The translations under genes and the position numbers were made by a program. DNA of 64,000 nt. Origin: Microbacterium sp. GTDB lineage: Bacteria; Actinomycetota; Actinomycetes; Actinomycetales; Microbacteriaceae. How positions within the stretch are numbered: the first letter of the stretch is position 1; the number at the start of each line of letters is the position of its first letter. The notes beneath the pieces were generated by a model. It saw only the letters and a list, made by a program, of their open reading frames with translations. It had not been told where the DNA came from and ran no database searches. The stretch spans positions 186,001 through 250,000 of the forward strand of contig JAFKIL010000004.1 of assembly GCA_017306415.1 (NCBI GenBank). Reading direction: 5' to 3'. Shown piece after piece: positions 1 through 64,000 of this stretch.

Positions 1-2
1 TC

Positions 3-299
3 TGGGCCCACGACACGGCCATCGCCGTGCGGGGCCTGAGCGCCGAAGGGTTCCACGCCGAGGCGCTCGGGCTGGTGTCCGGGCTGTGCCGCGCGGCGGA
101 GGCCTTCGGGTATCGCATGCCCGAGCTGCACGCCGGCGACGACGTCGCGCTGCCGGGCAGCCCCTCCCCGTATCCCGCGGCGTGCCGACCGCAGGCGTGG
201 TCGGCGACAGCCGCCCTTGTCGCGGTCGCGGCCGTCCGCGACGCGGATCGGCACGACGTTCGCAGCGCCGACCGCGTTCGGGTCCCCAGCGGCGCCTAG
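3..299 (+). CDS. C-terminal end of a glycogen debranching (amylo-alpha-1,6-glucosidase) family protein, 5' partial
   Basis: The frame is open from the window edge to TAG at 297-299 and gives 98 residues. It begins WAHDTAIAVRGL and later has YPAACRPQAWSATAA. Both are landmarks of the (alpha/alpha)6-barrel C-terminal domain of bacterial glycogen debranching / amylo-alpha-1,6-glucosidase proteins, where the conserved aromatic and basic residues line the glucan site. The N-terminal domain and most of the barrel lie outside the window, so the exact substrate cannot be judged. The last 25 residues run past the usual domain end and look unstructured. The family call rests on these two motifs only. 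Confidence 0.75.
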   Translation, partial: WAHDTAIAVRGLSAEGFHAEALGLVSGLCRAAEAFGYRMPELHAGDDVALPGSPSPYPAACRPQAWSATAALVAVAAVRDADRHDVRSADRVRVPSGA

Positions 300-314
300 G
301 CCCGCCCGAGGCGG

Positions 315-590
315 TCAGACGGAGTCGCGCACCTCGAAGCCGTGGTCGCCGGCCGGTGCGAGCTCCGTCACCTCGGCGCCGTCGACGCGGGAGCCCGGCG
401 GGCCGCCCGCCATCCACGCCAGGACGGCGTCGACCTGATCCCGGGTGCCTTCGACCTCGGCCTCGACCGTGCCGTCGCGCCGGTTGCGCACCCAGCCGGC
501 GACACCCGCGGCACGCGCCTCGATGCGCATCGTGTACCGGTACCCGACGCCCTGGACGTCGCCCCGGACGATCACGTGCACGCGCCTCAT
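315..590 (-). CDS. acyP: Acylphosphatase
   Basis: Small cytosolic enzyme that hydrolyses acyl phosphates; 91 residues, the usual family length. The substrate loop GDVQGVGYR (residues 10-18) ends in the phosphate-binding Arg18, and the catalytic Asn is Asn36 in WVRNRRDG. An acidic sheet region EAEVEGT follows. The start chosen is the ATG at 588-590, which gives the standard N-terminus. The purine-rich GGAGGG at 591-596 touches that ATG but would be well spaced (6 nt) for a GTG two codons downstream (582-584), so translation may begin there. It is convergent with the debranching gene and divergent from the next gene. Confidence 0.92.
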   Translation of the reverse strand: MRRVHVIVRGDVQGVGYRYTMRIEARAAGVAGWVRNRRDGTVEAEVEGTRDQVDAVLAWMAGGPPGSRVDGAEVTELAPAGDHGFEVRDSV

Positions 591-636
591 CCCTCCATGA
601 TGGCCCGCACAGCGCATGCTTGAGAGGATGGCCGAC

Positions 637-1014
637 ATGGGAACGATCGACGACTACGTGGCCGGCCTCGATCCGGCGGACCGCGCCGCGATCGAGCGGG
701 TCTACCGCATCGCGGCGGAGACGGTCGGCGCGGACGAGACCGCGCAGGGCACGAGCTACGGCATGCCGGCGCTGCTCTACCGCGACAAGGCGCTGATCTC
801 CGTGATGCGCGCGAAGAAGCACATCGGCGTGTACCCGTTCAGCGGGCACGTGCCCGACACGGTCGGGGCGCTCCTCGACGGGTACGACCACGAGAAGGGC
901 ACGATCCGGTTCCAGCCGGAGCATCCGCTCACCGACGCGGCGATCGCCGCGATCGCGGACGCGCGCCGCGCCGAGATCGACGACCCCTCGGTCAGGCGCC
1001 GAGCGCGAGGGTGA
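637..1014 (+). CDS. DUF1801 (YdhG-like) family protein
   Basis: A small soluble protein of 125 residues. It opens MGTIDDYVAGLDPADRAAIERV, typical of DUF1801 proteins, and contains the family's core pattern TSYGMPALLYRDKALISV ... HIGVYPFSG, where a tyrosine/phenylalanine-rich pocket is formed. Biochemical function is not established for the family; some members resemble the frataxin-like fold. The ATG at 637 is preferred because GAGAGG at 622-627 is then 9 nt upstream; the ATG at 628 abuts it. The 3' end overlaps the convergent lysE gene by 23 bp (992-1014). Confidence 0.8.
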   Translation: MGTIDDYVAGLDPADRAAIERVYRIAAETVGADETAQGTSYGMPALLYRDKALISVMRAKKHIGVYPFSGHVPDTVGALLDGYDHEKGTIRFQPEHPLTDAAIAAIADARRAEIDDPSVRRRARG

Positions 1015-1681
1015 CGGCGAGCGCGATCATCACGACCGCGATGAGCGCGTCCAGGATGCGCCACGCCCGCGGCGTCGACAGCCACCTCCCGAGATAGCGC
1101 GCGCCGAACGCGAGCCCGAAGAACCACAGCGCGCTCGCCGTCGCGGCACCCGCCGCGAACCACCATCGGTCCGCGCCGTGCGTGGCCGCGACCGAACCGA
1201 GCAGGAACACCGTGTCGAGGTACACGTGCGGGTTCAGCCACGTCAGCGCGAGGCACGTGAGGATGACGGGCGCGAGCGTCCGCCGCGCCGCCACGGCGAC
1301 GCCGCCGCGTGCGGACCCGGATGCCACCGACGGTGACGTCGCGGACGGCGACGCATCCGCGGCATCCCGGTCGTCGGCGACGCGCAGCGCCTCCCCGGCC
1401 GGGCGCCACGCCCGCCGGGCCGCCATCAGCCCGTAGACGAGGAGGAAGAGCGCGCCCGCCCAGCGGACCACGTCGACCAGCCATGGCACGGCGTGGAGCA
1501 CGAGCCCGATCCCGGAGACACCGAGCAGGATCAGCGCCGCGTCCGACACCGTGCAGATGAGGGCGACCGCGAACACGTGCTCCCGGCGGAGTCCCTGGCG
1601 CAGCACGAACAGGTTCTGCGCGCCGATCGCGACGATGAGCGACAGGCCGAGGCCGAGTCCGGCGAGCAGGGAGGGGAGCAC
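992..1681 (-). CDS. lysE: LysE/ArgO-family basic amino acid exporter
   Basis: Inner-membrane exporter for lysine/arginine, 229 residues. The N-terminal helix ends in the family signature IGAQNLFVLRQGLRREH (about residues 19-35), and five to six hydrophobic segments follow, with an arginine- and Ala-rich cytoplasmic loop in the middle (about residues 85-125). The conserved ALTWLNPHVYLDTVFLLGS segment is present. It is transcribed divergently from a LysR-type regulator, the classic lysE-lysG arrangement known from Corynebacterium glutamicum, where the regulator switches on export when intracellular basic amino acids rise. Substrate range is inferred from the family and this context. Confidence 0.93.
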   Translation of the reverse strand: MLPSLLAGLGLGLSLIVAIGAQNLFVLRQGLRREHVFAVALICTVSDAALILLGVSGIGLVLHAVPWLVDVVRWAGALFLLVYGLMAARRAWRPAGEALRVADDRDAADASPSATSPSVASGSARGGVAVAARRTLAPVILTCLALTWLNPHVYLDTVFLLGSVAATHGADRWWFAAGAATASALWFFGLAFGARYLGRWLSTPRAWRILDALIAVVMIALAVTLALGA

Positions 1682-1754
1682 GGCTCCGACGGTACCGGGC
1701 GCCCCGCGGTTCAGTACAGCTCAGGATTCTGATGGTGCATTAGCCTGGCTCATC

Positions 1755-2657
1755 ATGCGCATTCCCTTCGACCTCGCCGAGACGCTCGCCGCGGTGATCG
1801 ACGAGGGCACGCTGGATGCCGCGGCGCGGCGTCTGCACGTCACTCCCTCGGCGGTGAGTCAGCGGATCAAGGCGCTCGAGGAGCAGCTCGGCCGTGTCGT
1901 GCTGGTGCGGTCCAAGCCCGCGCGGGCGACCCCGGCGGGAGCCGCGGTGGTGCGGATGGCGCGCCAGCTCTCGCTCCTCGAGCACGACGCGCTCGCGGAG
2001 CTGGGTGCCGACGACGACGCGGCGCGGATCAGCGTCGCTCTCGCCGTCAACGCGGATTCGCTCGCGACGTGGTTCCTCGAGCCCCTCGCGCGGCTGAGCT
2101 CACGGCATCCGGTCGTCTTCGACCTGCACCGCGACGACCAGGACTTCACCGCAGGCCTGCTCGAGTCCGGCACCGTCATGGCTGCGGTGACCTCGCGCGC
2201 GACGCCGGTCGCGGGATGCCGCGTCGTCGGGCTCGGGACGATGCGGTACGAGGCGGTGGCGACACCGGGGTTCGTGGAGACGTGGCTCGGTGGGGCGGCG
2301 GCAGCCGCGGCATCCGATCGCGCCGCCGCGCTCGCCGCCGCTCCGCTCGTCGACTTCGACCGCCGCGACGACCTGCAGACGTTGTGGCTGCGGGCGCAGG
2401 GGGTGGACGCGGTTCCGCCGCGCCACTACGTCCCGGCGTCGAGCGACTTCGCGCGCGCCGTCGCGCTGGGTCTCGGATGGGGGCTGCTGCCGTCCTTCCA
2501 GTCCGCGGCGGGTCTGGCTGCGGGGTCGCTCGTGCGGCTGGGTGGCGCTCCGGTGGACGTCCCGCTCTACTGGCAGCAGTGGAACCTGCGCTCGCCCCTC
2601 CTCGACGCGATCGCCGCGGAGCTGGTGGCCGAAGCCCGCCGCGTCCTCACGCCCTGA
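1755..2657 (+). CDS. lysG: LysR-family regulator ArgP/LysG, activator of lysE
   Basis: Transcription regulator of 300 residues. The N-terminal winged HTH is clear (LDAAARRLHVTPSAVSQRIKALEEQLGRVVLVR), followed by the linker helix and an effector domain (about residues 90-295) that would bind lysine or arginine. Phrases such as HPVVFDLHRDDQDFT and VTSRATPVAGCR are typical of ArgP rather than other LysR groups. The start is the ATG at 1755; no Shine-Dalgarno is visible and a leaderless start is likely. Its divergent neighbour is the exporter it should activate from the 73-bp shared intergenic region. Confidence 0.92.
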   Translation: MRIPFDLAETLAAVIDEGTLDAAARRLHVTPSAVSQRIKALEEQLGRVVLVRSKPARATPAGAAVVRMARQLSLLEHDALAELGADDDAARISVALAVNADSLATWFLEPLARLSSRHPVVFDLHRDDQDFTAGLLESGTVMAAVTSRATPVAGCRVVGLGTMRYEAVATPGFVETWLGGAAAAAASDRAAALAAAPLVDFDRRDDLQTLWLRAQGVDAVPPRHYVPASSDFARAVALGLGWGLLPSFQSAAGLAAGSLVRLGGAPVDVPLYWQQWNLRSPLLDAIAAELVAEARRVLTP

Positions 2658-2693
2658 CCTCGGCCCAGGACGCGTCGCGCCGCCTCGCGCGCG

Positions 2694-3722
2694 TCAGTCG
2701 TCGCTGACCCGCAGGACGAGCTTGCCGCGCGTGTGCCCGCGCTCGAGCTCCGCGTGTGCGGCCGCGGCATCCGCGAGGTCGAAGACGCGGTCGACGAAGA
2801 CGCGGATCGATCCGCTCTCCAGCAGCCGTGCCACCGTCGCGAGCGCGTCGCCGTCCGGGATGACCTTGTAGTGCGTCGCCCGCAGGCCGGCCGCGGCGGC
2901 GGCATCCGCGTAGCCCGGCCACGATCCGCTCGGCACGATCACGTACAGGCCTCCCCGGCGCAGCACCGAGAGCGAGCGCGAGCCCGTGCGGTCGGATGCC
3001 TCGCCGACGAGGTCGATCACCACGTCGACCTCGCCCACGACGTCCTCGAAGCGGGTGCTCTCGCGGTCGATCACGACGGATGCGCCCAGGTCGCGCAGCC
3101 ACGCGGCGTTCCGCGCGGATCCCGTCGTGGTCACGTGCGCGCCGAAGTAGGCGGCGAGCTGGACCGCGAAGTGCCCGACCCCGCCGGCGCCGGCGTGGAT
3201 GAGCATCCGCTGCCCCTCGTGGGCATGGGCCGTCTCGACGACCAGGCCCCACGCGGTGAGCGCCGCGAGGGGGACCCCGGCCGCCTCGACGTGCGAGAGC
3301 GACGCCGGCCGGCGGGCGAGGGACAGCGACGGGACGACGGCGTACTCGGCGTAGGTGCCGCCGGTGCGCGGGAAGGCCGCCATCCCGAACACCGGCGTTC
3401 CGGGCGGGAAGGGGTGCGTCTCGTACGGTGCGCGCACCACGACGCCGCTGAAGTCGAAGCCGGGCGTCGCCGGGAGCGAGAGCGCGGAGAAGACCCCGGA
3501 GCCGCCGCGCGTCTTCGCGTCGATCGGGTTGACCCCCGCAGCGACGACGCGCACGAGCACCTCGCTGAGCACGGGGGAGGGCACCTCGAGGGATGCCTCG
3601 TGCAGCACGTCCGGCCCGCCGGGAGCGTCGAAGACGACGGCCCGCATGCGCTCCGGCGGATCGGCGACCACCGCGGCGGTGCCGTCTGCGGGGTCAGCTG
3701 CCCGCTGTGTGCGGAATCTCAT
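2694..3722 (-). CDS. NADP-dependent zinc-free alcohol dehydrogenase / quinone oxidoreductase
   Basis: MDR-superfamily reductase of 342 residues. The GroES-like domain follows MRAVVFDAPGGPDVLHEA (from residue 26), and the Rossmann motif GAGGVGHFAVQLAAYFGA appears near residues 170-190. The catalytic-zinc cysteine and histidine ligands of true alcohol dehydrogenases are absent, as in quinone oxidoreductases. The ATG at 3722 is chosen because GGGAGGG lies 8 nt upstream; the internal ATG at 3647 would remove a 25-residue tail. It sits downstream of a MarR regulator on the same strand, with a 142-bp gap holding a palindrome, so it may be redox- or xenobiotic-responsive. Physiological substrate unknown. 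Confidence 0.88.
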   Translation of the reverse strand: MRFRTQRAADPADGTAAVVADPPERMRAVVFDAPGGPDVLHEASLEVPSPVLSEVLVRVVAAGVNPIDAKTRGGSGVFSALSLPATPGFDFSGVVVRAPYETHPFPPGTPVFGMAAFPRTGGTYAEYAVVPSLSLARRPASLSHVEAAGVPLAALTAWGLVVETAHAHEGQRMLIHAGAGGVGHFAVQLAAYFGAHVTTTGSARNAAWLRDLGASVVIDRESTRFEDVVGEVDVVIDLVGEASDRTGSRSLSVLRRGGLYVIVPSGSWPGYADAAAAAGLRATHYKVIPDGDALATVARLLESGSIRVFVDRVFDLADAAAAHAELERGHTRGKLVLRVSDD

Positions 3723-3783
3723 CGGCCGTTCCCTCCCCGTGCGTGTCGACGTCGGCAGCGCAGGTGCCCTGGACGGGACCAGT

Positions 3784-3797
3784 CAATCGTGCGATTG
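3784..3797. promoter_or_regulatory. Perfect palindrome upstream of the quinone oxidoreductase gene
   Basis: CAATCGTGCGATTG is a perfect dyad 62 bp upstream of the oxidoreductase start. It is a plausible regulator-binding site in that gene's promoter. The half-site differs from the operators at 6127-6205, so a different regulator may be involved. Confidence 0.35.
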
Positions 3798-3864
3798 TCT
3801 CGCACGTGTTACGCCGGTGCGACAACACGGCGACGGGCGGTGACGCGACCGGGCGCGGGGCGGG

Positions 3865-4362
3865 TCAGGCGCGGGGGGTCTCGCCGCGGGCGAGCGCGCC
3901 GAGCAGCTCCGTCAGCTGGCCGATCGTCTCGAGCGGCCATTGGCCGAGCGTCTCCGCCAGCCGGCGCTCGTGCGGGGCGCGCGCGGCGTTGAGCCGCTCG
4001 GTGCCCTCGGCGGTGATCGCGATGAGCCGTACGCGGCCGTCCGCCGGATCCGCGGTCCGTGAGACGAAACCCCGGTCCTCGAGCTCGCTCACGCTGCGGC
4101 TGGTCAGGCCCTTGTCCGCGCTCACCCGTTCGGCCAGCGCGGAGAGGGTGATGGGACCGGTCCGCTCGATGACCGTGAGGACCTTGTACGAGCCCGGCAG
4201 CATCCCGGGACTCGCGGTCTCGGCCGCCGTGACGTAGATGCGCCGCCACTCGGCCATGAGCTCCGAGAACGCGCCCTCCAGGGCGTGCATCGCCTCGATG
4301 CGCTCCGGGTCCTCCGGGGCGACGCCGTCGGGCGGCGCCCCGGAGGGGGAGGTCGTTGTCAT
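3865..4362 (-). CDS. MarR-family transcriptional regulator of the adjacent MFS efflux gene
   Basis: A 165-residue winged-helix repressor. The recognition region reads ITLSALAERVSADKGLTSRSVSELEDRGFVSR and the wing carries the MarR signature ADPADGRVRLIAITAEGTE. Flanking helices should form the dimer. Its ATG overlaps the stop codon of the upstream MFS gene (ATGA at 4359-4362), so the two are translationally coupled in one operon. Known MarR-MFS pairs autoregulate from the shared promoter, and four matching palindromes lie in front of the MFS gene. The ligand is unknown; a drug or aromatic compound is the usual guess. Confidence 0.93.
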   Translation of the reverse strand: MTTTSPSGAPPDGVAPEDPERIEAMHALEGAFSELMAEWRRIYVTAAETASPGMLPGSYKVLTVIERTGPITLSALAERVSADKGLTSRSVSELEDRGFVSRTADPADGRVRLIAITAEGTERLNAARAPHERRLAETLGQWPLETIGQLTELLGALARGETPRA

Positions 4363-6074
4363 CGGCGTGAGGTCTCCGTGGTGTCGGCGGCTGCGGCATC
4401 CGCACCGCTCGGGACCCTGATGCTACCCGTCGCGGTGAGGGACTCCATCGCCTCGGGGACGGAAACCGTCGCGAGGTCGGCCTCGCTGGCCTGGATCCGC
4501 TCGCTCGTCGTCATCCGCGTGAGCGGCTTGTTCGGGAGGAACAGGATGGCGATGAGGCTCACGATAGCGAACGGGACGGCGATCAGGAACGCGTGCGAGA
4601 TGCCCTGCGCGTAGATGTCCTCGAAGGTGACGCGCAACGCGTGCGGCATCGAGGAGACCTTGGGGATCGAGCCCGACGCGAGGGTCGTGATCCACTTCTG
4701 CGCCTGGTCGCCGAGGGAGGCGATGGCCTTCCCGATGTCGTCCTTGCGGTCGGTGACCAATTCCGGGATGCGCGCGGCCACAGCCGCTCCCATCACCGAG
4801 ACGCCGATCGTGCCGCCGAGGCTCCGGAAGAACGTGACGCCCGAACTGGCGACGCCGATCTGCGCCGGGTCGGTCGCGTTCTGCACGACCAGCACGAGGT
4901 TCTGCATCGTCATGCCCACGCCCGCGCCGAGCAGGAACATGTAGAGCGAGACGAGCGCGAAGTTCGTGTCGTAGTGGATGGTCGACAGCAGGTAGGTGCC
5001 GGCGATGAGGAGCACCCCGCCGGCGATGAGGTACGGCTTCCAGCGCCCGAACCGCGTGATGAGGGCGCCGACGCCCATCGAGGCGACGAGCAGGCCGCCG
5101 ATCATCGGGATGGTCATCAGACCCGCCTCGGTCGGCGTGGCGCCGCGTGCGGACTGCATGAACTGGCTGAGGAACACCGACGCCCCGAACATCGCGAGCC
5201 CGGTCGCGATGGACGCGATCACGGCGAGCGTGAACGTGCGGTTGCGGAACGTCGAGAGCGGGATGAGCGGCTCCGTGACCTTCATCTCCACGATCACGAA
5301 CAGGATCGTGCCGAGGATGGCGCCGCCCACCATGAGGATGGTCTGCATGCTCCACCAGTCGAAGCTCGAGCCGGCGAGGCTGATCCAGATGAGGAGCAGG
5401 GCGACCGAGGCCGCCAGGAGCACGATGCCGAGGTAGTCGATGCTGACCTTCCGCTTCGCGCGGGCGGGCACGTGCAGCGTCTTCTGAATGATCAGGAGCG
5501 CGGCGATCGCGAACGGGAGCGCGACGTAGAAGTTCCAGCGCCATCCGAAGCCGTCGGTGATGACGCCGCCGAGCAGCGGGCCGCCGACCGTGGCGACGGC
5601 CATGACGGCGCCGAAGAGGCCCATGTAGCGCCCGCGCTCGCGCGGGCTGATGATGTCGGCCATCAGCACCTGGCTGAGCGCGGCGAGCCCGCCGGCGCCG
5701 ATGCCCTGGACGGCGCGGAAGGCGATGAGCGTGTTGGTGTCCTGCGAGAAGCCGGCCGCCGCGGTCGCGAGGACGAAGATCACGATCGCGAGCTGGAAGA
5801 GCAGCTTGCGGTTGAAGAGGTCGGCGAGCTTGCCCCAGATCGGGGTGGAGATCGCCGTGGTCAGCAGCGTGGCGGTGACGACCCACGTGAACGCGGTCTG
5901 GTCGCCGTTGAGGTCGTGGATGATGACCGGGAGCGACGTCGAGACGACGGTCGAGGCGAGCATCGACACGAACATGCCGAGGAGGAGGCCGGAGAGGGCC
6001 TCGAGCACCTGGCGACGGGACATCGCGGGCTTCGCGAGCACGTCGCTCGCCGAGCCGGATGCGGGCGTGGACAT
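4359..6074 (-). CDS. MFS drug efflux transporter, DHA2 (EmrB/QacA) family, 14 TM helices
   Basis: Proton-driven efflux pump of the plasma membrane, 571 residues. The antiporter motif C is present as GGPLLGGVITDGFGWRWNF, and motif A as WGKLADLFNRKLL. The hydrophobic pattern fits 14 helices. A conserved acidic residue lies in helix 1 of the usual DHA2 layout. The C-terminal 70 residues are soluble. The start ATG at 6074 has GAAGGA about 6 nt upstream. It is the first gene of an MFS-marR operon whose promoter is packed with palindromic operators, so substrate-relieved repression is likely. The exported compound cannot be deduced. Confidence 0.93.
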   Translation of the reverse strand: MSTPASGSASDVLAKPAMSRRQVLEALSGLLLGMFVSMLASTVVSTSLPVIIHDLNGDQTAFTWVVTATLLTTAISTPIWGKLADLFNRKLLFQLAIVIFVLATAAAGFSQDTNTLIAFRAVQGIGAGGLAALSQVLMADIISPRERGRYMGLFGAVMAVATVGGPLLGGVITDGFGWRWNFYVALPFAIAALLIIQKTLHVPARAKRKVSIDYLGIVLLAASVALLLIWISLAGSSFDWWSMQTILMVGGAILGTILFVIVEMKVTEPLIPLSTFRNRTFTLAVIASIATGLAMFGASVFLSQFMQSARGATPTEAGLMTIPMIGGLLVASMGVGALITRFGRWKPYLIAGGVLLIAGTYLLSTIHYDTNFALVSLYMFLLGAGVGMTMQNLVLVVQNATDPAQIGVASSGVTFFRSLGGTIGVSVMGAAVAARIPELVTDRKDDIGKAIASLGDQAQKWITTLASGSIPKVSSMPHALRVTFEDIYAQGISHAFLIAVPFAIVSLIAILFLPNKPLTRMTTSERIQASEADLATVSVPEAMESLTATGSIRVPSGADAAAADTTETSRR

Positions 6075-6126
6075 AGCGGATCCTTCGAGGAGTGAGAGTG
6101 GTGGCGCGGCACCGTCGGCGCGTGTA

Positions 6127-6205
6127 GTTGATGAAGCTCAACTGTTGACGAACATCAACTGTTGACGAAAGTCAACGATATACCCGAACGTTGACGAACG
6201 TCAAC
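6127..6205. promoter_or_regulatory. Four phased palindromic operators upstream of the MFS-marR operon
   Basis: Four 16-bp dyads GTTGAYGAANNTCAAC lie at 6127-6142, 6144-6159, 6161-6176 and 6190-6205. The first three are spaced exactly 17 bp apart and the last 29 bp. The half-site GTTGA/TCAAC is invariant. They fill the promoter region starting 53 bp upstream of the MFS start codon and are the obvious targets of the coupled MarR protein. Confidence 0.85.
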
Positions 6206-6221
6206 TATTCCCGCGCAGGTC

Positions 6222-6292
6222 GTTCATCGGTCGCAACCTGCCGCTCTCGCGGGGTCGGGGCATCCGAAAGCGACCCGATGCGCCCGATGACG
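6222..6292. repeat. REP-like hairpin element, copy 1
   Basis: Begins GTTCATCGGTCGCAA and ends in a degenerate reverse complement (CGCCCGATGAC). It shares its left half (through CTGCCGCTCTC) and the internal CGAAAGCGACC with the copy at 6330-6400, 108 bp away. Non-coding. Confidence 0.7.
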
Positions 6293-6329
6293 CGCGGGGC
6301 GCGAGAGGGTGGGGACGCGCGTCGTCAAG

Positions 6330-6400
6330 GTTCATCGGTCGCAAACTGCCGCTCTCACGCTCCGGGCGCGCTCGAAAGCGACCTGTTGCGACCGATGAAC
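6330..6400. repeat. REP-like hairpin element, copy 2 (perfect 15-bp terminal inverted repeats)
   Basis: Arms GTTCATCGGTCGCAA (6330-6344) and TTGCGACCGATGAAC (6386-6400) are exact reverse complements. The 41-bp centre holds further partial complementarity (GCCGCT / AGCGACC). The element sits just downstream of the YqaJ gene 3' end (6429) and may act as a terminator, but there is no T-run. Together with copy 1, the operators and short spacers it accounts for the gene-free 6075-6428. Confidence 0.75.
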
Positions 6401-6428
6401 GGGCTGGGGGCTGGGGGGGAGGAGAGGG

Positions 6429-7103
6429 TCAGTCGGCGAGGGCCAGCGCGCGGAACGGCTGACGGGCGGCGACGGGCCGCGGCATCCGCTCGCCGGCGTG
6501 GGGGGCGCCCGCGCTCCTCGTGAGCTGCGTGCGACGGTAGAGCTCGTCGATCAGCGACGTCGCGAGCTTCACGAGCTTGGCGATCTCGGCGTCGTCGCGA
6601 TCGACCCACGCGCACTTCGGCTCGTCGTCGACGGGGACGAATCCGTCGTGCTCCTCCCACGCGACGAGCGTGCGCTCGGCGCCGATCACGTGCTGCTGCC
6701 ACCACACCTGGCGGAGGTACGAACGCGGGATGCTGCGCCAGCTCTTGTTCGTCGTCTTGATCTCGGCGAGCGTGACGCGGCCGGATGCGTCGACGACGAT
6801 CCCGTCGGGGGTGGCGAGGTGCCGGTGCTCGACGACGGCGCGGAACAGGACCGTGGACGGCTGGATGCCATGGGTCGCGGCGACCCAGCGCGCGATCTCG
6901 GGCTCGCGGCGGCGACCGTGGTCGGTGTAGGCGTTGCCCGAGAAGCCCGAGCCCATGAGCTTGGCGTCGGCGGCGCGGGGGATCGCCCGCTCGCTCGTGA
7001 GGGTCGCGACATCCGTCGCGGTGATGCCGCGGGACCGCGCCCGTACCCAGGCCACGCGATCGCGGGAGTCCGCGACGATGCGGGCGGCGAGCTCGGGGGT
7101 CAC
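6429..7103 (-). CDS. YqaJ-family PD-(D/E)XK nuclease
   Basis: Protein of 224 residues. The N-terminus RGITATDVATLTSERAI matches the start of the YqaJ/lambda-exonuclease-like domain (normally GGSDVA). The nuclease core is visible: TPDGIVV supplies the metal-binding Asp, and TLAEIKTTNKSW supplies Glu-x-Lys. The following QVWWQQHVIGAERTLVAW is the typical helix-strand end of the domain. Phage homologues pair with single-strand annealing proteins, but no recombinase or other phage gene is next to it here, so it looks like a chromosomal member of the family. The role is probably DNA recombination or end processing. The flanks are the most repeat-rich part of the window. Confidence 0.82.
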   Translation of the reverse strand: MTPELAARIVADSRDRVAWVRARSRGITATDVATLTSERAIPRAADAKLMGSGFSGNAYTDHGRRREPEIARWVAATHGIQPSTVLFRAVVEHRHLATPDGIVVDASGRVTLAEIKTTNKSWRSIPRSYLRQVWWQQHVIGAERTLVAWEEHDGFVPVDDEPKCAWVDRDDAEIAKLVKLATSLIDELYRRTQLTRSAGAPHAGERMPRPVAARQPFRALALAD

Positions 7104-7139
7104 GTTCCGAGGCTACGCCGCCCGCGCGACATCCTCCGC

Positions 7140-7235
7140 CTGCGACACCCTGCCCCGCTCGCCCGAGCCCGCTGCGACACCCTGCCCCGCTCGCCCGAGC
7201 CCGCTGCGACACCCTGCCCCGCTCGCCCGAGCCCG
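7140..7235. repeat. Three tandem copies of a 32-bp unit
   Basis: The unit starts CTGCGACACCCTGCCCCGCT and is repeated exactly at 7140, 7172 and 7204, followed by two shorter CCGCCCGAGCC echoes. No spacers intervene, so this is a minisatellite and not a CRISPR. It lies just upstream of the YqaJ gene (start 7103). Confidence 0.85.
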
Positions 7236-7259
7236 CCGCCCGAGCCCGCCGCCCGTCGT

Positions 7260-7337
7260 CGAGTGCACGACTTGGCCTCGAATGCACGACCTGTCGACGC
7301 AAGCAGGTCGTCCATTGGGCGCGAAGTCGTACACTCG
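7260..7337. repeat. 78-bp hairpin element, left copy
   Basis: Arms CGAGTGCACGACTT (7260-7273) and AAGTCGTACACTCG (7324-7337) are complementary with one mismatch. A second complementary pair (ATGCACGACCTG / CAGGTCGTCCAT) is nested inside. It is about 75 percent identical to the element at 7694-7771, and the two bracket the nuclease remnant at 7427-7678. Confidence 0.8.
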
Positions 7338-7426
7338 GCGACCTCTCCCCAGGGCGGTCCTCGGAGCAGCCATCCACCCCCGCCCTGCGCGGCGCGCAGC
7401 GGGACCGGGAACGCGGCGACGCTCAG

Positions 7427-7678
7427 GTGAACTTCGTGGATCTCAAGCTCCGTCGCCCGCACGCGCTCATCGAGGTCGACGGCGAGTCGAAGTACCTCGA
7501 CGAGACACTGCGCTCCGGCAGGTCGCTGGAGGACGTTCTCCTCCGCGAGAAGCAGCGTGAGGACTGGATCCGCGGCGCTACGGGGCTCAGCCTGGCTCGT
7601 GTTGGAGCGGCGCACATCCGGACGCCGGAGGTGCTCGCCTCCCGCCTGGCCTCGTTCGGCATCCGTCCCGCGGTCTGA
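7427..7678 (+). pseudogene. C-terminal remnant of a DUF559-type (Vsr-like) endonuclease-domain protein
   Basis: The 83-residue frame starts at a GTG without a convincing ribosome site and reads FVDLKLRRPHALIEVDGESKYLDETL, then REKQREDWIRGATGLSLARV. This is the end of the PD-(D/E)XK nuclease domain found at the C-terminus of actinobacterial AbiEi/DUF559 proteins, normally about 280-320 residues long. The N-terminal wHTH and the first half of the nuclease are missing, so it is probably a decayed gene. The remnant is symmetrically flanked, at 90 bp and 16 bp, by two copies of the same 78-bp hairpin. A short functional protein cannot be excluded. Confidence 0.6.
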
Positions 7679-7693
7679 GACGCATTCAGCTCG

Positions 7694-7771
7694 CGAGTGC
7701 ACGACTTCGCCGCGAATGCACGAGCTGTTCACGCGAACACGTCGTGCACTGGGCAACAAGTCGTGCACTCG
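7694..7771. repeat. 78-bp hairpin element, right copy
   Basis: Perfect 14-bp arms CGAGTGCACGACTT (7694-7707) and AAGTCGTGCACTCG (7758-7771), with an inner pair AATGCACGAGCTG / CGTCGTGCACT. It follows the nuclease remnant by 16 bp. Confidence 0.85.
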
Positions 7772-7831
7772 GCGGGGAAGGGGGAGACGAGACGGGACTA
7801 GAGGGCCGAGATCTGCACGGGATGCCGGGAT

Positions 7832-7860
7832 TTGGCGGGGTGCGGGGGAGGACGTAGACT
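7832..7860 (+). promoter_or_regulatory. Promoter of the rplJ-rplL operon
   Basis: TTGGCG at 7832-7837 and TAGACT at 7855-7860 are separated by 17 bp, a good housekeeping sigma-70-type pair. Transcription would start near 7867 and give a leader of about 230 nt before rplJ. Confidence 0.65.
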
Positions 7861-7866
7861 GGGGGC

Positions 7867-8097
7867 AACCGAAGACCGCTGGTCATCGTCGTGCGCGTGC
7901 GCGGGACGATCGAAGCACTGCTCAGCAGGGGCCCGCGCAGGTGACACGAACGAATCTCCGATTCATGCTCCGTGCGCTTGCGCCGGAGCATTTTTGTTTG
8001 CGCAGCGCAGGCGGCCGAGGCCGACGCCCCGCCATCGCGGAGCGTCTCGTACAGAAACCCCGCGGGATCCGTTCCGCGGGGCGGACAAGGAGTGGCC
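7867..8097 (+). ncRNA. L10-type mRNA leader of rplJ-rplL with an internal intrinsic hairpin
   Basis: The leader begins GGGCAACCGAAGACCGC and folds into several stems. At 7965-7991 ATGCTCCG pairs with CGGAGCAT and is followed by TTTTTGTTT, a proper intrinsic terminator shape inside the leader. A second stem CCCCGCGG / CCGCGGGG comes at about 8058-8081, just before the ribosome site AAGGAG (8087-8092). In other bacteria L10(L12)4 binds the rplJ leader and represses translation; attenuation at the T-run hairpin is an inference. With the hairpin element upstream it fills the gene-free stretch 7679-8097. Confidence 0.65.
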
Positions 8098-8613
8098 ATG
8101 GCGCAGAAGGACGCAACGGTCGCCGAGCTCACGAAGAACTTCGAGGACTCGACCGCCGTTCTGCTGACCGAGTACCGCGGTCTGACGGTTGCCCAGCTCA
8201 AGGAGCTGCGCAACAGCATTCGTCAGGACGCGGAATACGCCGTGGTGAAGAACACGCTGACCAAGATCGCGGCCAACAAGGCCGGGATCGACTCGCTGGA
8301 CGACGACCTCAAGGGGCCGTCCGCCATCGCGTTCGTGCACGGTGACCCGGTCACCGTCGCGAAGGGTCTGCGTACCTTCGCCAAGGCACACCCTCTTCTC
8401 GTGATCAAGGGCGGGTACTTCGACGGTGCCCCCCTGAGCGCGGACGAGGTCAACAAGCTCGCCGATCTCGAGAGCCGTGAAGTCCTGCTGGCGAAGCTCG
8501 CCGGCGCGATGAAGGCCTCGATGACCAAGGCGGCATACGTCTTCAATGCGCTCCCGTCGAAGGCCGTTCGCACGGTCGACGCGCTGCGCGAGAAGCAGGA
8601 GCCCGCGGCCTGA
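8098..8613 (+). CDS. rplJ: 50S ribosomal protein L10
   Basis: L10 anchors the L7/L12 stalk to 23S rRNA and organises the GTPase-associated centre. The 171-residue product starts MAQKDATVAELTKNFEDSTAV and has the typical LTVAQLKELRNSIR RNA-binding region and the NTLTKIA motif. The C-terminal helix (residues about 135-168), which binds L12 dimers, is present. The ribosome site AAGGAG sits 5 nt before the ATG. rplL follows after 42 bp, the standard operon order, and the leader suggests autogenous control. Confidence 0.98.
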   Translation: MAQKDATVAELTKNFEDSTAVLLTEYRGLTVAQLKELRNSIRQDAEYAVVKNTLTKIAANKAGIDSLDDDLKGPSAIAFVHGDPVTVAKGLRTFAKAHPLLVIKGGYFDGAPLSADEVNKLADLESREVLLAKLAGAMKASMTKAAYVFNALPSKAVRTVDALREKQEPAA

Positions 8614-8655
8614 CCGGCCCCGGCGTAGTAGAACCCCGAATCAAGGAGAATCATC

Positions 8656-9045
8656 ATGGCAAAGCTCAGCACTGAGCAGCTGCTCGACGCCTTCAAGGAG
8701 CTCACGCTCATCGAGCTCAGCGAGTTCGTCAAGGCCTTCGAGGAGACGTTCGACGTCACCGCCGCCGCGCCCGTCGCGGTCGCCGCTGCCGGCGCCCCCG
8801 CCGGTGGTGCCCCCGCCGAAGAGGCCGAGGAGAAGGACTCGTTCGACGTCGTCCTCGAGGCTGCCGGCGACAAGAAGATCCAGGTCATCAAGGTCGTCCG
8901 CGAGCTCACCTCGCTCGGCCTCGGTGAGGCCAAGGCCGTCGTCGACGGTGCCCCCAAGGCCGTGCTCGAGGGCGCGACCAAGGAGGCCGCCGAGAAGGCC
9001 AAGGCCGCTCTCGAGGAGGCCGGCGCTTCGGTCACCCTCAAGTAG
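8656..9045 (+). CDS. rplL: 50S ribosomal protein L7/L12
   Basis: Stalk protein that recruits and stimulates translational GTPases. The 129-residue product has the N-terminal dimerisation domain ([29 protein letters not shown]), a flexible Ala/Gly/Pro hinge (about residues 37-57), and the C-terminal factor-binding domain with [31 protein letters not shown] is 9 nt upstream of the ATG. It is the last gene of its operon and is followed by a strong hairpin. Confidence 0.98.
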
Positions 9046-9065
9046 TCGATCCCGACTTCTTCTTC

Positions 9066-9096
9066 GGATGCCCCGGACCCCGTGTCCGGGGCATCC
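9066..9096 (+). terminator. Terminator of rplJ-rplL
   Basis: Perfect 13-bp stem GGATGCCCCGGAC (9066-9078) / GTCCGGGGCATCC (9084-9096) with a 5-nt loop, 20 bp after the rplL stop. There is a short TTCTTCTT tract before the stem but no T-run after it, as is common in high-GC actinobacteria. Confidence 0.8.
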
Positions 9097-9323
9097 GTGC
9101 GTCCGGGCATGGTTCCGTGCCGCCGACGACGCGACGCCGACCTCGGCGCGTCGCGAGAAACCTGAGTGACCCCCTCGTGTCGGCACGGGGTCGTCCGGTA
9201 CCCTTGATCGACGGGCTCGAATCGTTTCGACCCTTTACCGTGTACAACTATCTCCCCCCTCGCGCCTGACCCCGGGTCCACCGGTGCCGACGCTTCCGCA
9301 TCGATGCCGAACCGAATCGCCCT

Positions 9324-10787
9324 GTGACTGCCGACACCGCCACCATTCCCGTCATCCGCCCCGAAGAGACCGCCGCCGAGGCGTCGCGCCCCGACGACGT
9401 CGCCCGCGACCCCGCGGCCCCCGCGCCCGACCGCACGCCGACCGGCTCGGTCCGGACCGCGACCGGGTCGATCCGCGCGATCACGGGCGCCATCCGCATC
9501 CCACCCGCCACTGGCGCCATCCGCACCCTGGGCTCCGACCCGGCGACCGCCCCCATCATGCTCCACCCGGGCGACGCGATCCCCGCCGCCCGGCGCATCG
9601 TCTACGTCATCCTGCTCGGGGCGCTGACCGCTCTCGGACCGTTCACGGTCGACCTGTATCTGCCCGCGTTCCCCACGCTCGAGCAGGACTTCCAGACGAC
9701 GGCCGCGGCGATCCAGCTGACCCTCACCGGGACGATGATCGGCTTCGGCCTCGGCCAGCTGATCGTCGGCCCCCTCAGTGACAAGCTGGGGCGCCGCATC
9801 CCGCTCCTCGTGGTGACCGGCGTGCACGTCGCGGCGAGCATCGCGGCCGCGCTCGCGCCGAGCCTGCTGCTGCTCGGCGGCGCGCGGGTCCTGATGGGGA
9901 TGGGGGCTGCGGCGGGCGGCGTCGTCGCCATGGCGATCGTGCGCGACCTGTTCGGCGGGCGGCGCCTGGTCGTGATGCTCAGCAGGCTGGCCCTCGTCTC
10001 CGGTGCCGCGCCCGTCATCGCGCCGCTGATCGGCTCGGCGCTCCTCTCGGTCATGTCGTGGCACGGGATCTTCGTCGTCCTGGCCTGCTACGGCGCGGTG
10101 ATGCTCGTCTGCGCGATCTTCCTCATCCCCGAGACGCTGCCCCGCGCCCGCCGTCAGGAGCGAGGCTCGACCACGGTGCTGCAGCGCTACGGCAGCGTGC
10201 TGCGGGACCGCGTGTTCATCGGCGTGCTCGTGATCGGCGCGATGACGTTCAGCGGACTGTTCTCGTACCTGTCCAGCTCGTCGTTCCTGTTCCAGCAGAC
10301 GTACGGGTTCGACCCGCAGCAGTACGGGTTCCTGTTCGCCGCGAACTCGCTCGGGCTCGTCCTCGGGGTGCAGGCGGCCTCGCGCCTCGCGGCGCGATTC
10401 GGGCCTCAGTGGGTGCTCGCCTTCTCCACCTCGACGCTCGTCGTGGCCGCCATCGCGATCGCGGTCACCGATCAGCTGCACCTCGGCCTGTGGGGCACGA
10501 TCATCCCGCTGTTCGTGTTCATGACCGCGTGCGGGTTCACGTTCCCGTGCGTGCAGGTGCTGTCGCTCGACCGGCACGGAAAGGCCGCCGGCACCGCCGC
10601 GTCCCTCATCGGGTTCGCGAACAACGCCGTCGCCGGCCTGATCTCGCCGATCGTGGGCCTGATCGCGGCGGGCGCGGGCATCACCGCGACCACGATGGCG
10701 GCCGTGATGATCGGCTGCGCCATCATCGGCGCGCTCGCGCTGTGGTTCATCGTGCGTCCGCGCACGGTGCCTCAGCTCACCCCCTGA
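9324..10787 (+). CDS. MFS multidrug transporter, Bcr/CflA family
   Basis: Efflux protein of 487 residues with 12 predicted helices. The first helix ALTALGPFTVDLYLPAFP and loop motif GPLSDKLGRRIPLL are hallmarks of the Bcr/CflA group, and motif C-like SGAAPVIAPLIGSALL follows. It starts at a GTG (9324). The first 90 residues form an unusual Pro/Asp/Arg-rich cytoplasmic tail holding four TG(S/A)(V/I)R units (about residues 41-68). It stands alone between the rpl operon and a serine hydrolase; its substrate is not predictable. Confidence 0.9.
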   Translation: MTADTATIPVIRPEETAAEASRPDDVARDPAAPAPDRTPTGSVRTATGSIRAITGAIRIPPATGAIRTLGSDPATAPIMLHPGDAIPAARRIVYVILLGALTALGPFTVDLYLPAFPTLEQDFQTTAAAIQLTLTGTMIGFGLGQLIVGPLSDKLGRRIPLLVVTGVHVAASIAAALAPSLLLLGGARVLMGMGAAAGGVVAMAIVRDLFGGRRLVVMLSRLALVSGAAPVIAPLIGSALLSVMSWHGIFVVLACYGAVMLVCAIFLIPETLPRARRQERGSTTVLQRYGSVLRDRVFIGVLVIGAMTFSGLFSYLSSSSFLFQQTYGFDPQQYGFLFAANSLGLVLGVQAASRLAARFGPQWVLAFSTSTLVVAAIAIAVTDQLHLGLWGTIIPLFVFMTACGFTFPCVQVLSLDRHGKAAGTAASLIGFANNAVAGLISPIVGLIAAGAGITATTMAAVMIGCAIIGALALWFIVRPRTVPQLTP

Positions 10788-10819
10788 CCGCCGTCCCGTC
10801 GCGCCGCTAGCGTGGGGGA

Positions 10820-12268
10820 GTGACCTCTCCGTTCGTGCCCCTGCCCGCCGCCGCGCCGTCCACCGAAGGGACGGATGCCGCCGGCATCCTCCGCTTCATC
10901 GAGGCCGTGGAGGCTCATCCCGACCACGAGCCCCACGGGCTGATGATCCTGCGGCGCGGCCGCGTGATCGCGCAGGGATGGTGGGCGCCGTACACGCGCG
11001 AGCGGCGGCAGCTGGTGTACTCGCTGAGCAAGAGCTTCACCTCGGCGGCCGCGGGGCTCCTCTACGACGACGGGCTTCTCGACCTCGACCGGCCGGTGGT
11101 GTCCTTCTTCCCCGAGTTCGCCGACGAGATCACCGATCCGCGGAGCCGCGGCATCCTCGTCCGGCATGTCGCGTCGATGGCGACGGGACATCGCGACGAC
11201 ATGTACGACATCGCGTTCGGCGCGGATCCCGCCGAACCGGTGCGCGGCTTCCTCCTCCATCCGCCCGAGGAGGAGCCGGGCAGCGTGTTCGCCTACAACC
11301 AGCCGGCGACGTACACGCTGGCCGCGATCGTCCAGCGACTGGCGGGGCGCCGCCTCGTAGACCTCCTCCGCGAGCGGGTGCTGGACCCGATCGGCGCCGG
11401 GGAGCTGCGCTGGATGCAGCAGCCTGCGGGCCGCGACCTCGGCTATTCCGGATCGTTCATGACCACGGACACCGTCGCCCGGCTCGGACAGCTGCTCCTC
11501 CAGCGGGGCGAATGGGCAGGTCGCCGCATCCTCTCCGAGGAGTGGGTGCGGATGGCGACCTCTCCGCAGGTGTCCACCGCGGGCAACTGGGGGAACGGCC
11601 CCGATTCGGACTGGACGCAGGGCTACGGATTCCAGCACTGGATGGCGCGGCACGGCTTCCGGGGAGACGGCGCGTGGGGGCAGTACTGCGTCGTGCTGCC
11701 CGAGCATGACGCGGTCGTCGCGCTCCAGGGTCAGATCCCGGACATGCAGGGTCTGCTCGACCTGATGTGGGAGCACGTCCTCCCGGCGTTCGGGTCGGCG
11801 GGCACGGCCGAGGACGACGCGCGTCTCGCGGCGCACCTCGCCGACGCTGTGCTGCCCGCCGCGGCTGTCGACACCGCCGAGCTGTCGGACGCGGATGCGG
11901 CGGCGTGGGACGGAAGCGAGTTCGTCGCTGCGCGGCGCGGCGGAGCGGACGCCCGCGTGGACCGCGTCGGCACAGGCTGGCGCCTGGTGCTGACGACCGC
12001 CGGCGGACGCGTCGGGGCGGGCTTCGAGCCGGGACGCGGCTGGACGGTGTCGGACGACGCCGGCCCCGCCGTGGCGGTGAGCGGGGGTTTCGTCTCCTCG
12101 ACGAGCCTTCAGCTCGACGTGGCGTTCCTCGAGACCCCGCACCGGCTGCACGTGACGCTCGAGCGTCCCGCCGATGACGGGGATCGCATCGGCGAGGTCA
12201 CCACGCGATGGGAGACCGAGCCGCTGCACGGGGCGGATCCGGCGACGCTCACCGCCCCGCGGGACTGA
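10820..12268 (+). CDS. Serine hydrolase, class C beta-lactamase-like
   Basis: Penicillin-binding-protein-fold hydrolase of 482 residues. The nucleophile motif SxxK is Ser68-Leu-Ser-Lys71 within LVYSLSKSFTS; the second motif is AYNQPATYTL, where the third position is Gln instead of the common Asn. An HxG-like third motif is not obvious. There is no signal peptide, so a cytosolic esterase or peptidase role is more likely than beta-lactam resistance. The last 130 residues form a separate beta-rich extension seen in related proteins. GTG start at 10820, 33 bp after the transporter gene, so co-transcription is possible. Confidence 0.85.
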   Translation: MTSPFVPLPAAAPSTEGTDAAGILRFIEAVEAHPDHEPHGLMILRRGRVIAQGWWAPYTRERRQLVYSLSKSFTSAAAGLLYDDGLLDLDRPVVSFFPEFADEITDPRSRGILVRHVASMATGHRDDMYDIAFGADPAEPVRGFLLHPPEEEPGSVFAYNQPATYTLAAIVQRLAGRRLVDLLRERVLDPIGAGELRWMQQPAGRDLGYSGSFMTTDTVARLGQLLLQRGEWAGRRILSEEWVRMATSPQVSTAGNWGNGPDSDWTQGYGFQHWMARHGFRGDGAWGQYCVVLPEHDAVVALQGQIPDMQGLLDLMWEHVLPAFGSAGTAEDDARLAAHLADAVLPAAAVDTAELSDADAAAWDGSEFVAARRGGADARVDRVGTGWRLVLTTAGGRVGAGFEPGRGWTVSDDAGPAVAVSGGFVSSTSLQLDVAFLETPHRLHVTLERPADDGDRIGEVTTRWETEPLHGADPATLTAPRD

Positions 12269-12767
12269 GGGGGTCGTCCGGGCGCCGCACCGGCTGCAGC
12301 CGGAAGAGTCGGACCGTCCGGCCCGACGCCCGCTCGTACGACCGGTAGCCGGGCCACTGGCGCTCGATGCGGTCCCACGCGGCGTCCCGCTCCTCGTCCG
12401 GGATCAGCGACGCCCGCACCGGCATGCGGCGTCCGCGGACGGTGATCTCGGCATCCGGATGCGCGAGGAGGTTCCCGGTCCACGCGGGATGCCGCCCGCC
12501 GGCGAAGTTCGTCCCGGCCACGATCGCGCGACCCTGGCCGTCCGGGCAGTACATGAGCTGCGCGTCGCGCGGCGCGCCCGAGCGTGCGCCGACCGTGTGG
12601 AGCACGAGGGAGGGCACGAGGAGGCCGCTGATCGGCATCCTCCCGCCGCTGATGAACGAGAAGAAGCGCTCCAGCACGGGCATGATCCGAGGTCCGTACC
12701 GGCGGAACACCCGAGTGCGCGTCAGCGGGGCGATGGCGGTTCGCGCGATGTCGATGACCCGGGGCAT
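12249..12767 (-). CDS. Deazaflavin-dependent nitroreductase family protein
   Basis: Split-barrel flavin/deazaflavin-binding family protein of 172 residues. The segment LVLHTVGARSGAPRDAQLMY ... WTGNLLAHPDAEITVRGR is diagnostic of the DUF385/Ddn-like group, whose studied mycobacterial members use coenzyme F420. Whether this organism makes F420 cannot be seen here. The ATG at 12765-12767 gives the normal N-terminus. Its 3' end overlaps the convergent serine hydrolase gene by 20 bp. A second member of the same family lies at 44674-45087. Confidence 0.87.
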   Translation of the reverse strand: MPRVIDIARTAIAPLTRTRVFRRYGPRIMPVLERFFSFISGGRMPISGLLVPSLVLHTVGARSGAPRDAQLMYCPDGQGRAIVAGTNFAGGRHPAWTGNLLAHPDAEITVRGRRMPVRASLIPDEERDAAWDRIERQWPGYRSYERASGRTVRLFRLQPVRRPDDPLSPAGR

Positions 12768-12992
12768 GCCGCCATCATGCCCCACCGCGGTGGCTGCGCG
12801 TCGCTTCCGGCGCGTCCGTTCGAAAACCCGGATGGCCCGGATGGCGCGCCGGGTGCGTGGCGGTCCGTGCCGCGTGTCGCGGCGGTCGGTCCGCGTTCTC
12901 GCACCGGCGGCGCGGACGACCGGCGCCGCGCCGGCGGCCGCCGAGCGGGGAGCCTCAGCCCGTGCGGAGGGACCACGGGTCAGAATGGGGCG

Positions 12993-13718
12993 ATGACCGC
13001 GGACGCCGAACGAGCCTCGGATGCCGCCGCCCGGCGCGCATCCGCCCGCCGCCTGCTCGTGCCGGGGCTCGTGCTGGTCGCGCTGTCGTGCGTGCTGGGG
13101 GCGTGGATCCTCGCCCGCGGCAACGACCCGTTCGTCGTCGACGCGTGGTGGAACGACCTGCTGACCGCGTGGGTCTCTCCGGTCGCGCTCGGCGTCTCCC
13201 GCTTCATGAACGCCGCGGGGGGAGGGCTGCTCGGGGTGCTCATCCTGCCGCTGGCACTCGCCGCGCTGCTGCTGCTCCTGCGCAGACCCTGGGCGGCTGC
13301 GTACTTCGTGGTCGCCGAGATCGGGAGTGCCGGCGGGGTTCAGGCGCTCAAGCATCTCTTCGGCCGCGCCCGTCCGGAGAACATCATCGTCATCAGCGAC
13401 TTCGGGTCGTTCCCGTCCGGCCACGTGGCCAACGCGGCGACGATCGCGGCGGTGGCGTTCGTCCTGTTCCCGCGGGTCTGGACCGCCGTCGCCGGAGCGG
13501 CGTGGGTGGTGCTGATGGCCTTCAGTCGCACGTACCTCCACGCGCACTGGCTGAGCGACACGCTCGGCGGGGCGCTGATCGGATGCGGGGCGGCGCTGCT
13601 CGTCGCGGCCGCATTCGCCGGTCCGCTCCTGCGCGAGCACCGTGCCGTCGTCGCACGCCCGGCCGTCGGACCACCGACGAGCGACGGCCCGCCGCGGCGG
13701 CGCACGGAAGCTCCGTAG
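12993..13718 (+). CDS. PAP2-superfamily membrane phosphatase
   Basis: Integral membrane lipid-phosphate phosphatase type protein, 241 residues with about six hydrophobic segments. The three catalytic motifs are complete: KHLFGRARP, PSGH, and SRTYLHAHWLSD. Such enzymes dephosphorylate undecaprenyl pyrophosphate, phosphatidic acid or related lipids outside the membrane. The start is the ATG at 12993. It is divergent from the deazaflavin-type protein, and nothing around it identifies the lipid used. Confidence 0.9.
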   Translation: MTADAERASDAAARRASARRLLVPGLVLVALSCVLGAWILARGNDPFVVDAWWNDLLTAWVSPVALGVSRFMNAAGGGLLGVLILPLALAALLLLLRRPWAAAYFVVAEIGSAGGVQALKHLFGRARPENIIVISDFGSFPSGHVANAATIAAVAFVLFPRVWTAVAGAAWVVLMAFSRTYLHAHWLSDTLGGALIGCGAALLVAAAFAGPLLREHRAVVARPAVGPPTSDGPPRRRTEAP

Positions 13719-13805
13719 CACTCGGGTCGCACGGGTCCTCCTGGGCGTTCGTTCCGGGGGGATGCGCGCCTGCCGTCCGCGGAGCCGCGTCGCTAGGCTG
13801 TGCCC

Positions 13806-15752
13806 ATGCCCGAGGACCCCGCCGTCACCGCTGCCAACGCCGAACTCGCACGCCTCCGCGCGGAGGCGGATGCGGCCGAGGCGCAGCTGAAGGCGGCGCA
13901 GGCCCGGGCGGCGCTCGCCGCCGCCGAGGCCGAGGCCGCGAAGGCGGCAGCCGGAACGCCCTCCGCGCCGGATGCCGCGACCGTGCCCGAGTCCGCATCC
14001 GCCGCACAGGAGGCCCCCGTGCCGGACGCCCCGGCGCCCGCGGATGCCCCCGCGCCAGACGCCGCCGCAGGGGCCGAAGCTCCCGCCCCCGCCCCCGCCC
14101 CCGCACCCGCGGCGTCGGGGCCGCTCGACGCCGCAGAGGTCGCCGCGATCGTCGCCGGCTACACCTTCGAAGAGGCGACCCTCGACCTGGGTGCTCTCGT
14201 CAACACCGAACCCGTGCCCTCGGCGCAGATCCGCATCCCGCTCGGCATGATGAACCGCCACGGACTCGTCGCCGGCGCCACCGGCACCGGCAAGACGCGC
14301 ACCCTCCAGGGCCTCGCCGAGCAGCTCGCCGCGAACGGCGTGCCCGTGTTCGCCGCCGACATCAAGGGCGACCTCTCCGGCGTCGCGACCCCGGGGGAGT
14401 CGAGCGACAAGCTCCTCGCGCGGACACAGGCGATCGGGCAGGACTGGAAGCCCGAGGCATCCGTCACGGAGTATTTCGCGCTCGGCGGCGTCGGCAAGGG
14501 CGTTCCGGTGCGGGCGACGGTGTCGGGGTTCGGCCCGTTGCTGCTGAGCAAGGTCCTGGGGCTGAACGAGACGCAGGAGTCCAGCCTCGGTCTCGTCTTC
14601 CACTACGCCGACAGCGCGGGGCTCGCGCTGGTCGACCTGTCCGACCTGCGCGCCGTCCTCACCTACCTCACGAGCGACGAGGGCAAGGACGAGCTCAAGA
14701 CGCTCGGCGGCCTGTCCGCGGCGACGGCGGGCGTGATCCTCCGCGAGCTCATCACCTTCGCGGATGCCGGTGCCGACGTGTTCTTCGGCGAGCCCGAGTT
14801 CGACGTGCAGGACTTCCTGCGCACCGCCCCCGACGGCCGCGGCGTGATCTCGCTGCTCGAGGTCCCCGGGGTCATCGACAAGCCGGAGCTGTTCTCGACG
14901 TTCCTCATGTACCTGCTCGCCGAGCTGTTCGAGATCCTCCCCGAGGTCGGGGACCTCGACAAGCCCAAGCTGGTGTTCTTCTTCGACGAGGCGCACCTCC
15001 TGTTCAAGGACGCATCGAAGGCGTTCCTCTCGGCGATCACGCAGACCGTGCGGCTCATCCGCTCCAAGGGGGTGGGAGTCTTCTTCGTGACGCAGACGCC
15101 GAAGGACGTCCCCTCGGACGTGCTGGCGCAGCTCGGCTCCCGCGTGCAGCACGCGCTGCGCGCGTTCACCCCCGATGACGCGAAGTCGCTGCGTGCGACG
15201 GTCGGCACGTACCCGAAGTCGGGATACGACCTGGAGCGCGTGCTGCAGGAGCTCGGCACCGGCGAGGCGATCGTCACGGTCATGAGCGAGAAGGGCGCGC
15301 CGACCCCGGTCGCCTGGACCCGCCTGCGCGCACCGCAGGGACTCATGTCGCCGACGCCCGATCCGCAGATCGTCGCTGCCGTGAACGCCTCGCCGCTCCT
15401 GGCGAAGTACGGCACCCCGATCGACCGCGAATCGGCGCGTGAGATCCTCACCGCCAAGATGAACGCCGCAGAACAGGCCGCGGCGGCGGAGCAGGCCGCG
15501 CTCGACAAGGCGAAGGCGGATGCGGAGCTCGCGAAGCAGCAGGCGGCGGCCGACAAGGCGAAGGCCGCGGCCGACAAGAAGGCGCAGGCCGAGTACGACC
15601 GTCTCATGAAGAAGACCGCCGGCACGACACGGACGACCCGGACGACCCGCGCGGCCGCGAAGTCGCCGATCGAGCAGGTGCTCAACTCCAAGACGACGCA
15701 GACGATCCTGAGCGGGGTCATCCGCGGCATCTTCGGCAACGGTCGCCGCTGA
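13806..15752 (+). CDS. HerA/VirB4-like ATPase of the DUF853 family
   Basis: Soluble P-loop NTPase of 648 residues. A coiled-coil N-terminus (residues 10-50) leads into a Pro/Ala-rich linker (50-105). Walker A is GATGTGKT (157-164), Walker B is KLVFFFDEAHLLF, and the helicase-like FFVTQTPKDVPSDVLAQLGSRVQHALR follows. The C-terminus (about 550-610) is a second Ala/Lys coiled coil, then a short basic tail. E. coli YjgR is a characterised-by-name-only relative; these ATPases are thought to act as DNA translocases or motor proteins. No nuclease partner (NurA) is nearby. GTG at 13800 is an alternative start two codons earlier. Confidence 0.88.
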   Translation: MPEDPAVTAANAELARLRAEADAAEAQLKAAQARAALAAAEAEAAKAAAGTPSAPDAATVPESASAAQEAPVPDAPAPADAPAPDAAAGAEAPAPAPAPAPAASGPLDAAEVAAIVAGYTFEEATLDLGALVNTEPVPSAQIRIPLGMMNRHGLVAGATGTGKTRTLQGLAEQLAANGVPVFAADIKGDLSGVATPGESSDKLLARTQAIGQDWKPEASVTEYFALGGVGKGVPVRATVSGFGPLLLSKVLGLNETQESSLGLVFHYADSAGLALVDLSDLRAVLTYLTSDEGKDELKTLGGLSAATAGVILRELITFADAGADVFFGEPEFDVQDFLRTAPDGRGVISLLEVPGVIDKPELFSTFLMYLLAELFEILPEVGDLDKPKLVFFFDEAHLLFKDASKAFLSAITQTVRLIRSKGVGVFFVTQTPKDVPSDVLAQLGSRVQHALRAFTPDDAKSLRATVGTYPKSGYDLERVLQELGTGEAIVTVMSEKGAPTPVAWTRLRAPQGLMSPTPDPQIVAAVNASPLLAKYGTPIDRESAREILTAKMNAAEQAAAAEQAALDKAKADAELAKQQAAADKAKAAADKKAQAEYDRLMKKTAGTTRTTRTTRAAAKSPIEQVLNSKTTQTILSGVIRGIFGNGRR

Positions 15753-15835
15753 CGGCGGGTGGTCGGCGCCGCCCCGACTTCCACTGAATGGTTCCGGACG
15801 GGCGCCGGCCGAGGGCCCCCACGTACGATAGCCCT

Positions 15836-18307
15836 ATGGCGACGAAGGCACCGAAGACGGACATCGACGAGTCGAAGGTCGCGGTCTCGGGCCGCAAGAA
15901 GGTCGCCGTCGGGGTTCCCGCGGTACTGCACGCGCTCGAGATCTCGTACGAGCAGATGGGCGTCAAGCGCAGCGTCGAGACCCTGATGCGAGTGAACCAG
16001 AAGAACGGGTTCGACTGCCCCGGCTGCGCGTGGCCGGAAGCGGATCACCGGCACATCGCCGAGTTCTGCGAGAACGGTGCGAAGGCGGTCGCCGAGGAGG
16101 CGACGCTCCGTCGCGTCGAGCCCGCGTTCTTCGCCGCGCACTCGATCGCCGAGCTGGAGGCGCACGACGACTGGTGGCTCGGTCAGCAGGGGCGGCTGAC
16201 CGACCCGATGATCCTCGACGAGGGCGCCACGCACTACCGCCCCATCTCGTGGGACGACGCGCTGCACGAGATCGCCACCGCCCTGCGCGACCTCGACGAC
16301 CCCGACGAGGCCGTCTTCTACACGTCCGGCCGCACCTCCAACGAGGCGGCGTTCCTGTACCAGCTGCTCGTCCGGGGCCTTGGGACCAACAACCTTCCCG
16401 ACTGCTCGAACATGTGCCACGAGTCATCCGGTTCAGCCCTCACCGAGACCCTGGGGATCGGCAAGGGCACGGTCTCGATCGACGACGTGCACAACGCCGA
16501 CCTCTTGATCGTGGCCGGGCAGAACCCCGGTACGAACCACCCCCGCATGCTCAGCGCGCTCGAGAAGGCGAAGCAGAACGGCGCGACGATCGTCGCGGTA
16601 AATCCGCTGCCGGAGGCCGGACTGCTGCGGTTCGAGAACCCGCAGACGCCCCAGGGCGTCATCCTCGGCGGCACCAAGATGGCGGACGAGTTCGTGCAGA
16701 TCCGCCTCGGCGGCGACCAGGCGCTCTTCCAGGCGATCGGCAAGCACCTGCTCGAGGTCGAGGAGCGGGACGGCGGAGTGCTCGACCACGACTTCATCGC
16801 GGCGCACACGAGCGGGTTCGACGACTACCGGCGTGCGATGGCGGATGCCTCGTGGGCAGAGCTCGTCGAGGCGACGGGAGTCGCGGAGGGGACGATGCGG
16901 CGCGTGGCCGAGCTCGTCCGCACGTCGCCCTCCACCATCGTCTGCTGGGCGATGGGCCTGACCCAGCACAAGCACGCGGTGGCCACCCTGCACGACGTCG
17001 TCAACGTCCTCCTGCTGCAGGGCAACATCGGGCGCCCCGGCGCCGGTGTGTGCCCGGTGCGCGGACACTCGAACGTGCAGGGCGATCGCACGATGGGGAT
17101 CTACGAGAAGCCGTCGGAGGCGTTCCTCGCAGCCCTCGACGAGGAGTTCGGCTTCACCGCGCCGCGCGAGCACGGGTTCGACACGGTGCAGGCGATCCGC
17201 GCCATGCGCGACGGCCGGGCGCGAGTGTTCATGGCGATGGGCGGCAACTTCGTGTCCGCCACCCCCGACACCGCCGTGACCGAGGCCGCGCTGCGCAACA
17301 TGGACCTCACGGTGCAGGTGTCGACGAAGCTCAACCGCTCGCACGTCGTCACCGGCCGGCGGGCGATCATCCTGCCGACGCTCGGTCGCACCGATCGGGA
17401 CCGTCGCACCGGCCGGGACGGTGTGGCGCGCGAGCAGAAGATCACCGTCGAAGACTCGATGAGCGCCGTGCATGCGTCCCGCGGACGCCTCGCACCGCCG
17501 TCGGACGACCTGCTCAGCGAGGTCGCGATCATCGCCCGCATCTGCCGGCTCCTGTTCGGCGAGGACGCGGTCGGGACCCGGCCGGTGGAGGCATCCGACC
17601 GCCCCGGCGCCACGCATCCCGTCGAGCACGACCTCGGCCAGGCGGAGCGTTCGCCCGCGAACGAGCGCGCCCGCGCGGGAATCGAGGACGACGACGCTCG
17701 CGTGCAGCATCCCGCGAACGTGCCGCAGGCCGACTGGGCGGCGCTCGAGACCGACTACACACTGATCCGGAAGCACATCGCCAACGTCGTGCCCGGCTTC
17801 GACGACTTCGAGAAGCGCGTCGACAAGGGGCGGACCTTCATCCTCCCCAACGGCCCGCGCGACGCCCGCTCGTTCGCAACGGCCACCGGCAAGGCGATGT
17901 TCACCGTGAACGAACTGGAGTTCCCGCGCATCCCCGAGGGCCGAGTGATCCTGCAGACGCTCCGCTCGCACGACCAGTACAACACCACGATCTACGGCAA
18001 GGACGACCGCTACCGCGGCATCCACGGCGGTCGTCGCGTCGTGCTCGTCAACGCTGAGGATGTCGCGGCGCTGGGCTTCGCCGACGGCGAGATCGTCGAC
18101 CTCGTTTCGGAATGGACGACGCCGAGCGGTGAGGTCGAGGAGAGGCGGGCGGAGGAATTCCGGATCGTGCCGTATCCGACCCCGCGTGGGAACGCCGCCG
18201 CGTATTATCCGGAGACGAACGTGCTGGTGCCGCTCGATTCCACGGCCGATGTGAGCGGGACGCCGACGTCGAAGTCGATCGTCGTGCGGTTCGAGCACCG
18301 GTCGTGA
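15836..18307 (+). CDS. Molybdopterin oxidoreductase, FdhF/YdeP family
   Basis: Large cytosolic bis-MGD enzyme of 823 residues, related to formate dehydrogenase H and E. coli YdeP. GFDCPGCAWPE (Cys61, Cys64) is the family's N-terminal landmark, and the four-cysteine iron-sulfur motif of true FdhF is absent. NMCHESSGSALTETLG (about residue 190) marks the pterin site. A 50-60 residue hydrophilic insertion (RPGATHPVEHD ... DDARVQHP, about residues 590-640) is unusual. Substrate is unknown for the family; formate or an acid-stress role has been proposed for YdeP. It opens a molybdenum-cofactor gene cluster, and fdhD further along would sulfurate its cofactor. Confidence 0.9.
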   Translation: MATKAPKTDIDESKVAVSGRKKVAVGVPAVLHALEISYEQMGVKRSVETLMRVNQKNGFDCPGCAWPEADHRHIAEFCENGAKAVAEEATLRRVEPAFFAAHSIAELEAHDDWWLGQQGRLTDPMILDEGATHYRPISWDDALHEIATALRDLDDPDEAVFYTSGRTSNEAAFLYQLLVRGLGTNNLPDCSNMCHESSGSALTETLGIGKGTVSIDDVHNADLLIVAGQNPGTNHPRMLSALEKAKQNGATIVAVNPLPEAGLLRFENPQTPQGVILGGTKMADEFVQIRLGGDQALFQAIGKHLLEVEERDGGVLDHDFIAAHTSGFDDYRRAMADASWAELVEATGVAEGTMRRVAELVRTSPSTIVCWAMGLTQHKHAVATLHDVVNVLLLQGNIGRPGAGVCPVRGHSNVQGDRTMGIYEKPSEAFLAALDEEFGFTAPREHGFDTVQAIRAMRDGRARVFMAMGGNFVSATPDTAVTEAALRNMDLTVQVSTKLNRSHVVTGRRAIILPTLGRTDRDRRTGRDGVAREQKITVEDSMSAVHASRGRLAPPSDDLLSEVAIIARICRLLFGEDAVGTRPVEASDRPGATHPVEHDLGQAERSPANERARAGIEDDDARVQHPANVPQADWAALETDYTLIRKHIANVVPGFDDFEKRVDKGRTFILPNGPRDARSFATATGKAMFTVNELEFPRIPEGRVILQTLRSHDQYNTTIYGKDDRYRGIHGGRRVVLVNAEDVAALGFADGEIVDLVSEWTTPSGEVEERRAEEFRIVPYPTPRGNAAAYYPETNVLVPLDSTADVSGTPTSKSIVVRFEHRS

Positions 18308-18346
18308 CTGAATCTGCGACGCACACACGGATCGTAGGCTGAGCGG

Positions 18347-18844
18347 ATGGCATATCCCGCAGCGGTCATCACCGTGTCCGACCGGTCGAGCGCCGGGGAA
18401 CGCCCCGACGCCGGCGGACCGCTCGCCGTCGCCGCCCTCCGCGAGGCCGGCTGGGAGTGCGCCGACGCCGCGATCGTCGCCGACGGGGCCGACAGCGTCG
18501 AGGCGGCGCTGCGCGCGGCCTGCGGGTCCGGCGCGCGCCTGGTCGTGACGACCGGCGGCACGGGCGTGGGGCCGCGGGATGCCACGCCCGAGGGCACGAC
18601 GCGCGTGATCGTGCGCGAGGTCCCCGGGATCGCCGAGGAGCTGCGGCGCCGGAGCGCGGCCGAGAAGCCCGCGGGGATGCTGTCGCGGGGCCTCGCCGGC
18701 GTGACCGACGCAGCGCTGATCGTGAACCTCCCCGGATCGCCGAAGGCCGTGGCATCCGGGATGCCCGTGATCCTGTCCGTCGCCCGACACGTGATCGAGC
18801 AGCTCGACGGCGGAGACCACCGCGCCGCGGGAGACCACGCATGA
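18347..18844 (+). CDS. mog: Molybdopterin adenylyltransferase, MogA/MoaB type
   Basis: Protein of 165 residues that would adenylate molybdopterin before molybdate insertion by MoeA. The signature VVTTGGTGVGPRDATPE (about residues 66-82) and SRGLAGVTDAALIVNLPGSP are diagnostic of the MogA/MoaB fold. It starts 39 bp after the molybdoenzyme gene and its stop overlaps the moaE start (ATGA at 18841-18844), which shows tight coupling within the cofactor operon. Confidence 0.93.
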   Translation: MAYPAAVITVSDRSSAGERPDAGGPLAVAALREAGWECADAAIVADGADSVEAALRAACGSGARLVVTTGGTGVGPRDATPEGTTRVIVREVPGIAEELRRRSAAEKPAGMLSRGLAGVTDAALIVNLPGSPKAVASGMPVILSVARHVIEQLDGGDHRAAGDHA

Positions 18845-19266
18845 CCGTCCGCATCGCGGCCGTCAGTGCGGAGCCGCTGGATCTCGCCGCCCACCTCGCC
18901 GCGGTCGCCGACCCGCGGATGGGTGCCGAGACGTCGTTCGTCGGGCGGGTGCGCGACCACGACCCGGATGCCGCATCCGCCGTCGTCGCCCTCGAGTACA
19001 GCGCGCATCCCGACGCGGAGGCGACGTTGCGCGCTCTGGCCGAGCGTGCGGTGGGGGAGACCGGGGCAGTGGTCGCCGTCAGTCACCGCGTCGGGCACCT
19101 CGACGTGGGCGACGCGGCGGTGGTGATCGCCGTGTCGGCGGCCCACCGCGACGAGGCGTTCACAGTGTGCCGCGCGATCATCGAGGCGATCAAGGTCGAG
19201 CTGCCGGTGTGGAAGCGCCAGGTCGAGGCCGACGGCACGACGGCGTGGAAGGGCCTCGGCGGCTGA
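18841..19266 (+). CDS. moaE: Molybdopterin synthase catalytic subunit MoaE
   Basis: MoaE inserts two sulfurs, carried by MoaD thiocarboxylate, into cyclic pyranopterin monophosphate. The 141-residue product contains TSFVGRVRDHDPD, VSHRVGHLDVGDAAVVIAVSAAHRDEAF and KVELPVWKRQ, with the catalytic Lys in the last motif. moaD is the convergent neighbour, its stop only 10 bp away, so the two partners are made from opposite strands. Confidence 0.96.
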   Translation: MTVRIAAVSAEPLDLAAHLAAVADPRMGAETSFVGRVRDHDPDAASAVVALEYSAHPDAEATLRALAERAVGETGAVVAVSHRVGHLDVGDAAVVIAVSAAHRDEAFTVCRAIIEAIKVELPVWKRQVEADGTTAWKGLGG

Positions 19267-19276
19267 TCCGCGGAGC

Positions 19277-19510
19277 TCAGCCGCCGGCGAACGGGGGCAG
19301 GACGTCGACGACGGTGCCCGCGGTGAGGGGTGTGTCATCGTCCACGCGCGCGCCGTCGACGAGGACGGCGCAGCGGGCGAGGATCGCGCCGAGCGCAGGG
19401 TGGTCTGCCGTGAGGCCGTGGCGGAGGGCGCCGAGATCCGCCTCGGTGCGGTCCAGCCGCTCGGTGCCGGCGGCTTCCTCGGCCGCGGCGAACAGGCGGA
19501 CGACGGGCAT
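19277..19510 (-). CDS. moaD: MoaD/ThiS-family sulfur carrier (molybdopterin synthase small subunit)
   Basis: Ubiquitin-fold carrier of 77 residues that ends PFAGG, the diglycine tail that becomes a thiocarboxylate. It starts MPVVRLFAAAEEAAG at the ATG 19508-19510, which overlaps the stop of the upstream DUF6457 gene (TGATG), so translation is coupled. Its activator should be the ThiF-rhodanese protein at the head of the same minus-strand operon, and its partner is MoaE, encoded convergently. Confidence 0.93.
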   Translation of the reverse strand: MPVVRLFAAAEEAAGTERLDRTEADLGALRHGLTADHPALGAILARCAVLVDGARVDDDTPLTAGTVVDVLPPFAGG

Positions 19511-19770
19511 CAGGCCTCCCACTCCCCGGCGAGGGTGACGATCGCGTCGACGGCGGCTCTGACATCCTCCGGGCTCCCGCCCGCGCGACCGGCCACGAGC
19601 CCCGCGACGAAGGCGCTGAACGGGGCGGCGGGCCGGGCCACGCCGTTCGCCACATCCCGCGCGAGATCGAGGATGAGCGAGATCGGCACGTCCTCGGCGG
19701 CGAGTCCGAACCGTTCGCGGAGCGCATCCGCCCAGCGGTCGAGTGCTTCGGGCGGCAGGTGCTCGCTCAT
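19510..19770 (-). CDS. DUF6457 family protein in the molybdenum-cofactor operon
   Basis: An 86-residue acidic helical protein, MSEHLPPEALDRWADALRER, ending TLAGEWEA. It resembles the small DUF6457 domain that accompanies mobA-like genes in actinobacteria. It has no catalytic motif that I recognise. Its start overlaps the mobA-like stop (ATGA, 19767-19770) and its stop overlaps the moaD start (TGATG), so it is embedded by coupling between two cofactor genes. A role as a MobA or MoaD partner is an inference from this position. Confidence 0.75.
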   Translation of the reverse strand: MSEHLPPEALDRWADALRERFGLAAEDVPISLILDLARDVANGVARPAAPFSAFVAGLVAGRAGGSPEDVRAAVDAIVTLAGEWEA

Positions 19771-20408
19771 GTCGTCTCCTTCGTGGAGCGGGGAGGATCG
19801 GGCGGTGCGGGATCCGTGAACCTCTTCAGATCCTCCCATGTGTCGACGTCCGCGGCCGCGCCGCTCGCGTCGGCGACCACCGCGATGGCGAGGTCGTCGA
19901 GCAGGGCGCGAATGGAGGCGTTCTCACCGCGGTTCGGCAGCCGGGCGGCGGCGTCGCGGAGCCGCGCCGTGCGGTAGGCGCCGATGAGCCACTGCGGCCG
20001 GCCGGACGCGTCCGCCAGGCACAGCCCGTCGGTGTCGGAGGGGACGAGCAGGATGTCTCGCGCGAGCTGCGCGCTCGCGGCACGGACGCGGGGGAGGTCG
20101 CATGCCAGCACGAGCGTCACGGAGGGATCCACGGCTGCCGCCCAGGAGGCGAGTGCGGCGACCACGGCCGCCGCCGGTCCGGTGAACGGCGGATCTTCAC
20201 GCACCCACGTGACGTCGGCCGCGGCGAGAGCGGGTGCCTCGGGCCCGACGACCGTGAGGGGGCTGCTCCCGGCGTCGCGGGCCGCGTGGATGGCGTGAGC
20301 GAGCAGTGACGCGCCGCCCACTTCGAGCAGCGGCTTCGCGATGCCGCCCATGCGGCTCGCACGCCCGCCCGCGAGGAGGATCGCCCCGAAGGTCGGCGCG
20401 GAGGTCAT
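19767..20408 (-). CDS. mobA: Molybdenum cofactor guanylyltransferase (MobA-like)
   Basis: NTP-transferase of 213 residues. The nucleotide loop GAILLAGGRASRMGGIAKPLLEV has the LAGGxSxRMGxxK form, and VTLVLACDLPRVRA supplies the metal-binding Asp. MobA attaches GMP to Mo-molybdopterin to form MGD, needed by the FdhF/YdeP-type enzyme encoded nearby. The C-terminal lid ALLDDLAIAVVAD ... WEDLKRFTDP is present. It is third from the end of the minus-strand cofactor operon. Other NTP-transferase substrates are possible but the context argues for MobA. Confidence 0.87.
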   Translation of the reverse strand: MTSAPTFGAILLAGGRASRMGGIAKPLLEVGGASLLAHAIHAARDAGSSPLTVVGPEAPALAAADVTWVREDPPFTGPAAAVVAALASWAAAVDPSVTLVLACDLPRVRAASAQLARDILLVPSDTDGLCLADASGRPQWLIGAYRTARLRDAAARLPNRGENASIRALLDDLAIAVVADASGAAADVDTWEDLKRFTDPAPPDPPRSTKETT

Positions 20409-20439
20409 GGCTTCGGCCGTCGATTCCTGTGAGCGGGGC

Positions 20440-20937
20440 TCATGTCGCGTCGGGGGTCTCCACGGCTTCGCCCGGGCGGAACCAGGCGCCCGACTTCCCC
20501 CCGGTCTTCGCCACGATCCGGACGTCCGAGATCGAGGTCGCCTTGTCCATGCCCTTCACCATGTCCACGACGGCGAGGGCGGCGACCGACACCGCGGTGA
20601 GCGCCTCCATCTCGACACCCGTGCGGTCGGCGGTGCGCACGGTCGCCTCGATCGCGACGCCCTCGTCGACGATCGTGAGATCGACGGATGCCCCGTGCAC
20701 CCCGATCACGTGCGCGAGCGGCAGCAGCTCCGGCGTCCGCTTGGCCGCCTGGATCCCGGCGATCCGCGCGACGGCGAGGACGTCTCCCTTGGGCACCGTC
20801 CCGTCGCGCAGGGCGGCCACCACCGAGGGTGCGCAGCGGACGAACCCGCGCGCGGTCGCGGACCGGACGGTGGGCTGCTTCTCGGTCACATCCACCATGC
20901 GGGCGTTCCCCGCGGCATCCAGGTGCGTGAAGCTCAT
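20440..20937 (-). CDS. moaC: Cyclic pyranopterin monophosphate synthase MoaC
   Basis: Second enzyme of the pathway, acting after MoaA. The 165-residue protein has KGDVLAVARIAGIQAAKRTPELLPLAHVI and TGVEMEALTAVSVAALAVVDMVKGMDK, the conserved core with catalytic Lys and Asp residues. The start overlaps the moeA stop (ATGA at 20934-20937). moaA is encoded 17 kb away, at 37570. Confidence 0.97.
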   Translation of the reverse strand: MSFTHLDAAGNARMVDVTEKQPTVRSATARGFVRCAPSVVAALRDGTVPKGDVLAVARIAGIQAAKRTPELLPLAHVIGVHGASVDLTIVDEGVAIEATVRTADRTGVEMEALTAVSVAALAVVDMVKGMDKATSISDVRIVAKTGGKSGAWFRPGEAVETPDAT

Positions 20938-22130
20938 GAGATCAGCATGACATCGACGAGTTCGCCGGCGGAGACGGCCGTGACGTCGGCGTCGACGATC
21001 GCGTAAGCCTCCGCGCGAGCGAGGCGGGCGCGGAGGTGCGAGGCCCCCGGACCGACCGGTCGCACCCCGCCGTCCTCGATCGCGACGGGCAGGTACTGCC
21101 GCCGGCCGGGCGGCGTCCTCCAGCCGGCGAGCGCCGGCAGACGCAGAATGCGGCGGCCGAGCTCCGTCCGCCCCTGCATCGCCAGCAGCGCCGGGCGCAC
21201 GAAGACCTCGAACGAGACCGCCACGCTCACGGGATTCCCGGGCAGGCCGAAGAGCAGCGGGTGGCCGCCGCCGAAGCCCTGCGGCTTGCCCGGCTGCATC
21301 GCCACGCTGACGAACGACATCGGCAGGGTCGTCTTGACGACCTCGTACGCCCCCGCGCTCACGCCACCGGAGGTCACGATGGCGTCGGCGCCGAGGGCGG
21401 ATGCCTCGGCCACCGCGGCGCGCAGGGCATCGCCGTCGTCAGCGACCGTGGTGCGGAGCACCACCTCGGCGCCCGTCTCGCGCACGAGCCCCTCGAGGAG
21501 CACGCTGTTCGACTCGACGATCTGCCCGCGCGCGAGTGGTGCGCCCGGCGGGCGGAGCTCGTCGCCGGTGGAGATGACGGCGACCCGGGGCAGGCGGGAG
21601 ACGACGACCTCGGTCACACCCGCACCGGCCGCCGCGGCGAGCTGCCGCGAGCCGAGCAGCGTCCCCGCCGGCAGCAGCTCGCCCCCGAGGGGACAGTCCT
21701 CCCCGCGGCCGCGCACGTGCGCGCCGGCAGCGCGGGGGGCCGCGAGGACCTCGATGCGTCCGAGCGAGTCGGCCAAACCCCCGCGGGTCTCCTCGAACGG
21801 GACGACGGTGTCGGCGTCGGTCGGGACCGCGGCTCCGGTCATGATGCGCGCCGCCTGGCCGCGGGCGAGCGGCGGGTCGAGCGGCGACCCCGCGGGGAGG
21901 TCGGCGACCACCTCGAGCACGGCGGGACGGTCGGCCGCCGCATCCCGCACGTCGGCGAAGTGCACGGCGAAGCCGTCCATCGCGGAGTTGTCGAAGGGGG
22001 GCAGCTCGACGGCCGCGACCAGGGGTTCGCGCAGCGTGCGACCGAGGGCGGCGTCGACGGGCATCGTCGTCGCGTCGAGCGGCCGCACGGCGGCGAGCAC
22101 GGAGGCCAGGTGCTCCTCGACGGTGATCAC
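20934..22130 (-). CDS. moeA: Molybdopterin molybdotransferase MoeA
   Basis: Inserts molybdate into adenylated molybdopterin. The GTG start at 22128-22130 overlaps the upstream ThiF-rhodanese stop (GTGA), giving 398 residues. Landmarks are ELPPFDNSAMDGFAV, GAAVPTDADTVVPFEET, AVISTGDELRPPG, VTSGGVSAGAYEVVK and LLFGLPGNPVSVAVSFEVF. The domain order is the normal one for MoeA. Coupled to moaC downstream. Confidence 0.96.
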   Translation of the reverse strand: MITVEEHLASVLAAVRPLDATTMPVDAALGRTLREPLVAAVELPPFDNSAMDGFAVHFADVRDAAADRPAVLEVVADLPAGSPLDPPLARGQAARIMTGAAVPTDADTVVPFEETRGGLADSLGRIEVLAAPRAAGAHVRGRGEDCPLGGELLPAGTLLGSRQLAAAAGAGVTEVVVSRLPRVAVISTGDELRPPGAPLARGQIVESNSVLLEGLVRETGAEVVLRTTVADDGDALRAAVAEASALGADAIVTSGGVSAGAYEVVKTTLPMSFVSVAMQPGKPQGFGGGHPLLFGLPGNPVSVAVSFEVFVRPALLAMQGRTELGRRILRLPALAGWRTPPGRRQYLPVAIEDGGVRPVGPGASHLRARLARAEAYAIVDADVTAVSAGELVDVMLIS

Positions 22131-23227
22131 GACGCCGCGCCCGCCGGGGCCGAGGCGGCGTGGCGGCGGGTCCAGGCATCCATGCCACCGGCGAGGACCC
22201 ATGCCTCCACCCCGGCCGCGCGCAGGGCACGGGCGGCGACGCGGGCGCGAGCCCCCACCTGGCAGACGACGACGACCGGTCCTTCGATGGCGGTCGGCTC
22301 CGCGAGTACGGCGGCGAGCGGCACGTGCAGCGCACCGGGGAAGGCGGCGACGGCGACCTCGTCGGCTTCGCGGACGTCGAGGACGGCACGGTCGTCCGGT
22401 TCGTCGACCTCGGGCACCGTGTCGACCGGGGCGTCGGTGGTGGCAGGTCGGGCGGCCGCGGCCGCCGCGCGAGCGGGGCGCAGCGCGATCTCGCGCTGGG
22501 TGGAAGCGAGCGCGTCGATGAGGAGGACGCGACCGAGGAGCGGTTCGCCGACGCCGGCCACGAGCTTGAGCGCCTCGCCCGCCATGAGCGCGCCGACCTG
22601 CAGGCACAGCGGGCCGAACACGCCGACGGCGGAGCACGCCGGCGCCTCGCTGCCCGGCGCGTACAGATCCGAGAGACGGGTCGCGACCCCCGGCTCGGGC
22701 GGACGCGACCAGAAGACGGTGACCTGCCCGGCGAACTCCTGCACGGTGCCCCAGACGAGCGGGACGCCCAGGCTCTCGCACGCGGATGCCACGGCCTCGC
22801 GGCTCGAGAACTCGTCCGAGCCGTCGACGACGAGGTCCGCGCCGGCGAGGAGCCGGGCGCCGTTGTCGGGCGTGAGCCGCTCTCGCACCGGCAGGACGCG
22901 CGTCGCGGAGAGCTCGCCCGCGACCCGCACCGCGCTGTCGGTCTTCGGGGCGCCCACATCGGAGAGGCGGTGCATGACCTGCCGCTGGAGGTTGGACAGG
23001 TCGACGACGTCGTCGTCGATGATCGTGAGGGTGCCGACGCCGGCCGCGGCGAGGGCCAGCACGACAGGCGATCCGAGGCCACCGGCGCCGACCACCGCCA
23101 CATGCGCGGCGGCGATGCGGCGCTGTCCGATCTCGCCGAGGCGGTGGAGGCGCGCGTGCCGTGCCGTGCGCGTGCGCTCCTCGTCGCTGAGCGCGGCGAT
23201 CGGCTCGACCAACGGTGGCAGGGGCAT
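22127..23227 (-). CDS. moeB: ThiF/MoeB-type adenylyltransferase fused to a rhodanese domain
   Basis: Activating enzyme of 366 residues for the sulfur carrier MoaD. The E1-like domain has GAGGLGSPVVLALAAAGVG, IIDDDVVDLSNLQRQ and ACSAVGVFGPL with the active-site Cys. A Pro/Ala linker leads to a rhodanese domain (about residues 270-360) with catalytic Cys in VVVVCQVGARARVAARAL. The two CxxC pairs that hold zinc in E. coli MoeB are missing. The ATG at 23225-23227 is chosen. It heads the operon thiF-moeA-moaC-mobA-DUF6457-moaD. The fusion would both adenylate the carrier and deliver sulfur. Confidence 0.9.
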   Translation of the reverse strand: MPLPPLVEPIAALSDEERTRTARHARLHRLGEIGQRRIAAAHVAVVGAGGLGSPVVLALAAAGVGTLTIIDDDVVDLSNLQRQVMHRLSDVGAPKTDSAVRVAGELSATRVLPVRERLTPDNGARLLAGADLVVDGSDEFSSREAVASACESLGVPLVWGTVQEFAGQVTVFWSRPPEPGVATRLSDLYAPGSEAPACSAVGVFGPLCLQVGALMAGEALKLVAGVGEPLLGRVLLIDALASTQREIALRPARAAAAAARPATTDAPVDTVPEVDEPDDRAVLDVREADEVAVAAFPGALHVPLAAVLAEPTAIEGPVVVVCQVGARARVAARALRAAGVEAWVLAGGMDAWTRRHAASAPAGAAS

Positions 23228-23363
23228 CCTCCCAGCGTAGTTCGCGGGCGGCGCCGGGGGTCGGTGCAGCCCCCCCCCGAGTCCGGTGGCCGGTTCGGCA
23301 CGCCGCCGCGGTCCGGTGCGCCGGGGCGCAATGCGGCGTGCGCTGCGTTCGGAAAGCAGGGCG

Positions 23364-23406
23364 GTTGACGTCAACATGGCCCCGCACGGCACATGTTGAC
23401 GTCAAC
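23364..23406. promoter_or_regulatory. Paired palindrome between the ThiF operon and the HTH-TOBE/mod operon
   Basis: GTTGACGTCAACATG (23364-23378) and CATGTTGACGTCAAC (23392-23406) are exact reverse complements, and each contains the self-complementary 12-mer GTTGACGTCAAC. The site lies in the 318-bp divergent intergenic region (23228-23545), which holds nothing else that I can name, and is well placed to control both molybdenum operons. Confidence 0.6.
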
Positions 23407-23545
23407 ACTCCTGCATTTCCGACGGCGATTGCGCGTGGGCGTCGGGTGCCCGATGGGCTCCTTGCCAGGAGCGGATGGCGAGGAGTCCGCAAAGGCGGAG
23501 AATTCGCGAACGAGAGACCGCGAATGCGGTGATAACGTGAGCCGC

Positions 23546-23941
23546 GTGACCACGGCGTACAAGATCTCGGATGCGGCGCGCCTCCTCGGAGTGAGCGACG
23601 ACACGGTCCGACGCTGGGTCGACCAGGGCCTGCTGCCGGTGACCGACGCCAGCCCCGCGGAGATCCCGGGCGACGCGCTCGCCGAGCGCGCCGTCGAGCT
23701 CGCGCGCGCCGCCGACGACCCGACGAGCGTGCTCTCCAGCGCGCGCAACAGGTTCACGGGGCTCGTCACGCGCGTGCAGCGGGACGGCGTGATGGCTCAG
23801 GTCGACATCCAGTCGGGTCCGCATCGCATCGTGTCGCTCATGTCGTCGGAGGCGGTGGCCGACCTCGGGATCGAGGTCGGCTCGCTCGCGGTCGCCGTCG
23901 TCAAGGCCACCACCGTCATCGTCGAGACCCCCCGGAGCTGA
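23546..23941 (+). CDS. HTH plus TOBE (Mop) domain molybdate-responsive protein
   Basis: A 131-residue protein with an N-terminal MerR/excisionase-type helix-turn-helix (YKISDAARLLGVSDDTVRRWVDQGLLPV) and a C-terminal single TOBE/Mop domain (SARNRFTGLVTRVQRDGVMAQVDIQSGPHRIVSLMSSEA). Mop domains bind molybdate, so this is probably the molybdate sensor or storage protein of the mod operon. The GTG at 23546 is chosen because TAACGT at 23533-23538 makes a good -10 for a leaderless transcript; the GTG at 23537 is the alternative. It ends 5 bp before modA. Confidence 0.87.
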   Translation: MTTAYKISDAARLLGVSDDTVRRWVDQGLLPVTDASPAEIPGDALAERAVELARAADDPTSVLSSARNRFTGLVTRVQRDGVMAQVDIQSGPHRIVSLMSSEAVADLGIEVGSLAVAVVKATTVIVETPRS

Positions 23942-23946
23942 ACCCC

Positions 23947-24747
23947 ATGCCGCGCAGGGACCTCCGTCGCATCGCCGCCACGGTGGCCGCGGCATCCATC
24001 GCCCTCGTCCTCGCCGGCTGCGCGGGTGCCGGAGCCCAGCCGTCGCCGTCGTCATCCGCACCGGCCGACGCGCTCAGCGGAAGCCTCACCGTGTTCGCCG
24101 CGGCCTCGCTGAAGTCATCGTTCGACGCGGCGGTCGCCGAGTTCGTCAAGGAGCATCCGAAGGTCACCGTCGAGCCGGCGAACTACGACGGGTCGAGCAC
24201 GCTCGCGACCCAGATCATCGGCGGCGCCGAGGTCGACGTGTTCGCGTCGGCCGACGAGGCGAACATGAAGAAGGTCACCGACGGGGGTCTCGCCGTCGAC
24301 CCCACCGATTTCGCCACGAACACGCTCGTGATCGCGGTGCCGAAGGACAATCCCGCGAAGATCAGCGGCCTCGCCGACCTCGGAAAGGGCGGCGTCAAGG
24401 TCGTGCTGTGCGCCCCGGAGGTGCCGTGCGGGGCCGCGGCGAAGACCCTCCTCGCCAACGAGGGGGTGACGGTGACTCCGGCGAGCCTCGAGCAGAACGT
24501 CACGGCCGTCCTCACCAAGGTGCGGAACGGCGAGGCGGATGCGGGGCTCGTCTACCGCACCGACGTCAAGGGCGACGAACAGGTCGACGCGATCGTCCCC
24601 GCCGGCGCCGACAAGGTGGTCAACACCTATCCGATCGTGGCGCTGAAGGCTGCACCGGATGCCGCCGTGGCCCGGGCGTTCGTGGATTTCATCGTGGGCG
24701 CCAAGGGGCAGGACATCCTCGCGTCCTTCGGTTTCGGGGCGCCGTGA
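23947..24747 (+). CDS. modA: Molybdate ABC transporter substrate-binding lipoprotein ModA
   Basis: Extracytoplasmic lipoprotein of 266 residues. The signal peptide ends in the lipobox LAGC (Cys about 25), followed by a Ser/Pro linker. The mature part starts LTVFAAASLKSSFDAAVAEF, the ModA hallmark whose Ser residues bind molybdate. EVDVFASADEANMKKV and DAGLVYRTDVK are further family motifs. It overlaps modB (GTGA at 24744-24747). Tungstate is a possible co-substrate. Confidence 0.96.
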   Translation: MPRRDLRRIAATVAAASIALVLAGCAGAGAQPSPSSSAPADALSGSLTVFAAASLKSSFDAAVAEFVKEHPKVTVEPANYDGSSTLATQIIGGAEVDVFASADEANMKKVTDGGLAVDPTDFATNTLVIAVPKDNPAKISGLADLGKGGVKVVLCAPEVPCGAAAKTLLANEGVTVTPASLEQNVTAVLTKVRNGEADAGLVYRTDVKGDEQVDAIVPAGADKVVNTYPIVALKAAPDAAVARAFVDFIVGAKGQDILASFGFGAP

Positions 24748-25556
24748 GCCCTGGCGCCGCACGACGTTCGCGTGCGCGCGACGGATTCGTCCCGCCCATC
24801 ATCGCGGTGCCCGCGGTCCTCGGACTCGCTCTGCTGGTGCTGCCGCTGGCGGCCCTGGTCGCCCGCGTCGACTGGACCACGTTCTGGCCGGACATCACGT
24901 CGCAGCCGGCGCTCGACGCGCTGCGGCTGTCGTTCGTGACCGGGCTGATCGCGACGGTCGCGTGCACCATCCTGGGGGTGCCGCTCGCGCTCGTGATCGC
25001 CCGATCCGGTGCCCGCACCGCTGCCGTGCTGCGCGCGATCGTCACCGTGCCGCTCGTGCTCCCTCCGATGGTCGGAGGCATCGCGCTGCTGTTCCTGTTC
25101 GGCCGCCGCGGATGGTTCGGCGCCCTCGGCCTGCAGATCCCCTTCACGACCACGGCGGTCGTGATCGCGCAGACCTTCGTGGCGCTGCCGTTCCTCGTCC
25201 TCGCGCTGGAGGGCGCGCTGCGCACCTCCGGTGTCGCGTTCGAGCGCACGGCCGCGGCGCTCGGAGCGGGCCGGTGGACGATCCTGCGCCGCGTGACGCT
25301 CCCACTCGCCGCCCCCGGGCTGTTGGCCGGGGTCATCCTGTGCTTCGCCCGCGCGATCGGCGAGTTCGGCGCCACCGCGCTGTTCGCCGGGAACGCGCCA
25401 GGGGTCACCCAGACCATGCCTCTCGCGATCTACACCGCGTTCAACGGCGCGGGCGTCCCGCAGGGCACGGCGGTCGCGCTCGCGCTGCTGCTCCTGATCA
25501 CCGCGGTGGCGGTGCTGCTGCTCGTGCGCGCGTGGCGTCCCGGGACACCTCGATGA
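24744..25556 (+). CDS. modB: Molybdate ABC transporter permease ModB
   Basis: Inner-membrane permease of 270 residues with six hydrophobic segments. The EAA loop RTAAALGAGRWTILRRVTLPLAAPGLLAG, which contacts the ATPase, is clear, as is the family segment VLPPMVGGIALLFLFGRRGW. GTG start overlaps the modA stop and its stop overlaps the modC ATG (ATGA at 25553-25556), so the three subunits are co-translated. Confidence 0.95.
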   Translation: MSPGAARRSRARDGFVPPIIAVPAVLGLALLVLPLAALVARVDWTTFWPDITSQPALDALRLSFVTGLIATVACTILGVPLALVIARSGARTAAVLRAIVTVPLVLPPMVGGIALLFLFGRRGWFGALGLQIPFTTTAVVIAQTFVALPFLVLALEGALRTSGVAFERTAAALGAGRWTILRRVTLPLAAPGLLAGVILCFARAIGEFGATALFAGNAPGVTQTMPLAIYTAFNGAGVPQGTAVALALLLLITAVAVLLLVRAWRPGTPR

Positions 25557-26827
25557 CCGCGGTGGATGGGGGGCTCTCCGCGCGCGTCCGCGTGGAGCGG
25601 GGCGGGTTCCGGCTCGACGTCGCGCTCGCCGCGGATCCTGGCGAGACGGTCGCCGTGATGGGCCCGAGCGGTGCGGGCAAGTCCACGCTGCTCGGCGCGC
25701 TCGCCGGTCTCGTCCCCCTCGCCGGCGGAGAGGTGCGGGTGGGTGACCGCATCCTGGACGCCGCGGGCGGGCGCGGCGCCAGCGGGGATGCCGCGGGGCG
25801 TGGCTCGAGCGGGGATTCCGCGGGGCGCGGCGGCGCCGGGGATGCCGCGGACGGGCGCACCGGGGATGCCGCGGACGGGCGCGGCGCCAGCGGCGATGTC
25901 GCGGGCGGGCGCGGGCGCGCGGGCCGCGTCCGCGCCGGACGTGCCGCGGCCGGACGTGCCGCGGCCGGACGTGTCCACGTCGCGCCCGCCGCGCGTGGGG
26001 TCGTCCTGCTCGGGCAGGAGCCGCGCCTGTTCCCGCACCTGACGGTGCGTGAGAACGTCGCATTCGGCCCGCGTGCCCAGGGCGTGCCCGCCGTTCGGGC
26101 GCGTGCCGAGGCGGACGAGTGGCTGCGCCGGGTCGGGCTCCCCGACCGTGGCGGAGAGCGTCCGGGGGAGCTGTCGGGCGGGCAGCAGCAGCGCGTCGCG
26201 GTGGCTCGTGCCCTCGCGACGGGGCCGGAGGCGCTGCTGCTCGACGAGCCGCTCACATCCCTCGATCCCGAGACCGCGGGCGGCATCCGCGACGTGCTGC
26301 GTGAACTGCTCGGCACCGCGGTCGTCGCCACGCACGACGCACTCGACGCCGTCGTGCTCGCGCGGCGGCTCGTGGTCGTGGAGGACGGGCGGGTGGTGCA
26401 GTCGGGTCCGGTCCGCGAGGTGCTCGCCGCTCCCGCGACCCCCTACGTCGCCGCGATCGCCGGGGTGAACCGCGTGCTCGGCGTCGCCCGCGGCGGCCGC
26501 TGGGTGCGCGACGGCGTGGTGCTGGAGGCGTCGGATGCGGCATCCCGCGCCGCGGCAGCGGATGACGGCGTCGAGCTGGTCGCGATCTTCTCGCCGTCCG
26601 CCGCACGGCTCGTCCCCCTCGAGGCGCTCGGCACCGGCGCCGGGGACGGGGCGACGACGGTGCGGCGACTCGACCCCACTCCGGCGGGGGTGCGGGTGCG
26701 CACCGAGCTGTGCGACGTCGACATCCCGGTGGAGGATGCCGCGGGTCTCGCGTCCGGCTCGCCCGTCGGCGTCCGGGTCGCCGCGGCGGACGTGCGCCTT
26801 CGGCGCGCTGCTCAGCGGATCTCGTAG
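25553..26827 (+). CDS. modC: Molybdate ABC transporter ATPase ModC, with a low-complexity insertion
   Basis: ATPase of 424 residues. Walker A GPSGAGKST (about 38-46), Q-loop LLGQEPRLFPHLTVRENV, signature LSGGQQQRVAVARAL, Walker B ALLLDEPLTSLD and a C-terminal MOP/TOBE-like region are all present. Between Walker A and the Q-loop (about residues 70-142) lies a 70-residue insertion of Gly/Ala/Asp/Arg repeats (GASGDAAGRGSSGDSAGRGG and similar), encoded by tandem GGGGATGCCGCGG-like DNA. The frame stays open and all catalytic motifs survive, so it may still work. The 3' end overlaps the convergent PEBP gene by 16 bp. Confidence 0.9.
   Translation: MTAVDGGLSARVRVERGGFRLDVALAADPGETVAVMGPSGAGKSTLLGALAGLVPLAGGEVRVGDRILDAAGGRGASGDAAGRGSSGDSAGRGGAGDAADGRTGDAADGRGASGDVAGGRGRAGRVRAGRAAAGRAAAGRVHVAPAARGVVLLGQEPRLFPHLTVRENVAFGPRAQGVPAVRARAEADEWLRRVGLPDRGGERPGELSGGQQQRVAVARALATGPEALLLDEPLTSLDPETAGGIRDVLRELLGTAVVATHDALDAVVLARRLVVVEDGRVVQSGPVREVLAAPATPYVAAIAGVNRVLGVARGGRWVRDGVVLEASDAASRAAAADDGVELVAIFSPSAARLVPLEALGTGAGDGATTVRRLDPTPAGVRVRTELCDVDIPVEDAAGLASGSPVGVRVAAADVRLRRAAQRIS
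25767..25980 (+). repeat. In-frame GC-rich minisatellite inside modC
   Basis: Two imperfect unit types occur: GGGGATGCCGCGGaCGGGCGC-like units (about 25790-25900) and three copies near CGGACGTGCCGCGGC (25939-25975). All copies keep the modC reading frame. They encode the Gly/Ala/Asp/Arg insertion between Walker A and the Q-loop. Confidence 0.8.
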
Positions 26828-27378
26828 GTGCCGTCGAGGCGCGCGCGGGCGATCACGTGCCCCGCCATCGCCCGGATCGTGTCGTCGAGGCGGAATATGC
26901 CGGGCAGGTCGACGGGCTCGGCCAGGGCGAACAGCTGGAAGACGTAGGAGTGCGGTCCGTGCGAGCGGACCGGAAGCGGTCCCGCGTAGCCGCGGCGTCC
27001 GAGTCCACCCGCCCCGTGCACGAGTCCGTCGACGGGGCTGGGGTTCGCGAGACCGTTCTCGGGGATGCCGCCGAGGGCGGGATCGATACCCCGTGTGAGC
27101 GCGTGGGTCGCCGGTCTGCTGAGCGGCACGTCGGGGTCCTGCACGATGAGGACGAGCTCGCGGGTCGCGGCCGGCGGGGCCGTCCACGTCAGGGCGGGGG
27201 AGATGTTCTCGCCCCGGAGCCTGCCGCGATGACGCTCGGGGATCGCGGCGCCGTGGTCGAACGCCGGACTGGAGAGCGTGAAGCTCTCGGGCGCCTGGAG
27301 GTCGGGGTGCGCCCAGGCGAGGGTGTCGTGTCCCGCGCGCCGGTTGCGCAGCAGGACGCCGAGGGGATTGGCGGGCAT
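26812..27378 (-). CDS. YbhB/YbcL-family PEBP-like protein
   Basis: Phosphatidylethanolamine-binding-protein fold, 188 residues, no signal peptide. The ligand-site motifs are LVLIVQDPDVPLSRPATH and GPHSYVFQLFALAEPVDLP; GENISPALTW opens the domain as usual. Bacterial members have no agreed function; kinase-inhibitor and small-ligand roles have been proposed. The ATG at 27376-27378 follows AGAAAGAG. It is downstream of an MFS gene on the same strand, 68 bp apart. Confidence 0.88.
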   Translation of the reverse strand: MPANPLGVLLRNRRAGHDTLAWAHPDLQAPESFTLSSPAFDHGAAIPERHRGRLRGENISPALTWTAPPAATRELVLIVQDPDVPLSRPATHALTRGIDPALGGIPENGLANPSPVDGLVHGAGGLGRRGYAGPLPVRSHGPHSYVFQLFALAEPVDLPGIFRLDDTIRAMAGHVIARARLDGTYEIR

Positions 27379-27446
27379 GGGGTCTCTTTCTCGAAGCGGG
27401 TCGGGCTCGGAACGGTCGGGCTCGGAACGGGCGGGCTCGGAGCGGG

Positions 27447-28856
27447 TCAGGCCGCGGGTGCGGTCCGGTCGGGGGTACGCAGCGCGCGGTCGACGATGGT
27501 CAACGCGGTCGCGACGACACTGACACCGATCATGATGATGCCGATGACATGGACGCCGGCGTCGCTCGCTTCGGTGTGGAACACGATTCCGGTGACCGCG
27601 GACGAGGCGATGGATCCGAGGTATCCGAAGGTGCGGAAGAGTCCCGACGCCACACCGAGCTGCTCGGCCGGTGCCTGGAGGTAGAGGGCGAGCTGATTGC
27701 CGCTCGATGCGGTGCCGAGCACGACGCCGAAGATCACGGTGATCAGGACGATCCATCCGATGCCAGAGTCCGACGTGAGGAACAGCACCCCCACGGAGCC
27801 GACGAGGCTCGCGACGGCGGCGACGATGAGGGGTCCGCGCACGAGGTTCCGCCGCGAGATCGGGGCCACCACGATCCCGGAGATCACGCTCATCGGCAGC
27901 AGCAGCAGGCCGGCCGCGAGGGCGGACATGCCCCGGGCGGCCTCCATCCACTGGGTGATGCCGTACATCACCACGTACACGCACAGCGCGACCAGGGCGA
28001 ACCTCAGGTAGGTGCGGGTCAGGGACGCGTTGCGAACGAGCAGATGGATGTCGAGGAAGGGCGACGCCGCCCGCAGCTCCCAGAACGTCAGCGCGACGAA
28101 CAGGACCACGGCCGCCGCCAACAGCAGCCAGATCGGGTTCTGCAGGCTGAACAGGAAGCCGAGCAGGGCCGTCATCGCCAGCGCGAAGACGAGGATGCCG
28201 AGCAGGTCGATGCTCGACACCACGCCCCGGACGGAGCGGGGCGCGCCCGGGGCGGGGTCGCGGGGGACCCACATCAGCGCCGCGACCAGCGCGATCGCCG
28301 CGACCGGGACGTTGACGAGGAACACCCACCGCCATCCGACGGTCTGCACGAGAACGCCGCCGATCGGGAGGCCCAGCGCCGCGGTGGCCAGCGCGGAGAT
28401 CTGGAGGCCGCCGAGCACGCCGCCGGGCGGCTTCGTCATCCCCGCGGTCGCGGCGCGGCGCTGGATGAGCATCATGGCGGACGGGTACGCGCACGAGGTG
28501 CCGAGGCCGATCAGAACCCGTGCGATCAGGACCGCCGCGAGATTCGGCCCCGCCCCGCCGAGCGCGCCGCCGAGCAGCACGAGCACGATGCCGGCGAGGA
28601 ACACGCGGCGGGCGCCGAAGACGGCGGCGAGCTTGCCGGCCGTCGGCTGCGCGATCGCGCTCGCGAGGTACAGCGCGGTGACGAGCGATGCCGTCTGGCC
28701 GATCGGCACGTCCAGACCCGTCGCGATCGGCACGAGCGCGGTCGCGATCATCGAGCTGTTGACCGGGTTCAGCGCGGAGCCGATGTAGAGCGGGGTCGTG
28801 AATCGCCAGGAGAAGGGGCGGCCCGCGTCGATGGCGCGGACGGAGGGGGATGGCAT
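27447..28856 (-). CDS. MFS transporter, DHA2-type drug exporter
   Basis: Membrane transporter of 469 residues with 12-14 helices. NPVNSSMIATALVPIATGL at the first helix and GAPRSVRGV in the central loop suggest a DHA2-like exporter, and ALGLPIGGVLVQTVGWRWVFLVNVP is motif C. It is divergent from a MarR gene with only 90 bp between them, holding two palindromes, so its expression is probably controlled by that regulator. Substrate unknown. Confidence 0.9.
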   Translation of the reverse strand: MPSPSVRAIDAGRPFSWRFTTPLYIGSALNPVNSSMIATALVPIATGLDVPIGQTASLVTALYLASAIAQPTAGKLAAVFGARRVFLAGIVLVLLGGALGGAGPNLAAVLIARVLIGLGTSCAYPSAMMLIQRRAATAGMTKPPGGVLGGLQISALATAALGLPIGGVLVQTVGWRWVFLVNVPVAAIALVAALMWVPRDPAPGAPRSVRGVVSSIDLLGILVFALAMTALLGFLFSLQNPIWLLLAAAVVLFVALTFWELRAASPFLDIHLLVRNASLTRTYLRFALVALCVYVVMYGITQWMEAARGMSALAAGLLLLPMSVISGIVVAPISRRNLVRGPLIVAAVASLVGSVGVLFLTSDSGIGWIVLITVIFGVVLGTASSGNQLALYLQAPAEQLGVASGLFRTFGYLGSIASSAVTGIVFHTEASDAGVHVIGIIMIGVSVVATALTIVDRALRTPDRTAPAA

Positions 28857-28903
28857 GGGCGTTCTCCGAGGACGATGCCGTCATCGATCCGGATGGATCG
28901 ATG

Positions 28904-28941
28904 TTTAGGTGTACTAAAGACTTTCTTTTAGGTAGACTAAT
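28904..28941. promoter_or_regulatory. Two operators in the MFS/marR divergent promoter
   Basis: TTTAGGTGTACTAAA (28904-28918) and TTTAGGTAGACTAAT (28927-28941) share the half-sites TTTAG/CTAAA and are 23 bp apart. The second overlaps a -10-like TAGACT (28933-28938) whose start point would be at or next to the marR ATG at 28947, so the regulator is probably leaderless and autoregulated. Confidence 0.75.
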
Positions 28942-28946
28942 GAACT

Positions 28947-29402
28947 ATGGACCGGGACGCAAGCCGCACGGAGACCGGCGACGTCGAGGATGCCGGGCTC
29001 GGCGCCCAGGTGCGCTCCACCGTCTCCCGGCTCTATCGCCGGTTCCGCAGCGAGCGGCCCGAGGGCAGCCTGGGGGATGCGGCGCTCGACGTCCTCCTCC
29101 GGCTCCACAAGAGCGGGCCGCAGACCCTCACCGAGCTCAGCGAGTACGGCCAGGTGGCACCCGCATCGATGAGCCAGAGCGTCAACCGGCTCACCTCGGC
29201 GGGCTATGCCGTGCGCACCCCCGATCCGGACGACGGGCGGAAGGTGCGGTTCCGCATCACGGCGGAGGGCGCCGAGGTCGCCCATGCGACGCGGGCACAG
29301 CGTCATGCCTGGCTGGATGCCCACCTGGGCGGACTGAGCGAAGACGATCAGCGGGCGATCGCGCACGCGTGCGCGCTGCTCAGCCGCATCGCCGACTCCT
29401 GA
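28947..29402 (+). CDS. MarR-family transcriptional regulator
   Basis: A 151-residue winged-helix regulator. The HTH reads QTLTELSEYGQVAPASMSQSVNRLTSAGYAVR and the wing TPDPDDGRKVRFRITAEGAE. It is divergent from an MFS exporter and very likely represses both genes through the TTTAG-CTAAA palindromes. No ribosome site is visible; the ATG lies at the probable transcript start. It is a different lineage from the MarR protein at 3865-4362, whose operators are GTTGA-TCAAC. Confidence 0.92.
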   Translation: MDRDASRTETGDVEDAGLGAQVRSTVSRLYRRFRSERPEGSLGDAALDVLLRLHKSGPQTLTELSEYGQVAPASMSQSVNRLTSAGYAVRTPDPDDGRKVRFRITAEGAEVAHATRAQRHAWLDAHLGGLSEDDQRAIAHACALLSRIADS

Positions 29403-29433
29403 TCCGGGTGGCCCGGCCCCGTAGACTCCCGGG

Positions 29434-30036
29434 GTGTCCCGCATCCGACCGTTCCGCCCGGGCGACGAAGCCGCACTCGCCGACATCTGCCTGCGGACCG
29501 CAGACCTGGGTGGGGACGCGACGGGTCTGCTCGACGACGACCGCCTGTGGGCCGAGGTCTTCGTGCTGCCGTACGTCGCGCGGCATCCGGACCTGACCTT
29601 CGTGGTCGAGACCGACGATGGCCGTGTCGCCGGCTACATCGTGGGCGCCCCCGACACGGACGACTTCGAGCGGTGGTTCCGCACGGAGTGGTGGCCTCGC
29701 GTGGCGGCCGGGTGGCCGCTCCCCGCCGCGGAGCGGACGCGGCAGGACGGGCTCCTGCGCTACGCCTACGGTCGCGGGGCGGAGCCCGATCCGTACCAGT
29801 CCGACGGGTACCCGGCGCATCTGCACATCGATCTCCTCCCCGAGCTGCAGGGGGAGGGGTGGGGCCGTCGTCTCATCCAGACGCTGGCGGAGGCGCTGCG
29901 GGAGCGTGGCGTCGCCGGCGTCCACCTGGTCGCGGGCGCCGACAACGCCGGGGCGGTCGCCTTCTACCCGCGCGTGGGCTTCGTCCCGCTGCCCGGGCCG
30001 CCGTCGGTGCGGGCGTTCGGGATGCGCCTCTCCTAG
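29434..30036 (+). CDS. GNAT-family N-acetyltransferase
   Basis: Acetyltransferase of 200 residues. The acetyl-CoA loop is LPELQGEGWGRRLIQTLAEAL (Q/RxxGxG form), after the strand AHLHIDLL, and the C-terminal GADNAGAVAFYPRVGF is the usual end of the fold. The N-terminal half, with FRTEWWPRVAAGWPL, resembles acetyltransferases once annotated with O-GlcNAcases. GTG start, 31 bp after the marR gene. Substrate unknown. Confidence 0.85.
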   Translation: MSRIRPFRPGDEAALADICLRTADLGGDATGLLDDDRLWAEVFVLPYVARHPDLTFVVETDDGRVAGYIVGAPDTDDFERWFRTEWWPRVAAGWPLPAAERTRQDGLLRYAYGRGAEPDPYQSDGYPAHLHIDLLPELQGEGWGRRLIQTLAEALRERGVAGVHLVAGADNAGAVAFYPRVGFVPLPGPPSVRAFGMRLS

Positions 30037-30596
30037 TCGCCGTCCTCGGACGGCGCCCCGTCGCCCAGGGTGCGGACGCGGCGCCGCTCGCGCAGCGGCG
30101 CGACGCCCGTGTCGCCCACGATCCGCGCGTCGTCCTTCACCGCGCCGTCCTCGCGCCATCCGTGACGCTCGTAGAAGGCCGCGGCGCGCTCGTTCCCGTC
30201 GAGCACCCACAGGGATGCCTCCCGGTAGCCGGCCGCCACGAGCGCGTCCTCGGCTGCGATCATGAGGGCGTGGCCGACGCCGGTCGACCAGTGCGACGGC
30301 AGCGTGTAGATCGCGTAGAGCTCGCCCCGATCCGGGCCGCCGTCATCGCGCGACGGTCCGGTGGAAGCCCAGCCGACGACGGCGCCGTCGATCTCCGCGA
30401 CGAGCTGCGTTGTGCGCGGGTCGGCGGTGTACTCGTTCCAGCGCTCCGCCCGCACCTGGGCTTCGCGGTCGACGTCCATGCGGTCCAGGAGCACGGGGTC
30501 GATGAGATCGGCGTAGGCGGCGCGCCACGTGTGGACGCGGACGACGGCGATCGCGCGGGCATCCGCCCGGGTGGCGGCTCGGACGACGACGGTCAT
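30033..30596 (-). CDS. GNAT-family N-acetyltransferase
   Basis: A 187-residue acetyltransferase, convergent with the previous one and overlapping its stop by 4 bp. Its N-terminus VVRAATRADARAIAVVRVHTWRAAYADLI is typical of a large GNAT group, ELYAIYTLPSHWSTGVGHALM is the CoA loop, and NERAAAFYERHGW the C-terminal motif. The last 35 residues are a basic tail. Substrate unknown. Confidence 0.87.
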   Translation of the reverse strand: MTVVVRAATRADARAIAVVRVHTWRAAYADLIDPVLLDRMDVDREAQVRAERWNEYTADPRTTQLVAEIDGAVVGWASTGPSRDDGGPDRGELYAIYTLPSHWSTGVGHALMIAAEDALVAAGYREASLWVLDGNERAAAFYERHGWREDGAVKDDARIVGDTGVAPLRERRRVRTLGDGAPSEDGD

Positions 30597-30630
30597 GGAT
30601 CGACGCTAGCGCGCACCCGTCCGCGGGTCG

Positions 30631-32538
30631 CTACCCGGCGAGGCGGCCGTCCTCGAGACGGACGATGCGGTCCACGGACGCCGCGGGCACGTCGACGTGC
30701 GAGATCAGCAGCACCGCCTGCTGCGGGCCGACCGCTCCCAGCAGATCGCCGAGCAGTGCGTCGGATGCCGTGGGGTCGACGCCCGCGGTCGGCTCGTCGA
30801 GCACGAGCACCGGGAATCCGGCGAGGACGGCGCGGGCGAGCGCGAGGCGCTGCGCCTGTCCGCCGGACACCAGCGCTCCGCGCTCGCCGACGCGCGCGTC
30901 GAGCCCTCCGCGGTCGCGCACCCATGACGCGAGCCGCACGCGGTCCAGGACGCTCCACAGCTCGGCGTCGTCTGCGGTGTCGTGCGCGAAGAGGAGGTTC
31001 TGCCTGATGGACTCGTCGAACAGGTACGGCGCCTGCTCGCACAGCCCGACCACACGGCGCACCTCGTCGGGCGGGAGCGTGCGCGCCTCGACCCCGTCGA
31101 TACGGTACGACCCGGTGTACTCGAGGAACCGCACCAGCACGTGGGCGAGCGTGGTCTTTCCGGCCCCGCTCGGTCCGGTGACGAGGACGCGCTCGCCGGG
31201 CCGCAGCTGCAGATCCACGTCGCGGAGCCGGCCCTCCTCGTCGTCCTCGGCCGCGTGGGGCCAGCGCGCGGCGACGCCGGACAGCGCGATCCCGACCCCG
31301 AGCTGCGCGGTCGAGGTCTGCGCGGCGCCGCGGCCCGCCTCCTCGGGCCCGGCCTCCTCGGCCCCCTCGCGCCCGGGCTCGTCGGGCCCCGGCTCCTCGT
31401 GCCCGGGCTCGTCGGTGCCGGGATGTCCGTTCCCGCGCTGCGCATCCGTCGCATCGCGATCGACCGCGGTCTCGGCGGGGATCTCCGCCGGGATCCGCGA
31501 GGGCACCGTCTCGGCGATGCGCGTGGCCGCCGCCCGCACCTGCCGCCAGGACGCGAGAGCCAGGGGCACGGGTCCGAACACCTCGAACACGGCCATCGGC
31601 AGCAGCACGACCACGGCGAGGGCCGGGCCCGTGAATCCCCCCTGGCCGAGGGCGGGCATCGCGATGACGAGGGTGAGCAGCGACGCCGCGCCCGCGAGCA
31701 GCGACACGGCTCCGGCCGTGAGGGCCTGGGCCGTCGCGCGTCGGACGACGGCGCCGCGCAGGGCGTCGTCGGCGGCGCGGATGCGGCGGGCCGAGGCATC
31801 CGTCGCCTCGTAGGCGGCGAGCACCTCGAGGTTCGTGAGCTGGTCGAGGAGGGCGTCGGAGAGGCGGGCGCGCAGCGGCGCGATGGATCGCTCCGCGCGT
31901 GCTCCGACGGCCCATCCGAGCCACACGGCCAGGGCGAACGCGACCGCCAGGCACGCGAACAGGATGAGCGCGGCCGGCACGGACAGGAACGCGGTGAAGA
32001 CGACGCTCGCCACGGCGGCGAGACCCGCGACGGCGAGCGGATGCACGACGCGCAGGGGCAGGTTCTGGAGTTCATCCACGTCGTCCACGAGGTTCGACAG
32101 GAGCGCGCCGCGGCGCGTGCGGCCGAGTCCGTCCGGTGCGAGGGGGACGAGGCGTCGCACGAGCCCCGCCCGCACCGACGCCAGCTGGGCGAGCGTGGCG
32201 TCGTGCCCGGTGAGACGCTCGAGGTAGCGGAAGACGCCGCGTCCGAGCGCGAAGGCGCGCACCGCGACGATGACCGCGGACAGGTACAGCAGCTCGGGGC
32301 GCTCGGCCGCGCGTGCGATCAGCCATGCGCTCGCGGCGAGCAGCGCGATCGCCGAGACCGCGGTGCCGATGCCGGCGAGCACGGACGGCGCGAACGCCCG
32401 GAGCGGCGGCTGCGCGCTGCGCAGGACGGCATGGGTGTCGGCGTCCAGCGACCCGCTGGCGGGGACGTCGGCGCCGTCGCCCTGGTGGGTCCCGGGCCCA
32501 GGGACGGATGCCGCGGACGCGGCGCTGCGGGCGCTCAT
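30631..32538 (-). CDS. cydC: Thiol reductant ABC exporter subunit CydC
   Basis: Half of the CydDC transporter, which exports glutathione/cysteine-type reductants or otherwise supports haem and cytochrome bd assembly. The 635-residue protein has a six-helix ABC exporter domain (to about residue 330), an acidic Pro/Gly linker with repeated DEPG units (about 355-400), and an ATPase with Walker A GPSGAGKTT, signature VSGGQAQRLALARAV (Val in place of the usual Leu) and Walker B VLVLDEPTAGVD. Its ATG overlaps the cydD stop (ATGA at 32535-32538). Last gene of cydABDC. Confidence 0.93.
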   Translation of the reverse strand: MSARSAASAASVPGPGTHQGDGADVPASGSLDADTHAVLRSAQPPLRAFAPSVLAGIGTAVSAIALLAASAWLIARAAERPELLYLSAVIVAVRAFALGRGVFRYLERLTGHDATLAQLASVRAGLVRRLVPLAPDGLGRTRRGALLSNLVDDVDELQNLPLRVVHPLAVAGLAAVASVVFTAFLSVPAALILFACLAVAFALAVWLGWAVGARAERSIAPLRARLSDALLDQLTNLEVLAAYEATDASARRIRAADDALRGAVVRRATAQALTAGAVSLLAGAASLLTLVIAMPALGQGGFTGPALAVVVLLPMAVFEVFGPVPLALASWRQVRAAATRIAETVPSRIPAEIPAETAVDRDATDAQRGNGHPGTDEPGHEEPGPDEPGREGAEEAGPEEAGRGAAQTSTAQLGVGIALSGVAARWPHAAEDDEEGRLRDVDLQLRPGERVLVTGPSGAGKTTLAHVLVRFLEYTGSYRIDGVEARTLPPDEVRRVVGLCEQAPYLFDESIRQNLLFAHDTADDAELWSVLDRVRLASWVRDRGGLDARVGERGALVSGGQAQRLALARAVLAGFPVLVLDEPTAGVDPTASDALLGDLLGAVGPQQAVLLISHVDVPAASVDRIVRLEDGRLAG

Positions 32539-34631
32539 GCCGGATCCTCCGCCGTGGGGGGCGGCGCAGCGTTCGGCGCGGGGTTCGGCGCGACGTTCCG
32601 TGCGGGGTTCGGCGGGGCCTCCCGCGCGGGGTTCGGAGCGACGTCCCGAGCGGCGTTCGGCGCGGCGTCCCGCGCGCCGCCCGGTGCGGAGTCGAGCCGG
32701 ATGATCCGGTCGGCGATCGTCCGGGCCGTGGTGCGGTGCGACACGAGGAGGATGCCGGCGCCGCCGTCGGCCTCGCGGCGCAGCGCCGTCCAGAGGGCCG
32801 CCTCGGTCGCGGCATCCAGTGCGCTGCTCGGCTCGTCGAGGGCGAGCACCTCGGCGCGGCCGGACCGCCGCCGGTACAGCGCACGGGCGACGGCCACGCG
32901 CTGGGCCTGGCCGCCCGACAGTCCCGACCCGCCCGCGCCCAGCTCACGCCCCGGGTCGATGTCACCCGCCTGTGCGGCGTCGAGACACCCGCGCACGAGC
33001 GGATCGTCGACCGCTGCGGCGCCGAGCGCGACGTTCTCGCGCACGGTGCCGGCGAGGAGGCCGGGGCGCTGTCCGGCCCACGCGAGCACCCCCCGCGCGG
33101 AGGCGGCGTCGGTGGTCCGGCCGTGCACGATCACCGTGCCCTCGTGGTCGGCGAAGCCCAGGAGGGCGGCGAGCACGCTCGACTTGCCGGCGCCGCTCGG
33201 TCCTTCGATCAGCACGATCTCGCCCGCGCCGACGGCGAGGTCGACGGGCGGAAGGAGGAGCTCGCCGTAGCGCACCCGCAGGCCGCGCGTCTCCAGGATC
33301 GGCGACCGCGACGGCCCGGACCCCCCGGACGGCCCGGATGGCTCGGGCGACCGCGACGGCCCTGACCGCTCCCGCGCGTCCGGGACACGCGGCGCGAGCG
33401 GGGTGACGGTGCCCGTGTCGCGGACACTCACCGGGAGCGCGGCGGCCGCGTCGAGCACGGCGAACACGCCGTCCGTCGCGGCGACGCCCTCGGCGGCCGC
33501 GTGGAACTGCACCCCCACCTGGCGCAGCGGAAGGTACGCCTCCGGTGCGAGCAGCAGGACGAACAGACCGACCAGCAGTCCCAGCTCACCGCCGAGCAGA
33601 CGCAGGCCGATCGTGACGGCGACGATCGCCACCGAGATGCTCGCGAGGAACTCGAGGGCGAACCCCGACAGGAACGACACCCGCAGCACGGCCATCGTCT
33701 CCCGCTTGTAGTCGCGCGTGACGGTCTCGATCGAATCCGCCGCCCGGTGCTGCCGGCCGAAGATCTTCAGCGTGCCGAGCCCGCCCACCGTGTCGGCGAA
33801 CCGCGTCGCGAGGCGGCCGAGGGTGTCGAGCTGCCGTCGCTGCACCGCACGCGTCGCGAGTCCGATGAGCACCATGAACAGCGGGATGAGCGGAATCGTG
33901 ACGATCACGATGAGGCCCGAGACCGGGTCCGCGATGAGGATCGCCACGACGACGATCGGCATCGTGATCGCGGTCGCGACCAGCTGCGGCAGGTAGCGGC
34001 CGAAGTACGCGTCGAGGGCCTCCAGCCCGTGACCGGCCGTGACGGCGAGGCCGGCGGCGTTGCGCTGCGACATCCATCCGGGTCCGAGTCTGCGGACCGC
34101 GGCGACCAGTGCCTGTCGGAGCTGCAGCGACGCCCGCGCCGCGCCGAGCGCGGAGATGCGCTCGGACGCGACGATCAGCAGCGCCCGGAGGAGGATGAGC
34201 CCCGCGGCCGCTCCGATGAGGGGCACCAATGCGGAGAGGTGCTCGCCCTCGATGGCGCCGACCAGAGCGCGGGCGAGGAACCACGCGAATCCGACGATGA
34301 CGCCGGTCTGTGCGAACACGATGGCGGCGCTGATCACGAGGGCGCTCCGCGCGGCGCGCGCGTACCGCAGCAGCCGCGGATCCAGCGGCGGGGTGCGTCC
34401 CCGGCGGCGCGCGCCGGCGCCGGCGGCGGGGGATGCCGGGCCGAGGGCGGGGGATCCCGCGCCGGGGGCTGGGGATGCCGCGCCGGGGGCGGGGGATCCC
34501 GCGCCGGGGGCTGGGGATGCCGCGCCGGGGGCGGGGGATGCCGGGCCGAGGGCGGGCGGCGCCGCGGATGAGGCGGTCGTGCCGGTCGCATCCGTCTCCG
34601 CGTTCACGTCCGCCTCATCCGTCCCGGCCAT
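32535..34631 (-). CDS. cydD: Thiol reductant ABC exporter subunit CydD, with repetitive tails
   Basis: The other half of CydDC, 698 residues. The core (about residues 75-640) is a normal exporter: six helices, Walker A GPSGAGKSS, signature LSGGQAQRVAVARAL, Walker B VLALDEPSSALD. Both ends are unusual: the N-terminus carries six units of the type SPAPGA(A/G) (about residues 27-65), and the C-terminus (about 650-698) is built of NPAR/NVAPNPA-like units. A Pro/Ser-rich stretch also sits before the ATPase. Coupled to cydC. The start ATG at 34631 is the only good one. Confidence 0.92.
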   Translation of the reverse strand: MAGTDEADVNAETDATGTTASSAAPPALGPASPAPGAASPAPGAGSPAPGAASPAPGAGSPALGPASPAAGAGARRRGRTPPLDPRLLRYARAARSALVISAAIVFAQTGVIVGFAWFLARALVGAIEGEHLSALVPLIGAAAGLILLRALLIVASERISALGAARASLQLRQALVAAVRRLGPGWMSQRNAAGLAVTAGHGLEALDAYFGRYLPQLVATAITMPIVVVAILIADPVSGLIVIVTIPLIPLFMVLIGLATRAVQRRQLDTLGRLATRFADTVGGLGTLKIFGRQHRAADSIETVTRDYKRETMAVLRVSFLSGFALEFLASISVAIVAVTIGLRLLGGELGLLVGLFVLLLAPEAYLPLRQVGVQFHAAAEGVAATDGVFAVLDAAAALPVSVRDTGTVTPLAPRVPDARERSGPSRSPEPSGPSGGSGPSRSPILETRGLRVRYGELLLPPVDLAVGAGEIVLIEGPSGAGKSSVLAALLGFADHEGTVIVHGRTTDAASARGVLAWAGQRPGLLAGTVRENVALGAAAVDDPLVRGCLDAAQAGDIDPGRELGAGGSGLSGGQAQRVAVARALYRRRSGRAEVLALDEPSSALDAATEAALWTALRREADGGAGILLVSHRTTARTIADRIIRLDSAPGGARDAAPNAARDVAPNPAREAPPNPARNVAPNPAPNAAPPPTAEDPA
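34421..34560. repeat. 21-bp tandem repeats at the 5' end of cydD
   Basis: Alternating units GCGCCGGGGGCTGGGGATGC and GCGCCGGGGGCGGGGGATCC form 42-bp doublets, flanked by degenerate CCGAGGGCGGGGGAT copies. The 21-bp period keeps the cydD frame and encodes the SPAPGA repeat. Confidence 0.85.
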
Positions 34632-34651
34632 ATCTCGATCCTGCCCCAGCC

Positions 34652-34751
34652 CGTACCGTTCTCAGGAAGCGGCCCTCCCGGCGTCGACCGCCGCCGCCGG
34701 ATTCCGCCGGTTCCACCGGTCGAGCGGGGCCGCGGTCCTGAGAACGGTACG
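34652..34751. repeat. 100-bp hairpin element between cydB and cydD
   Basis: Perfect 16-bp arms CGTACCGTTCTCAGGA (34652-34667) and TCCTGAGAACGGTACG (34736-34751) enclose 68 bp with inner complementarity (AGCGGCCC / GGGGCCGC). It fills the 234-bp gap inside the cyd operon and could attenuate transcription from cydB into cydD or stabilise the upstream message. Confidence 0.8.
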
Positions 34752-34865
34752 CGGGGCCGGCCCGGCCTGACCTGCGGCAGGCGACGGTCGAGCCCGACGG
34801 TGGCCGGACCCGACCTCCGCCGGAGACCACGCCTCCGAGTCCGTCCGCGGCCCCAGCGGGCCCGC

Positions 34866-35897
34866 TCAGTGCGCGACCGCGGCGGCCTGCTCGATCCGGC
34901 TGCGCGAGACGCGCTTGCGGAACACCCAGTACGTCCAGCCCTGGTAGAGGAGCACGAGCGGGAGGAAGATCAGTGCCGCCCAGCTCATGATCGTCAGCGT
35001 GTACGGCGTGCTCGACGCGTTCGCGATCGTGAGCCCGTGCGCCGGGTCGGTGGTCGACGGCATCACGTTCGGGAACAGTGCGAACCACAGCATCAGCACC
35101 GCGAACACGACGGTCACCGCGCCGAGCCCGAAGGCCCACCCCTCGCGGTTGCGCAGGTTCGCGACGATCGACCCCACGAGGGCCAGCGCCGCGATCAGCG
35201 CGGCGACCACCACCAGGGTGATCAGCGGTGCACCCGCACCGATCGCGTTCGCGATCGTCCACACGATGAAGGCCGCGGCCGCGACGAGGGTCGCGAGGCC
35301 GGAGCGGGTCGCCAGCCGCCGGGCATCGTCATGCACCTGACCGTCGGTCTTCAAGGCCACGAAGTACACGCCGTGGGTGAAGAACAGCAGGAGCGTCGTG
35401 AGCCCGCCGAGCAGGCCGTAGGGGTTCAGCAGGGTGAGCAGCGTCCCGGTGAAGTTGTGGTCGGCGTCGAGCGGGACGCCCTGCACGATGTTGGCCACCG
35501 CGACACCCCACAGGAAGGCGGGGACGGCCGAGCCGATCACGATCATCCGATCGAAGCCGCGCTTCCACTTCAGCCCCTCGCGCTGGTGCCGGTACTCGAA
35601 CGAGACGCCGCGCAGGATGAGGGCCAGCAGGATGAGCAGCAGCGCGAGGTAGAACCCGCTGAACAGCGTCGCGTACCACTCCGGGAACGCCGCGAACAGA
35701 CAGGCGCCGGCGACGATGACCCACGTCTCGTTGAGGTCCCACACCGGTCCGATGGTGTTGATGATCTGGCGGCGGGAGATGTCGTCCTTGCCCAGGAAGG
35801 GGAGGGACATGCCCACGCCGAAGTCGAACCCGTCGAGGACGAAGTAGCCGACGAACAGGAATCCGACGATGAAGAACCAGAGGTATGCCAAGTCCAT
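34866..35897 (-). CDS. cydB: Cytochrome bd ubiquinol/menaquinol oxidase subunit II
   Basis: Membrane subunit of 343 residues with eight to nine helices. It starts MDLAYLWFFIVGFLFVGYFV and has the family motif LDGFDFGVGM, then NTIGPVWDLNETWVIVAGACLFAAFPEWYA, typical of CydB. With CydA it forms the high-affinity oxidase used at low oxygen. It follows cydA after 9 bp, so the two are co-translated; a hairpin separates it from cydD. Confidence 0.97.
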   Translation of the reverse strand: MDLAYLWFFIVGFLFVGYFVLDGFDFGVGMSLPFLGKDDISRRQIINTIGPVWDLNETWVIVAGACLFAAFPEWYATLFSGFYLALLLILLALILRGVSFEYRHQREGLKWKRGFDRMIVIGSAVPAFLWGVAVANIVQGVPLDADHNFTGTLLTLLNPYGLLGGLTTLLLFFTHGVYFVALKTDGQVHDDARRLATRSGLATLVAAAAFIVWTIANAIGAGAPLITLVVVAALIAALALVGSIVANLRNREGWAFGLGAVTVVFAVLMLWFALFPNVMPSTTDPAHGLTIANASSTPYTLTIMSWAALIFLPLVLLYQGWTYWVFRKRVSRSRIEQAAAVAH

Positions 35898-35906
35898 GTC
35901 GTCCTC

Positions 35907-37361
35907 CTAGTAGACCGTGGTCGGGACGTCGGCGAGCTCGCGGTCGGACTCGTCGTCCGAGCCGTCGCCCGGTGGAGGCAGCGGGTCGGGACCCTTGCGC
36001 ACCGTGCGGATGACGAGGCCGATCTCGACGACGGCGAGCGCCGCGTAGATGGCTGTGAACGCGAGCAGCGAGACGAGCACCTGCCAGCCCGGGACGTTGG
36101 GCGACACCCCGTTCTGGGTCAGCATGAGCCCGAAGACGATCCAGGGCTGGCGGCCCATCTCCGTGAACACCCAGCCCACGAGGCTGGCGAGCAGCGGCAG
36201 GGGAGCCGACCAGATCGCGACCTTCCACGCCCACTGCGGGACCTCGCGCTTCGCGTTCTTGCGCGTGAGCCACAGGCCGACGACCGAGATGAGGGCGGCG
36301 AGACCGCCGAGGCCCATCATCCACCGGAACGACCAGTAGGTGACCCAGATGATCGGCGAGAACGGCAGGTCGCCGCCCAGCTTGTCGGCGAACTGCGGCC
36401 ACTGCTGGATGTACTGGGCGTTCAAGTCGTTGATGCCCTCGACGCATCCGTTCAGGGTGTGCGTCGACAGCAGGGCGAGCAGGTAGGGCACCCGCACCGA
36501 GAAGAGCTCGCTCGATCCGTCGGGTGTGCCGAGGGTGAACAGGGAGAAGGACGCGTTCGCCCCGCACGCCGATTGATAGAGCGCCTCTGCGGCGGCCATC
36601 TTCATCGGCTGGGTCTCCACCATCACGATGGCGAGCTGGTCGCCGGCGAAGAACACCCCCACGAACGCGACGATCATGCCCCACATCCCGAACCGGAGGG
36701 CGGACCGCATCATCTCGATGTTCTGCCTGCGGGCCAGGTGCCACGCCGCGGTGGCGATCACGACGGCGGCGGCGAACATGAACGCCGCGAACATCGTGTG
36801 CGGGAAGGTCGCCAGCGCCACGGGATTCGTCAGAACGGCCCAGAAATCGACGAGCTCGGCCCGGCTGCCATCCGGGGCCATCTTGTAGCCGACGGGGTTC
36901 TGCATCCATGCGTTCGCGGCCAGGATGATGAATGCGGAGAGGGATGCCCCGGCCCACGCGATCCAGATCGTCGCGAGATGCGCCCCCTTGGGCAACCTGT
37001 CCCACCCGAAGATCCACAGCCCGAGGAAGGTCGCCTCGAGGAAGAACGCCATCAGCCCTTCGAAGGCGAGGGGCGCGCCGAACACGTCGCCCACGAAGCG
37101 GGAGTAATCCGACCAGTTCATGCCGAACTGGAACTCCTGCACGATGCCGGTGACCACGCCCATGGCGAAGTTGATCAGGAAGATCTTGCCGAACAGCCGC
37201 GTGAGGTGGAGCCACTTCACGCGCCCTGTCCGGTACCAGGCGGTCTGGAAGATGGCCACGACCAGGCCCATGCCGAGCGTGAGCGGCACGAAGATGAAGT
37301 GGTAGAGCGTCGTCAGGCCGAACTGCCAGCGGGCCAGCAGCAGCGGGTCGAGCAGGTCCAT
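35907..37361 (-). CDS. cydA: Cytochrome bd ubiquinol/menaquinol oxidase subunit I
   Basis: Catalytic subunit of 484 residues binding haems b558, b595 and d. The N-terminal haem ligand His lies in TTLYHFIFVPLTLG, QEFQFGMNWSDYSRFVGDVFGAPLAFEGL is a signature, and GRQPWIVFGLMLTQNGVSP is the GRQPW quinol-oxidase motif. The Q-loop is of the short type usual in actinobacteria. It heads cydABDC, and two matching palindromes lie 50-86 bp upstream of its ATG. Confidence 0.97.
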   Translation of the reverse strand: MDLLDPLLLARWQFGLTTLYHFIFVPLTLGMGLVVAIFQTAWYRTGRVKWLHLTRLFGKIFLINFAMGVVTGIVQEFQFGMNWSDYSRFVGDVFGAPLAFEGLMAFFLEATFLGLWIFGWDRLPKGAHLATIWIAWAGASLSAFIILAANAWMQNPVGYKMAPDGSRAELVDFWAVLTNPVALATFPHTMFAAFMFAAAVVIATAAWHLARRQNIEMMRSALRFGMWGMIVAFVGVFFAGDQLAIVMVETQPMKMAAAEALYQSACGANASFSLFTLGTPDGSSELFSVRVPYLLALLSTHTLNGCVEGINDLNAQYIQQWPQFADKLGGDLPFSPIIWVTYWSFRWMMGLGGLAALISVVGLWLTRKNAKREVPQWAWKVAIWSAPLPLLASLVGWVFTEMGRQPWIVFGLMLTQNGVSPNVPGWQVLVSLLAFTAIYAALAVVEIGLVIRTVRKGPDPLPPPGDGSDDESDRELADVPTTVY

Positions 37362-37410
37362 CGAGGGTCTCCGTTCCGCGTTCTCGGCGGGTGTGGATCA
37401 CAGTCCCATC

Positions 37411-37447
37411 TGTGGTCTGACCACATTGTAGCTGTGGTCTGACCACA
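37411..37447. promoter_or_regulatory. Twin GntR/LldR-like operators upstream of cydA
   Basis: TGTGGTCTGACCACA occurs twice, at 37411-37425 and 37433-37447, both perfect dyads around a central T, 22 bp apart (two helical turns). The core TGGTCTGACCA matches what I recall as the operator of FadR-subfamily GntR regulators such as LldR and PdhR. They lie 50-86 bp upstream of cydA. Confidence 0.8.
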
Positions 37448-37569
37448 CGTCCATGGGGTCGTGCGATCTTCGCTCAAGATATTCCTTCGCCCGTTTCTGC
37501 GGCAGGGGGGAGGGCCGTGAAAAAGACGGTCACGGGCCGGTCGTCCCCACCCGCGGGTAACCTCGGAGC

Positions 37570-38652
37570 ATGCCCCGGATGCCGCAGACGACGATGGTGG
37601 CCACCGCGCCGCTCGTCGACACCCACGGACGGGTGCACCGCGATCTGCGCATCTCGCTCACCGATCGCTGCTCGCTGCGCTGCACGTACTGCATGCCCGA
37701 GCAGGGGAACGAGTGGCTCGCGCGTTCGAGCATCCTCAGCACGGAGGAGATCGTCCGCATCGCGCGCGTCGCAGCTGCGGCCGGGATCTCCACCTTCCGT
37801 CTGACCGGCGGCGAGCCGCTGCTCCGCCCCGACATCGTCGAGGTCGTGCGCGCCCTCGCGCCCCTGGAGACGCCGGACGGGCCCGTGCAGATCGCCATGA
37901 CGACCAACGGCATCCGGCTGCCGGACTTCCTGCCCGATCTGGTGGAGGCGGGCCTCTCCCGCGTCAACATCAGCCTGGACACGCTCCGCCGCGACCGCTT
38001 CCACGATCTGACCCGCCGTGATCGGCTCGACGACGTGCTCGCCGGTGTGGCGGCGGCTGCGGCATCCGGCCTGCGGCCCCTCAAGCTCAACGCCGTGGCG
38101 ATGCGCGGTGTCAACGACGACGAGCTGTGCGACCTCGTCGAGTTCGCGATGGCGCACGATGCGCAGCTGCGGTTCATCGAGCAGATGCCCCTCGACATCG
38201 GGCACACGTGGGACCGCACCACGATGGTGACGCGGGACGAGATCCTCGCGACGCTGTCCGAGCGCTGGGAGCTGACGCCGGTGCCCGGCCGTGGCGGCGC
38301 ACCCGCCGAGCGCTGGCAGATCGACGACGGGCCGCACACGGTGGGCGTGATCGCTTCGGTCACCGCCCCGTTCTGCGGCGACTGCGATCGGCTGCGACTG
38401 ACGGCGGACGGGCAGTTGCGCAACTGCCTGTTCTCGCGCTCGGAATACGACCTCATGCCCGTCCTCCGCGGCGGAGCGGCCGTCGCCGCGGGCGAGGCCG
38501 TGTCGATCGGCGTCCGACCTCTGGATACCGGCATCGACGCCCGTATCGACGACGTGCTGCGGTCGTGCATCCGCGGCAAGCTGCCGGGGCACGCCATCAA
38601 CGACCCCGCGTTCCTGCAGCCCGTGCGCGGCATGAACGCGATCGGCGGCTGA
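37570..38652 (+). CDS. moaA: GTP 3',8-cyclase MoaA
   Basis: Radical-SAM enzyme that starts molybdopterin synthesis from GTP. The 360-residue protein has the SAM cluster motif CSLRCTYC (Cys about 36, 40, 43), FRLTGGEPLLR, and the second cluster FCGDCDRLRLTADGQLRNC near the C-terminus. It ends with the Gly-Gly tail needed for GTP binding. The ATG at 37570 follows no strong ribosome site; the ATG at residue 8 is an alternative. fdhD follows on the same strand. Confidence 0.96.
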   Translation: MPRMPQTTMVATAPLVDTHGRVHRDLRISLTDRCSLRCTYCMPEQGNEWLARSSILSTEEIVRIARVAAAAGISTFRLTGGEPLLRPDIVEVVRALAPLETPDGPVQIAMTTNGIRLPDFLPDLVEAGLSRVNISLDTLRRDRFHDLTRRDRLDDVLAGVAAAAASGLRPLKLNAVAMRGVNDDELCDLVEFAMAHDAQLRFIEQMPLDIGHTWDRTTMVTRDEILATLSERWELTPVPGRGGAPAERWQIDDGPHTVGVIASVTAPFCGDCDRLRLTADGQLRNCLFSRSEYDLMPVLRGGAAVAAGEAVSIGVRPLDTGIDARIDDVLRSCIRGKLPGHAINDPAFLQPVRGMNAIGG

Positions 38653-38709
38653 CGCGTCGGCATCGGCGGCCGCGGCATCCGGACGCACTCGCATCGAAGG
38701 GAGAGCACC

Positions 38710-39711
38710 ATGGGACGCATCACCGCACGGCGGCCGATCGTGCGCATCACCGTGGGGACCGACGAGGGCGACCTCTCGTCCCGGCGACCCGACACGCTTG
38801 CCGTCGAGGAGCCGCTCGAGATCCGGGTGGGTGGGGCGCCGCTGGCGGTGACCATGCGCACGCCCGGCAACGATGTCGAGCTGGCGGCAGGGTTCCTCGT
38901 GTCGGAGGGGGTGATCTCGCACGGCGGCGAGTTCCGGTCCGCGATCCACTGCGGCGGCCCAGGCACCGGCGGGGCGATCCCCGCGTCCGCTCTGCTGAGT
39001 CCGCCGTCCGCCGGTGCGGAGTTCTCGTTCTCGTCGGCTGCGGACGGCAACACGTACAACGTGCTGGACGTCTCGCTCGCGCCCGGGGTCCGCCTGCCGG
39101 ACCCGGCGCTCGCGCGGAACTTCTACACGACGAGCTCGTGCGGGCTGTGCGGGAAGGCCTCGATTGAGGCCGTCGAGACCGGGTCGGCCTACGACGTGGG
39201 TGCGGATCCGACGACGGTGGATGCCGCCGCGGTGGTCGGGTACCCCGACGCGCTGCGTGCGCGGCAGGCCGTGTTCGACAAGACGGGCGGCCTGCACGCC
39301 GCGGCGCTCTTCGATGCCGTCACGGGGGAGCTGCTCGTGCTGCGCGAGGACGTCGGGCGGCACAACGCGGTCGACAAGGTCATCGGATGGGCGGTGCTCG
39401 CCGACCGGCTCCCGCTCCGCGGGACGGTGCTGCAGGTGTCGGGGCGGGCGAGCTTCGAGCTCGTCCAGAAGGCGGTGATGGCCGGCATCCCGGCGCTCTC
39501 CGCGGTGTCCGCGCCGTCGTCGCTCGCCGTCGAGCTGGCTGTCGCATCAGGGCTCACCCTCGTGGGCTTCGTGCGCGGCACCACGATGAACGTGTACTCC
39601 CGCGCGGACCGCGTCCGCACGCGCGGGGGCTCGGCGGTCGGCGCGCCCGCGGGTGCGGGGGCCGTGTCGGAGATGGTTGCGTCCGAGATAGCTGCGTCGG
39701 AGTCGGCGTAG
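38710..39711 (+). CDS. fdhD: Formate dehydrogenase accessory sulfurtransferase FdhD
   Basis: Transfers sulfur to the molybdenum centre of FdhF-like enzymes. The 333-residue protein contains the reactive-cysteine motif [11 protein letters not shown], then [18 protein letters not shown] and [31 protein letters not shown] precedes the ATG by 4-5 nt. The last 40 residues are an Ala/Ser-rich extension. It lies 57 bp after moaA and its obvious client is the FdhF/YdeP protein encoded at 15836-18307. Confidence 0.95.
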
Positions 39712-39781
39712 TCCGGGGTCGGCGTCGTCCGGAGGTGGTGCGCTCCGGGGTCGGGGTCGTCCCGATGCGGCGCCCCGCTGT

Positions 39782-40405
39782 TCAGGCGCGGGAGAGCTGC
39801 ACGACGCATTCCGCCGGGTCGCACGACGGGTTCATGCCGTCGACGGCGAGCGGGCCGCGCGCCTCGCTGAGGACGCTCTGCATGAGCCCGAGGTGCACGG
39901 CGCAGAGCACGTCGCGATGCGTGGCGTGGGTCTGGGCGTGGGCGCACGGCGTGAGGTCGACCGTCAGGGCCGCTTCGTCCACGATGGGGTCGAATCCGGC
40001 CCCCTCCAGGTCGTCGACGAGCGCGTCGAGCTGGTGCAGCACCTCGGCGGGGAGCGGCGCGCCGGCCGGGTCCGGTGTGTCGGTCCACGGCAGGACCCGG
40101 CGCATCAGGTCGCCGCGACGTGCGGCATCTCGGGCCTTGCGCTGGGCGACGGGACTGGATGCCGCATCCGTGCCGGTGGCAGCGCTGTAGAGCACGCGCG
40201 GGCGTCCTCTGGTCGTGCGGTGCTCGGTCTCGACGACGACGTAGCCAGCCTCGATGAGCCGCTGCAGGTGCTCGCGGACCGTGTTGGCGTGGAGGCCGGT
40301 CGCCTCCGTGAGGTCCTGGACCGTACGCGCGGGGTGCTCCTGCAGCTGGTGCAGGATCTGCACGCGCGAGTAACTGGAGATCGCGGAGTAGGCAGGCTGG
40401 CCCAT
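39782..40405 (-). CDS. HTH transcriptional regulator with a C-terminal Cys/His cluster (SufR/ArsR-like)
   Basis: A 207-residue regulator. The winged HTH is YSRVQILHQLQEHPARTVQDLTEATGLHANTVREHLQRLIEAGYV, with a REXXR-like start. The C-terminal half has CAHAQTHATHRDVLCAVHLGLM and CDPAECVV, an arrangement that in SufR-type proteins holds an iron-sulfur cluster. It is convergent with fdhD, so control of the nearby molybdoenzyme or iron-sulfur genes is conceivable but not shown. The ATG at 40403-40405 is preferred over one 12 codons upstream. Confidence 0.82.
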   Translation of the reverse strand: MGQPAYSAISSYSRVQILHQLQEHPARTVQDLTEATGLHANTVREHLQRLIEAGYVVVETEHRTTRGRPRVLYSAATGTDAASSPVAQRKARDAARRGDLMRRVLPWTDTPDPAGAPLPAEVLHQLDALVDDLEGAGFDPIVDEAALTVDLTPCAHAQTHATHRDVLCAVHLGLMQSVLSEARGPLAVDGMNPSCDPAECVVQLSRA

Positions 40406-40489
40406 GCGCCCATTATCCGGGCACGGCGGCCGCCGCCGCATCCGATTCTCAATCGGTGAGGTGTCGACGGCCTGTGCGAGACTCGCGGG

Positions 40490-41410
40490 ATGACCGCATC
40501 CGCACGGCCTCTCAACCTGTTGCTCTGCGTCGCGATCGGCGTCGCGGCCGCGATCGTCGGCCTCCTGCCGTGGATCGTGACCGGGATGCGGCTGCCCCTG
40601 CAGAACGCGTGGGCGGCGGCGGTGATGCCGGACGACATGCCGATCGCGCTGCTGCCGTTCAGCCCGTACACGCTCATCCTCATGGCGGGGATGCTCGTGA
40701 CCGGTGCCGCGGTGGGCGGGACGGCGGGACGGCTGCTGCGCCGCCGGCTCCCGCGCGGCGGGGTCTCGGCGATCGCGGGCGGGGTGCTCGCGGTGCAGGT
40801 GCTCGCGGTCGTCCAGACCTCGGTGGCGGTGCTCGGCGGCCTGCGACAGGACGTGGAGGGGCGGCTGTACTTCGCCGCGATCCTCGGCGCGATCGTGCTG
40901 TCGGTCCTGCTCGGGGCGCTGACGCTGTGGCTCGTCGCCGTGGCCCCGCGTGCGGGTGCGGTGATCGGGTTCACGCTGGCGGCGCTCGCGGCAGAGCAGT
41001 GGGCTGCCGGGTTGATCGTGGCGCCGTTCAGCATCTCGGCGACGCCGTTCGCTCTCTGGCTGGCGGCGGCGTTGCGGTGGCTGCCGTCGGTGGCCGTGGG
41101 CATCGCGATCGCGTGGTGCGGTCTGCGTACGGTGGGTGGGGCGGTGGCGGCGGTCGGGAGTCTGCTGTTCCTGTGGGTCGCGCCCGCGACGACGAGTGCG
41201 ATCGGGATGGCAGCGGGGACGCGCGTGTACTGGCGCTTTCCGGCGGAGATGCTCGCGGCGGCGCGCGGTGTGTTCGTGAGCGCGCTCATGATCCCGTCGC
41301 TCTCGCTCCTGCCGGTGGTGCTGGCGCTGACGGTGGCCGCGGTCGGTCTGGTGTGGCGGCGCAGCGCCCGGTCGGCGCGGGCGGCGGGGGCGGTCACACC
41401 GTCGGCGTGA
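40490..41410 (+). CDS. Polytopic membrane protein of unknown function
   Basis: Hydrophobic protein of 306 residues with about seven to eight membrane segments, starting LNLLLCVAIGVAAAIVGLL. No family motif is recognisable and polar residues are few. The loop after helix 2 is arginine-rich (RLLRRRLPRGG), suggesting cytoplasmic location. It is divergent from the Cys-rich regulator with 84 bp between them, so it may be that regulator's target. Function unknown. Confidence 0.7.
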   Translation: MTASARPLNLLLCVAIGVAAAIVGLLPWIVTGMRLPLQNAWAAAVMPDDMPIALLPFSPYTLILMAGMLVTGAAVGGTAGRLLRRRLPRGGVSAIAGGVLAVQVLAVVQTSVAVLGGLRQDVEGRLYFAAILGAIVLSVLLGALTLWLVAVAPRAGAVIGFTLAALAAEQWAAGLIVAPFSISATPFALWLAAALRWLPSVAVGIAIAWCGLRTVGGAVAAVGSLLFLWVAPATTSAIGMAAGTRVYWRFPAEMLAAARGVFVSALMIPSLSLLPVVLALTVAAVGLVWRRSARSARAAGAVTPSA

Positions 41411-41556
41411 CCGCGGGCTGCCGTGCGGGAATCGGCCGCCTCACCCCGTCGGCGTGACTGCCGGGCTGCCGTCATCTCGTGGTGCGACCGCGGGCTGCCG
41501 TGCGGGGCTCGGCTGCCGTGCGGGAATACTGCTCGGCGGGTCGCGTTGCCCCGAGC

Positions 41557-42510
41557 ATGACTCGCATCGGACGCAGTGACCTCGACATCCTCCCCCTCTC
41601 CCTCGGCGGCAACGTATTCGGCTGGACGGCGGACCGCGATGCATCGTTCGAGATCCTGGATGCCTTCCATGCCGGGGGCGGTGATTTCATCGACACCGCT
41701 GATGCGTACAGTGCCTGGGTTCCCGGGCATTCCGGCGGGGAGAGCGAGACGATCCTCGGTGAGTGGCTGGCCGCGCGGCGGCCGTCGAACGTGGTGGTGG
41801 CGACCAAGGTGAGCCAGCATCCCGATTTCCGCGGGCTGTCGGCGAAGAACGTGCGGGCGGCCGCTGAGGCGTCGCTGAAGCGTCTGGGCATCGACACGAT
41901 CGACTTGTACTACGCGCACTTCGACGATGCCTCCGTTCCGCTGGAGGAGACCGTCGCCGCGTTCGGTGACCTGGTGCGTGACGGGCTTGTGCGCTACACG
42001 GCTGTGTCGAACTACAGTGCGGAGCGCATCCGTGAATGCATCGGGCTCGCTGAGGCGGCCGGAACCGCGCTGCCCGTGGCGGTGCAGCCGCATTACAACC
42101 TCGTGCATCGGAACGAGGTCGAAGAGAGCATCATCCCCGTCGCGGAGGAGTTCGGGCTTTCGCTCGTGCCGTACTCGGCGCTCGCGAGCGGGTTCCTGAC
42201 GGGGAAGTACCGTTCGACGGATCCGGCGGGTCAGTCGTCCCCGCGTGCCGGTGGCGCGGCGAAGTACGCGACCCCGCAGGGACTGTCGATCATCGATGCC
42301 CTGGAGTCGATCGGGTCTGCGCACGGCGCGTCCGTGTCGGCGACAGCGCTGGCATGGCTGCGTATGCAGCCCACGGTCGCCGCTCCGATCGCGAGTGCCT
42401 CGAAGGTCGACCAGGTCGCGGATCTGCTGGTCTCCGCCCGGCTGGACCTGACGCCGGACGAGCTGGCCGAACTGGACCGCGTCTCCACCTGGACGCCCGC
42501 GACGGCCTGA
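41557..42510 (+). CDS. Aldo/keto reductase
   Basis: NADPH-dependent TIM-barrel reductase of 317 residues. The catalytic tetrad is readable as Asp and Tyr in FIDTADAYSAW, Lys in VVATKVSQHP and His in LYYAHFDD. Cofactor binding is seen in LAWLRMQPTVAAPIASASKVDQV. The ATG at 41557 gives the canonical MTRIGRSDLDILPLSLGGNVFG start. It is related to the group of actinobacterial AKRs acting on sugars or small carbonyls; substrate unknown. The upstream 146 bp contain repeated GGGCTGCCGTGCGGG stretches. Confidence 0.92.
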   Translation: MTRIGRSDLDILPLSLGGNVFGWTADRDASFEILDAFHAGGGDFIDTADAYSAWVPGHSGGESETILGEWLAARRPSNVVVATKVSQHPDFRGLSAKNVRAAAEASLKRLGIDTIDLYYAHFDDASVPLEETVAAFGDLVRDGLVRYTAVSNYSAERIRECIGLAEAAGTALPVAVQPHYNLVHRNEVEESIIPVAEEFGLSLVPYSALASGFLTGKYRSTDPAGQSSPRAGGAAKYATPQGLSIIDALESIGSAHGASVSATALAWLRMQPTVAAPIASASKVDQVADLLVSARLDLTPDELAELDRVSTWTPATA

Positions 42511-42972
42511 TCGCGGATTCCCGGCGCACCGGGTCGGCGGCCTCAGGGTTCGGCGTGCCTCGGCGCCGCGGGATTGTCGGGCGCTGGGCGACGGCGGCGC
42601 CGGGTGCGGCGTCCGCCGGGCGCGGTGCTGGCTGGGTGGGGTACTGGCCGGGTGTGGCTGGCTGCGTGCGGTGCTGGCCGGATGCGCCGCCCGCGGAGTG
42701 CAGCGCCCGCGGGGCGCACCGCCCGCCGGGTGCGGTGCCGGCTGGCTGGGTGGGGTACTGGCCGGGTGTGGCTGGCCGGGTGCGGTGCTGGCCGGATGCG
42801 GCGCTCGCCGGGCACAGACCCCGCGGGTTGCGCCGCCCGCGGGGTGCGGCGCTCGCCGGGTGACCGACCGCCGGGTGCGGCGCCCGCCGGGTGCACCGCC
42901 CTGCCGTGTGCACCGCCCGCCCGGCGCAACGCCCGCGAGGAGAAGCGCTCGCCGAGCGTCAGCCCCGTGCGT
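42511..42972. repeat. Degenerate GC-rich direct-repeat tract
   Basis: The 462 bp between the aldo/keto reductase and the HNH gene contain no credible gene. A 30-bp block beginning GCTGGGTGGGGTACTGGCCG occurs at 42631-42660 and again at 42746-42775 (period 115), each followed by GTGCGGTGCTGGCCGGATGC. Many GCCGGGTGCGGCGC-like fragments surround them. It looks like a decayed minisatellite. Confidence 0.65.
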
Positions 42973-44472
42973 TCACCCCGGCCGAGCGCCCGCCGGCTCC
43001 CTCGCGACGTCGGGGTGCCGCCATCCTCCTCGTTCCGCAGGGGGAGGCGGATCCCAGGCCCATCGCCACGCAGCCTTCGAGACGAGCGCCCTCGGCGACC
43101 CTTCGCCCGGTGGCGGATGGAGGATGAACGGACCGTGCCCGTCACGTGTGATCCGCCAGCCCCGGTTGTGCAGGAGCATGTGATGGAAGCGGCAGAGCAG
43201 GACTCCGCGGTCGATGTCAGTTCGGCCCCCGTGCTCACCGAAGTGATCGCAGTGGTGGGCCTCGCACGAGGAGGCGGGCCGGTTGCACTCCGGCCACAGG
43301 CATCCGCCGTCGCGCGCGGCGAGGGCGATCCGTTGGCGCGCCGTGTAGAGGCGCTGCTCGCGGCCGACGTCGAGCGGATTGCCGTGTCCGTCGGTCGTGA
43401 CGATCCTCGACCCGTGCATGCACAGCGCGCGGTCGATGATCGATCCGGCGAGCGCGTCACCGCCATCCTCGGCGTGGCCGACGGCGAGCAGGCGGCCGAG
43501 CGGATCGCGGGGACCGACGACGTCCTTCACCACGATCATGCGGACCCCCGGCTGGCGTGCGCCGAACACGTCCTCGTGCGACGCCAGTGCGCCGGCGCGG
43601 ATGAGGTCCATCACCAGGTCGTACTCGAGCTGCTCGTTGCTGCGGGGATCCCCGGCGAGCTCGTCGGCTGCAGCCCGCTCGTCTGCGGTGACGAAGCGCG
43701 GTCCGCCGCGACGGGGGCGAAGTGCGGAGTCGCGCACCGTGCGCAGCCACAGCGCCATCTCGTCGTCGAACGCGATGCGCGCGCGATGCTGACCCTCCGC
43801 GTCGATCCACATGCGGAACTCCCGGCCCTCGTACCGCCGGGCGGACCTCGACTCCGCGCCCGTCGGATCGAGCAGATCGCGCATCGTACGCGAGCGCTTC
43901 GCCAGCTCCTCCACGGTCAGCGAGCCCGCCTCGTCGATCAGCCCCTCTGCAGCAAGAGCCCAGGCCTCGTGCACGCGCTCGTCATCTCCCGTCGGCGGCT
44001 CGCCGAGGCCGGCCCGAATGGCGTCATGCTGAGCGGCGGTCAGCGCTCCCTCGAGAAGTGCCTGTCGCAATGACCGACGCCACGGGGGAACGAGGTCGTC
44101 GGACACCGGGTCCGCGGTGGTCGCGGCCCCTCCGCCGCGCGCCCCGCTGACGGCGAGCAGCGACTCCCCGACCCGAACCTGACGCGACGCATCCGCCTTC
44201 GTCCCGCCCGTCACGGCCTGGATCAGTGCAACCGGAGAGGCATGACCGAGTGTCGCGGCCAGCCCCGCGTGCCCATCTTCGCGGCGCGATCGGTGCGCGG
44301 CGACGCCCGCGAGCACCGCCTGGAGGCGAGTGGCGTCGTTGGCCAGCGCGGCCAGTTCTCTCATCGTGGAGAGCAGGACATCGTCGGTCAGCTCGCCGGC
44401 GCGTTCGGGCAGCGCCGACGCCTCGACGTCGAGCGATCCGCGAGCCGAGATGCGCTCGACGCGTTCGCGCAT
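42973..44472 (-). CDS. DUF222 / HNH endonuclease domain protein
   Basis: Member of the large actinobacterial DUF222-HNH family, 499 residues. The N-terminal helical DUF222 region runs to about residue 330; the HNH nuclease is near the C-terminus with CLWPECNRPASSCEAHHCDHFGEHGG and the metal-binding LLCRFHHMLLHNRGW. The frame is open to a GTG at 44634, but codons above 44472 have AT-rich third positions unlike the rest, so the ATG at 44472 is preferred. Copies occur many times per actinobacterial genome; a mobile or homing origin has been suggested. Confidence 0.85.
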   Translation of the reverse strand: MRERVERISARGSLDVEASALPERAGELTDDVLLSTMRELAALANDATRLQAVLAGVAAHRSRREDGHAGLAATLGHASPVALIQAVTGGTKADASRQVRVGESLLAVSGARGGGAATTADPVSDDLVPPWRRSLRQALLEGALTAAQHDAIRAGLGEPPTGDDERVHEAWALAAEGLIDEAGSLTVEELAKRSRTMRDLLDPTGAESRSARRYEGREFRMWIDAEGQHRARIAFDDEMALWLRTVRDSALRPRRGGPRFVTADERAAADELAGDPRSNEQLEYDLVMDLIRAGALASHEDVFGARQPGVRMIVVKDVVGPRDPLGRLLAVGHAEDGGDALAGSIIDRALCMHGSRIVTTDGHGNPLDVGREQRLYTARQRIALAARDGGCLWPECNRPASSCEAHHCDHFGEHGGRTDIDRGVLLCRFHHMLLHNRGWRITRDGHGPFILHPPPGEGSPRALVSKAAWRWAWDPPPPAERGGWRHPDVAREPAGARPG

Positions 44473-44673
44473 GGCCGTCACGATGTTCACATAGCGAGTC
44501 TTGCGCGAGGCGCGAGTATCGAAGAAAGAGTCGACCAGGATGTGGAGAACTGATCGCGCACGGCCCCGGTCGCGACGTTGTGCAGGAATCAGCGATGTGT
44601 CGGCGTCGGACTCGGAGCCCGAGGCGGCCTCCACGCGAGCATCCGCCCGCGACGCCCGGCCGCGACGCGCGGC

Positions 44674-45087
44674 TCAGCGTCGGCGCAGCGCCACGACGGG
44701 GATGACGCGGCTGGTGCGCTCCTCGTACTGACGGAAGCCGGCGCTGCGCGCGGTGAACATCGCCCACGCGTCATCCCGCGCCTGACCGCTCAGCTTCTCT
44801 GCGTGCACGGCGACGACCCCGTCGTCCGGCGTCTCGATGCGCGTATCGGGGTGGGCGAGAAGGTTGTGGTACCACGCGGGGTTCTCGGGCGCTCCCCCCT
44901 TGGATGCCGCGACCAGCCATGTGTCGGCGTCGACGTGGATGCCCATGACCGGGCTCACTCGCTCCGTACCGCTCTTCGCACCCACGTGGTGCAGCAGCAC
45001 GAGCGACTTCCCGAAGTTGTCCACGTGCCCGTTGTTGCTGCGGAACGCGTCGATGATGCGGCTGTTCCAGTCTCCTGCGTTGCTCAC
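44674..45087 (-). CDS. Deazaflavin-dependent nitroreductase family protein
   Basis: A 137-residue split-barrel protein. LVLLHHVGAKSGTERVSPVMGI and NPAWYHNLLAHPDTRIETPD are the family's F420/flavin-binding segments, and the C-terminus FRQYEERTSRVIPVVALRR is typical. It is distinct in sequence from the member at 12249-12767. It lies downstream of the acid phosphatase gene on the same strand, but a strong terminator separates them. Confidence 0.88.
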   Translation of the reverse strand: MSNAGDWNSRIIDAFRSNNGHVDNFGKSLVLLHHVGAKSGTERVSPVMGIHVDADTWLVAASKGGAPENPAWYHNLLAHPDTRIETPDDGVVAVHAEKLSGQARDDAWAMFTARSAGFRQYEERTSRVIPVVALRRR

Positions 45088-45128
45088 GGGTCAACGCTAG
45101 CTCGGCCCACGCGGGTGACGGGCAAAAC

Positions 45129-45164
45129 CCGAAGGCCCCCGAACACGAGTCCGGGGGCCTTCGG
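45129..45164 (-). terminator. Terminator after the acid phosphatase gene
   Basis: Perfect 13-bp stem CCGAAGGCCCCCG (45129-45141) / CGGGGGCCTTCGG (45152-45164) with a 10-nt loop, 17 bp beyond the stop of the minus-strand phosphatase gene. Followed on the minus strand by GGTTTTGCC, a short T tract. Confidence 0.85.
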
Positions 45165-45180
45165 TGCGGTCATCCGCGGA

Positions 45181-46806
45181 TCAGGGAAGGTAGTACGTCG
45201 GGTTCGGCAGCTTCACCACCTGGTCGGCGTGACCGCCGATGAGGTCGCTGAACTGGTCGCCGAAGTTCGCGACGATGTGGAAGCCGCCGCCCGACGGCGT
45301 CTCGACGTGCGCGCGAGTCTGCGACTTGTACTCGATGGTCGTGCACTTGGCGGTCGCGCACGTGATGTACGACGGCTGCTGCGATGCGCCCGTGCCCGTC
45401 CACTTCGTGTAGTAGTTCTCCGGGGTGAAGCCGGTGAACCCGACCTTCGCGAGGTTGCCGAGGGTCGCCGACTTCTGGTTGTCGTTGCGTCCGGTGAGTC
45501 CCACGAGCGTGCAGCCCGCGCGCTGGACGACCTGCGCCGCGGAGACCATTCCCGGCGTGGCGGGGAACCGCTCGTCCTGCACCCACACGTCCTGCTCGGC
45601 GGGGTTGAAGACGAAGTGCATGTCGGCGACCTCCATGTCGTACGTCCACAGGTTCGTGTCGTCGGCGTCCATCACCACGGCCGGCTTCTTGTGGGCGCGC
45701 TTGAGGAGGTAGCACTCGGCGGCGATCGCGGGCAGGCGCTTCTTCAGCAGCGACGTCATCTCGGAGATGTAAGGCGACTGCGTCTTGTTCGACGTGCCCG
45801 CCCCCGTGTCGCCGTAGTACGTCGCGATCGTCTTCTTGACGACATCGATGTTCGGGATGCCCTCGCCGCCCTGCGTCAGCCCGCTCGAGCCGTCGGCCTT
45901 CATCTCGAAGTGGGTGCGGGGCGTCAGCCTCGGCTCCTTCACGCCGGGGAGATCCGCCGACGGCAGGTAGTAGGTCGGGTTGGGCAGTTTCTGCACCCGG
46001 TCGGCGTATCCGCCCTGCAGGTCGGACCACTGATCGCCGACGTTGAGGGCGATGTCGTACCCGAGGTCCTTCTCGAGGTGCTTGCGGGTCAGCGCCTTGT
46101 ACTCGACGGTCGTGCAGGATGCGGTCGCGCACGTGATGTACGACGGCTGCTCGCCGGTCGCCCACTTCGTGTAGTAGGTGTCGGCCGTGAACCCGGTGTA
46201 GCCCGCCTCGGTCACGTTCTCGATCGACGCCGCCTTCTGCGCGGCGCTCCGGCCGGTGATGCCGATCACGGCGAACCCGAGCTGGCGCGCATAGTTCTCG
46301 AACGACACCATCGCCGGCGTCGCGGGGAACACCTTCGCGAGGATGTCCTGGTTGTTGAGGTTCGGGTCGAACACGAAGTGCATCTGGCCGACCTCGTAGT
46401 CGTAGGTCATCAGCATGGTGTCGTCGGTGTCGAGCACGATCGCCGGGGTCTTGCCGCTCCGCTTCGACTCCTTGTAGAGGCGGGGGAGCTGCGCCTTGAG
46501 CCCCGCGACGATCCGGTTCATCTCGCTGATGTACGGGGAGGTCGTCTTGTTCGCGATGCCCGTCCCGGGGTCGCCGTAGTACGTCGCGATGGTCTTCTTC
46601 ACGATGTCGATGTTCGGGATGCCTTCCCCGCCCTGCGACGCACCGCTGGAGCCGTCCGCCGCCATCGTGAAGTGCGTCCGTGGCGCGAGGCCCGGATGAC
46701 CGCCGCCCGGCGAATACGCCTGCGCGGAGGAAGCGCTCACCACCGTCACGGCGAGGGCCACGGCGACGGTGGCGGAGACGGCGGCAAGGCGGCGGCGAAG
46801 GATCAT
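45181..46806 (-). CDS. Secreted HAD-superfamily acid phosphatase with two tandem catalytic domains
   Basis: Exported protein of 541 residues. The signal peptide MILRRRLAAVSATVAVALAV ends at SSAQA-YS (about residue 29), the basis for choosing the ATG at 46804-46806. Two homologous halves follow, each starting PRTHF.M.ADGSSG...QGGEGIPNID, each with the HAD nucleophile motif (DTDDT in the first, DADDT in the second), a GITGR/GLTGR motif II, and a final NVGDQWSDL or NFGDQFSDL motif IV ending NPTYYLP. The halves resemble class B/C and plant acid phosphatases. Both active sites look intact. The duplication is tandem inside a single frame. Confidence 0.9.
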   Translation of the reverse strand: MILRRRLAAVSATVAVALAVTVVSASSAQAYSPGGGHPGLAPRTHFTMAADGSSGASQGGEGIPNIDIVKKTIATYYGDPGTGIANKTTSPYISEMNRIVAGLKAQLPRLYKESKRSGKTPAIVLDTDDTMLMTYDYEVGQMHFVFDPNLNNQDILAKVFPATPAMVSFENYARQLGFAVIGITGRSAAQKAASIENVTEAGYTGFTADTYYTKWATGEQPSYITCATASCTTVEYKALTRKHLEKDLGYDIALNVGDQWSDLQGGYADRVQKLPNPTYYLPSADLPGVKEPRLTPRTHFEMKADGSSGLTQGGEGIPNIDVVKKTIATYYGDTGAGTSNKTQSPYISEMTSLLKKRLPAIAAECYLLKRAHKKPAVVMDADDTNLWTYDMEVADMHFVFNPAEQDVWVQDERFPATPGMVSAAQVVQRAGCTLVGLTGRNDNQKSATLGNLAKVGFTGFTPENYYTKWTGTGASQQPSYITCATAKCTTIEYKSQTRAHVETPSGGGFHIVANFGDQFSDLIGGHADQVVKLPNPTYYLP

Positions 46807-46926
46807 CTGTTGCTCGCTTTCGATCGCATGGGGAGGCGGGGCGGATGGCCCCACCGCACGCTAGCCCGCCCCTCCGACGATCGGAAGAGCTTGTGCACAG
46901 CCCTCATCCAGCCCTAATGTGCGCAG

Positions 46927-47487
46927 GTGACTGACGACCGAGGCGTGACGTGGGTGCTGGTGGACGGCGAGAACATCGACGCGACCCTCGGCACGGCGAT
47001 CCTTGGTCGCCGCCCGCAGCCCGACGAGCGCCCGCGCTGGGACCGGTTGCGGACGTTCGTCGAGCGCACGTGGGGCCAGCCGGCCCGCGGCGTGTTCTTC
47101 CTCAACGCGTCGACGGGCATCCCGATGGCGTTCGTCCAGGCGCTCAAGGCGATGGACTACATCGTGGTCCCGCTCTCGGGCGATGCGGACGAGAAGGTCG
47201 TCGACATCGCGATCCAGCGGACGCTCCGGGCGCTGACGACACGCTCGGCCGACGTCATGCTGGTGAGCCACGACGGCGACTTCCTCGACGACCTCGGCGC
47301 CCTCATCGACGGCCGACGGCGGGTGGGGGTCGTGGCGTTCTCCGAGTTCCGCAACGCGGGCTTCTCGACCCTGCCCGGACTGGAGCGCTTCGACCTCGAG
47401 TACGACGCCGGGGTTTTCGACGCGCCGCTGCCGCGCATCCGGGTCATCCCCATCGACGAGTTCGACCCGAATTCGTTCCTCGGCTGA
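46927..47487 (+). CDS. NYN-domain (PIN-like) ribonuclease
   Basis: A 186-residue protein with the metal-binding pattern of NYN nucleases: WVLVDGENID near the N-terminus, LSGDADEKVVDIAIQRTL in the middle and MLVSHDGDFLDDLGAL after it, giving four acidic residues. Such proteins act on tRNA or other RNA. GTG start at 46927. Its last codons and stop (FLG-stop) lie inside the left copy of a 20-bp direct repeat, so an island was joined exactly at its 3' end without changing the protein. Confidence 0.88.
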   Translation: MTDDRGVTWVLVDGENIDATLGTAILGRRPQPDERPRWDRLRTFVERTWGQPARGVFFLNASTGIPMAFVQALKAMDYIVVPLSGDADEKVVDIAIQRTLRALTTRSADVMLVSHDGDFLDDLGALIDGRRRVGVVAFSEFRNAGFSTLPGLERFDLEYDAGVFDAPLPRIRVIPIDEFDPNSFLG

Positions 47488-47494
47488 CCATCGC
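47475..47494 (+). repeat. Left 20-bp direct repeat of the island (attL-like)
   Basis: GTTCCTCGGCTGACCATCGC, containing the NYN stop codon. Looser similarity continues after it (CCCGCGTGCTCT at about 47517 matches the sequence at about 53597). Confidence 0.85.
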
Positions 47495-50400
47495 GAGCAC
47501 CGCGCCGGTTCAGTCCCGCGTGCTCTTTCAGTCGAGCGGGTGCCCCATAGGGCCGACGCACAGCTACGGGCCGGCGCCCGCAGCGTGCTTCAACACCGAC
47601 GGCACCCAGGTCGCCAGCCCCACGACGACCACGGACTGCATGATGTGGCCAGCCCACACCTCAACCACCTACGACCAGGGGTTGAACGGGCTGCGCGCTA
47701 CGTACTACGACAACCGTGACCTCGCCGGCAAGCCGACACTGTTCGCGACGGGAGTCGGTGACGCGACCGGCAAGATCGACGTGGACTGGGGAACCACTGA
47801 ACCCGGTGGGTCCAGCAGCAGTGGCTCCCTCTCCCACCTGTGGTCGCTGCGCCTCAGCGGCCTTGTCACGTTCCCCGCCGCCGGCGACTACTACTTCCAG
47901 ACCAACAGCGATGACGGCGTCCGGGTCTGGGTCAACGACGACATGATCCTCAACCAATGGATCCCGCAATCGGACACGGCCGACGTCACAAGCAGCAAAG
48001 TGACCGTGACTGCGTCCATGCTGACCCAGCGCATTCGGGTCGAGTACTTCAATCAGTCCGCGAGCGTCGGTACCCACGCCACGCTGCGGCTGAAGTGGAA
48101 GAAGCCGGGGGACACCGCGTACTCGGTCGTGCCCGGAGCAAACCTTCGGCCCGACTACGGACTGGTCACCCAGTCGAAGGTGTACGACACAACCGGTGGT
48201 CTCGCGGGCGCGGCGGCTCCGTCGATCACTTCGTCGACGAGTTACGCGTTCCCGTGGCTCGGCCAGGCGACCGACACGACCATTGACCCGTCAGGACTTG
48301 CGCTGAAGACGTCCCAGACGTTCGAGGCCCCCGGCAGCTCGAGTTGGCTGCGTAAGCTCAACCGGGCACTGCCGGCTGCGAACACGGTCGGCGCACCCTC
48401 GACCGCGAAAAGCTCATACGCCTACTACACAGAGCTTGAGGATGCGCCGCTCGATGGCGCAAGCCCCGCATGCGCGCTGCCGGCGGGCACGAAGCAGTAC
48501 GGATTCCTGAAGTCCAGCACCGGGCCGACCCCTGCATCGGGCGGCGCGATCGTCACCCAGTACGTGTACGACGTCATGGGACGCATGGTAGGCACGAAGA
48601 CGACCGGTGACACCGGCTGGTCGTGTACCACCTATGACAGCCGCGGTCGTGTGACCAAGCAGACCACGAAGGGTCTCACAGGAACGACAGCTCTGACGAC
48701 CACGACCACGTTCACCCCGGTCTACACGGCCACGCCGGCTCAGGCAGGGATGCAGGTGACAGTCGCGAGCGGTTCACCCACGGGATCGATAACCACCGTG
48801 GCCGACCTGCTCGGCAGGACCGTCTCGTACACCGATGGCCAGGGCACCGTGACGACGAACGCGTTCGAAGACAAGACGGGTCGGCTCGTGTCGACATCGA
48901 CGACTCCGGCGGGTGGAACAGCAAGTGTGACCGGATTCAGCTACGACGCTGACGGGAAGATCACGGGGGAGACCGTTGACGGTACGCCGGTGGTGACGAA
49001 CGTCACCTACACCACGGGCACTGCGCCGGATCTGAACCCGCAGGAGCTCGCGTCCGTCACCTACGCGGGCGGTTCCAAACTGAACAGCATCACCCGGAAC
49101 GGCGCGGGTCAGGTGACGGGTCAGCAATGGACGTTCCCGTCCGCCGACACCATCACGGACACGGCTGCACGGTCGCAGGCGGGCCGGGTCATGCAGGAGA
49201 AGATCACCCGCGGAACGGACAGCTACCCTTCGACCTACCAGTACGACGCGGCGGGACGGTTGACCTCGGCCGCCATCCCGGGGCACACCCTCACGTACGG
49301 GTTCGCGGCTACGGGCGGCTGTGGGGTGAATGCGGCGGCGGGTGCGTCGGGGAACCGGACGAGCCTGACGGATGTGTGGACGGCGCCGGGTGGGTCTGCG
49401 GTGACCACGTCCACGTCGTATTGCTATGACTGGGCGGACCGGCTGACGTCGACGTCGGTGACTGGTGCGATCCCGGGCGCGAACTCGGTGGCTGCGGGGG
49501 TCGCGGCATCCAACATCGTGTACGACGCGCAGGGGAATGTGGTGCGGTTGGCGGACATGCTGTTCTCCTACGACGCGGCGGGTCTGCACTCCGGGACCAC
49601 GTATGACGACGGGTCCACCGTGAGTGTGGTGCGGGATGCGTCGGGGCGGGTGGTGTCCCGGACGGTGGATCCGGCGGGGTCAGCGCCGGCGGTAACGACG
49701 AAGCTCCTCTACTCCGGCGACGGGGATGGGGCGTGGGCGCAGTTGTCCGGGTCGACCCTCACCCGGCAGGTCGGGTTGCCCGGTGGGGTGATGTGCACCC
49801 TGACCGGGTCGACCCGGACCTTCGACTACCCTTCGCTCCTCGGTCACACCCTCACCACGGGGGACGGGGTGTCCACGTCGGCGGGGGTGCGCCTGTTCGA
49901 CCCGTACGGGCAACCCCTCGACCCGGTCACCCTCGCGATCGGCACCACCACCGCGGACGATCAGACCAACGCGCAGGCGAACTCCGGCTGGTACGGGGGC
50001 GCGTTGAAACTCACCGAAACGACCGGGCCCACCGCGGTCATCGATGGGCGCACGACTGTACGTCCGCGCCCTCGGACGGTTCCTGGAGGTCGACCCGGTC
50101 GAAGGGGGCGTGGACAACGACTACGTCTGGCCCACCGACCCCATCGGCAAGAACGACCTCAGCGGAAAGATGAGTGCGGATGCGTTGGAGTACTACGGTC
50201 GAAAAGGATACGCGGTCCTAGGAAAGGATCTCGTGGTAGCGCCGACCGAGGTGTACACCTACAAGATTCGGATCTACGGGAAGAAGATGAAACTGACTCT
50301 GCATCGAAGCCCTACGCGGTCCGAAGGTTGGGTCGTCTCCTTTCGACCCCCGCCGCGGACGAGGATTGTCGGAAAAGTGCACCCCCACGGCACCATTCCG

Positions 50401-50619
50401 CTCTGGCGGGACATCGTCCGCGCGACGAGTCCGTGGCTGGACAAACCTCAGCTAGAGCAGCAATACCTGTGCCACGCGGCAGGATCGGGAATCGAAAAGA
50501 TCGCGGGCAACGGCACTTGGGACCTGGAGTCCGGTCGTGGTGACAACCCGAACTGGGGTCTCGGCGCTATCTCGCGAGTTTTGACTTCAGGACACGCCTC
50601 AGCGGCATGCTCCTGGTAA
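47495..50619 (+). pseudogene. RHS/YD-repeat protein with PA14 domain, 5'-truncated and frameshifted; C-terminal tip intact
   Basis: RHS homology opens abruptly about 25 bp after the direct repeat with no start codon (SRVLFQSSGCPIGPTHSYGP). A PA14-like domain (about 47690-48140: LRATYYDNRDLAGKP, AAGDYYFQTNSDDGVRVWV) and YD repeats (about 48550-49700: YDSRGRVTKQ, YQYDAAGRLTSA) follow. At about 50041 the frame breaks: the conserved [21 protein letters not shown] continues only in the next frame (50044 on). The last 150 residues after [11 protein letters not shown] form a tip ending [10 protein letters not shown] ... [14 protein letters not shown] ... ACSW, which resembles DUF2599. Such tips are often toxins. 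It reads like an orphan RHS tip cassette. Confidence 0.82.
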
Positions 50620-50629
50620 TTGGAGGACA

Positions 50630-51127
50630 ATGTCTGGACGACGACGTACTTTTCGGCCCTCGGCGGCAGTTCTCGTCGCAATTGGCTCGTTGGCGTGGGC
50701 GACGATCGCGACGATGCTGGACATGTGGGTCGGTGGGTTCCTCGTATTGCGGGAGTGGGATCGAGCTCCTCGAATAATGCTCGATCGCGTGCCCTGGTAC
50801 ATCGCTATCGTCGTCGTGACGGCTTCGATCAGTGCCATCGTTACGATCAGCGTCGCCCTAGCGAAAGAGTCACGCATAAGGATTGAGCACCTTGCGCTCA
50901 TCGCCGGGCTGACGTTCATGTCGCTCACTTTCCTGACATTGCAGTTGTCATACATCTCTGACGAGATTGACGCAGATGCGCCTTTAGGTGCCCTCGGGTT
51001 CAATACCGAGGTTCTCGGTCTCTTGCTCATTGGACTCGCGTTTGTAGCTATGGCTCGCGGCGCGTCATCTCGGCAGACTTCGCCCGAGCAAACCGGGGTC
51101 AACGAACCTGCGCATCGTGAGACGTAA
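50630..51127 (+). CDS. Four-helix membrane protein, candidate immunity partner of the RHS tip
   Basis: A 165-residue protein with four hydrophobic segments (about residues 11-38, 52-75, 84-105 and 120-142) and a hydrophilic tail. GGAGG (50622-50626) precedes the ATG, which is only 10 bp after the RHS stop, so the two would be co-translated. In RHS systems the gene directly behind the variable tip usually encodes immunity. No family is recognised. Codon use is lower in GC than in the chromosomal genes. The immunity role is inferred from position alone. Confidence 0.65.
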   Translation: MSGRRRTFRPSAAVLVAIGSLAWATIATMLDMWVGGFLVLREWDRAPRIMLDRVPWYIAIVVVTASISAIVTISVALAKESRIRIEHLALIAGLTFMSLTFLTLQLSYISDEIDADAPLGALGFNTEVLGLLLIGLAFVAMARGASSRQTSPEQTGVNEPAHRET

Positions 51128-51330
51128 GCGGTGGGGCTGCTGGAGTTCTCCGTCGGCGGGCAGTCGTCGCACGAGCGCTGATTAACATACGGTACGCCAA
51201 CCGGATTCAGGTAGGAGGGGCCCCCACACGCCTTTCCGGACGCGTCGCTTTGTCGGGATGGGGTCATTGCCAGACTGCTGGGCATCGCGGGGGGCCTGCG
51301 AGGCGGTGGTCTGATGGGTAGGCGGCCACG

Positions 51331-52588
51331 GTGAGCGAGGAGTCGGTGAACCCTCTAGAGGAAGTAACCGAAAGTCTTCTCCGCGACGGGGGAGTTGCCG
51401 AGGCGCTCATCCCCAGGATCGATGTCGTCTTCGATGTCACCGAACAACCCTTGCCTGTTCTCACGCTCGAGGAGGGATGGGATCCCTCCACAGCAGGTGA
51501 TCTGGAGATCGTGCGTGACGCTGTCCGCAGGGGGGTGGGTCTTCAGTGCGAGCCTGTGAGGGAGTTCGACTTCGCGTGGCTGGACGATGCCCTTCCTTAT
51601 CTGCGCTACCTGCATTGCGCTGGCGATCAGCGCGCGTACTTGAATCTGGAAGCGATTGCGGAGATGGAATCGCTCATCAGCTTGACGGCGCCTCCCGTTG
51701 ATCACGACATCGATCTGACGGGATCGCGTGAACTGAGGTGGCTCAGCGTCACAGGGAATGGCATGCTGAGCGCTGCGCGGGCACCGAAGTTGCAGACGCT
51801 CTGGCTCGACACATCCGAGGTTCCCTGGGGCACTGTCTTCTCTCCGTCGGTGAGGTGGGCATCTCTGATTCTCCGCACGCTGCGCAACGTCGAGTTCGCT
51901 GCGATGACCTCGCTCGAGCGCCTCACCCTGAAGGTCGCCAAGGAGGTGGATCTCAGGGTGGTGTCGAGCCTGTCGCGCCTTTCGTGATGTCGAGATCGAG
52001 GCCGCCAGGTCACTTCGGGGTCTCGCGGCGCTTTCGCAACTTACAGAATTGCAGCGGATCGACCTCTACAACGTTCGATCGATCGATGAGCCGGCACTGC
52101 TGCTCGACCTCGAACTCGTGAATTTCAGGGCGGAGGCGTGTCCGACTCTGGATGAAGGGTTCGCCGAAGCCGCGAAGTCGAAGGCGGGGCGATGGGTCGT
52201 CATGTTGGACCGTCGGCGGCGAGGGGTCAAGCTCCCTGAGCTCTTCGAAGTCGAGCAGACACCCGAGGGCACCTTCGAGATCGCCTTCCGTGACTGGGCG
52301 TGGGCGCTCGACCGGCTCGGCGTGGACGAGGAGGACCTCACGTCGGTGAGTGGGTGGGTGGAGGCCATCATGATCGAGGCGATCCGTCGCGAACACCCGG
52401 AACTCCTCGAGAGTGGGCCCGTCATCTTCGATTCGGAGAGCGAGCAGATCAACATCATTGCGGCGGACCGGAAGACGGCGTCCACCGTATCTCGACTTCT
52501 GCAGGAACTGTTCGGCGAGAAGCGTCGCGTACGAGCACTCGCCCGCAACGTTTCGAAGAATGCCATCGGCGAACCTGATGAGTCATGA
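51331..52588 (+). pseudogene. LRR-like protein gene broken by a frameshift
   Basis: Frame 1 (51331-51987, GTG start) gives 218 residues with leucine-rich, strand-like units (LRYLHCAGDQRAYLNLEAIA, LRWLSVTGNGML, LQTLWLDTSEV, LERLTLKVA). It stops just where the +1 frame continues in the same style (FRDVEIEAARSLRGLAALSQ, LQRIDLYNVRSIDEPALLLD) to 52588. A one-base change at about 51975-51990 would restore a protein of about 418 residues. The C-terminal part (RDWAWALDRLGVDEEDL, VIFDSESEQINIIAADRKTA) may be a separate domain. It is probably an immunity-like or accessory gene of RHS loci; function unknown. A second start at the ATG-like 52049 region is possible. Confidence 0.6.
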
Positions 52589-53040
52589 CTGCAGGGCAGG
52601 GAGCGCCGCGATAGGAACGAAAGTCAGGCCGATTCACAGTTCGAAGAGTTCAGTGGCCTCGCTCTCCCATGCATCGGCGTCGTGCAATCAGGTCCGAGTG
52701 GCCCGCAACGCTTCATCGCAACAACAGCCAATGGTCGGTCAGAGTGCAGGCTCCTTCAGGCTCGGGCGACAGATGCTCGCGTTGAGGGGAGTCTGGACGA
52801 AGTTGAGGCGCAGCTGCGTCGGCGGTGCGCCGTGGTGATCACGGCTCGCGAGAAGACAGCCCGAGCCCTCAAAGCGTTCCGAATCTCTCTGCCACGAGCC
52901 TGAGCGAGCTGCCGGCCCAGTCGGGTGGGGGAGAAGGGTCGTGAGCCGAATCTTCATGCCCTTCGCCTACTGGGTCGCGGGAACAGACCCATGCAGCAAC
53001 TAATTTGAAGTTGACGCCGCTTGGGCAAAGGGAGATACAC
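52589..53040. other. Gene-poor stretch inside the island
   Basis: 452 bp without a credible gene. One frame stays open from about 52590 to 52903 (FEEFSGLALPCIGVV, ANGRSECRLLQARATDARVE, LRRRCAVVITAREKTARALK) but has only a late GTG (52682) and no ribosome site. It may be a remnant of a longer coding sequence. Confidence 0.4.
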
Positions 53041-53544
53041 GTGTTAGCACGCAGGAGGCCAGCAGGGGGACGTCGCCGACACGCAGCAATCCTGGCTATC
53101 TGCTTGGCGCTTCCCCTAGTGGGCTGCGTCCCGATCGAGGCGAACGAGCAACCCCTGGAAATGACCGTGCAGGACGACCACCTGCTTTTCCGTTGGTGTG
53201 GCAATGAACCCCTCACGGGATCCCGCATCGACATCTCATACGCGCTCATCCGGGGGACTATCCGCGACGATCACACCGCCGCGGAAGGGACCGGGCCGTT
53301 CTCGCTGACACGCGGGGATGAATTTTCCAACTCGACACCTCCTCCGAACGTCATCTACACCGCATCGGAGACGATCCCGTTCTCAAGCCCGAAGACGCTG
53401 GTGTTCGTTTCCATCGGCCCGGATGCGAAGACCTTCGACTTCTCGGCCAGCTATGAAGTCCTCGATCGGTTCGCCAAACTGCGCGAAGGGTATTGGATGG
53501 ACCCCACAGGAAAGCTCTCGAGAACTGCATGCGCCACGAACTGA
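53041..53544 (+). CDS. Small secreted lipoprotein of unknown function
   Basis: A 167-residue protein with a basic N-terminus (MLARRRPAGGRRRH), a hydrophobic stretch and the lipobox LPLVGC (Cys about 36), so it should be anchored on the outer face of the membrane. The mature part is beta-rich, with two Cys (RWCGNEP and RTACATN) that could pair. The GTG start at 53041 is supported by AAAGGGAG 7 nt upstream; an in-frame TTG at 53005 is less likely. It is the last gene of the island, 10 bp before the right direct repeat. No family recognised. Confidence 0.7.
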   Translation: MLARRRPAGGRRRHAAILAICLALPLVGCVPIEANEQPLEMTVQDDHLLFRWCGNEPLTGSRIDISYALIRGTIRDDHTAAEGTGPFSLTRGDEFSNSTPPPNVIYTASETIPFSSPKTLVFVSIGPDAKTFDFSASYEVLDRFAKLREGYWMDPTGKLSRTACATN

Positions 53545-53554
53545 ACCGAATCGG

Positions 53555-53574
53555 GTTCCTCGGCTGACCATCGC
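53555..53574 (+). repeat. Right 20-bp direct repeat of the island (attR-like)
   Basis: GTTCCTCGGCTGACCATCGC, identical to 47475-47494. It is 20 bp from the 3' end of the luciferase-like gene, so it reproduces the end of the NYN gene next to its original neighbour. Confidence 0.85.
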
Positions 53575-53594
53575 ACGCTGACCGCCCCGCCGGA

Positions 53595-54623
53595 TCATCC
53601 CCGCGTGCTCTGCCACCCGAGCGCCGGCGCGACGTAGGTCGCGAACGATTCGACCAACCGCAGGTTGAACGCGACCCCCAGCTGGCTCGGGATCGTGAGC
53701 ATCAGCGTGTCAGCGCTGCGCACGGCGGCGTCGTCGAGCAGCTGCTCCACGAGCACGTCGGGCGCCGCCGCGTAGGTCTTGCCGAACGTCGAGCGCATGC
53801 CGTCGATGTAGCCGACGCCCTCGCCGTCCTGCCGGCCGCCGAAGTAGAGCTCGTCCTCGGCCGTGACGATGGGGAAGACGCTGCGGCTCACGGACGTCCG
53901 CGGCTCGCCCGGATGCCCCGCCTCGCGCCACGCCGCACGGAAGGCGTCGATCTGCTGCGCCTGCAGCTCGTCGAACGGCAGCCCGCGGTCCTCGGTGAGC
54001 AATGTCGACGACATCAGGTTGACGCCCATCCGGCCGGCCCACTCCGCGGAGTCGCGGTTGCCCGCGCCCCACCAGATGCGCGAGCGCAGTCCCGGCGAGT
54101 GCGGCTCGACCCCCTGCATCCCCGCACCGCCGCCGAAGGGGCTCGAGGCGTCGCGCTCCGCGAGTCCTTCGCCCTCGACCGCGCGCAGGAACGTGTCGAA
54201 GTGGGCGCGGGCGATGTCGGCACCGCGCGGGTCCTCCGATCCGGTGTAGCCGAATGCCTCGTAGCCGCGCACGACCGACTCGGGTGAGCCGCGGCTGACG
54301 CCGAGAGCGAGCCGCCCGTCGCTGAGGAGGTCGACGGATGCCGCCTCCTCCGCCAGGTACAGCGGGTTCTCGTAGCGCATGTCGATGACGCCGGTGCCCA
54401 TCTCGATGCGCTCGGTGCGGGCGGCGATCGCGGCGAGCAGCGGCATCGGCGAGGACTGCTGGCGCGCGAAGTGGTGGACGCGGAAGTAGATGCCGTTCGC
54501 GCCGAGCTCGTCCATGCCCTCGGCGAGCTCGACCGCCTGCAGCATCGAGTCGCGGGCGGAGAGCTGGCGACCGCCGCCGAGGGGGCCGTAGTGGCCGAAG
54601 GAGAGCGTTCCGAAGCGTTGCAT
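53595..54623 (-). CDS. LLM-class flavin-dependent oxidoreductase (luciferase-like monooxygenase)
   Basis: TIM-barrel monooxygenase of 342 residues. MQRFGTLSFGHYGPL opens the domain; ELGANGIYFRVHHFARQQSSPMPLLAAIAARTERIEMGTGVIDMRYENPLYLAEEAA is the typical luciferase-like stretch, and LALGVSRGSPESVVRGYEAFG completes the flavin pocket. The ATG at 54621-54623 is the standard start. It is divergent from the DUF151 gene and convergent with the NYN gene across the island. Substrate unknown. Confidence 0.9.
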   Translation of the reverse strand: MQRFGTLSFGHYGPLGGGRQLSARDSMLQAVELAEGMDELGANGIYFRVHHFARQQSSPMPLLAAIAARTERIEMGTGVIDMRYENPLYLAEEAASVDLLSDGRLALGVSRGSPESVVRGYEAFGYTGSEDPRGADIARAHFDTFLRAVEGEGLAERDASSPFGGGAGMQGVEPHSPGLRSRIWWGAGNRDSAEWAGRMGVNLMSSTLLTEDRGLPFDELQAQQIDAFRAAWREAGHPGEPRTSVSRSVFPIVTAEDELYFGGRQDGEGVGYIDGMRSTFGKTYAAAPDVLVEQLLDDAAVRSADTLMLTIPSQLGVAFNLRLVESFATYVAPALGWQSTRG

Positions 54624-54743
54624 GGTGACCGCAACGGTACTCGCGCCGACTGTATTCCGCTGCATGGACCTCGGGCCGGAGGTGCCCCCGCGGCCCCGGA
54701 GGTGCCTACCATGGCAGGACACGTCCGACGGCGAGGAGGCGAC

Positions 54744-55298
54744 ATGGTTCTCGTACGCGTCTCCGGCGTGGCGCTCGATCCCTCGCGCCAGTACGTGATC
54801 CTGCTCAAGCCCGCCGACCAGGCACCGGGAGAGGGATCGATCCTGCCGATCTGGATCGGCGAGCAGGAGGCGACGGCCATCCTCGTCGCCGTCGAGGGGG
54901 CCGCGGTGCCCCGGCCGCTCGCGCACGATCTCATGCGCGCGCTGCTGGACGCGGCCGAGTCGCAGGTGGTCCAGGTGGAGGTGACGCGGCTCGACGGCGG
55001 GACGTTCTACGCCGAGATCACGCTCGCGACCCCGCTCGGCGAGCGCGTCGTCGATGCGCGGCCGTCGGATGCGATCGCCCTCGCATCCCGCGTCGGTGCG
55101 CCGATCTTCGTGGCCGACGCCGTGCTCGACGAGGCGGGCGTGCCCGATCCCTCCGAGGCGGCCGAGGAGGATGCGACGACGGACACCGCGGACGACGGAG
55201 GGTCCGACGAGGGAGTCGTCGACGAGGATGCCGCCGACAAGCTCGCGGAGTTCCAGCGGTTCCTCGACGACGTGGACCCGGACGACTTCCGGAGCTGA
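54744..55298 (+). CDS. DUF151 (bifunctional nuclease) domain protein
   Basis: Protein of 184 residues. The DUF151 domain covers residues 1-125 (YVILLKPADQAPGEGSILPIWIGEQEATAI, PLAHDLMRALLDA, VDARPSDAIALASRVGAPIFV). Plant and mycobacterial relatives have been described as bifunctional DNase/RNase, with a role in stress. The C-terminal 60 residues are acidic with a short helix (DKLAEFQRFLDDVDPDDF), as in other actinobacterial members. GAGGAGG is 5 nt before the ATG. Confidence 0.9.
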   Translation: MVLVRVSGVALDPSRQYVILLKPADQAPGEGSILPIWIGEQEATAILVAVEGAAVPRPLAHDLMRALLDAAESQVVQVEVTRLDGGTFYAEITLATPLGERVVDARPSDAIALASRVGAPIFVADAVLDEAGVPDPSEAAEEDATTDTADDGGSDEGVVDEDAADKLAEFQRFLDDVDPDDFRS

Positions 55299-55305
55299 CG
55301 CGCCC

Positions 55306-55689
55306 TCAGGCCGTCGTGGCCCGTCGTCGCCGCAGCGACCGGATGAGCGCGGCGATGCCGCGCCATCCGATGAGCGCGATCAGGAGCACCACGGCCGCCA
55401 CGACGACGAATGCCAGGACGACGCCCTGACCGGAGACGGCGCGCAGCAGCATCCCGCCCGCGACGGTCACCGCCCACACGCCGAGCCCGGTACGGAGGGG
55501 CCTCATGGGGGCGCGCCACGCGAGCGTCACGGCCCATCCCGCGACCAGTCCCACGAGGAACGGCCAGGCCGTCACGAGGAGCCCGGGAAGGACGGCCTCG
55601 TCGTGGCTGGCGCGGCCCGTCGCCGCGAACGCGACCACGAGCACGGCATCGAGGACGAACGAGAGCAGGGCGGTGCGGCGTGGATGCAT
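55306..55689 (-). CDS. DUF3054 family membrane protein
   Basis: A 127-residue protein with four hydrophobic segments. It starts MHPRRTALLSFVLDAVLVVAFA and contains GLLVTAWPFLVGLVAGW and AVTVAGGMLLRAVSGQG, which match DUF3054 proteins. A basic tail (RSLRRRRATT) ends the protein. GGAGGAG lies 3-4 nt before the ATG. It is convergent with DUF151, 7 bp away. Function unknown. Confidence 0.85.
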   Translation of the reverse strand: MHPRRTALLSFVLDAVLVVAFAATGRASHDEAVLPGLLVTAWPFLVGLVAGWAVTLAWRAPMRPLRTGLGVWAVTVAGGMLLRAVSGQGVVLAFVVVAAVVLLIALIGWRGIAALIRSLRRRRATTA

Positions 55690-55817
55690 GGGACTCCTCC
55701 GGGGGTGTCTCCATCCTCTCAGCCCCACGCCCCGGCGGCCCCGCTCGCCGTCTCATGACGGACGTAGACTTCGGGAGGACCGCGGTCGAGCGCGGCCGGG
55801 CGACGTGAGGAGCGGGC

Positions 55818-56876
<1,059 letters not shown>

Positions 56877-56941
56877 CCCGACCGCCGACCCGCGGTGGGG
56901 CCCGCCGACCCCGCGGGGGCGGCCGCGGCTACTCTCGTGGT

Positions 56942-58024
56942 GTGACCGAACGGCTGACGCTCGACCAGGCCCGCCGCATCGCGGTGCGCGCCCAGCTGCT
57001 CGACGCCGACCGGCCGGGCGACGTCGTCGAGGTGGCCGAGCAGCTCTGCTACGTCAAGATCGACCCGACCGCGGTGATCGCCCCGAGCGAGCACTCGATG
57101 CTGTGGTCGCGCATGGGCTGGTCGTACGAATCCGGACAGCTGCAGAAGGCCGTCGAGGTCGACCGGCTGCTGTTCGAGTTCGACGGCGCGTTCCGGCCGA
57201 TGAGCCTCCTGCCCCTGATGCTGCCCCGCATGCGCCGCTGGCCGCAGCGCGAGAGCAGCAGGCAGTGGCTCGCGGCGAACGACCGGTTCCGGCGGGACGT
57301 CATCGCGCGACTGCGCGCCGACGGTCCGCTGCGGGCGAGCGAGATCCCGGACACAGCCGAGGTGCGTCGGCCTCCCGACGGCTGGTCGGGAGGCAACCAG
57401 GTCCCGCACATGCTCGACTTCCTCAGCCGCCAGGGGGTCGTCGCGGTCGCACGGCGAGAGGGCCGGCACCGCGTATGGGATCTGGCCGAGCGGGTCTACC
57501 CGGCTGACCTGCCGGAGTACGACGACGAGGAGGCGGCGCGCCTGCTCGAGGAGCGCTGGCTGCAGTCCTACGGCATCGCGAGACCGCACTGGTACTGGAC
57601 GGGCGTGGGGAAGGCGACGGGCGAGGCCGCGGCCGTGGAGGGCAGCACGGTGCGGTTCCGCGTCGACCCGGATGCGCTCGCCGCCGTCGACGACGACCCC
57701 GGCGGGCGGGTGGCGTTCCTCAACCCGTACGACAGCATGCTCTTCGACCGCCGCCGGCTGGAGGAGGTCTTCGGCTTCACGTACGTCCTCGAGCAGTTCA
57801 AGCCCAAGGCGCAGCGGGTCTACGGCTACTTCGCGTACCCGATCCTCCTCGGCGACCGCTTCGTCGGGATGCTGGACGCCGAGCTCGATCGCGACGACGG
57901 CGTGCTGCGGGTCACCGCCGTGCACGAGTTCGCGCCCCTCGACGAGGACGAGTCGGAGATGATCCGCGCCGAGATCGGCGCGCTGGCCGAGTGGCTGGGC
58001 GTCGACGTGGGCGGACCGCGCTGA
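56942..58024 (+). CDS. Winged-helix DNA glycosylase, YcaQ/AlkZ family (HTH_42)
   Basis: Protein of 360 residues in the family that unhooks interstrand crosslinks or bulky alkyl lesions. LTLDQARRIAVRAQLL, VVEVAEQLCYVKIDPTAVIAPSEH and the three tandem winged helices typical of HTH_42 proteins are visible; RPHWYWTGVGKATGEAAAVEG and FLNPYDSMLFDRRRLEEVFGF lie in the C-terminal half. The residues at the QxD/QxQ catalytic position read VKID here, so activity cannot be assumed. GTG start at 56942. Confidence 0.85.
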   Translation: MTERLTLDQARRIAVRAQLLDADRPGDVVEVAEQLCYVKIDPTAVIAPSEHSMLWSRMGWSYESGQLQKAVEVDRLLFEFDGAFRPMSLLPLMLPRMRRWPQRESSRQWLAANDRFRRDVIARLRADGPLRASEIPDTAEVRRPPDGWSGGNQVPHMLDFLSRQGVVAVARREGRHRVWDLAERVYPADLPEYDDEEAARLLEERWLQSYGIARPHWYWTGVGKATGEAAAVEGSTVRFRVDPDALAAVDDDPGGRVAFLNPYDSMLFDRRRLEEVFGFTYVLEQFKPKAQRVYGYFAYPILLGDRFVGMLDAELDRDDGVLRVTAVHEFAPLDEDESEMIRAEIGALAEWLGVDVGGPR

Positions 58025-58037
58025 CGGCCGGCCGAGT

Positions 58038-58679
58038 CTAGGCTCCCGCCTCCGGCGGCACGAGCCCGTCCTCGACCGCGCGGCGGAAGAGGTCGACCTT
58101 CGTCGGCGCGGCACGATCGACCGCCGCGTACCGGGAGCGGATCCGGCGGATGTGGTCGAGCACCGTGTCGCGGCTGACGAACAGGGCGTCCGCCACGCGA
58201 TCGGCCGTCTCGCCCGACGCGTACAGCGCGAGCACCTCGCTCTCGCGCGGGGTGAGCGCCGCGTCGACGAACGAGCGGTCGCCGTTCAGGGCAGCCGCCC
58301 AGTCCGCCGTCGCGATGGGCTCGTCGTGCAGGGCCATCCGCACGGTCTTGGCGACGGCGTGCGGGAGCTCCGACTTGCGGATCATGCCGATCACCCCGGC
58401 ACGCGCAGCCTCGCGCACGAGCCGCGGCTGGTCGCCGCTCGTGTACGCGAGCACCGGCGCCTGGGTGACCGCGAGACGCCGGACGTTCTCGGTCGGCGTC
58501 GACCCGTCCGCGAGCACCAGGTCGAGCAGCACGAGATGGAAGCGCGTCTCCGCCTGGAGGAGGCCCGCCACGGTGGTGGACGTCGCCACGACGTGCATGT
58601 CGGGCTGCGCGTTGAGGATCGCGGTCACGCCCAGCAGCACGGCCGGATGATCGTCGACGATGCCGACCCGTGCCTTCAT
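58038..58679 (-). CDS. LuxR/NarL-family response regulator, orphan
   Basis: A 213-residue regulator. The receiver domain has the acidic pair in VGIVDDHPAVLL, the phospho-acceptor Asp in HLVLLDLVLADGS, and LAYTSG with the conserved Thr. The LuxR HTH is LTPRESEVLALYASGETADRVADALFVSRDTVLDHIRRI. No histidine kinase is in the window, so its sensor is elsewhere. It ends 14 bp from the convergent glycosylase gene and lies downstream of helR on the same strand. Confidence 0.9.
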   Translation of the reverse strand: MKARVGIVDDHPAVLLGVTAILNAQPDMHVVATSTTVAGLLQAETRFHLVLLDLVLADGSTPTENVRRLAVTQAPVLAYTSGDQPRLVREAARAGVIGMIRKSELPHAVAKTVRMALHDEPIATADWAAALNGDRSFVDAALTPRESEVLALYASGETADRVADALFVSRDTVLDHIRRIRSRYAAVDRAAPTKVDLFRRAVEDGLVPPEAGA

Positions 58680-58727
58680 GCGCGCCCCCGAACCTCTGTC
58701 ACAGCTCCACGGTACCCACTGCCGAGA

Positions 58728-60872
58728 TCAGTCCGACAGGATCACGAGCTCCTGCGTCGCGCGGGTCATCGCGACGTAGCGGTCGACGGCCCCCTCGACG
58801 CCTGAACCGAGCGCGTCGGGATCCACGAGCACGACGAGATCGAACTCGAGCCCCTTGGCCGCCTCCGGCGTGAGCGAGCGGACGCGCGGGGGCGTCGCGA
58901 CGGCCTCGGCGCCGATCACGCACGCCACGCCCTCGGGGTTCGCGGCGAGCCACGCGGCGAGCACGGCATCCCGTTCGTCGCGCCGTGCCCGGCGCACCGG
59001 CCGTCCGTTCGACCGGATCGACATGGGCACGTTGGCATCGGGCACCGCGGCGCGGATGACGGGCTCGGCCACCGCCATCACCTCGGCGGGCGTTCGGTAG
59101 TTGATCCGCAGCGAGGCCGTCTCGATGCGCGCGAGTCCGGCCCGCTCGAGGCGTTCGCGCCATGACTCCGGGAAGCCGTGACGGGCCTGCGCCCGGTCGC
59201 CCACGATCGTGAGGCTCCGGGACGGCACGCGGCGCAGCAGCATCAGCCACTCCGCGTCGGTCAGCTCCTGCGCCTCGTCGACGATGACGTGCGCGAACGG
59301 GCCTGCGAGCAGGTCGCGGTCGACGGCTGCGAACGACGCGTCGTCGTCGAGGCTGTTGCGGAAGTCCTCCCCCCGCAGCATCGACATGATCATCATCTCG
59401 GAGTCGTCGGCGGCGATGAGCTCGTCGGCGACGCGGGCGCGCTCCTCCCGCTCCGCCTCGCGAGCGGCCGCGCGCCGGCGCCGCTCGCGGGAGGCGCCCG
59501 GGTCGCCGAGGCGGTGCCTGGCCGCGTCGAGGAGCGGGAGGTCCGCGAGCGTCCAGGCGGAGGCATCCGCGCGCTGCAGCAGCTCGACCTCCTCGGAGGA
59601 CAGCCAGGGCGCGCAGCGGCGCAGGTACGCGGGCACCGACCACAGGTCGGCGACGAGGACGGATGCCTCGACCAGCGGCCACGCGCGGTCGAAGGCGCGC
59701 ACGAGGTCGGTGTGCCGGGCGAGCGCGCGGCGCAGCTGGTGCGGCGGCACGACGTCTTCGTCGACCTGGTCGCCGAGGATGTCCAGGAGCGTCTCCCAGA
59801 CCTGATCGCGCGCGTCGTTGTGCGGCGTGCCGGGCTCGGCCGACGCGAACGCCTCGGCCCAGTCGTCGGGGGAGATCCGCAGGTCGCCCCACGCCGTCTC
59901 CACCAGGAGCGGCCGGGTCGGGGGCTCCTCGTAGAGCCGCACCGCGGGCTCGACGGCGGCGACCATCTCTCGCGTGCCCTTGAGCCGAGCGACCGCGGGA
60001 TCCGCTTCCGGCGCCGCGTTCGCCCCTTCGGCGACGAGGTGCCGGATGGTGCACGTCTGCACGCTCTCCTCGCCCAGGCTCGGCAGCACGTCCTCGACGT
60101 ACGCGAGGTACGGGCTGCTCGGTCCGACGAAGAGCACGCCGCCGCGCCCTTCGCCCAGACGGGGATCGGAGTAGATCAGGTACGCCGCGCGGTGCAGGGC
60201 GACGACGGTCTTGCCGGTGCCCGGACCGCCGTCGACGACGAGCGCGCCGGCGGAGTCCGCGCGGATGACGGCATCCTGATCCGCCTGGATCGTGCTCAGG
60301 ACGTCGCGCATGCGGGGTGAACGGCTGGTGCCGAGGCTCGCGATGAACGCGGACTCGTCGTCGAGGGCCACTCCCGCCTCGAGTCCCTCGGCCGTGAACA
60401 CCTCGTCCCAGTAGTCGCGGACGCGACCGCCGGCCCACCGGTAGCGGCGCCGGCTCATGAGCCCCATCGGGTGGGAGGGGGTGGCGGCGAAGTACGGCTC
60501 GGCGGCCGGCGCACGCCAGTCGACGAGGAGACGCCGCCCGTCGTCGTCGGTCAGCCCGAAGCGTCCGATGTAGAGCGGTTCGCCGTCCTCCGGCACGATC
60601 CGCCCGAGGCACAGATCCAGCCCGAAGCGGCGCAGCGCCCGCAGGCGGGACGACAGGCGGTGCACCTCGAGGTCGTGATCGAGCGCCGCCTGCCCGGATC
60701 CGCCCGGCGCGCGCCGGACGGCGTCGAGCCTCGCCGAGAGGCCGTCGATCTGCCGCTCCAGGGAGGCGGCGATCTCCGCGAAGCGCCGACGGTCCGCGGC
60801 GATGAGCGCGGGAGCAGCCTTCGCGGCGAGGGAATCGGGGAGGTCGAAAGCGTCGGTCGGGTCGTGGGTCAC
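58728..60872 (-). CDS. helR: RNA polymerase recycling ATPase HelR/HelD-like (UvrD superfamily)
   Basis: Superfamily-1 helicase-like protein of 714 residues. An N-terminal coiled coil (RRFAEIAASLERQIDGLSARLDAV) is followed by Walker A VVDGGPGTGKTVVALHRAAYL, motif II HVIVDEAQELTDAEW, TIVGDRAQARHG, and motif VI YVAMTRATQELVIL. HelR displaces rifamycin-stalled RNA polymerase in Streptomyces and Mycobacterium abscessus. The GTG at 60870-60872 with AGGAG upstream is the start. A rifamycin-associated element lies 78 bp upstream, which supports HelR over plain HelD. Confidence 0.9.
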   Translation of the reverse strand: MTHDPTDAFDLPDSLAAKAAPALIAADRRRFAEIAASLERQIDGLSARLDAVRRAPGGSGQAALDHDLEVHRLSSRLRALRRFGLDLCLGRIVPEDGEPLYIGRFGLTDDDGRRLLVDWRAPAAEPYFAATPSHPMGLMSRRRYRWAGGRVRDYWDEVFTAEGLEAGVALDDESAFIASLGTSRSPRMRDVLSTIQADQDAVIRADSAGALVVDGGPGTGKTVVALHRAAYLIYSDPRLGEGRGGVLFVGPSSPYLAYVEDVLPSLGEESVQTCTIRHLVAEGANAAPEADPAVARLKGTREMVAAVEPAVRLYEEPPTRPLLVETAWGDLRISPDDWAEAFASAEPGTPHNDARDQVWETLLDILGDQVDEDVVPPHQLRRALARHTDLVRAFDRAWPLVEASVLVADLWSVPAYLRRCAPWLSSEEVELLQRADASAWTLADLPLLDAARHRLGDPGASRERRRRAAAREAEREERARVADELIAADDSEMMIMSMLRGEDFRNSLDDDASFAAVDRDLLAGPFAHVIVDEAQELTDAEWLMLLRRVPSRSLTIVGDRAQARHGFPESWRERLERAGLARIETASLRINYRTPAEVMAVAEPVIRAAVPDANVPMSIRSNGRPVRRARRDERDAVLAAWLAANPEGVACVIGAEAVATPPRVRSLTPEAAKGLEFDLVVLVDPDALGSGVEGAVDRYVAMTRATQELVILSD

Positions 60873-60940
60873 TCGGCAGCTCCTGTGTCGTCGGCGCGCC
60901 CGTCCGCGGTGGCGGATTCGTAGCGCGACCTGCGATTCTG

Positions 60941-60981
60941 CCGCACGGAGGGGGCCTTGCCGCAAGTCCCCCTCCGTGCGG
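60941..60981 (-). promoter_or_regulatory. Rifamycin-associated element (RAE) in a longer hairpin, upstream of helR
   Basis: On the minus strand 60951-60971 contains CTTGCGGCAAGGCCC, identical over 15 bp to the RAE consensus as I remember it (a 19-bp inverted repeat ending CTTGCGGCAAGGCCC). It is framed by perfect 14-bp arms CCGCACGGAGGGGG (60941-60954) / CCCCCTCCGTGCGG (60968-60981). TTGCGG inside it could be a -35 with CAGAAT 19 bp on. Linked in actinomycetes to rifamycin-inducible genes. Confidence 0.8.
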
Positions 60982-61041
60982 GATAATGGAAAGGGCGGAG
61001 GGGCCGTGCGTCGGGCGGAGCGTCGTGCCAGCATTGCCCGC

Positions 61042-61437
61042 ATGGATGGATTCGACGCGGTGGTCGCCGCCGGGACTCTGCGCAGCTCCGATCCGGGCGC
61101 GGTTCGCTTCCCGCACCGCTGGACTCCCGAGGGTGTCTCGGTCGAGGCCGCGTTCACGGGCGCGCACCTCCTGCACCTCGCCGCGGCCGGATGCGTGCTC
61201 AACGACGTCTACCGCGAGGCCGAGGGAATGGGCGTCCCGGTCGCGGGCGTCCGGGTCGTCGCGTCGGGAGGGTTCGATCCCGAGACGTGGGCGTCGACCG
61301 GCATCGCGTACACCGTGGACGTGGACTCCCCGGTGCCCGAGCGGCACGTCCGGGCGCTGCTGCAGCGGGTCGACGAGGTCGCCGAGATCCCGCGCGCGAT
61401 CCGTGCGGGAGCCCCGGTCGCCCGCGTCGAGACCTGA
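61042..61437 (+). CDS. OsmC-like protein
   Basis: A 131-residue OsmC/Ohr-fold protein. EGVSVEAAFTGAHLLHLAAAGCVLNDVYREA contains the conserved Cys helix, and VRVVASGGFDPETWASTGIAYTVDVDS the following strands. OsmC-family members reduce organic hydroperoxides or have stress roles; the second catalytic Cys of Ohr proteins is not evident, so function may differ. The ATG at 61042 is preferred, preceded by no strong ribosome site. It is divergent from helR. Confidence 0.82.
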   Translation: MDGFDAVVAAGTLRSSDPGAVRFPHRWTPEGVSVEAAFTGAHLLHLAAAGCVLNDVYREAEGMGVPVAGVRVVASGGFDPETWASTGIAYTVDVDSPVPERHVRALLQRVDEVAEIPRAIRAGAPVARVET

Positions 61438-61507
61438 CCCGCCGACCGATGTCGGGGCGGATGCGTAAGGTGGCGGTGTCGTCGTCGAAGATCGATCCGG
61501 AGGATGC

Positions 61508-62116
61508 ATGTCACGTGTGATCGCCACCATGTCCGTATCGCTCGACGGGTTCGGTGCGCGCGAGCATCAGACCCTCGAGCAGCCGATGGGCGACATCCCG
61601 CCCGGGTCGCTGCACCGGTGGATGTTCGAGACGCCGGACGAGAACCGCGCCGAGATCGACGCCATCGTCGACGCCGGGGCCTTCGTCATGGGCCGCAACA
61701 TGTTCGGGCCGATCCGTGGTGAGTGGTCGGGCGACTGGGACGGCTGGTGGGGCCCCGAGCCGCCGTATCACGCGCCGGTCTTCGTGCTCACCCATCACCC
61801 GCGCGAGCCGCTCGAGATGGCCGGGGGCACCACCTTCCACTTCGTGACCGACGGCATCGAGGCGGCACTGGAACGCGCGAAGGCTGCCGCGGGCGACCGC
61901 GACGTGCACATCGCCGGTGGCGTGTCGACCACGAACGAGTACCTCGCCGCCGGTCTCGTGGACGAGCTGATGCTCCAGATCTCTCCCTTCCTCCTCGGGC
62001 ACGGGCTGCGGCTGTTCGACGGCATCGGGCCCGTGCCGCTCGAGCTGCTCTCGTCGCGCGGTGCCTCGCTCGTCACCCACGCGCATTACCGCGTCGTGCG
62101 CGACGTCGCGGGCTGA
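61508..62116 (+). CDS. Dihydrofolate reductase family (RibD C-terminal-like) protein
   Basis: Protein of 202 residues. [60 protein letters not shown] and [35 protein letters not shown] are the standard features of the RibD/YyaP-like NADPH reductase group. It is not the essential DHFR nor a full RibD. Substrate unknown. It starts 70 bp after the OsmC-like gene on the same strand. Confidence 0.92.
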
Positions 62117-62198
62117 GGCCCCGCCGGGGAGCCGGCCGGAGCGGGGCTGCGGGAGCGGGGTCTGCGGGAGCGGGGAGGTCGCGAGTACCGTGGCAGGC

Positions 62199-62546
62199 AT
62201 GGGCCACCGGATCTTCACGATGAGCTTCGGGTCGGTGTATCCGCTCTATGTCGCGAAGCTGGAGCGGAAGGGCCGCACTCGCGCCGAGCTCGACGAGGTG
62301 ATCGGCTGGCTCACCGGGTTCGACGAGTCCGCGATCCGCGAGCGCGTCGCCGACGGCACCACGTTCGAGCAGTTCTTCGCCGGCGCGACGCTCAACCCTG
62401 ACGCGGCGCTCATCACGGGTGTGATCTGCGGCGTCCGGGTCGAGGAGATCGACGATCCGCTGATGCAGAAGATCCGCTACCTCGACAAGCTCGTCGACGA
62501 GCTGGCCCGCGGGAAGGCGATGGAGAAGGTGCTGCGCAGCGCCTGA
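62199..62546 (+). CDS. DUF2200 family protein
   Basis: A 115-residue protein, [27 protein letters not shown], then [11 protein letters not shown] and [22 protein letters not shown]. This strongly conserved N-terminus (FxxVYP.Y..K.E.KGR) marks DUF2200. No biochemical function is known; the alternating charged and aromatic residues suggest a compact helical fold. The ATG at 62199 has GGCAGG close upstream. On either side are small metabolic enzymes. Confidence 0.88.
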
Positions 62547-62587
62547 CGACGGCGCTCGGTGTCGTCGGCGCGGGGTAGCGTGAACGG

Positions 62588-63316
62588 GTGCCCGCCGATC
62601 CGACCTCTCTGAGCGCACGGGCCCAGCTCGCCGCCCTCGGGGCGCGTGCTGCCGACGACGGCGGCTTCGCGACCCTCCGCGACCTGCCCGCGATCGATGG
62701 CGGTCGTCCGGCCGCCATCCTCATCCTCTTCGGCGTGCTGGATCGGCTCGAGAGCGACCACGACGCCCGCGCGGCGGCGGTGTCGCGCGATCTCGACGTG
62801 CTGCTCCTGGCGCGGGCGGCGACGCTTCGCTCCCACCCCGGCCAGGTCGCCTTCCCCGGCGGCCGCATCGATCCCGGCGACGACGGGCCCGTGGGCGCGG
62901 CGCTGCGGGAGGCGTGGGAGGAGACCGGACTGGACCCCGCCGGCGTCGAGGTGCTCGGCACGCTCGCGGACGTGCCCCTCGAGTACTCGCGACACCTCGT
63001 GACGCCGGTGCTCGGCTGGTGGCGGCATCCGTCGCCCGTGCGCGTCGTCGACGAGGCGGAGTCCGCGGACGTCTTCCGTGCCCCCGTGGCCGACCTGCTG
63101 GATCCCGCGCACCGCGGGTCGACCGTGGTCCGCCGCGACGGCCGCGAGTGGCGCGGACCGGGGTTCCTGGTGTCGGTCGACGGGCGCGAGCACCTCGTGT
63201 GGGGGTTCACCGGCATGGTGCTCGACGCGCTCTTCGATCGCCTCGGCTGGACCGAGCCGTGGGACCGGGCGCGCGAGCTGCCCCTCGTGCTGCCGAGCGC
63301 CGACACCGGCCGCTGA
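62588..63316 (+). CDS. NUDIX hydrolase, CoA pyrophosphatase type
   Basis: A 242-residue hydrolase. The Nudix box GGRIDPGDDGPVGAALREAWEETGLDP is complete (GX5EX7REUXEE form, with Asp at the first acid). Just before it, LRSHPGQVAFPGG is the CoA-pyrophosphatase (UPF0035/NudL) extension, which places it in that group: hydrolysis of CoA or acyl-CoA to 4'-phosphopantetheine and 3',5'-ADP. The GTG start at 62588 gives a normal N-terminus. Confidence 0.9.
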   Translation: MPADPTSLSARAQLAALGARAADDGGFATLRDLPAIDGGRPAAILILFGVLDRLESDHDARAAAVSRDLDVLLLARAATLRSHPGQVAFPGGRIDPGDDGPVGAALREAWEETGLDPAGVEVLGTLADVPLEYSRHLVTPVLGWWRHPSPVRVVDEAESADVFRAPVADLLDPAHRGSTVVRRDGREWRGPGFLVSVDGREHLVWGFTGMVLDALFDRLGWTEPWDRARELPLVLPSADTGR

Positions 63317-63326
63317 CCCGCAGGGG

Positions 63327-63539
63327 TCAGGGCTGCGGACTGCGGAGGCCGTACACGATCCAGCCCGCGATCGGGATCGCGAGGAAGAAGATCCAGCTCC
63401 ACGCCCAGCCGCCGAGGAAGCCGAACACCAGGAACAGGATCAGCGCAGCGATCGGGACGATCGAGACGACGGCCACACCCACCCGGCCGCCGAGCGGTTG
63501 TCGCCGCTGGAGCGGATTCTGGAAGTCGTCGGATGACAT
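63327..63539 (-). CDS. Small membrane protein with two TM segments
   Basis: A 70-residue protein, MSSDDFQNPLQRRQPLGGRVG, with two hydrophobic helices (about residues 22-41 and 45-64) and a short C-terminus. It resembles small membrane proteins common in Microbacterium, with no known function. Its stop is 10 bp from the NUDIX stop, convergent. Confidence 0.7.
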   Translation of the reverse strand: MSSDDFQNPLQRRQPLGGRVGVAVVSIVPIAALILFLVFGFLGGWAWSWIFFLAIPIAGWIVYGLRSPQP

Positions 63540-63673
63540 GATCGCCGCCTTTCCGCCGGGCGCCCGCCGCTCGACAGCCCAGGTCTACACCCGCGCGGCC
63601 TCCGAGCGCACCTGTCGGCGGTGGAGGGGACCCGCGGCACGGAGGTTCTCGCGCCACCGGTCGATGCCCAGGC

Positions 63674-63761
63674 CGTGCAGAACTCCACGGATCTGCCGGT
63701 CGTCGCGCCGATCCATGCCGCGAGACGCCGTCATCGGGTCGGATCCGTGGAGTTCTGCACG
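63674..63761. repeat. 88-bp hairpin element with perfect 20-bp arms
   Basis: Arms CGTGCAGAACTCCACGGATC (63674-63693) and GATCCGTGGAGTTCTGCACG (63742-63761) are exact reverse complements, 48 bp apart. The element is the main content of the gene-free 63540-63835 and has the same plan as the hairpins at 6330, 7260, 7694 and 34652 but a different sequence. Confidence 0.85.
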
Positions 63762-63835
63762 CGACGCTCGGCGCATCTGCGGTGACTCATACCGCCCGGC
63801 CTGCCAATCCCCTGTGACTCGCGCCGAGCGACGTT

Positions 63836-63861
63836 CGACGATATATCGTTATATATCGTCG
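63836..63861. promoter_or_regulatory. Perfect AT-rich palindrome, probable operator of the following gene
   Basis: CGACGATATAT (63836-63846) and ATATATCGTCG (63851-63861) are reverse complements around CGTT, 34 bp before the next start codon. AT-rich dyads with ATAT half-sites are typical of PadR-type autoregulators. Confidence 0.7.
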
Positions 63862-63895
63862 AGACCCGAGCGGATCTCGTACAGAGGAGGTCATC

Positions 63896-64000
63896 ATGAG
63901 CGGTTCATTCATGGGCGGCGGCTTCGGAGGCCGCGCCTTCGGCGGGCGTCCGGGCGAAGGTCCGGGACCGCATCTGTGGGAGGGACTGGAGCAGCTGCGC
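63896..64000 (+). CDS. 5' end of a probable PadR-family regulator, partial
   Basis: The first 35 residues, MSGSFMGGGFGGRAFGGRPG then PHLWEGLEQLR, run to the window edge. A glycine-rich N-terminal tail before a PadR winged helix is common in actinobacterial regulators, and the upstream palindrome supports an autoregulator. GAGGAGG at 63884-63890 is 5 nt from the ATG. The DNA-binding domain lies outside the window, so the family call is an inference. Confidence 0.5.
   Translation, partial: MSGSFMGGGFGGRAFGGRPGEGPGPHLWEGLEQLR

Follow-up and report, generated by a model that had tools for sequence, protein, structure and literature searches.

A relic RHS locus between an NYN-domain gene and a luciferase-like gene in Microbacterium, bounded by a long imperfect repeat

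A segment of about 6 kb, lying between an NYN-domain gene and a luciferase-like monooxygenase gene, is best read as what is left of an RHS polymorphic-toxin locus acquired laterally, namely its back half, which is now decaying. We analysed it within a window of 64 kb (the whole stretch of DNA under study), and its content, its broken frames and a long imperfect repeat at its edges are directly established (Table 1). As to its arrival, the account that we rank first, with something approaching even confidence, is that the foreign RHS half came on DNA bearing a diverged NYN-luciferase junction and recombined inside 20 conserved base pairs.

Table 1. Features of the locus, with positions in the window.
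Feature	Position	Strand	Basis or remark
NYN-domain gene, left flank, open	46927..47487	+	Pfam NYN 28.1 bits vs cut-off 24.2
Left 20-bp exact repeat copy	47475..47494	+	final NYN codons, the stop and a further 7 bp
Luciferase 3'-end remnant, decayed, and NYN-luciferase spacer	47495..47551	-	44/57 aligned bases match right copy
RHS gene fragment, frame A: PA14 domain and RHS repeats	47556..50041	+	Pfam PA14 3.5e-16, RHS_repeat 3.2e-10
RHS core end and variable tip, frame B (shifted vs frame A)	50056..50619	+	Pfam matches below cut-off
Probable membrane protein	50630..51127	+	hydrophobic stretches by eye
LRR-like gene, broken, two frames	51331..52588	+	pieces 51331-51987 and 52049-52588; ORFs and stops
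Lipoprotein-like gene	53005..53544	+	lipobox-like start by eye
Right 20-bp exact repeat copy	53555..53574	+	without NYN-like DNA upstream
Right part of long repeat: luciferase-like gene 3' end and spacer	53575..53638	-	alignment of the two copies
Luciferase-like monooxygenase gene, right flank, open	53595..54623	-	Pfam Bac_luciferase 6.4e-27

Composition and gene content

The initial annotation had described a GC-poor island, and GC and GC3 measured along the locus bear this out: GC was 0.635 in 47557-53554 vs 0.707 in 40001-47474 and 0.728 in 53575-60000, and GC3 was 0.65-0.85 in the island pieces vs 0.82-0.95 in the eight flanking genes measured. A DNA search with 50500-53594 across 366 genomes of the genus (two candidates scored per genome) matched none but the own genome at E 1e-8. 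As had been proposed, strains in which NYN directly adjoins the luciferase-like gene were sought, and in one, G333, the two genes are adjacent and convergent and the RHS segment is absent; the luciferase-like gene there shares 87% amino acid identity with ours. The island reading is upheld by both results.

The claim that this luciferase-like gene is the natural convergent neighbour of NYN holds for the neighbourhood, but seldom for direct contact. Both genes were located in 41 genomes and share a contig in 34 of them, always in opposite orientation and, in 33 of the 34, at a distance of at most 100 kb (19 convergent, 14 divergent; closest 1.6 kb). Direct adjacency is rare, being found in one of the 113 other NYN loci of the genus, each taken with 1.5-3 kb of 3' flank.

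The RHS gene is not full-length: its N-terminal half is missing and its frame is broken. Aligned with its long relatives, which are open frames of 2272-2614 aa, frame A is 54-55% identical and lacks about 1270-1590 of their N-terminal residues. Homology starts at 47547-47559 in 29 of the 29 listed matches to other genomes, an edge placed without the three loci obtained by scanning genome contigs for RHS relatives; upstream of it the open frame runs solely through the luciferase remnant and through NYN DNA in antisense or another frame. We had considered placing the first RHS codons within the 20-mer but dropped this, since all 29 listed matches set in only some 55 bp further on and the luciferase gene explains that stretch better. 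In frame B the Rhs_assc_core match (23.4 bits) is under the cut-off of 32.5; the core part is 66-90% identical to relatives over 29-57 aa, and three longer alignments reaching into the tip give 37-47% over 85-107 aa. This tip weakly resembles DUF2599 (21.6 bits, under the cut-off of 25), and a PDB sequence search with the second RHS piece returned no significant match. The RHS-type toxin setting proposed at the outset is thus supported in its content, with RHS_repeat and PA14 above cut-off and a conserved core followed by a diverging tip, and qualified in its state: the locus is a 5'-truncated, frame-broken relic, and we do not class it among functional RHS systems. Elsewhere in the same genome the fragment has a single match, a relic of ~175 aa on contig C12.

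Three smaller genes trail the tip. The probable membrane protein is the likely immunity protein, as its position suggests; it gave no family match above chance in Pfam, PADLOC or PHROGs. Neither piece of the LRR-like gene, so named by eye, had a family match, and the two were probably once one gene. Relatives of the lipoprotein-like gene were sought by protein in RHS loci, NYN loci and plasmids, and one lies behind an RHS gene in genome G117 (E 8e-16, 28% over 155 aa). PADLOC and PHROGs found no match in the cargo as a whole.

Two broken frames within 6 kb of a draft genome of 13 contigs could suggest a false join or frame errors, but we regard such an assembly or sequencing artefact as very improbable: a 20-bp repeat is short for misassembly, an artefact would not create a diverged repeat or a GC difference, and the eight flanking genes translate without an internal stop.

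The repeat at the edges

The exact 20-bp direct repeat reported earlier for both ends (47475-47494 and 53555-53574) was recovered as just two copies in the window and in the genome. A window scan allowing up to 3 mismatches gave no third match, and 0 in 100 shuffles; the rest of the 13-contig draft genome gave none either. Among the 366 genus genomes the pair is confined to the own genome (at most 2 mismatches), a third result in favour of the island reading. The left copy does supply the NYN stop codon (47485-47487), the protein ending ...FLG-stop inside it, and the right copy ends 20 bp short of the stop of the convergent luciferase-like gene. In genome G054, too, the NYN match ends with the 20-mer, save for 1 mismatch, and the same final 12 bases, TTCCTCGGCTGA, close 18 of the 113 genus NYN homologues; in the 1.5-3 kb that follow NYN in the 113 loci, no stretch of the gene's end recurs over more than 12 bp.

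The repeat does not stop at 20 bp: between 47475-47551 and 53555-53638, 64 of 77 aligned bases match, the first 20 exactly. The remnant past the 20-mer aligns with a score of 55, which 0 of 20000 random window draws reach (maximum 52). When longer input is given, the two copies can be aligned, weakly, as far as ~47589; the RHS-side edge of the left copy is fading and not fixed to the base, and the remnant fades about where RHS homology starts (47556). We interpret the edge repeat as a worn duplicate of the junction between the NYN and luciferase genes. This imperfect extension (to ~47551 / 53638) and the breakage of both larger cargo genes had been missed in the initial annotation.

NYN-like DNA upstream of the right 20-mer was considered and found no support, as similarity there is no greater than that of random DNA. 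When compared with 114 NYN ends, the 40 bp upstream are equalled or beaten by 397 of 400 random segments, and the 25 bp upstream by 343 of 400; when the 30 bp upstream are compared with the NYN end of the own genome, 240 of 2000 random pairs match their score.

How the segment may have entered

The route had initially been left between site-specific integration in trans and recombination at short homologies. We favour recombination, since what follows the 20 bp in the repeat is the luciferase 3' end in a diverged copy. The incoming DNA would have carried an RHS fragment adjoining a diverged NYN-luciferase junction, and the incoming and resident junctions would have recombined within their common 20 bp, the left product joining resident NYN to foreign luciferase remnant and RHS, and the right product joining the foreign end to the resident luciferase. 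Entry may have been as a circle by single crossover, or as a linear piece anchored by homology with an illegitimate second end, and the RHS genes would have decayed after insertion. Consistent with this account, the 20-mer pair is unique in the genome and native to NYN ends, NYN and luciferase adjoin in G333, the left luciferase remnant is beyond chance and RHS homology begins where it fades, the RHS and LRR-like frames are broken, and the lipoprotein-like gene has its relative behind an RHS gene. Against it, the lack of NYN-like DNA upstream of the right 20-mer implies that the donor NYN end would have been lost or never present, no donor turned up in which a luciferase end adjoins RHS, and the nearest NYN is just 83% identical. 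The insertion probably did little harm or good, since the NYN stop codon is kept and the luciferase gene is open.

The main rival, which we consider unlikely but weighty, is a duplication of ~80 bp of target at insertion (as when a break is repaired by template switching), after which the unneeded left luciferase end decayed and 20 bp were kept by chance and by selection on NYN. A repeat unit that starts at 53555 without preceding NYN-like DNA and, in its left copy, fades out at the onset of RHS has the geometry of a duplicated target, and a donor junction is then unnecessary. Yet the two copies have diverged unevenly, with 20/20 identity and then 77% (44/57), an outcome improbable if a single duplication had decayed evenly (P 0.004, or 0.018 once selection on the NYN codons is taken into account, in a rough test that assumes independent sites and was chosen after the alignment had been seen). 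The remnant is, moreover, no closer to the resident luciferase (score 55) than to that of genome G010 (58), the other 32 rows scoring at most 40. This supports a foreign origin of the remnant, but weakly, because the G010 luciferase is also, among those listed, the nearest to the resident gene overall, and the signal lies in just 57 aligned bases.

Site-specific integration, with the 20-mer as att core at the NYN 3' end and the integrase acting in trans or lost, is disfavoured and seems to us doubtful. A perfect core at the 3' end of a gene whose stop codon is preserved, a GC-poor cargo and an inverted 9-base motif, CGGTTCAGT, near both inner island ends all fit it. But, in line with the earlier claim that no recombinase is encoded, Pfam matched no recombinase, integrase or transposase family in the 16 island ORFs scanned (6 + 10, some shorter ORFs being left out). 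The island likewise gave no match to an integrase, a phage family or a tRNA, and none to a record of the phage collection (distant mode); the plasmid collection had no match to the DNA of 47000-54000 (near mode) or to the membrane, second LRR-like and lipoprotein-like proteins, and viral contigs had no exact 18-base core. The left end opens into the middle of an RHS gene, the attP arm resembles luciferase with no need to, and the other genomes of the 366-genome set lack a 20-mer pair. The inverted motif, once considered as integrase arm sites, was set aside: its P values are 0.026, 0.065, 0.13 and 0.19 for spans of 40, 60, 80 and 100 bp, and its left half lies inside the luciferase remnant.

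A sequence of two events has a slim chance. The RHS segment would have broken the resident luciferase, leaving its 3' end, and an intact luciferase with an NYN end from another strain would later have joined on the right. The worn left and open right luciferase ends would then have different histories, at the cost of a second event, and none of the other 113 NYN loci shows an RHS match next to NYN.

Relation to known systems

One known kind of genomic island is integrated at gene 3' ends by tyrosine recombinases. Our locus shares with this kind a direct repeat that sits at the 3' end of a gene and preserves its stop codon; it differs in that no integrase was found and in that the repeat continues into a diverged version of the gene next to it. 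It cautions that where a short repeat at the 3' end of a gene is perfect, it can be the core surviving from a longer diverged duplication, and not necessarily an att site.

The locus is a well-resolved case of a known kind, the orphan RHS tips. Such tips are proposed to move and to accumulate behind intact rhs genes, their exit and entry routes being mostly a model. In Jackson et al. (2009, PMC2935791), on orphan or displaced rhs C-terminal tips, homologous recombination is the proposed driver, via circles with a core fragment, the tip and intervening genes. As there, a core fragment without the conserved 5' part is followed by a tip and small genes; unlike the cases there, the fragment lies between two unrelated genes, with NYN upstream in place of an intact rhs gene, and its edge repeat derives from the flanking genes and not from the rhs core. 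The island may even be a trapped 'tip circle', a hypothetical circular intermediate (RHS core fragment, tip and trailing genes) that picked up the NYN-luciferase junction of a previous host and crossed once into a non-RHS locus, to which we give little credence. What the locus offers is a tip outside any RHS gene with both ends closely located: on the left, RHS homology lies within a few bases of the worn luciferase end, and on the right, host sequence resumes at 53555.

For an effector-immunity insertion in V. cholerae, PMC5361080 proposes a process akin to homology-facilitated illegitimate recombination. One homologous anchor with a non-homologous second end and trailing genes (immunity genes in V. 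cholerae) are common to that proposal and ours; in our case the anchor would be the NYN-luciferase junction and not the toxin cluster, and the immunity role of the trailing genes is putative. The locus is a concrete test case for homology-anchored transfer of toxin-immunity DNA in actinobacteria.

The 20-bp repeat and its host origin

The initial annotation described a 20-bp direct repeat at both ends of the island, and searches of window and genome bore this out: GTTCCTCGGCTGACCATCGC (the 20-mer) is present in two exact copies, the left one holding the NYN stop codon. No third copy was found in the window at up to three mismatches (100 shuffles gave 0), nor any further copy in the source genome (3.76 Mb, 13 contigs). 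GC is indeed lower between the copies, at 0.635 vs 0.707 and 0.728 outside.

Features of the island and its surroundings (window coordinates)
Feature	Position	Strand	Remarks
tRNA call	44332-44424		ARAGORN; no assigned type; inside long open frame; false positive likely
Protein of two similar halves	45181-46854		Adjoins NYN 5' side; KTIATYYGD and DDT block in each half (by eye); presumably secreted-phosphatase-like
NYN-domain gene	46927-47487	+	Pfam NYN 28.1 bits; stop codon inside left 20-mer
Left 20-mer	47475-47494
Longer repeat, left copy	47475-47551
Probable membrane protein	50630-51127		Behind RHS tip; no family match
LRR-like gene	51331-52588		Split in two frames; likeness by eye
Stretch of ~400 bp	52589-53004		No convincing gene, between broken LRR-like and lipoprotein-like genes; perhaps decayed cargo
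Lipoprotein-like gene	53005-53544		Relative behind RHS gene in G117
Right 20-mer	53555-53574
Longer repeat, right copy	53555-53638
Luciferase-like gene	53595-54623	-	Convergent; stop 20 bp beyond right 20-mer end
Next gene	54741-55298		Presumably DUF151-like

Searching 366 genomes of the genus for NYN (E up to 1e-40) returned 114 with the gene, the source genome included. The nearest NYN match is just 83% identical at the DNA level, so the set holds no near relative. TTCCTCGGCTGA forms the NYN end in 18 of the 113 other loci, and in one genome (G054) the native NYN end equals the 20-mer with one mismatch; judged from these sequences, the 20-mer is therefore host sequence. At up to two mismatches it occurs in 14 of the 366 genomes, source included, and a check for relatives with two copies found none besides the source genome.

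The NYN-luciferase junction and its worn copy

Among the 3' flanks of the 113 other NYN loci (35 with ~1.5 kb, 78 with ~3 kb), one, in G333, has the luciferase gene directly adjacent to NYN, convergent and 87% identical in amino acids to the window gene; further on lies a relative of the gene that comes next in the window. Part of a luciferase gene lies ~2.1 kb (G338) and ~2.8 kb (G059) from NYN, both convergent, and on the NYN 5' side in G266. Positions for both genes are available in 41 genomes; in 34 of these they share a contig, invariably in opposite orientation; 33 of these pairs are less than 100 kb apart (19 convergent, 14 divergent), at 1.6 kb (G271, the smallest spacing in the same-contig set) to 95 kb. 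Luciferase is thus found on either side of NYN genus-wide, and the two genes form an old, flexible neighbourhood in which direct adjacency was observed once. The idea that luciferase is NYN's natural convergent neighbour holds for the neighbourhood, but only rarely for adjacency.

The repeat continues past the 20-mer, with 64 of 77 aligned bases identical and 3 gaps when the input is cut at 47554 and 53640: the first 20 bases are perfect, and 44 of the next 57 agree. With longer input the alignment stops at ~47556 (100 bp after the 20-mer) or trails weakly to ~47589, so the RHS-side edge is blurred. Against the luciferase end, the stretch after the left 20-mer scores 55, which none of 20000 random window draws reached (maximum 52); among random pairs, 0/2000 did so at 70 bp and 1/2000 at 100 bp. 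This match beyond random indicates that, past the 20-mer, the left copy is what survives in worn form of the spacer and the final luciferase codons; as read from the sequence, its luciferase frame contains an additional stop. We compared the remnant with 34 luciferase ends, which represent 33 distinct loci with the source genome's among them (loci were listed for 30 of the 120 matched genomes); among those listed G010 scored best (58), followed by the resident gene (55), the remainder reaching 40 at most. G010 is also the nearest listed luciferase to the resident gene, so its score is weak evidence for a foreign origin of the remnant.

The RHS fragment and its trailing genes

RHS homology begins about where the remnant fades, at 47547-47559 in the 29 matches listed (28 other genomes) and at 47556 in four site-spanning relatives (L083, L084, L085, L087). 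Three of the six RHS loci fetched have open frames of 2272-2614 aa (stop to stop), which leaves the window fragment short of ~1270-1590 N-terminal residues. Its frame is also shifted, one piece ending at ~50041 and the next starting at ~50056, where long relatives have a single frame; the tip shows a weak, below cut-off likeness to DUF2599. The lipoprotein-like gene is 28% identical to its G117 relative over 155 aa (E 8e-16); the protein searches for this gene covered plasmids and the RHS and NYN loci. We read the segment as what is left of an RHS locus: its back half, now broken. An RHS polymorphic toxin setting, as proposed, fits the fragment, tip and trailing genes, but the N-terminal half is missing and the frame is broken.

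Conservation of the segment across relatives was not seen: at the DNA level, 50500-53594 matched the source genome alone (366 genomes, E 1e-8). Elsewhere in the source genome there is no full-length gene matching the RHS fragment, the sole match being a relic of ~175 aa (C12:32114-32632; L082, L086), 52-63% identical to three long relatives. Separately, L084 (G193:C1:2378000-2392000) has another RHS open frame of 1064 aa (ORF 5080-8274), which starts ~50 aa ahead of the YGxAP position shared with the window fragment; the breakpoint may be recurrent or due to chance.

Mode of arrival and known systems

The initial annotation's statement that no recombinase is encoded was upheld by a Pfam scan of 16 island ORFs. 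The six main island ORFs gave no PHROG match, and ARAGORN placed no tRNA near the junctions (3 kb searched around each). The 20-mer itself could be accounted for by a classical att site, but such a site leaves a worn luciferase end as the other arm unexplained. Tentatively, and with a chance we put just short of even, we favour entry by recombination: incoming DNA with a diverged NYN-luciferase junction would recombine with the resident one, and an exchange point inside the 20 bp common to both would account for the perfect core as well as for the divergence of the arm. This reading is weakened by the lack of a donor and of a NYN end on the right, where NYN-like DNA upstream of the 20-mer did not exceed chance in a random-sequence comparison. 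A long target duplication at insertion, which we consider rather unlikely, accounts for the repeat geometry, but is less good at explaining why 20 perfect bases adjoin a stretch of 77% identity. In a rough test devised after the fact, evenly spread changes would spare the first 20 bases with P 0.004, or 0.018 with NYN codons changing half as fast.

A full-text search of one paper library found no literature joining Microbacterium, Rhs and polymorphic toxin. In the model proposed in passages of Jackson et al. (PMC2935791), homologous recombination moves rhs tips via circles that hold a core fragment, a tip and the genes between, with fragment arrays behind intact rhs genes as the outcome. For Vibrio effector-immunity modules, a section of PMC5361080 puts forward a mechanism resembling homology-facilitated illegitimate recombination, citing this idea for Rhs as well; an excerpt of PMC3240628 concerns coli conjugation. 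Unlike the cases these passages describe, the landing site here is two ordinary genes: what differs in the window is the NYN-luciferase junction, which itself supplies the repeat.
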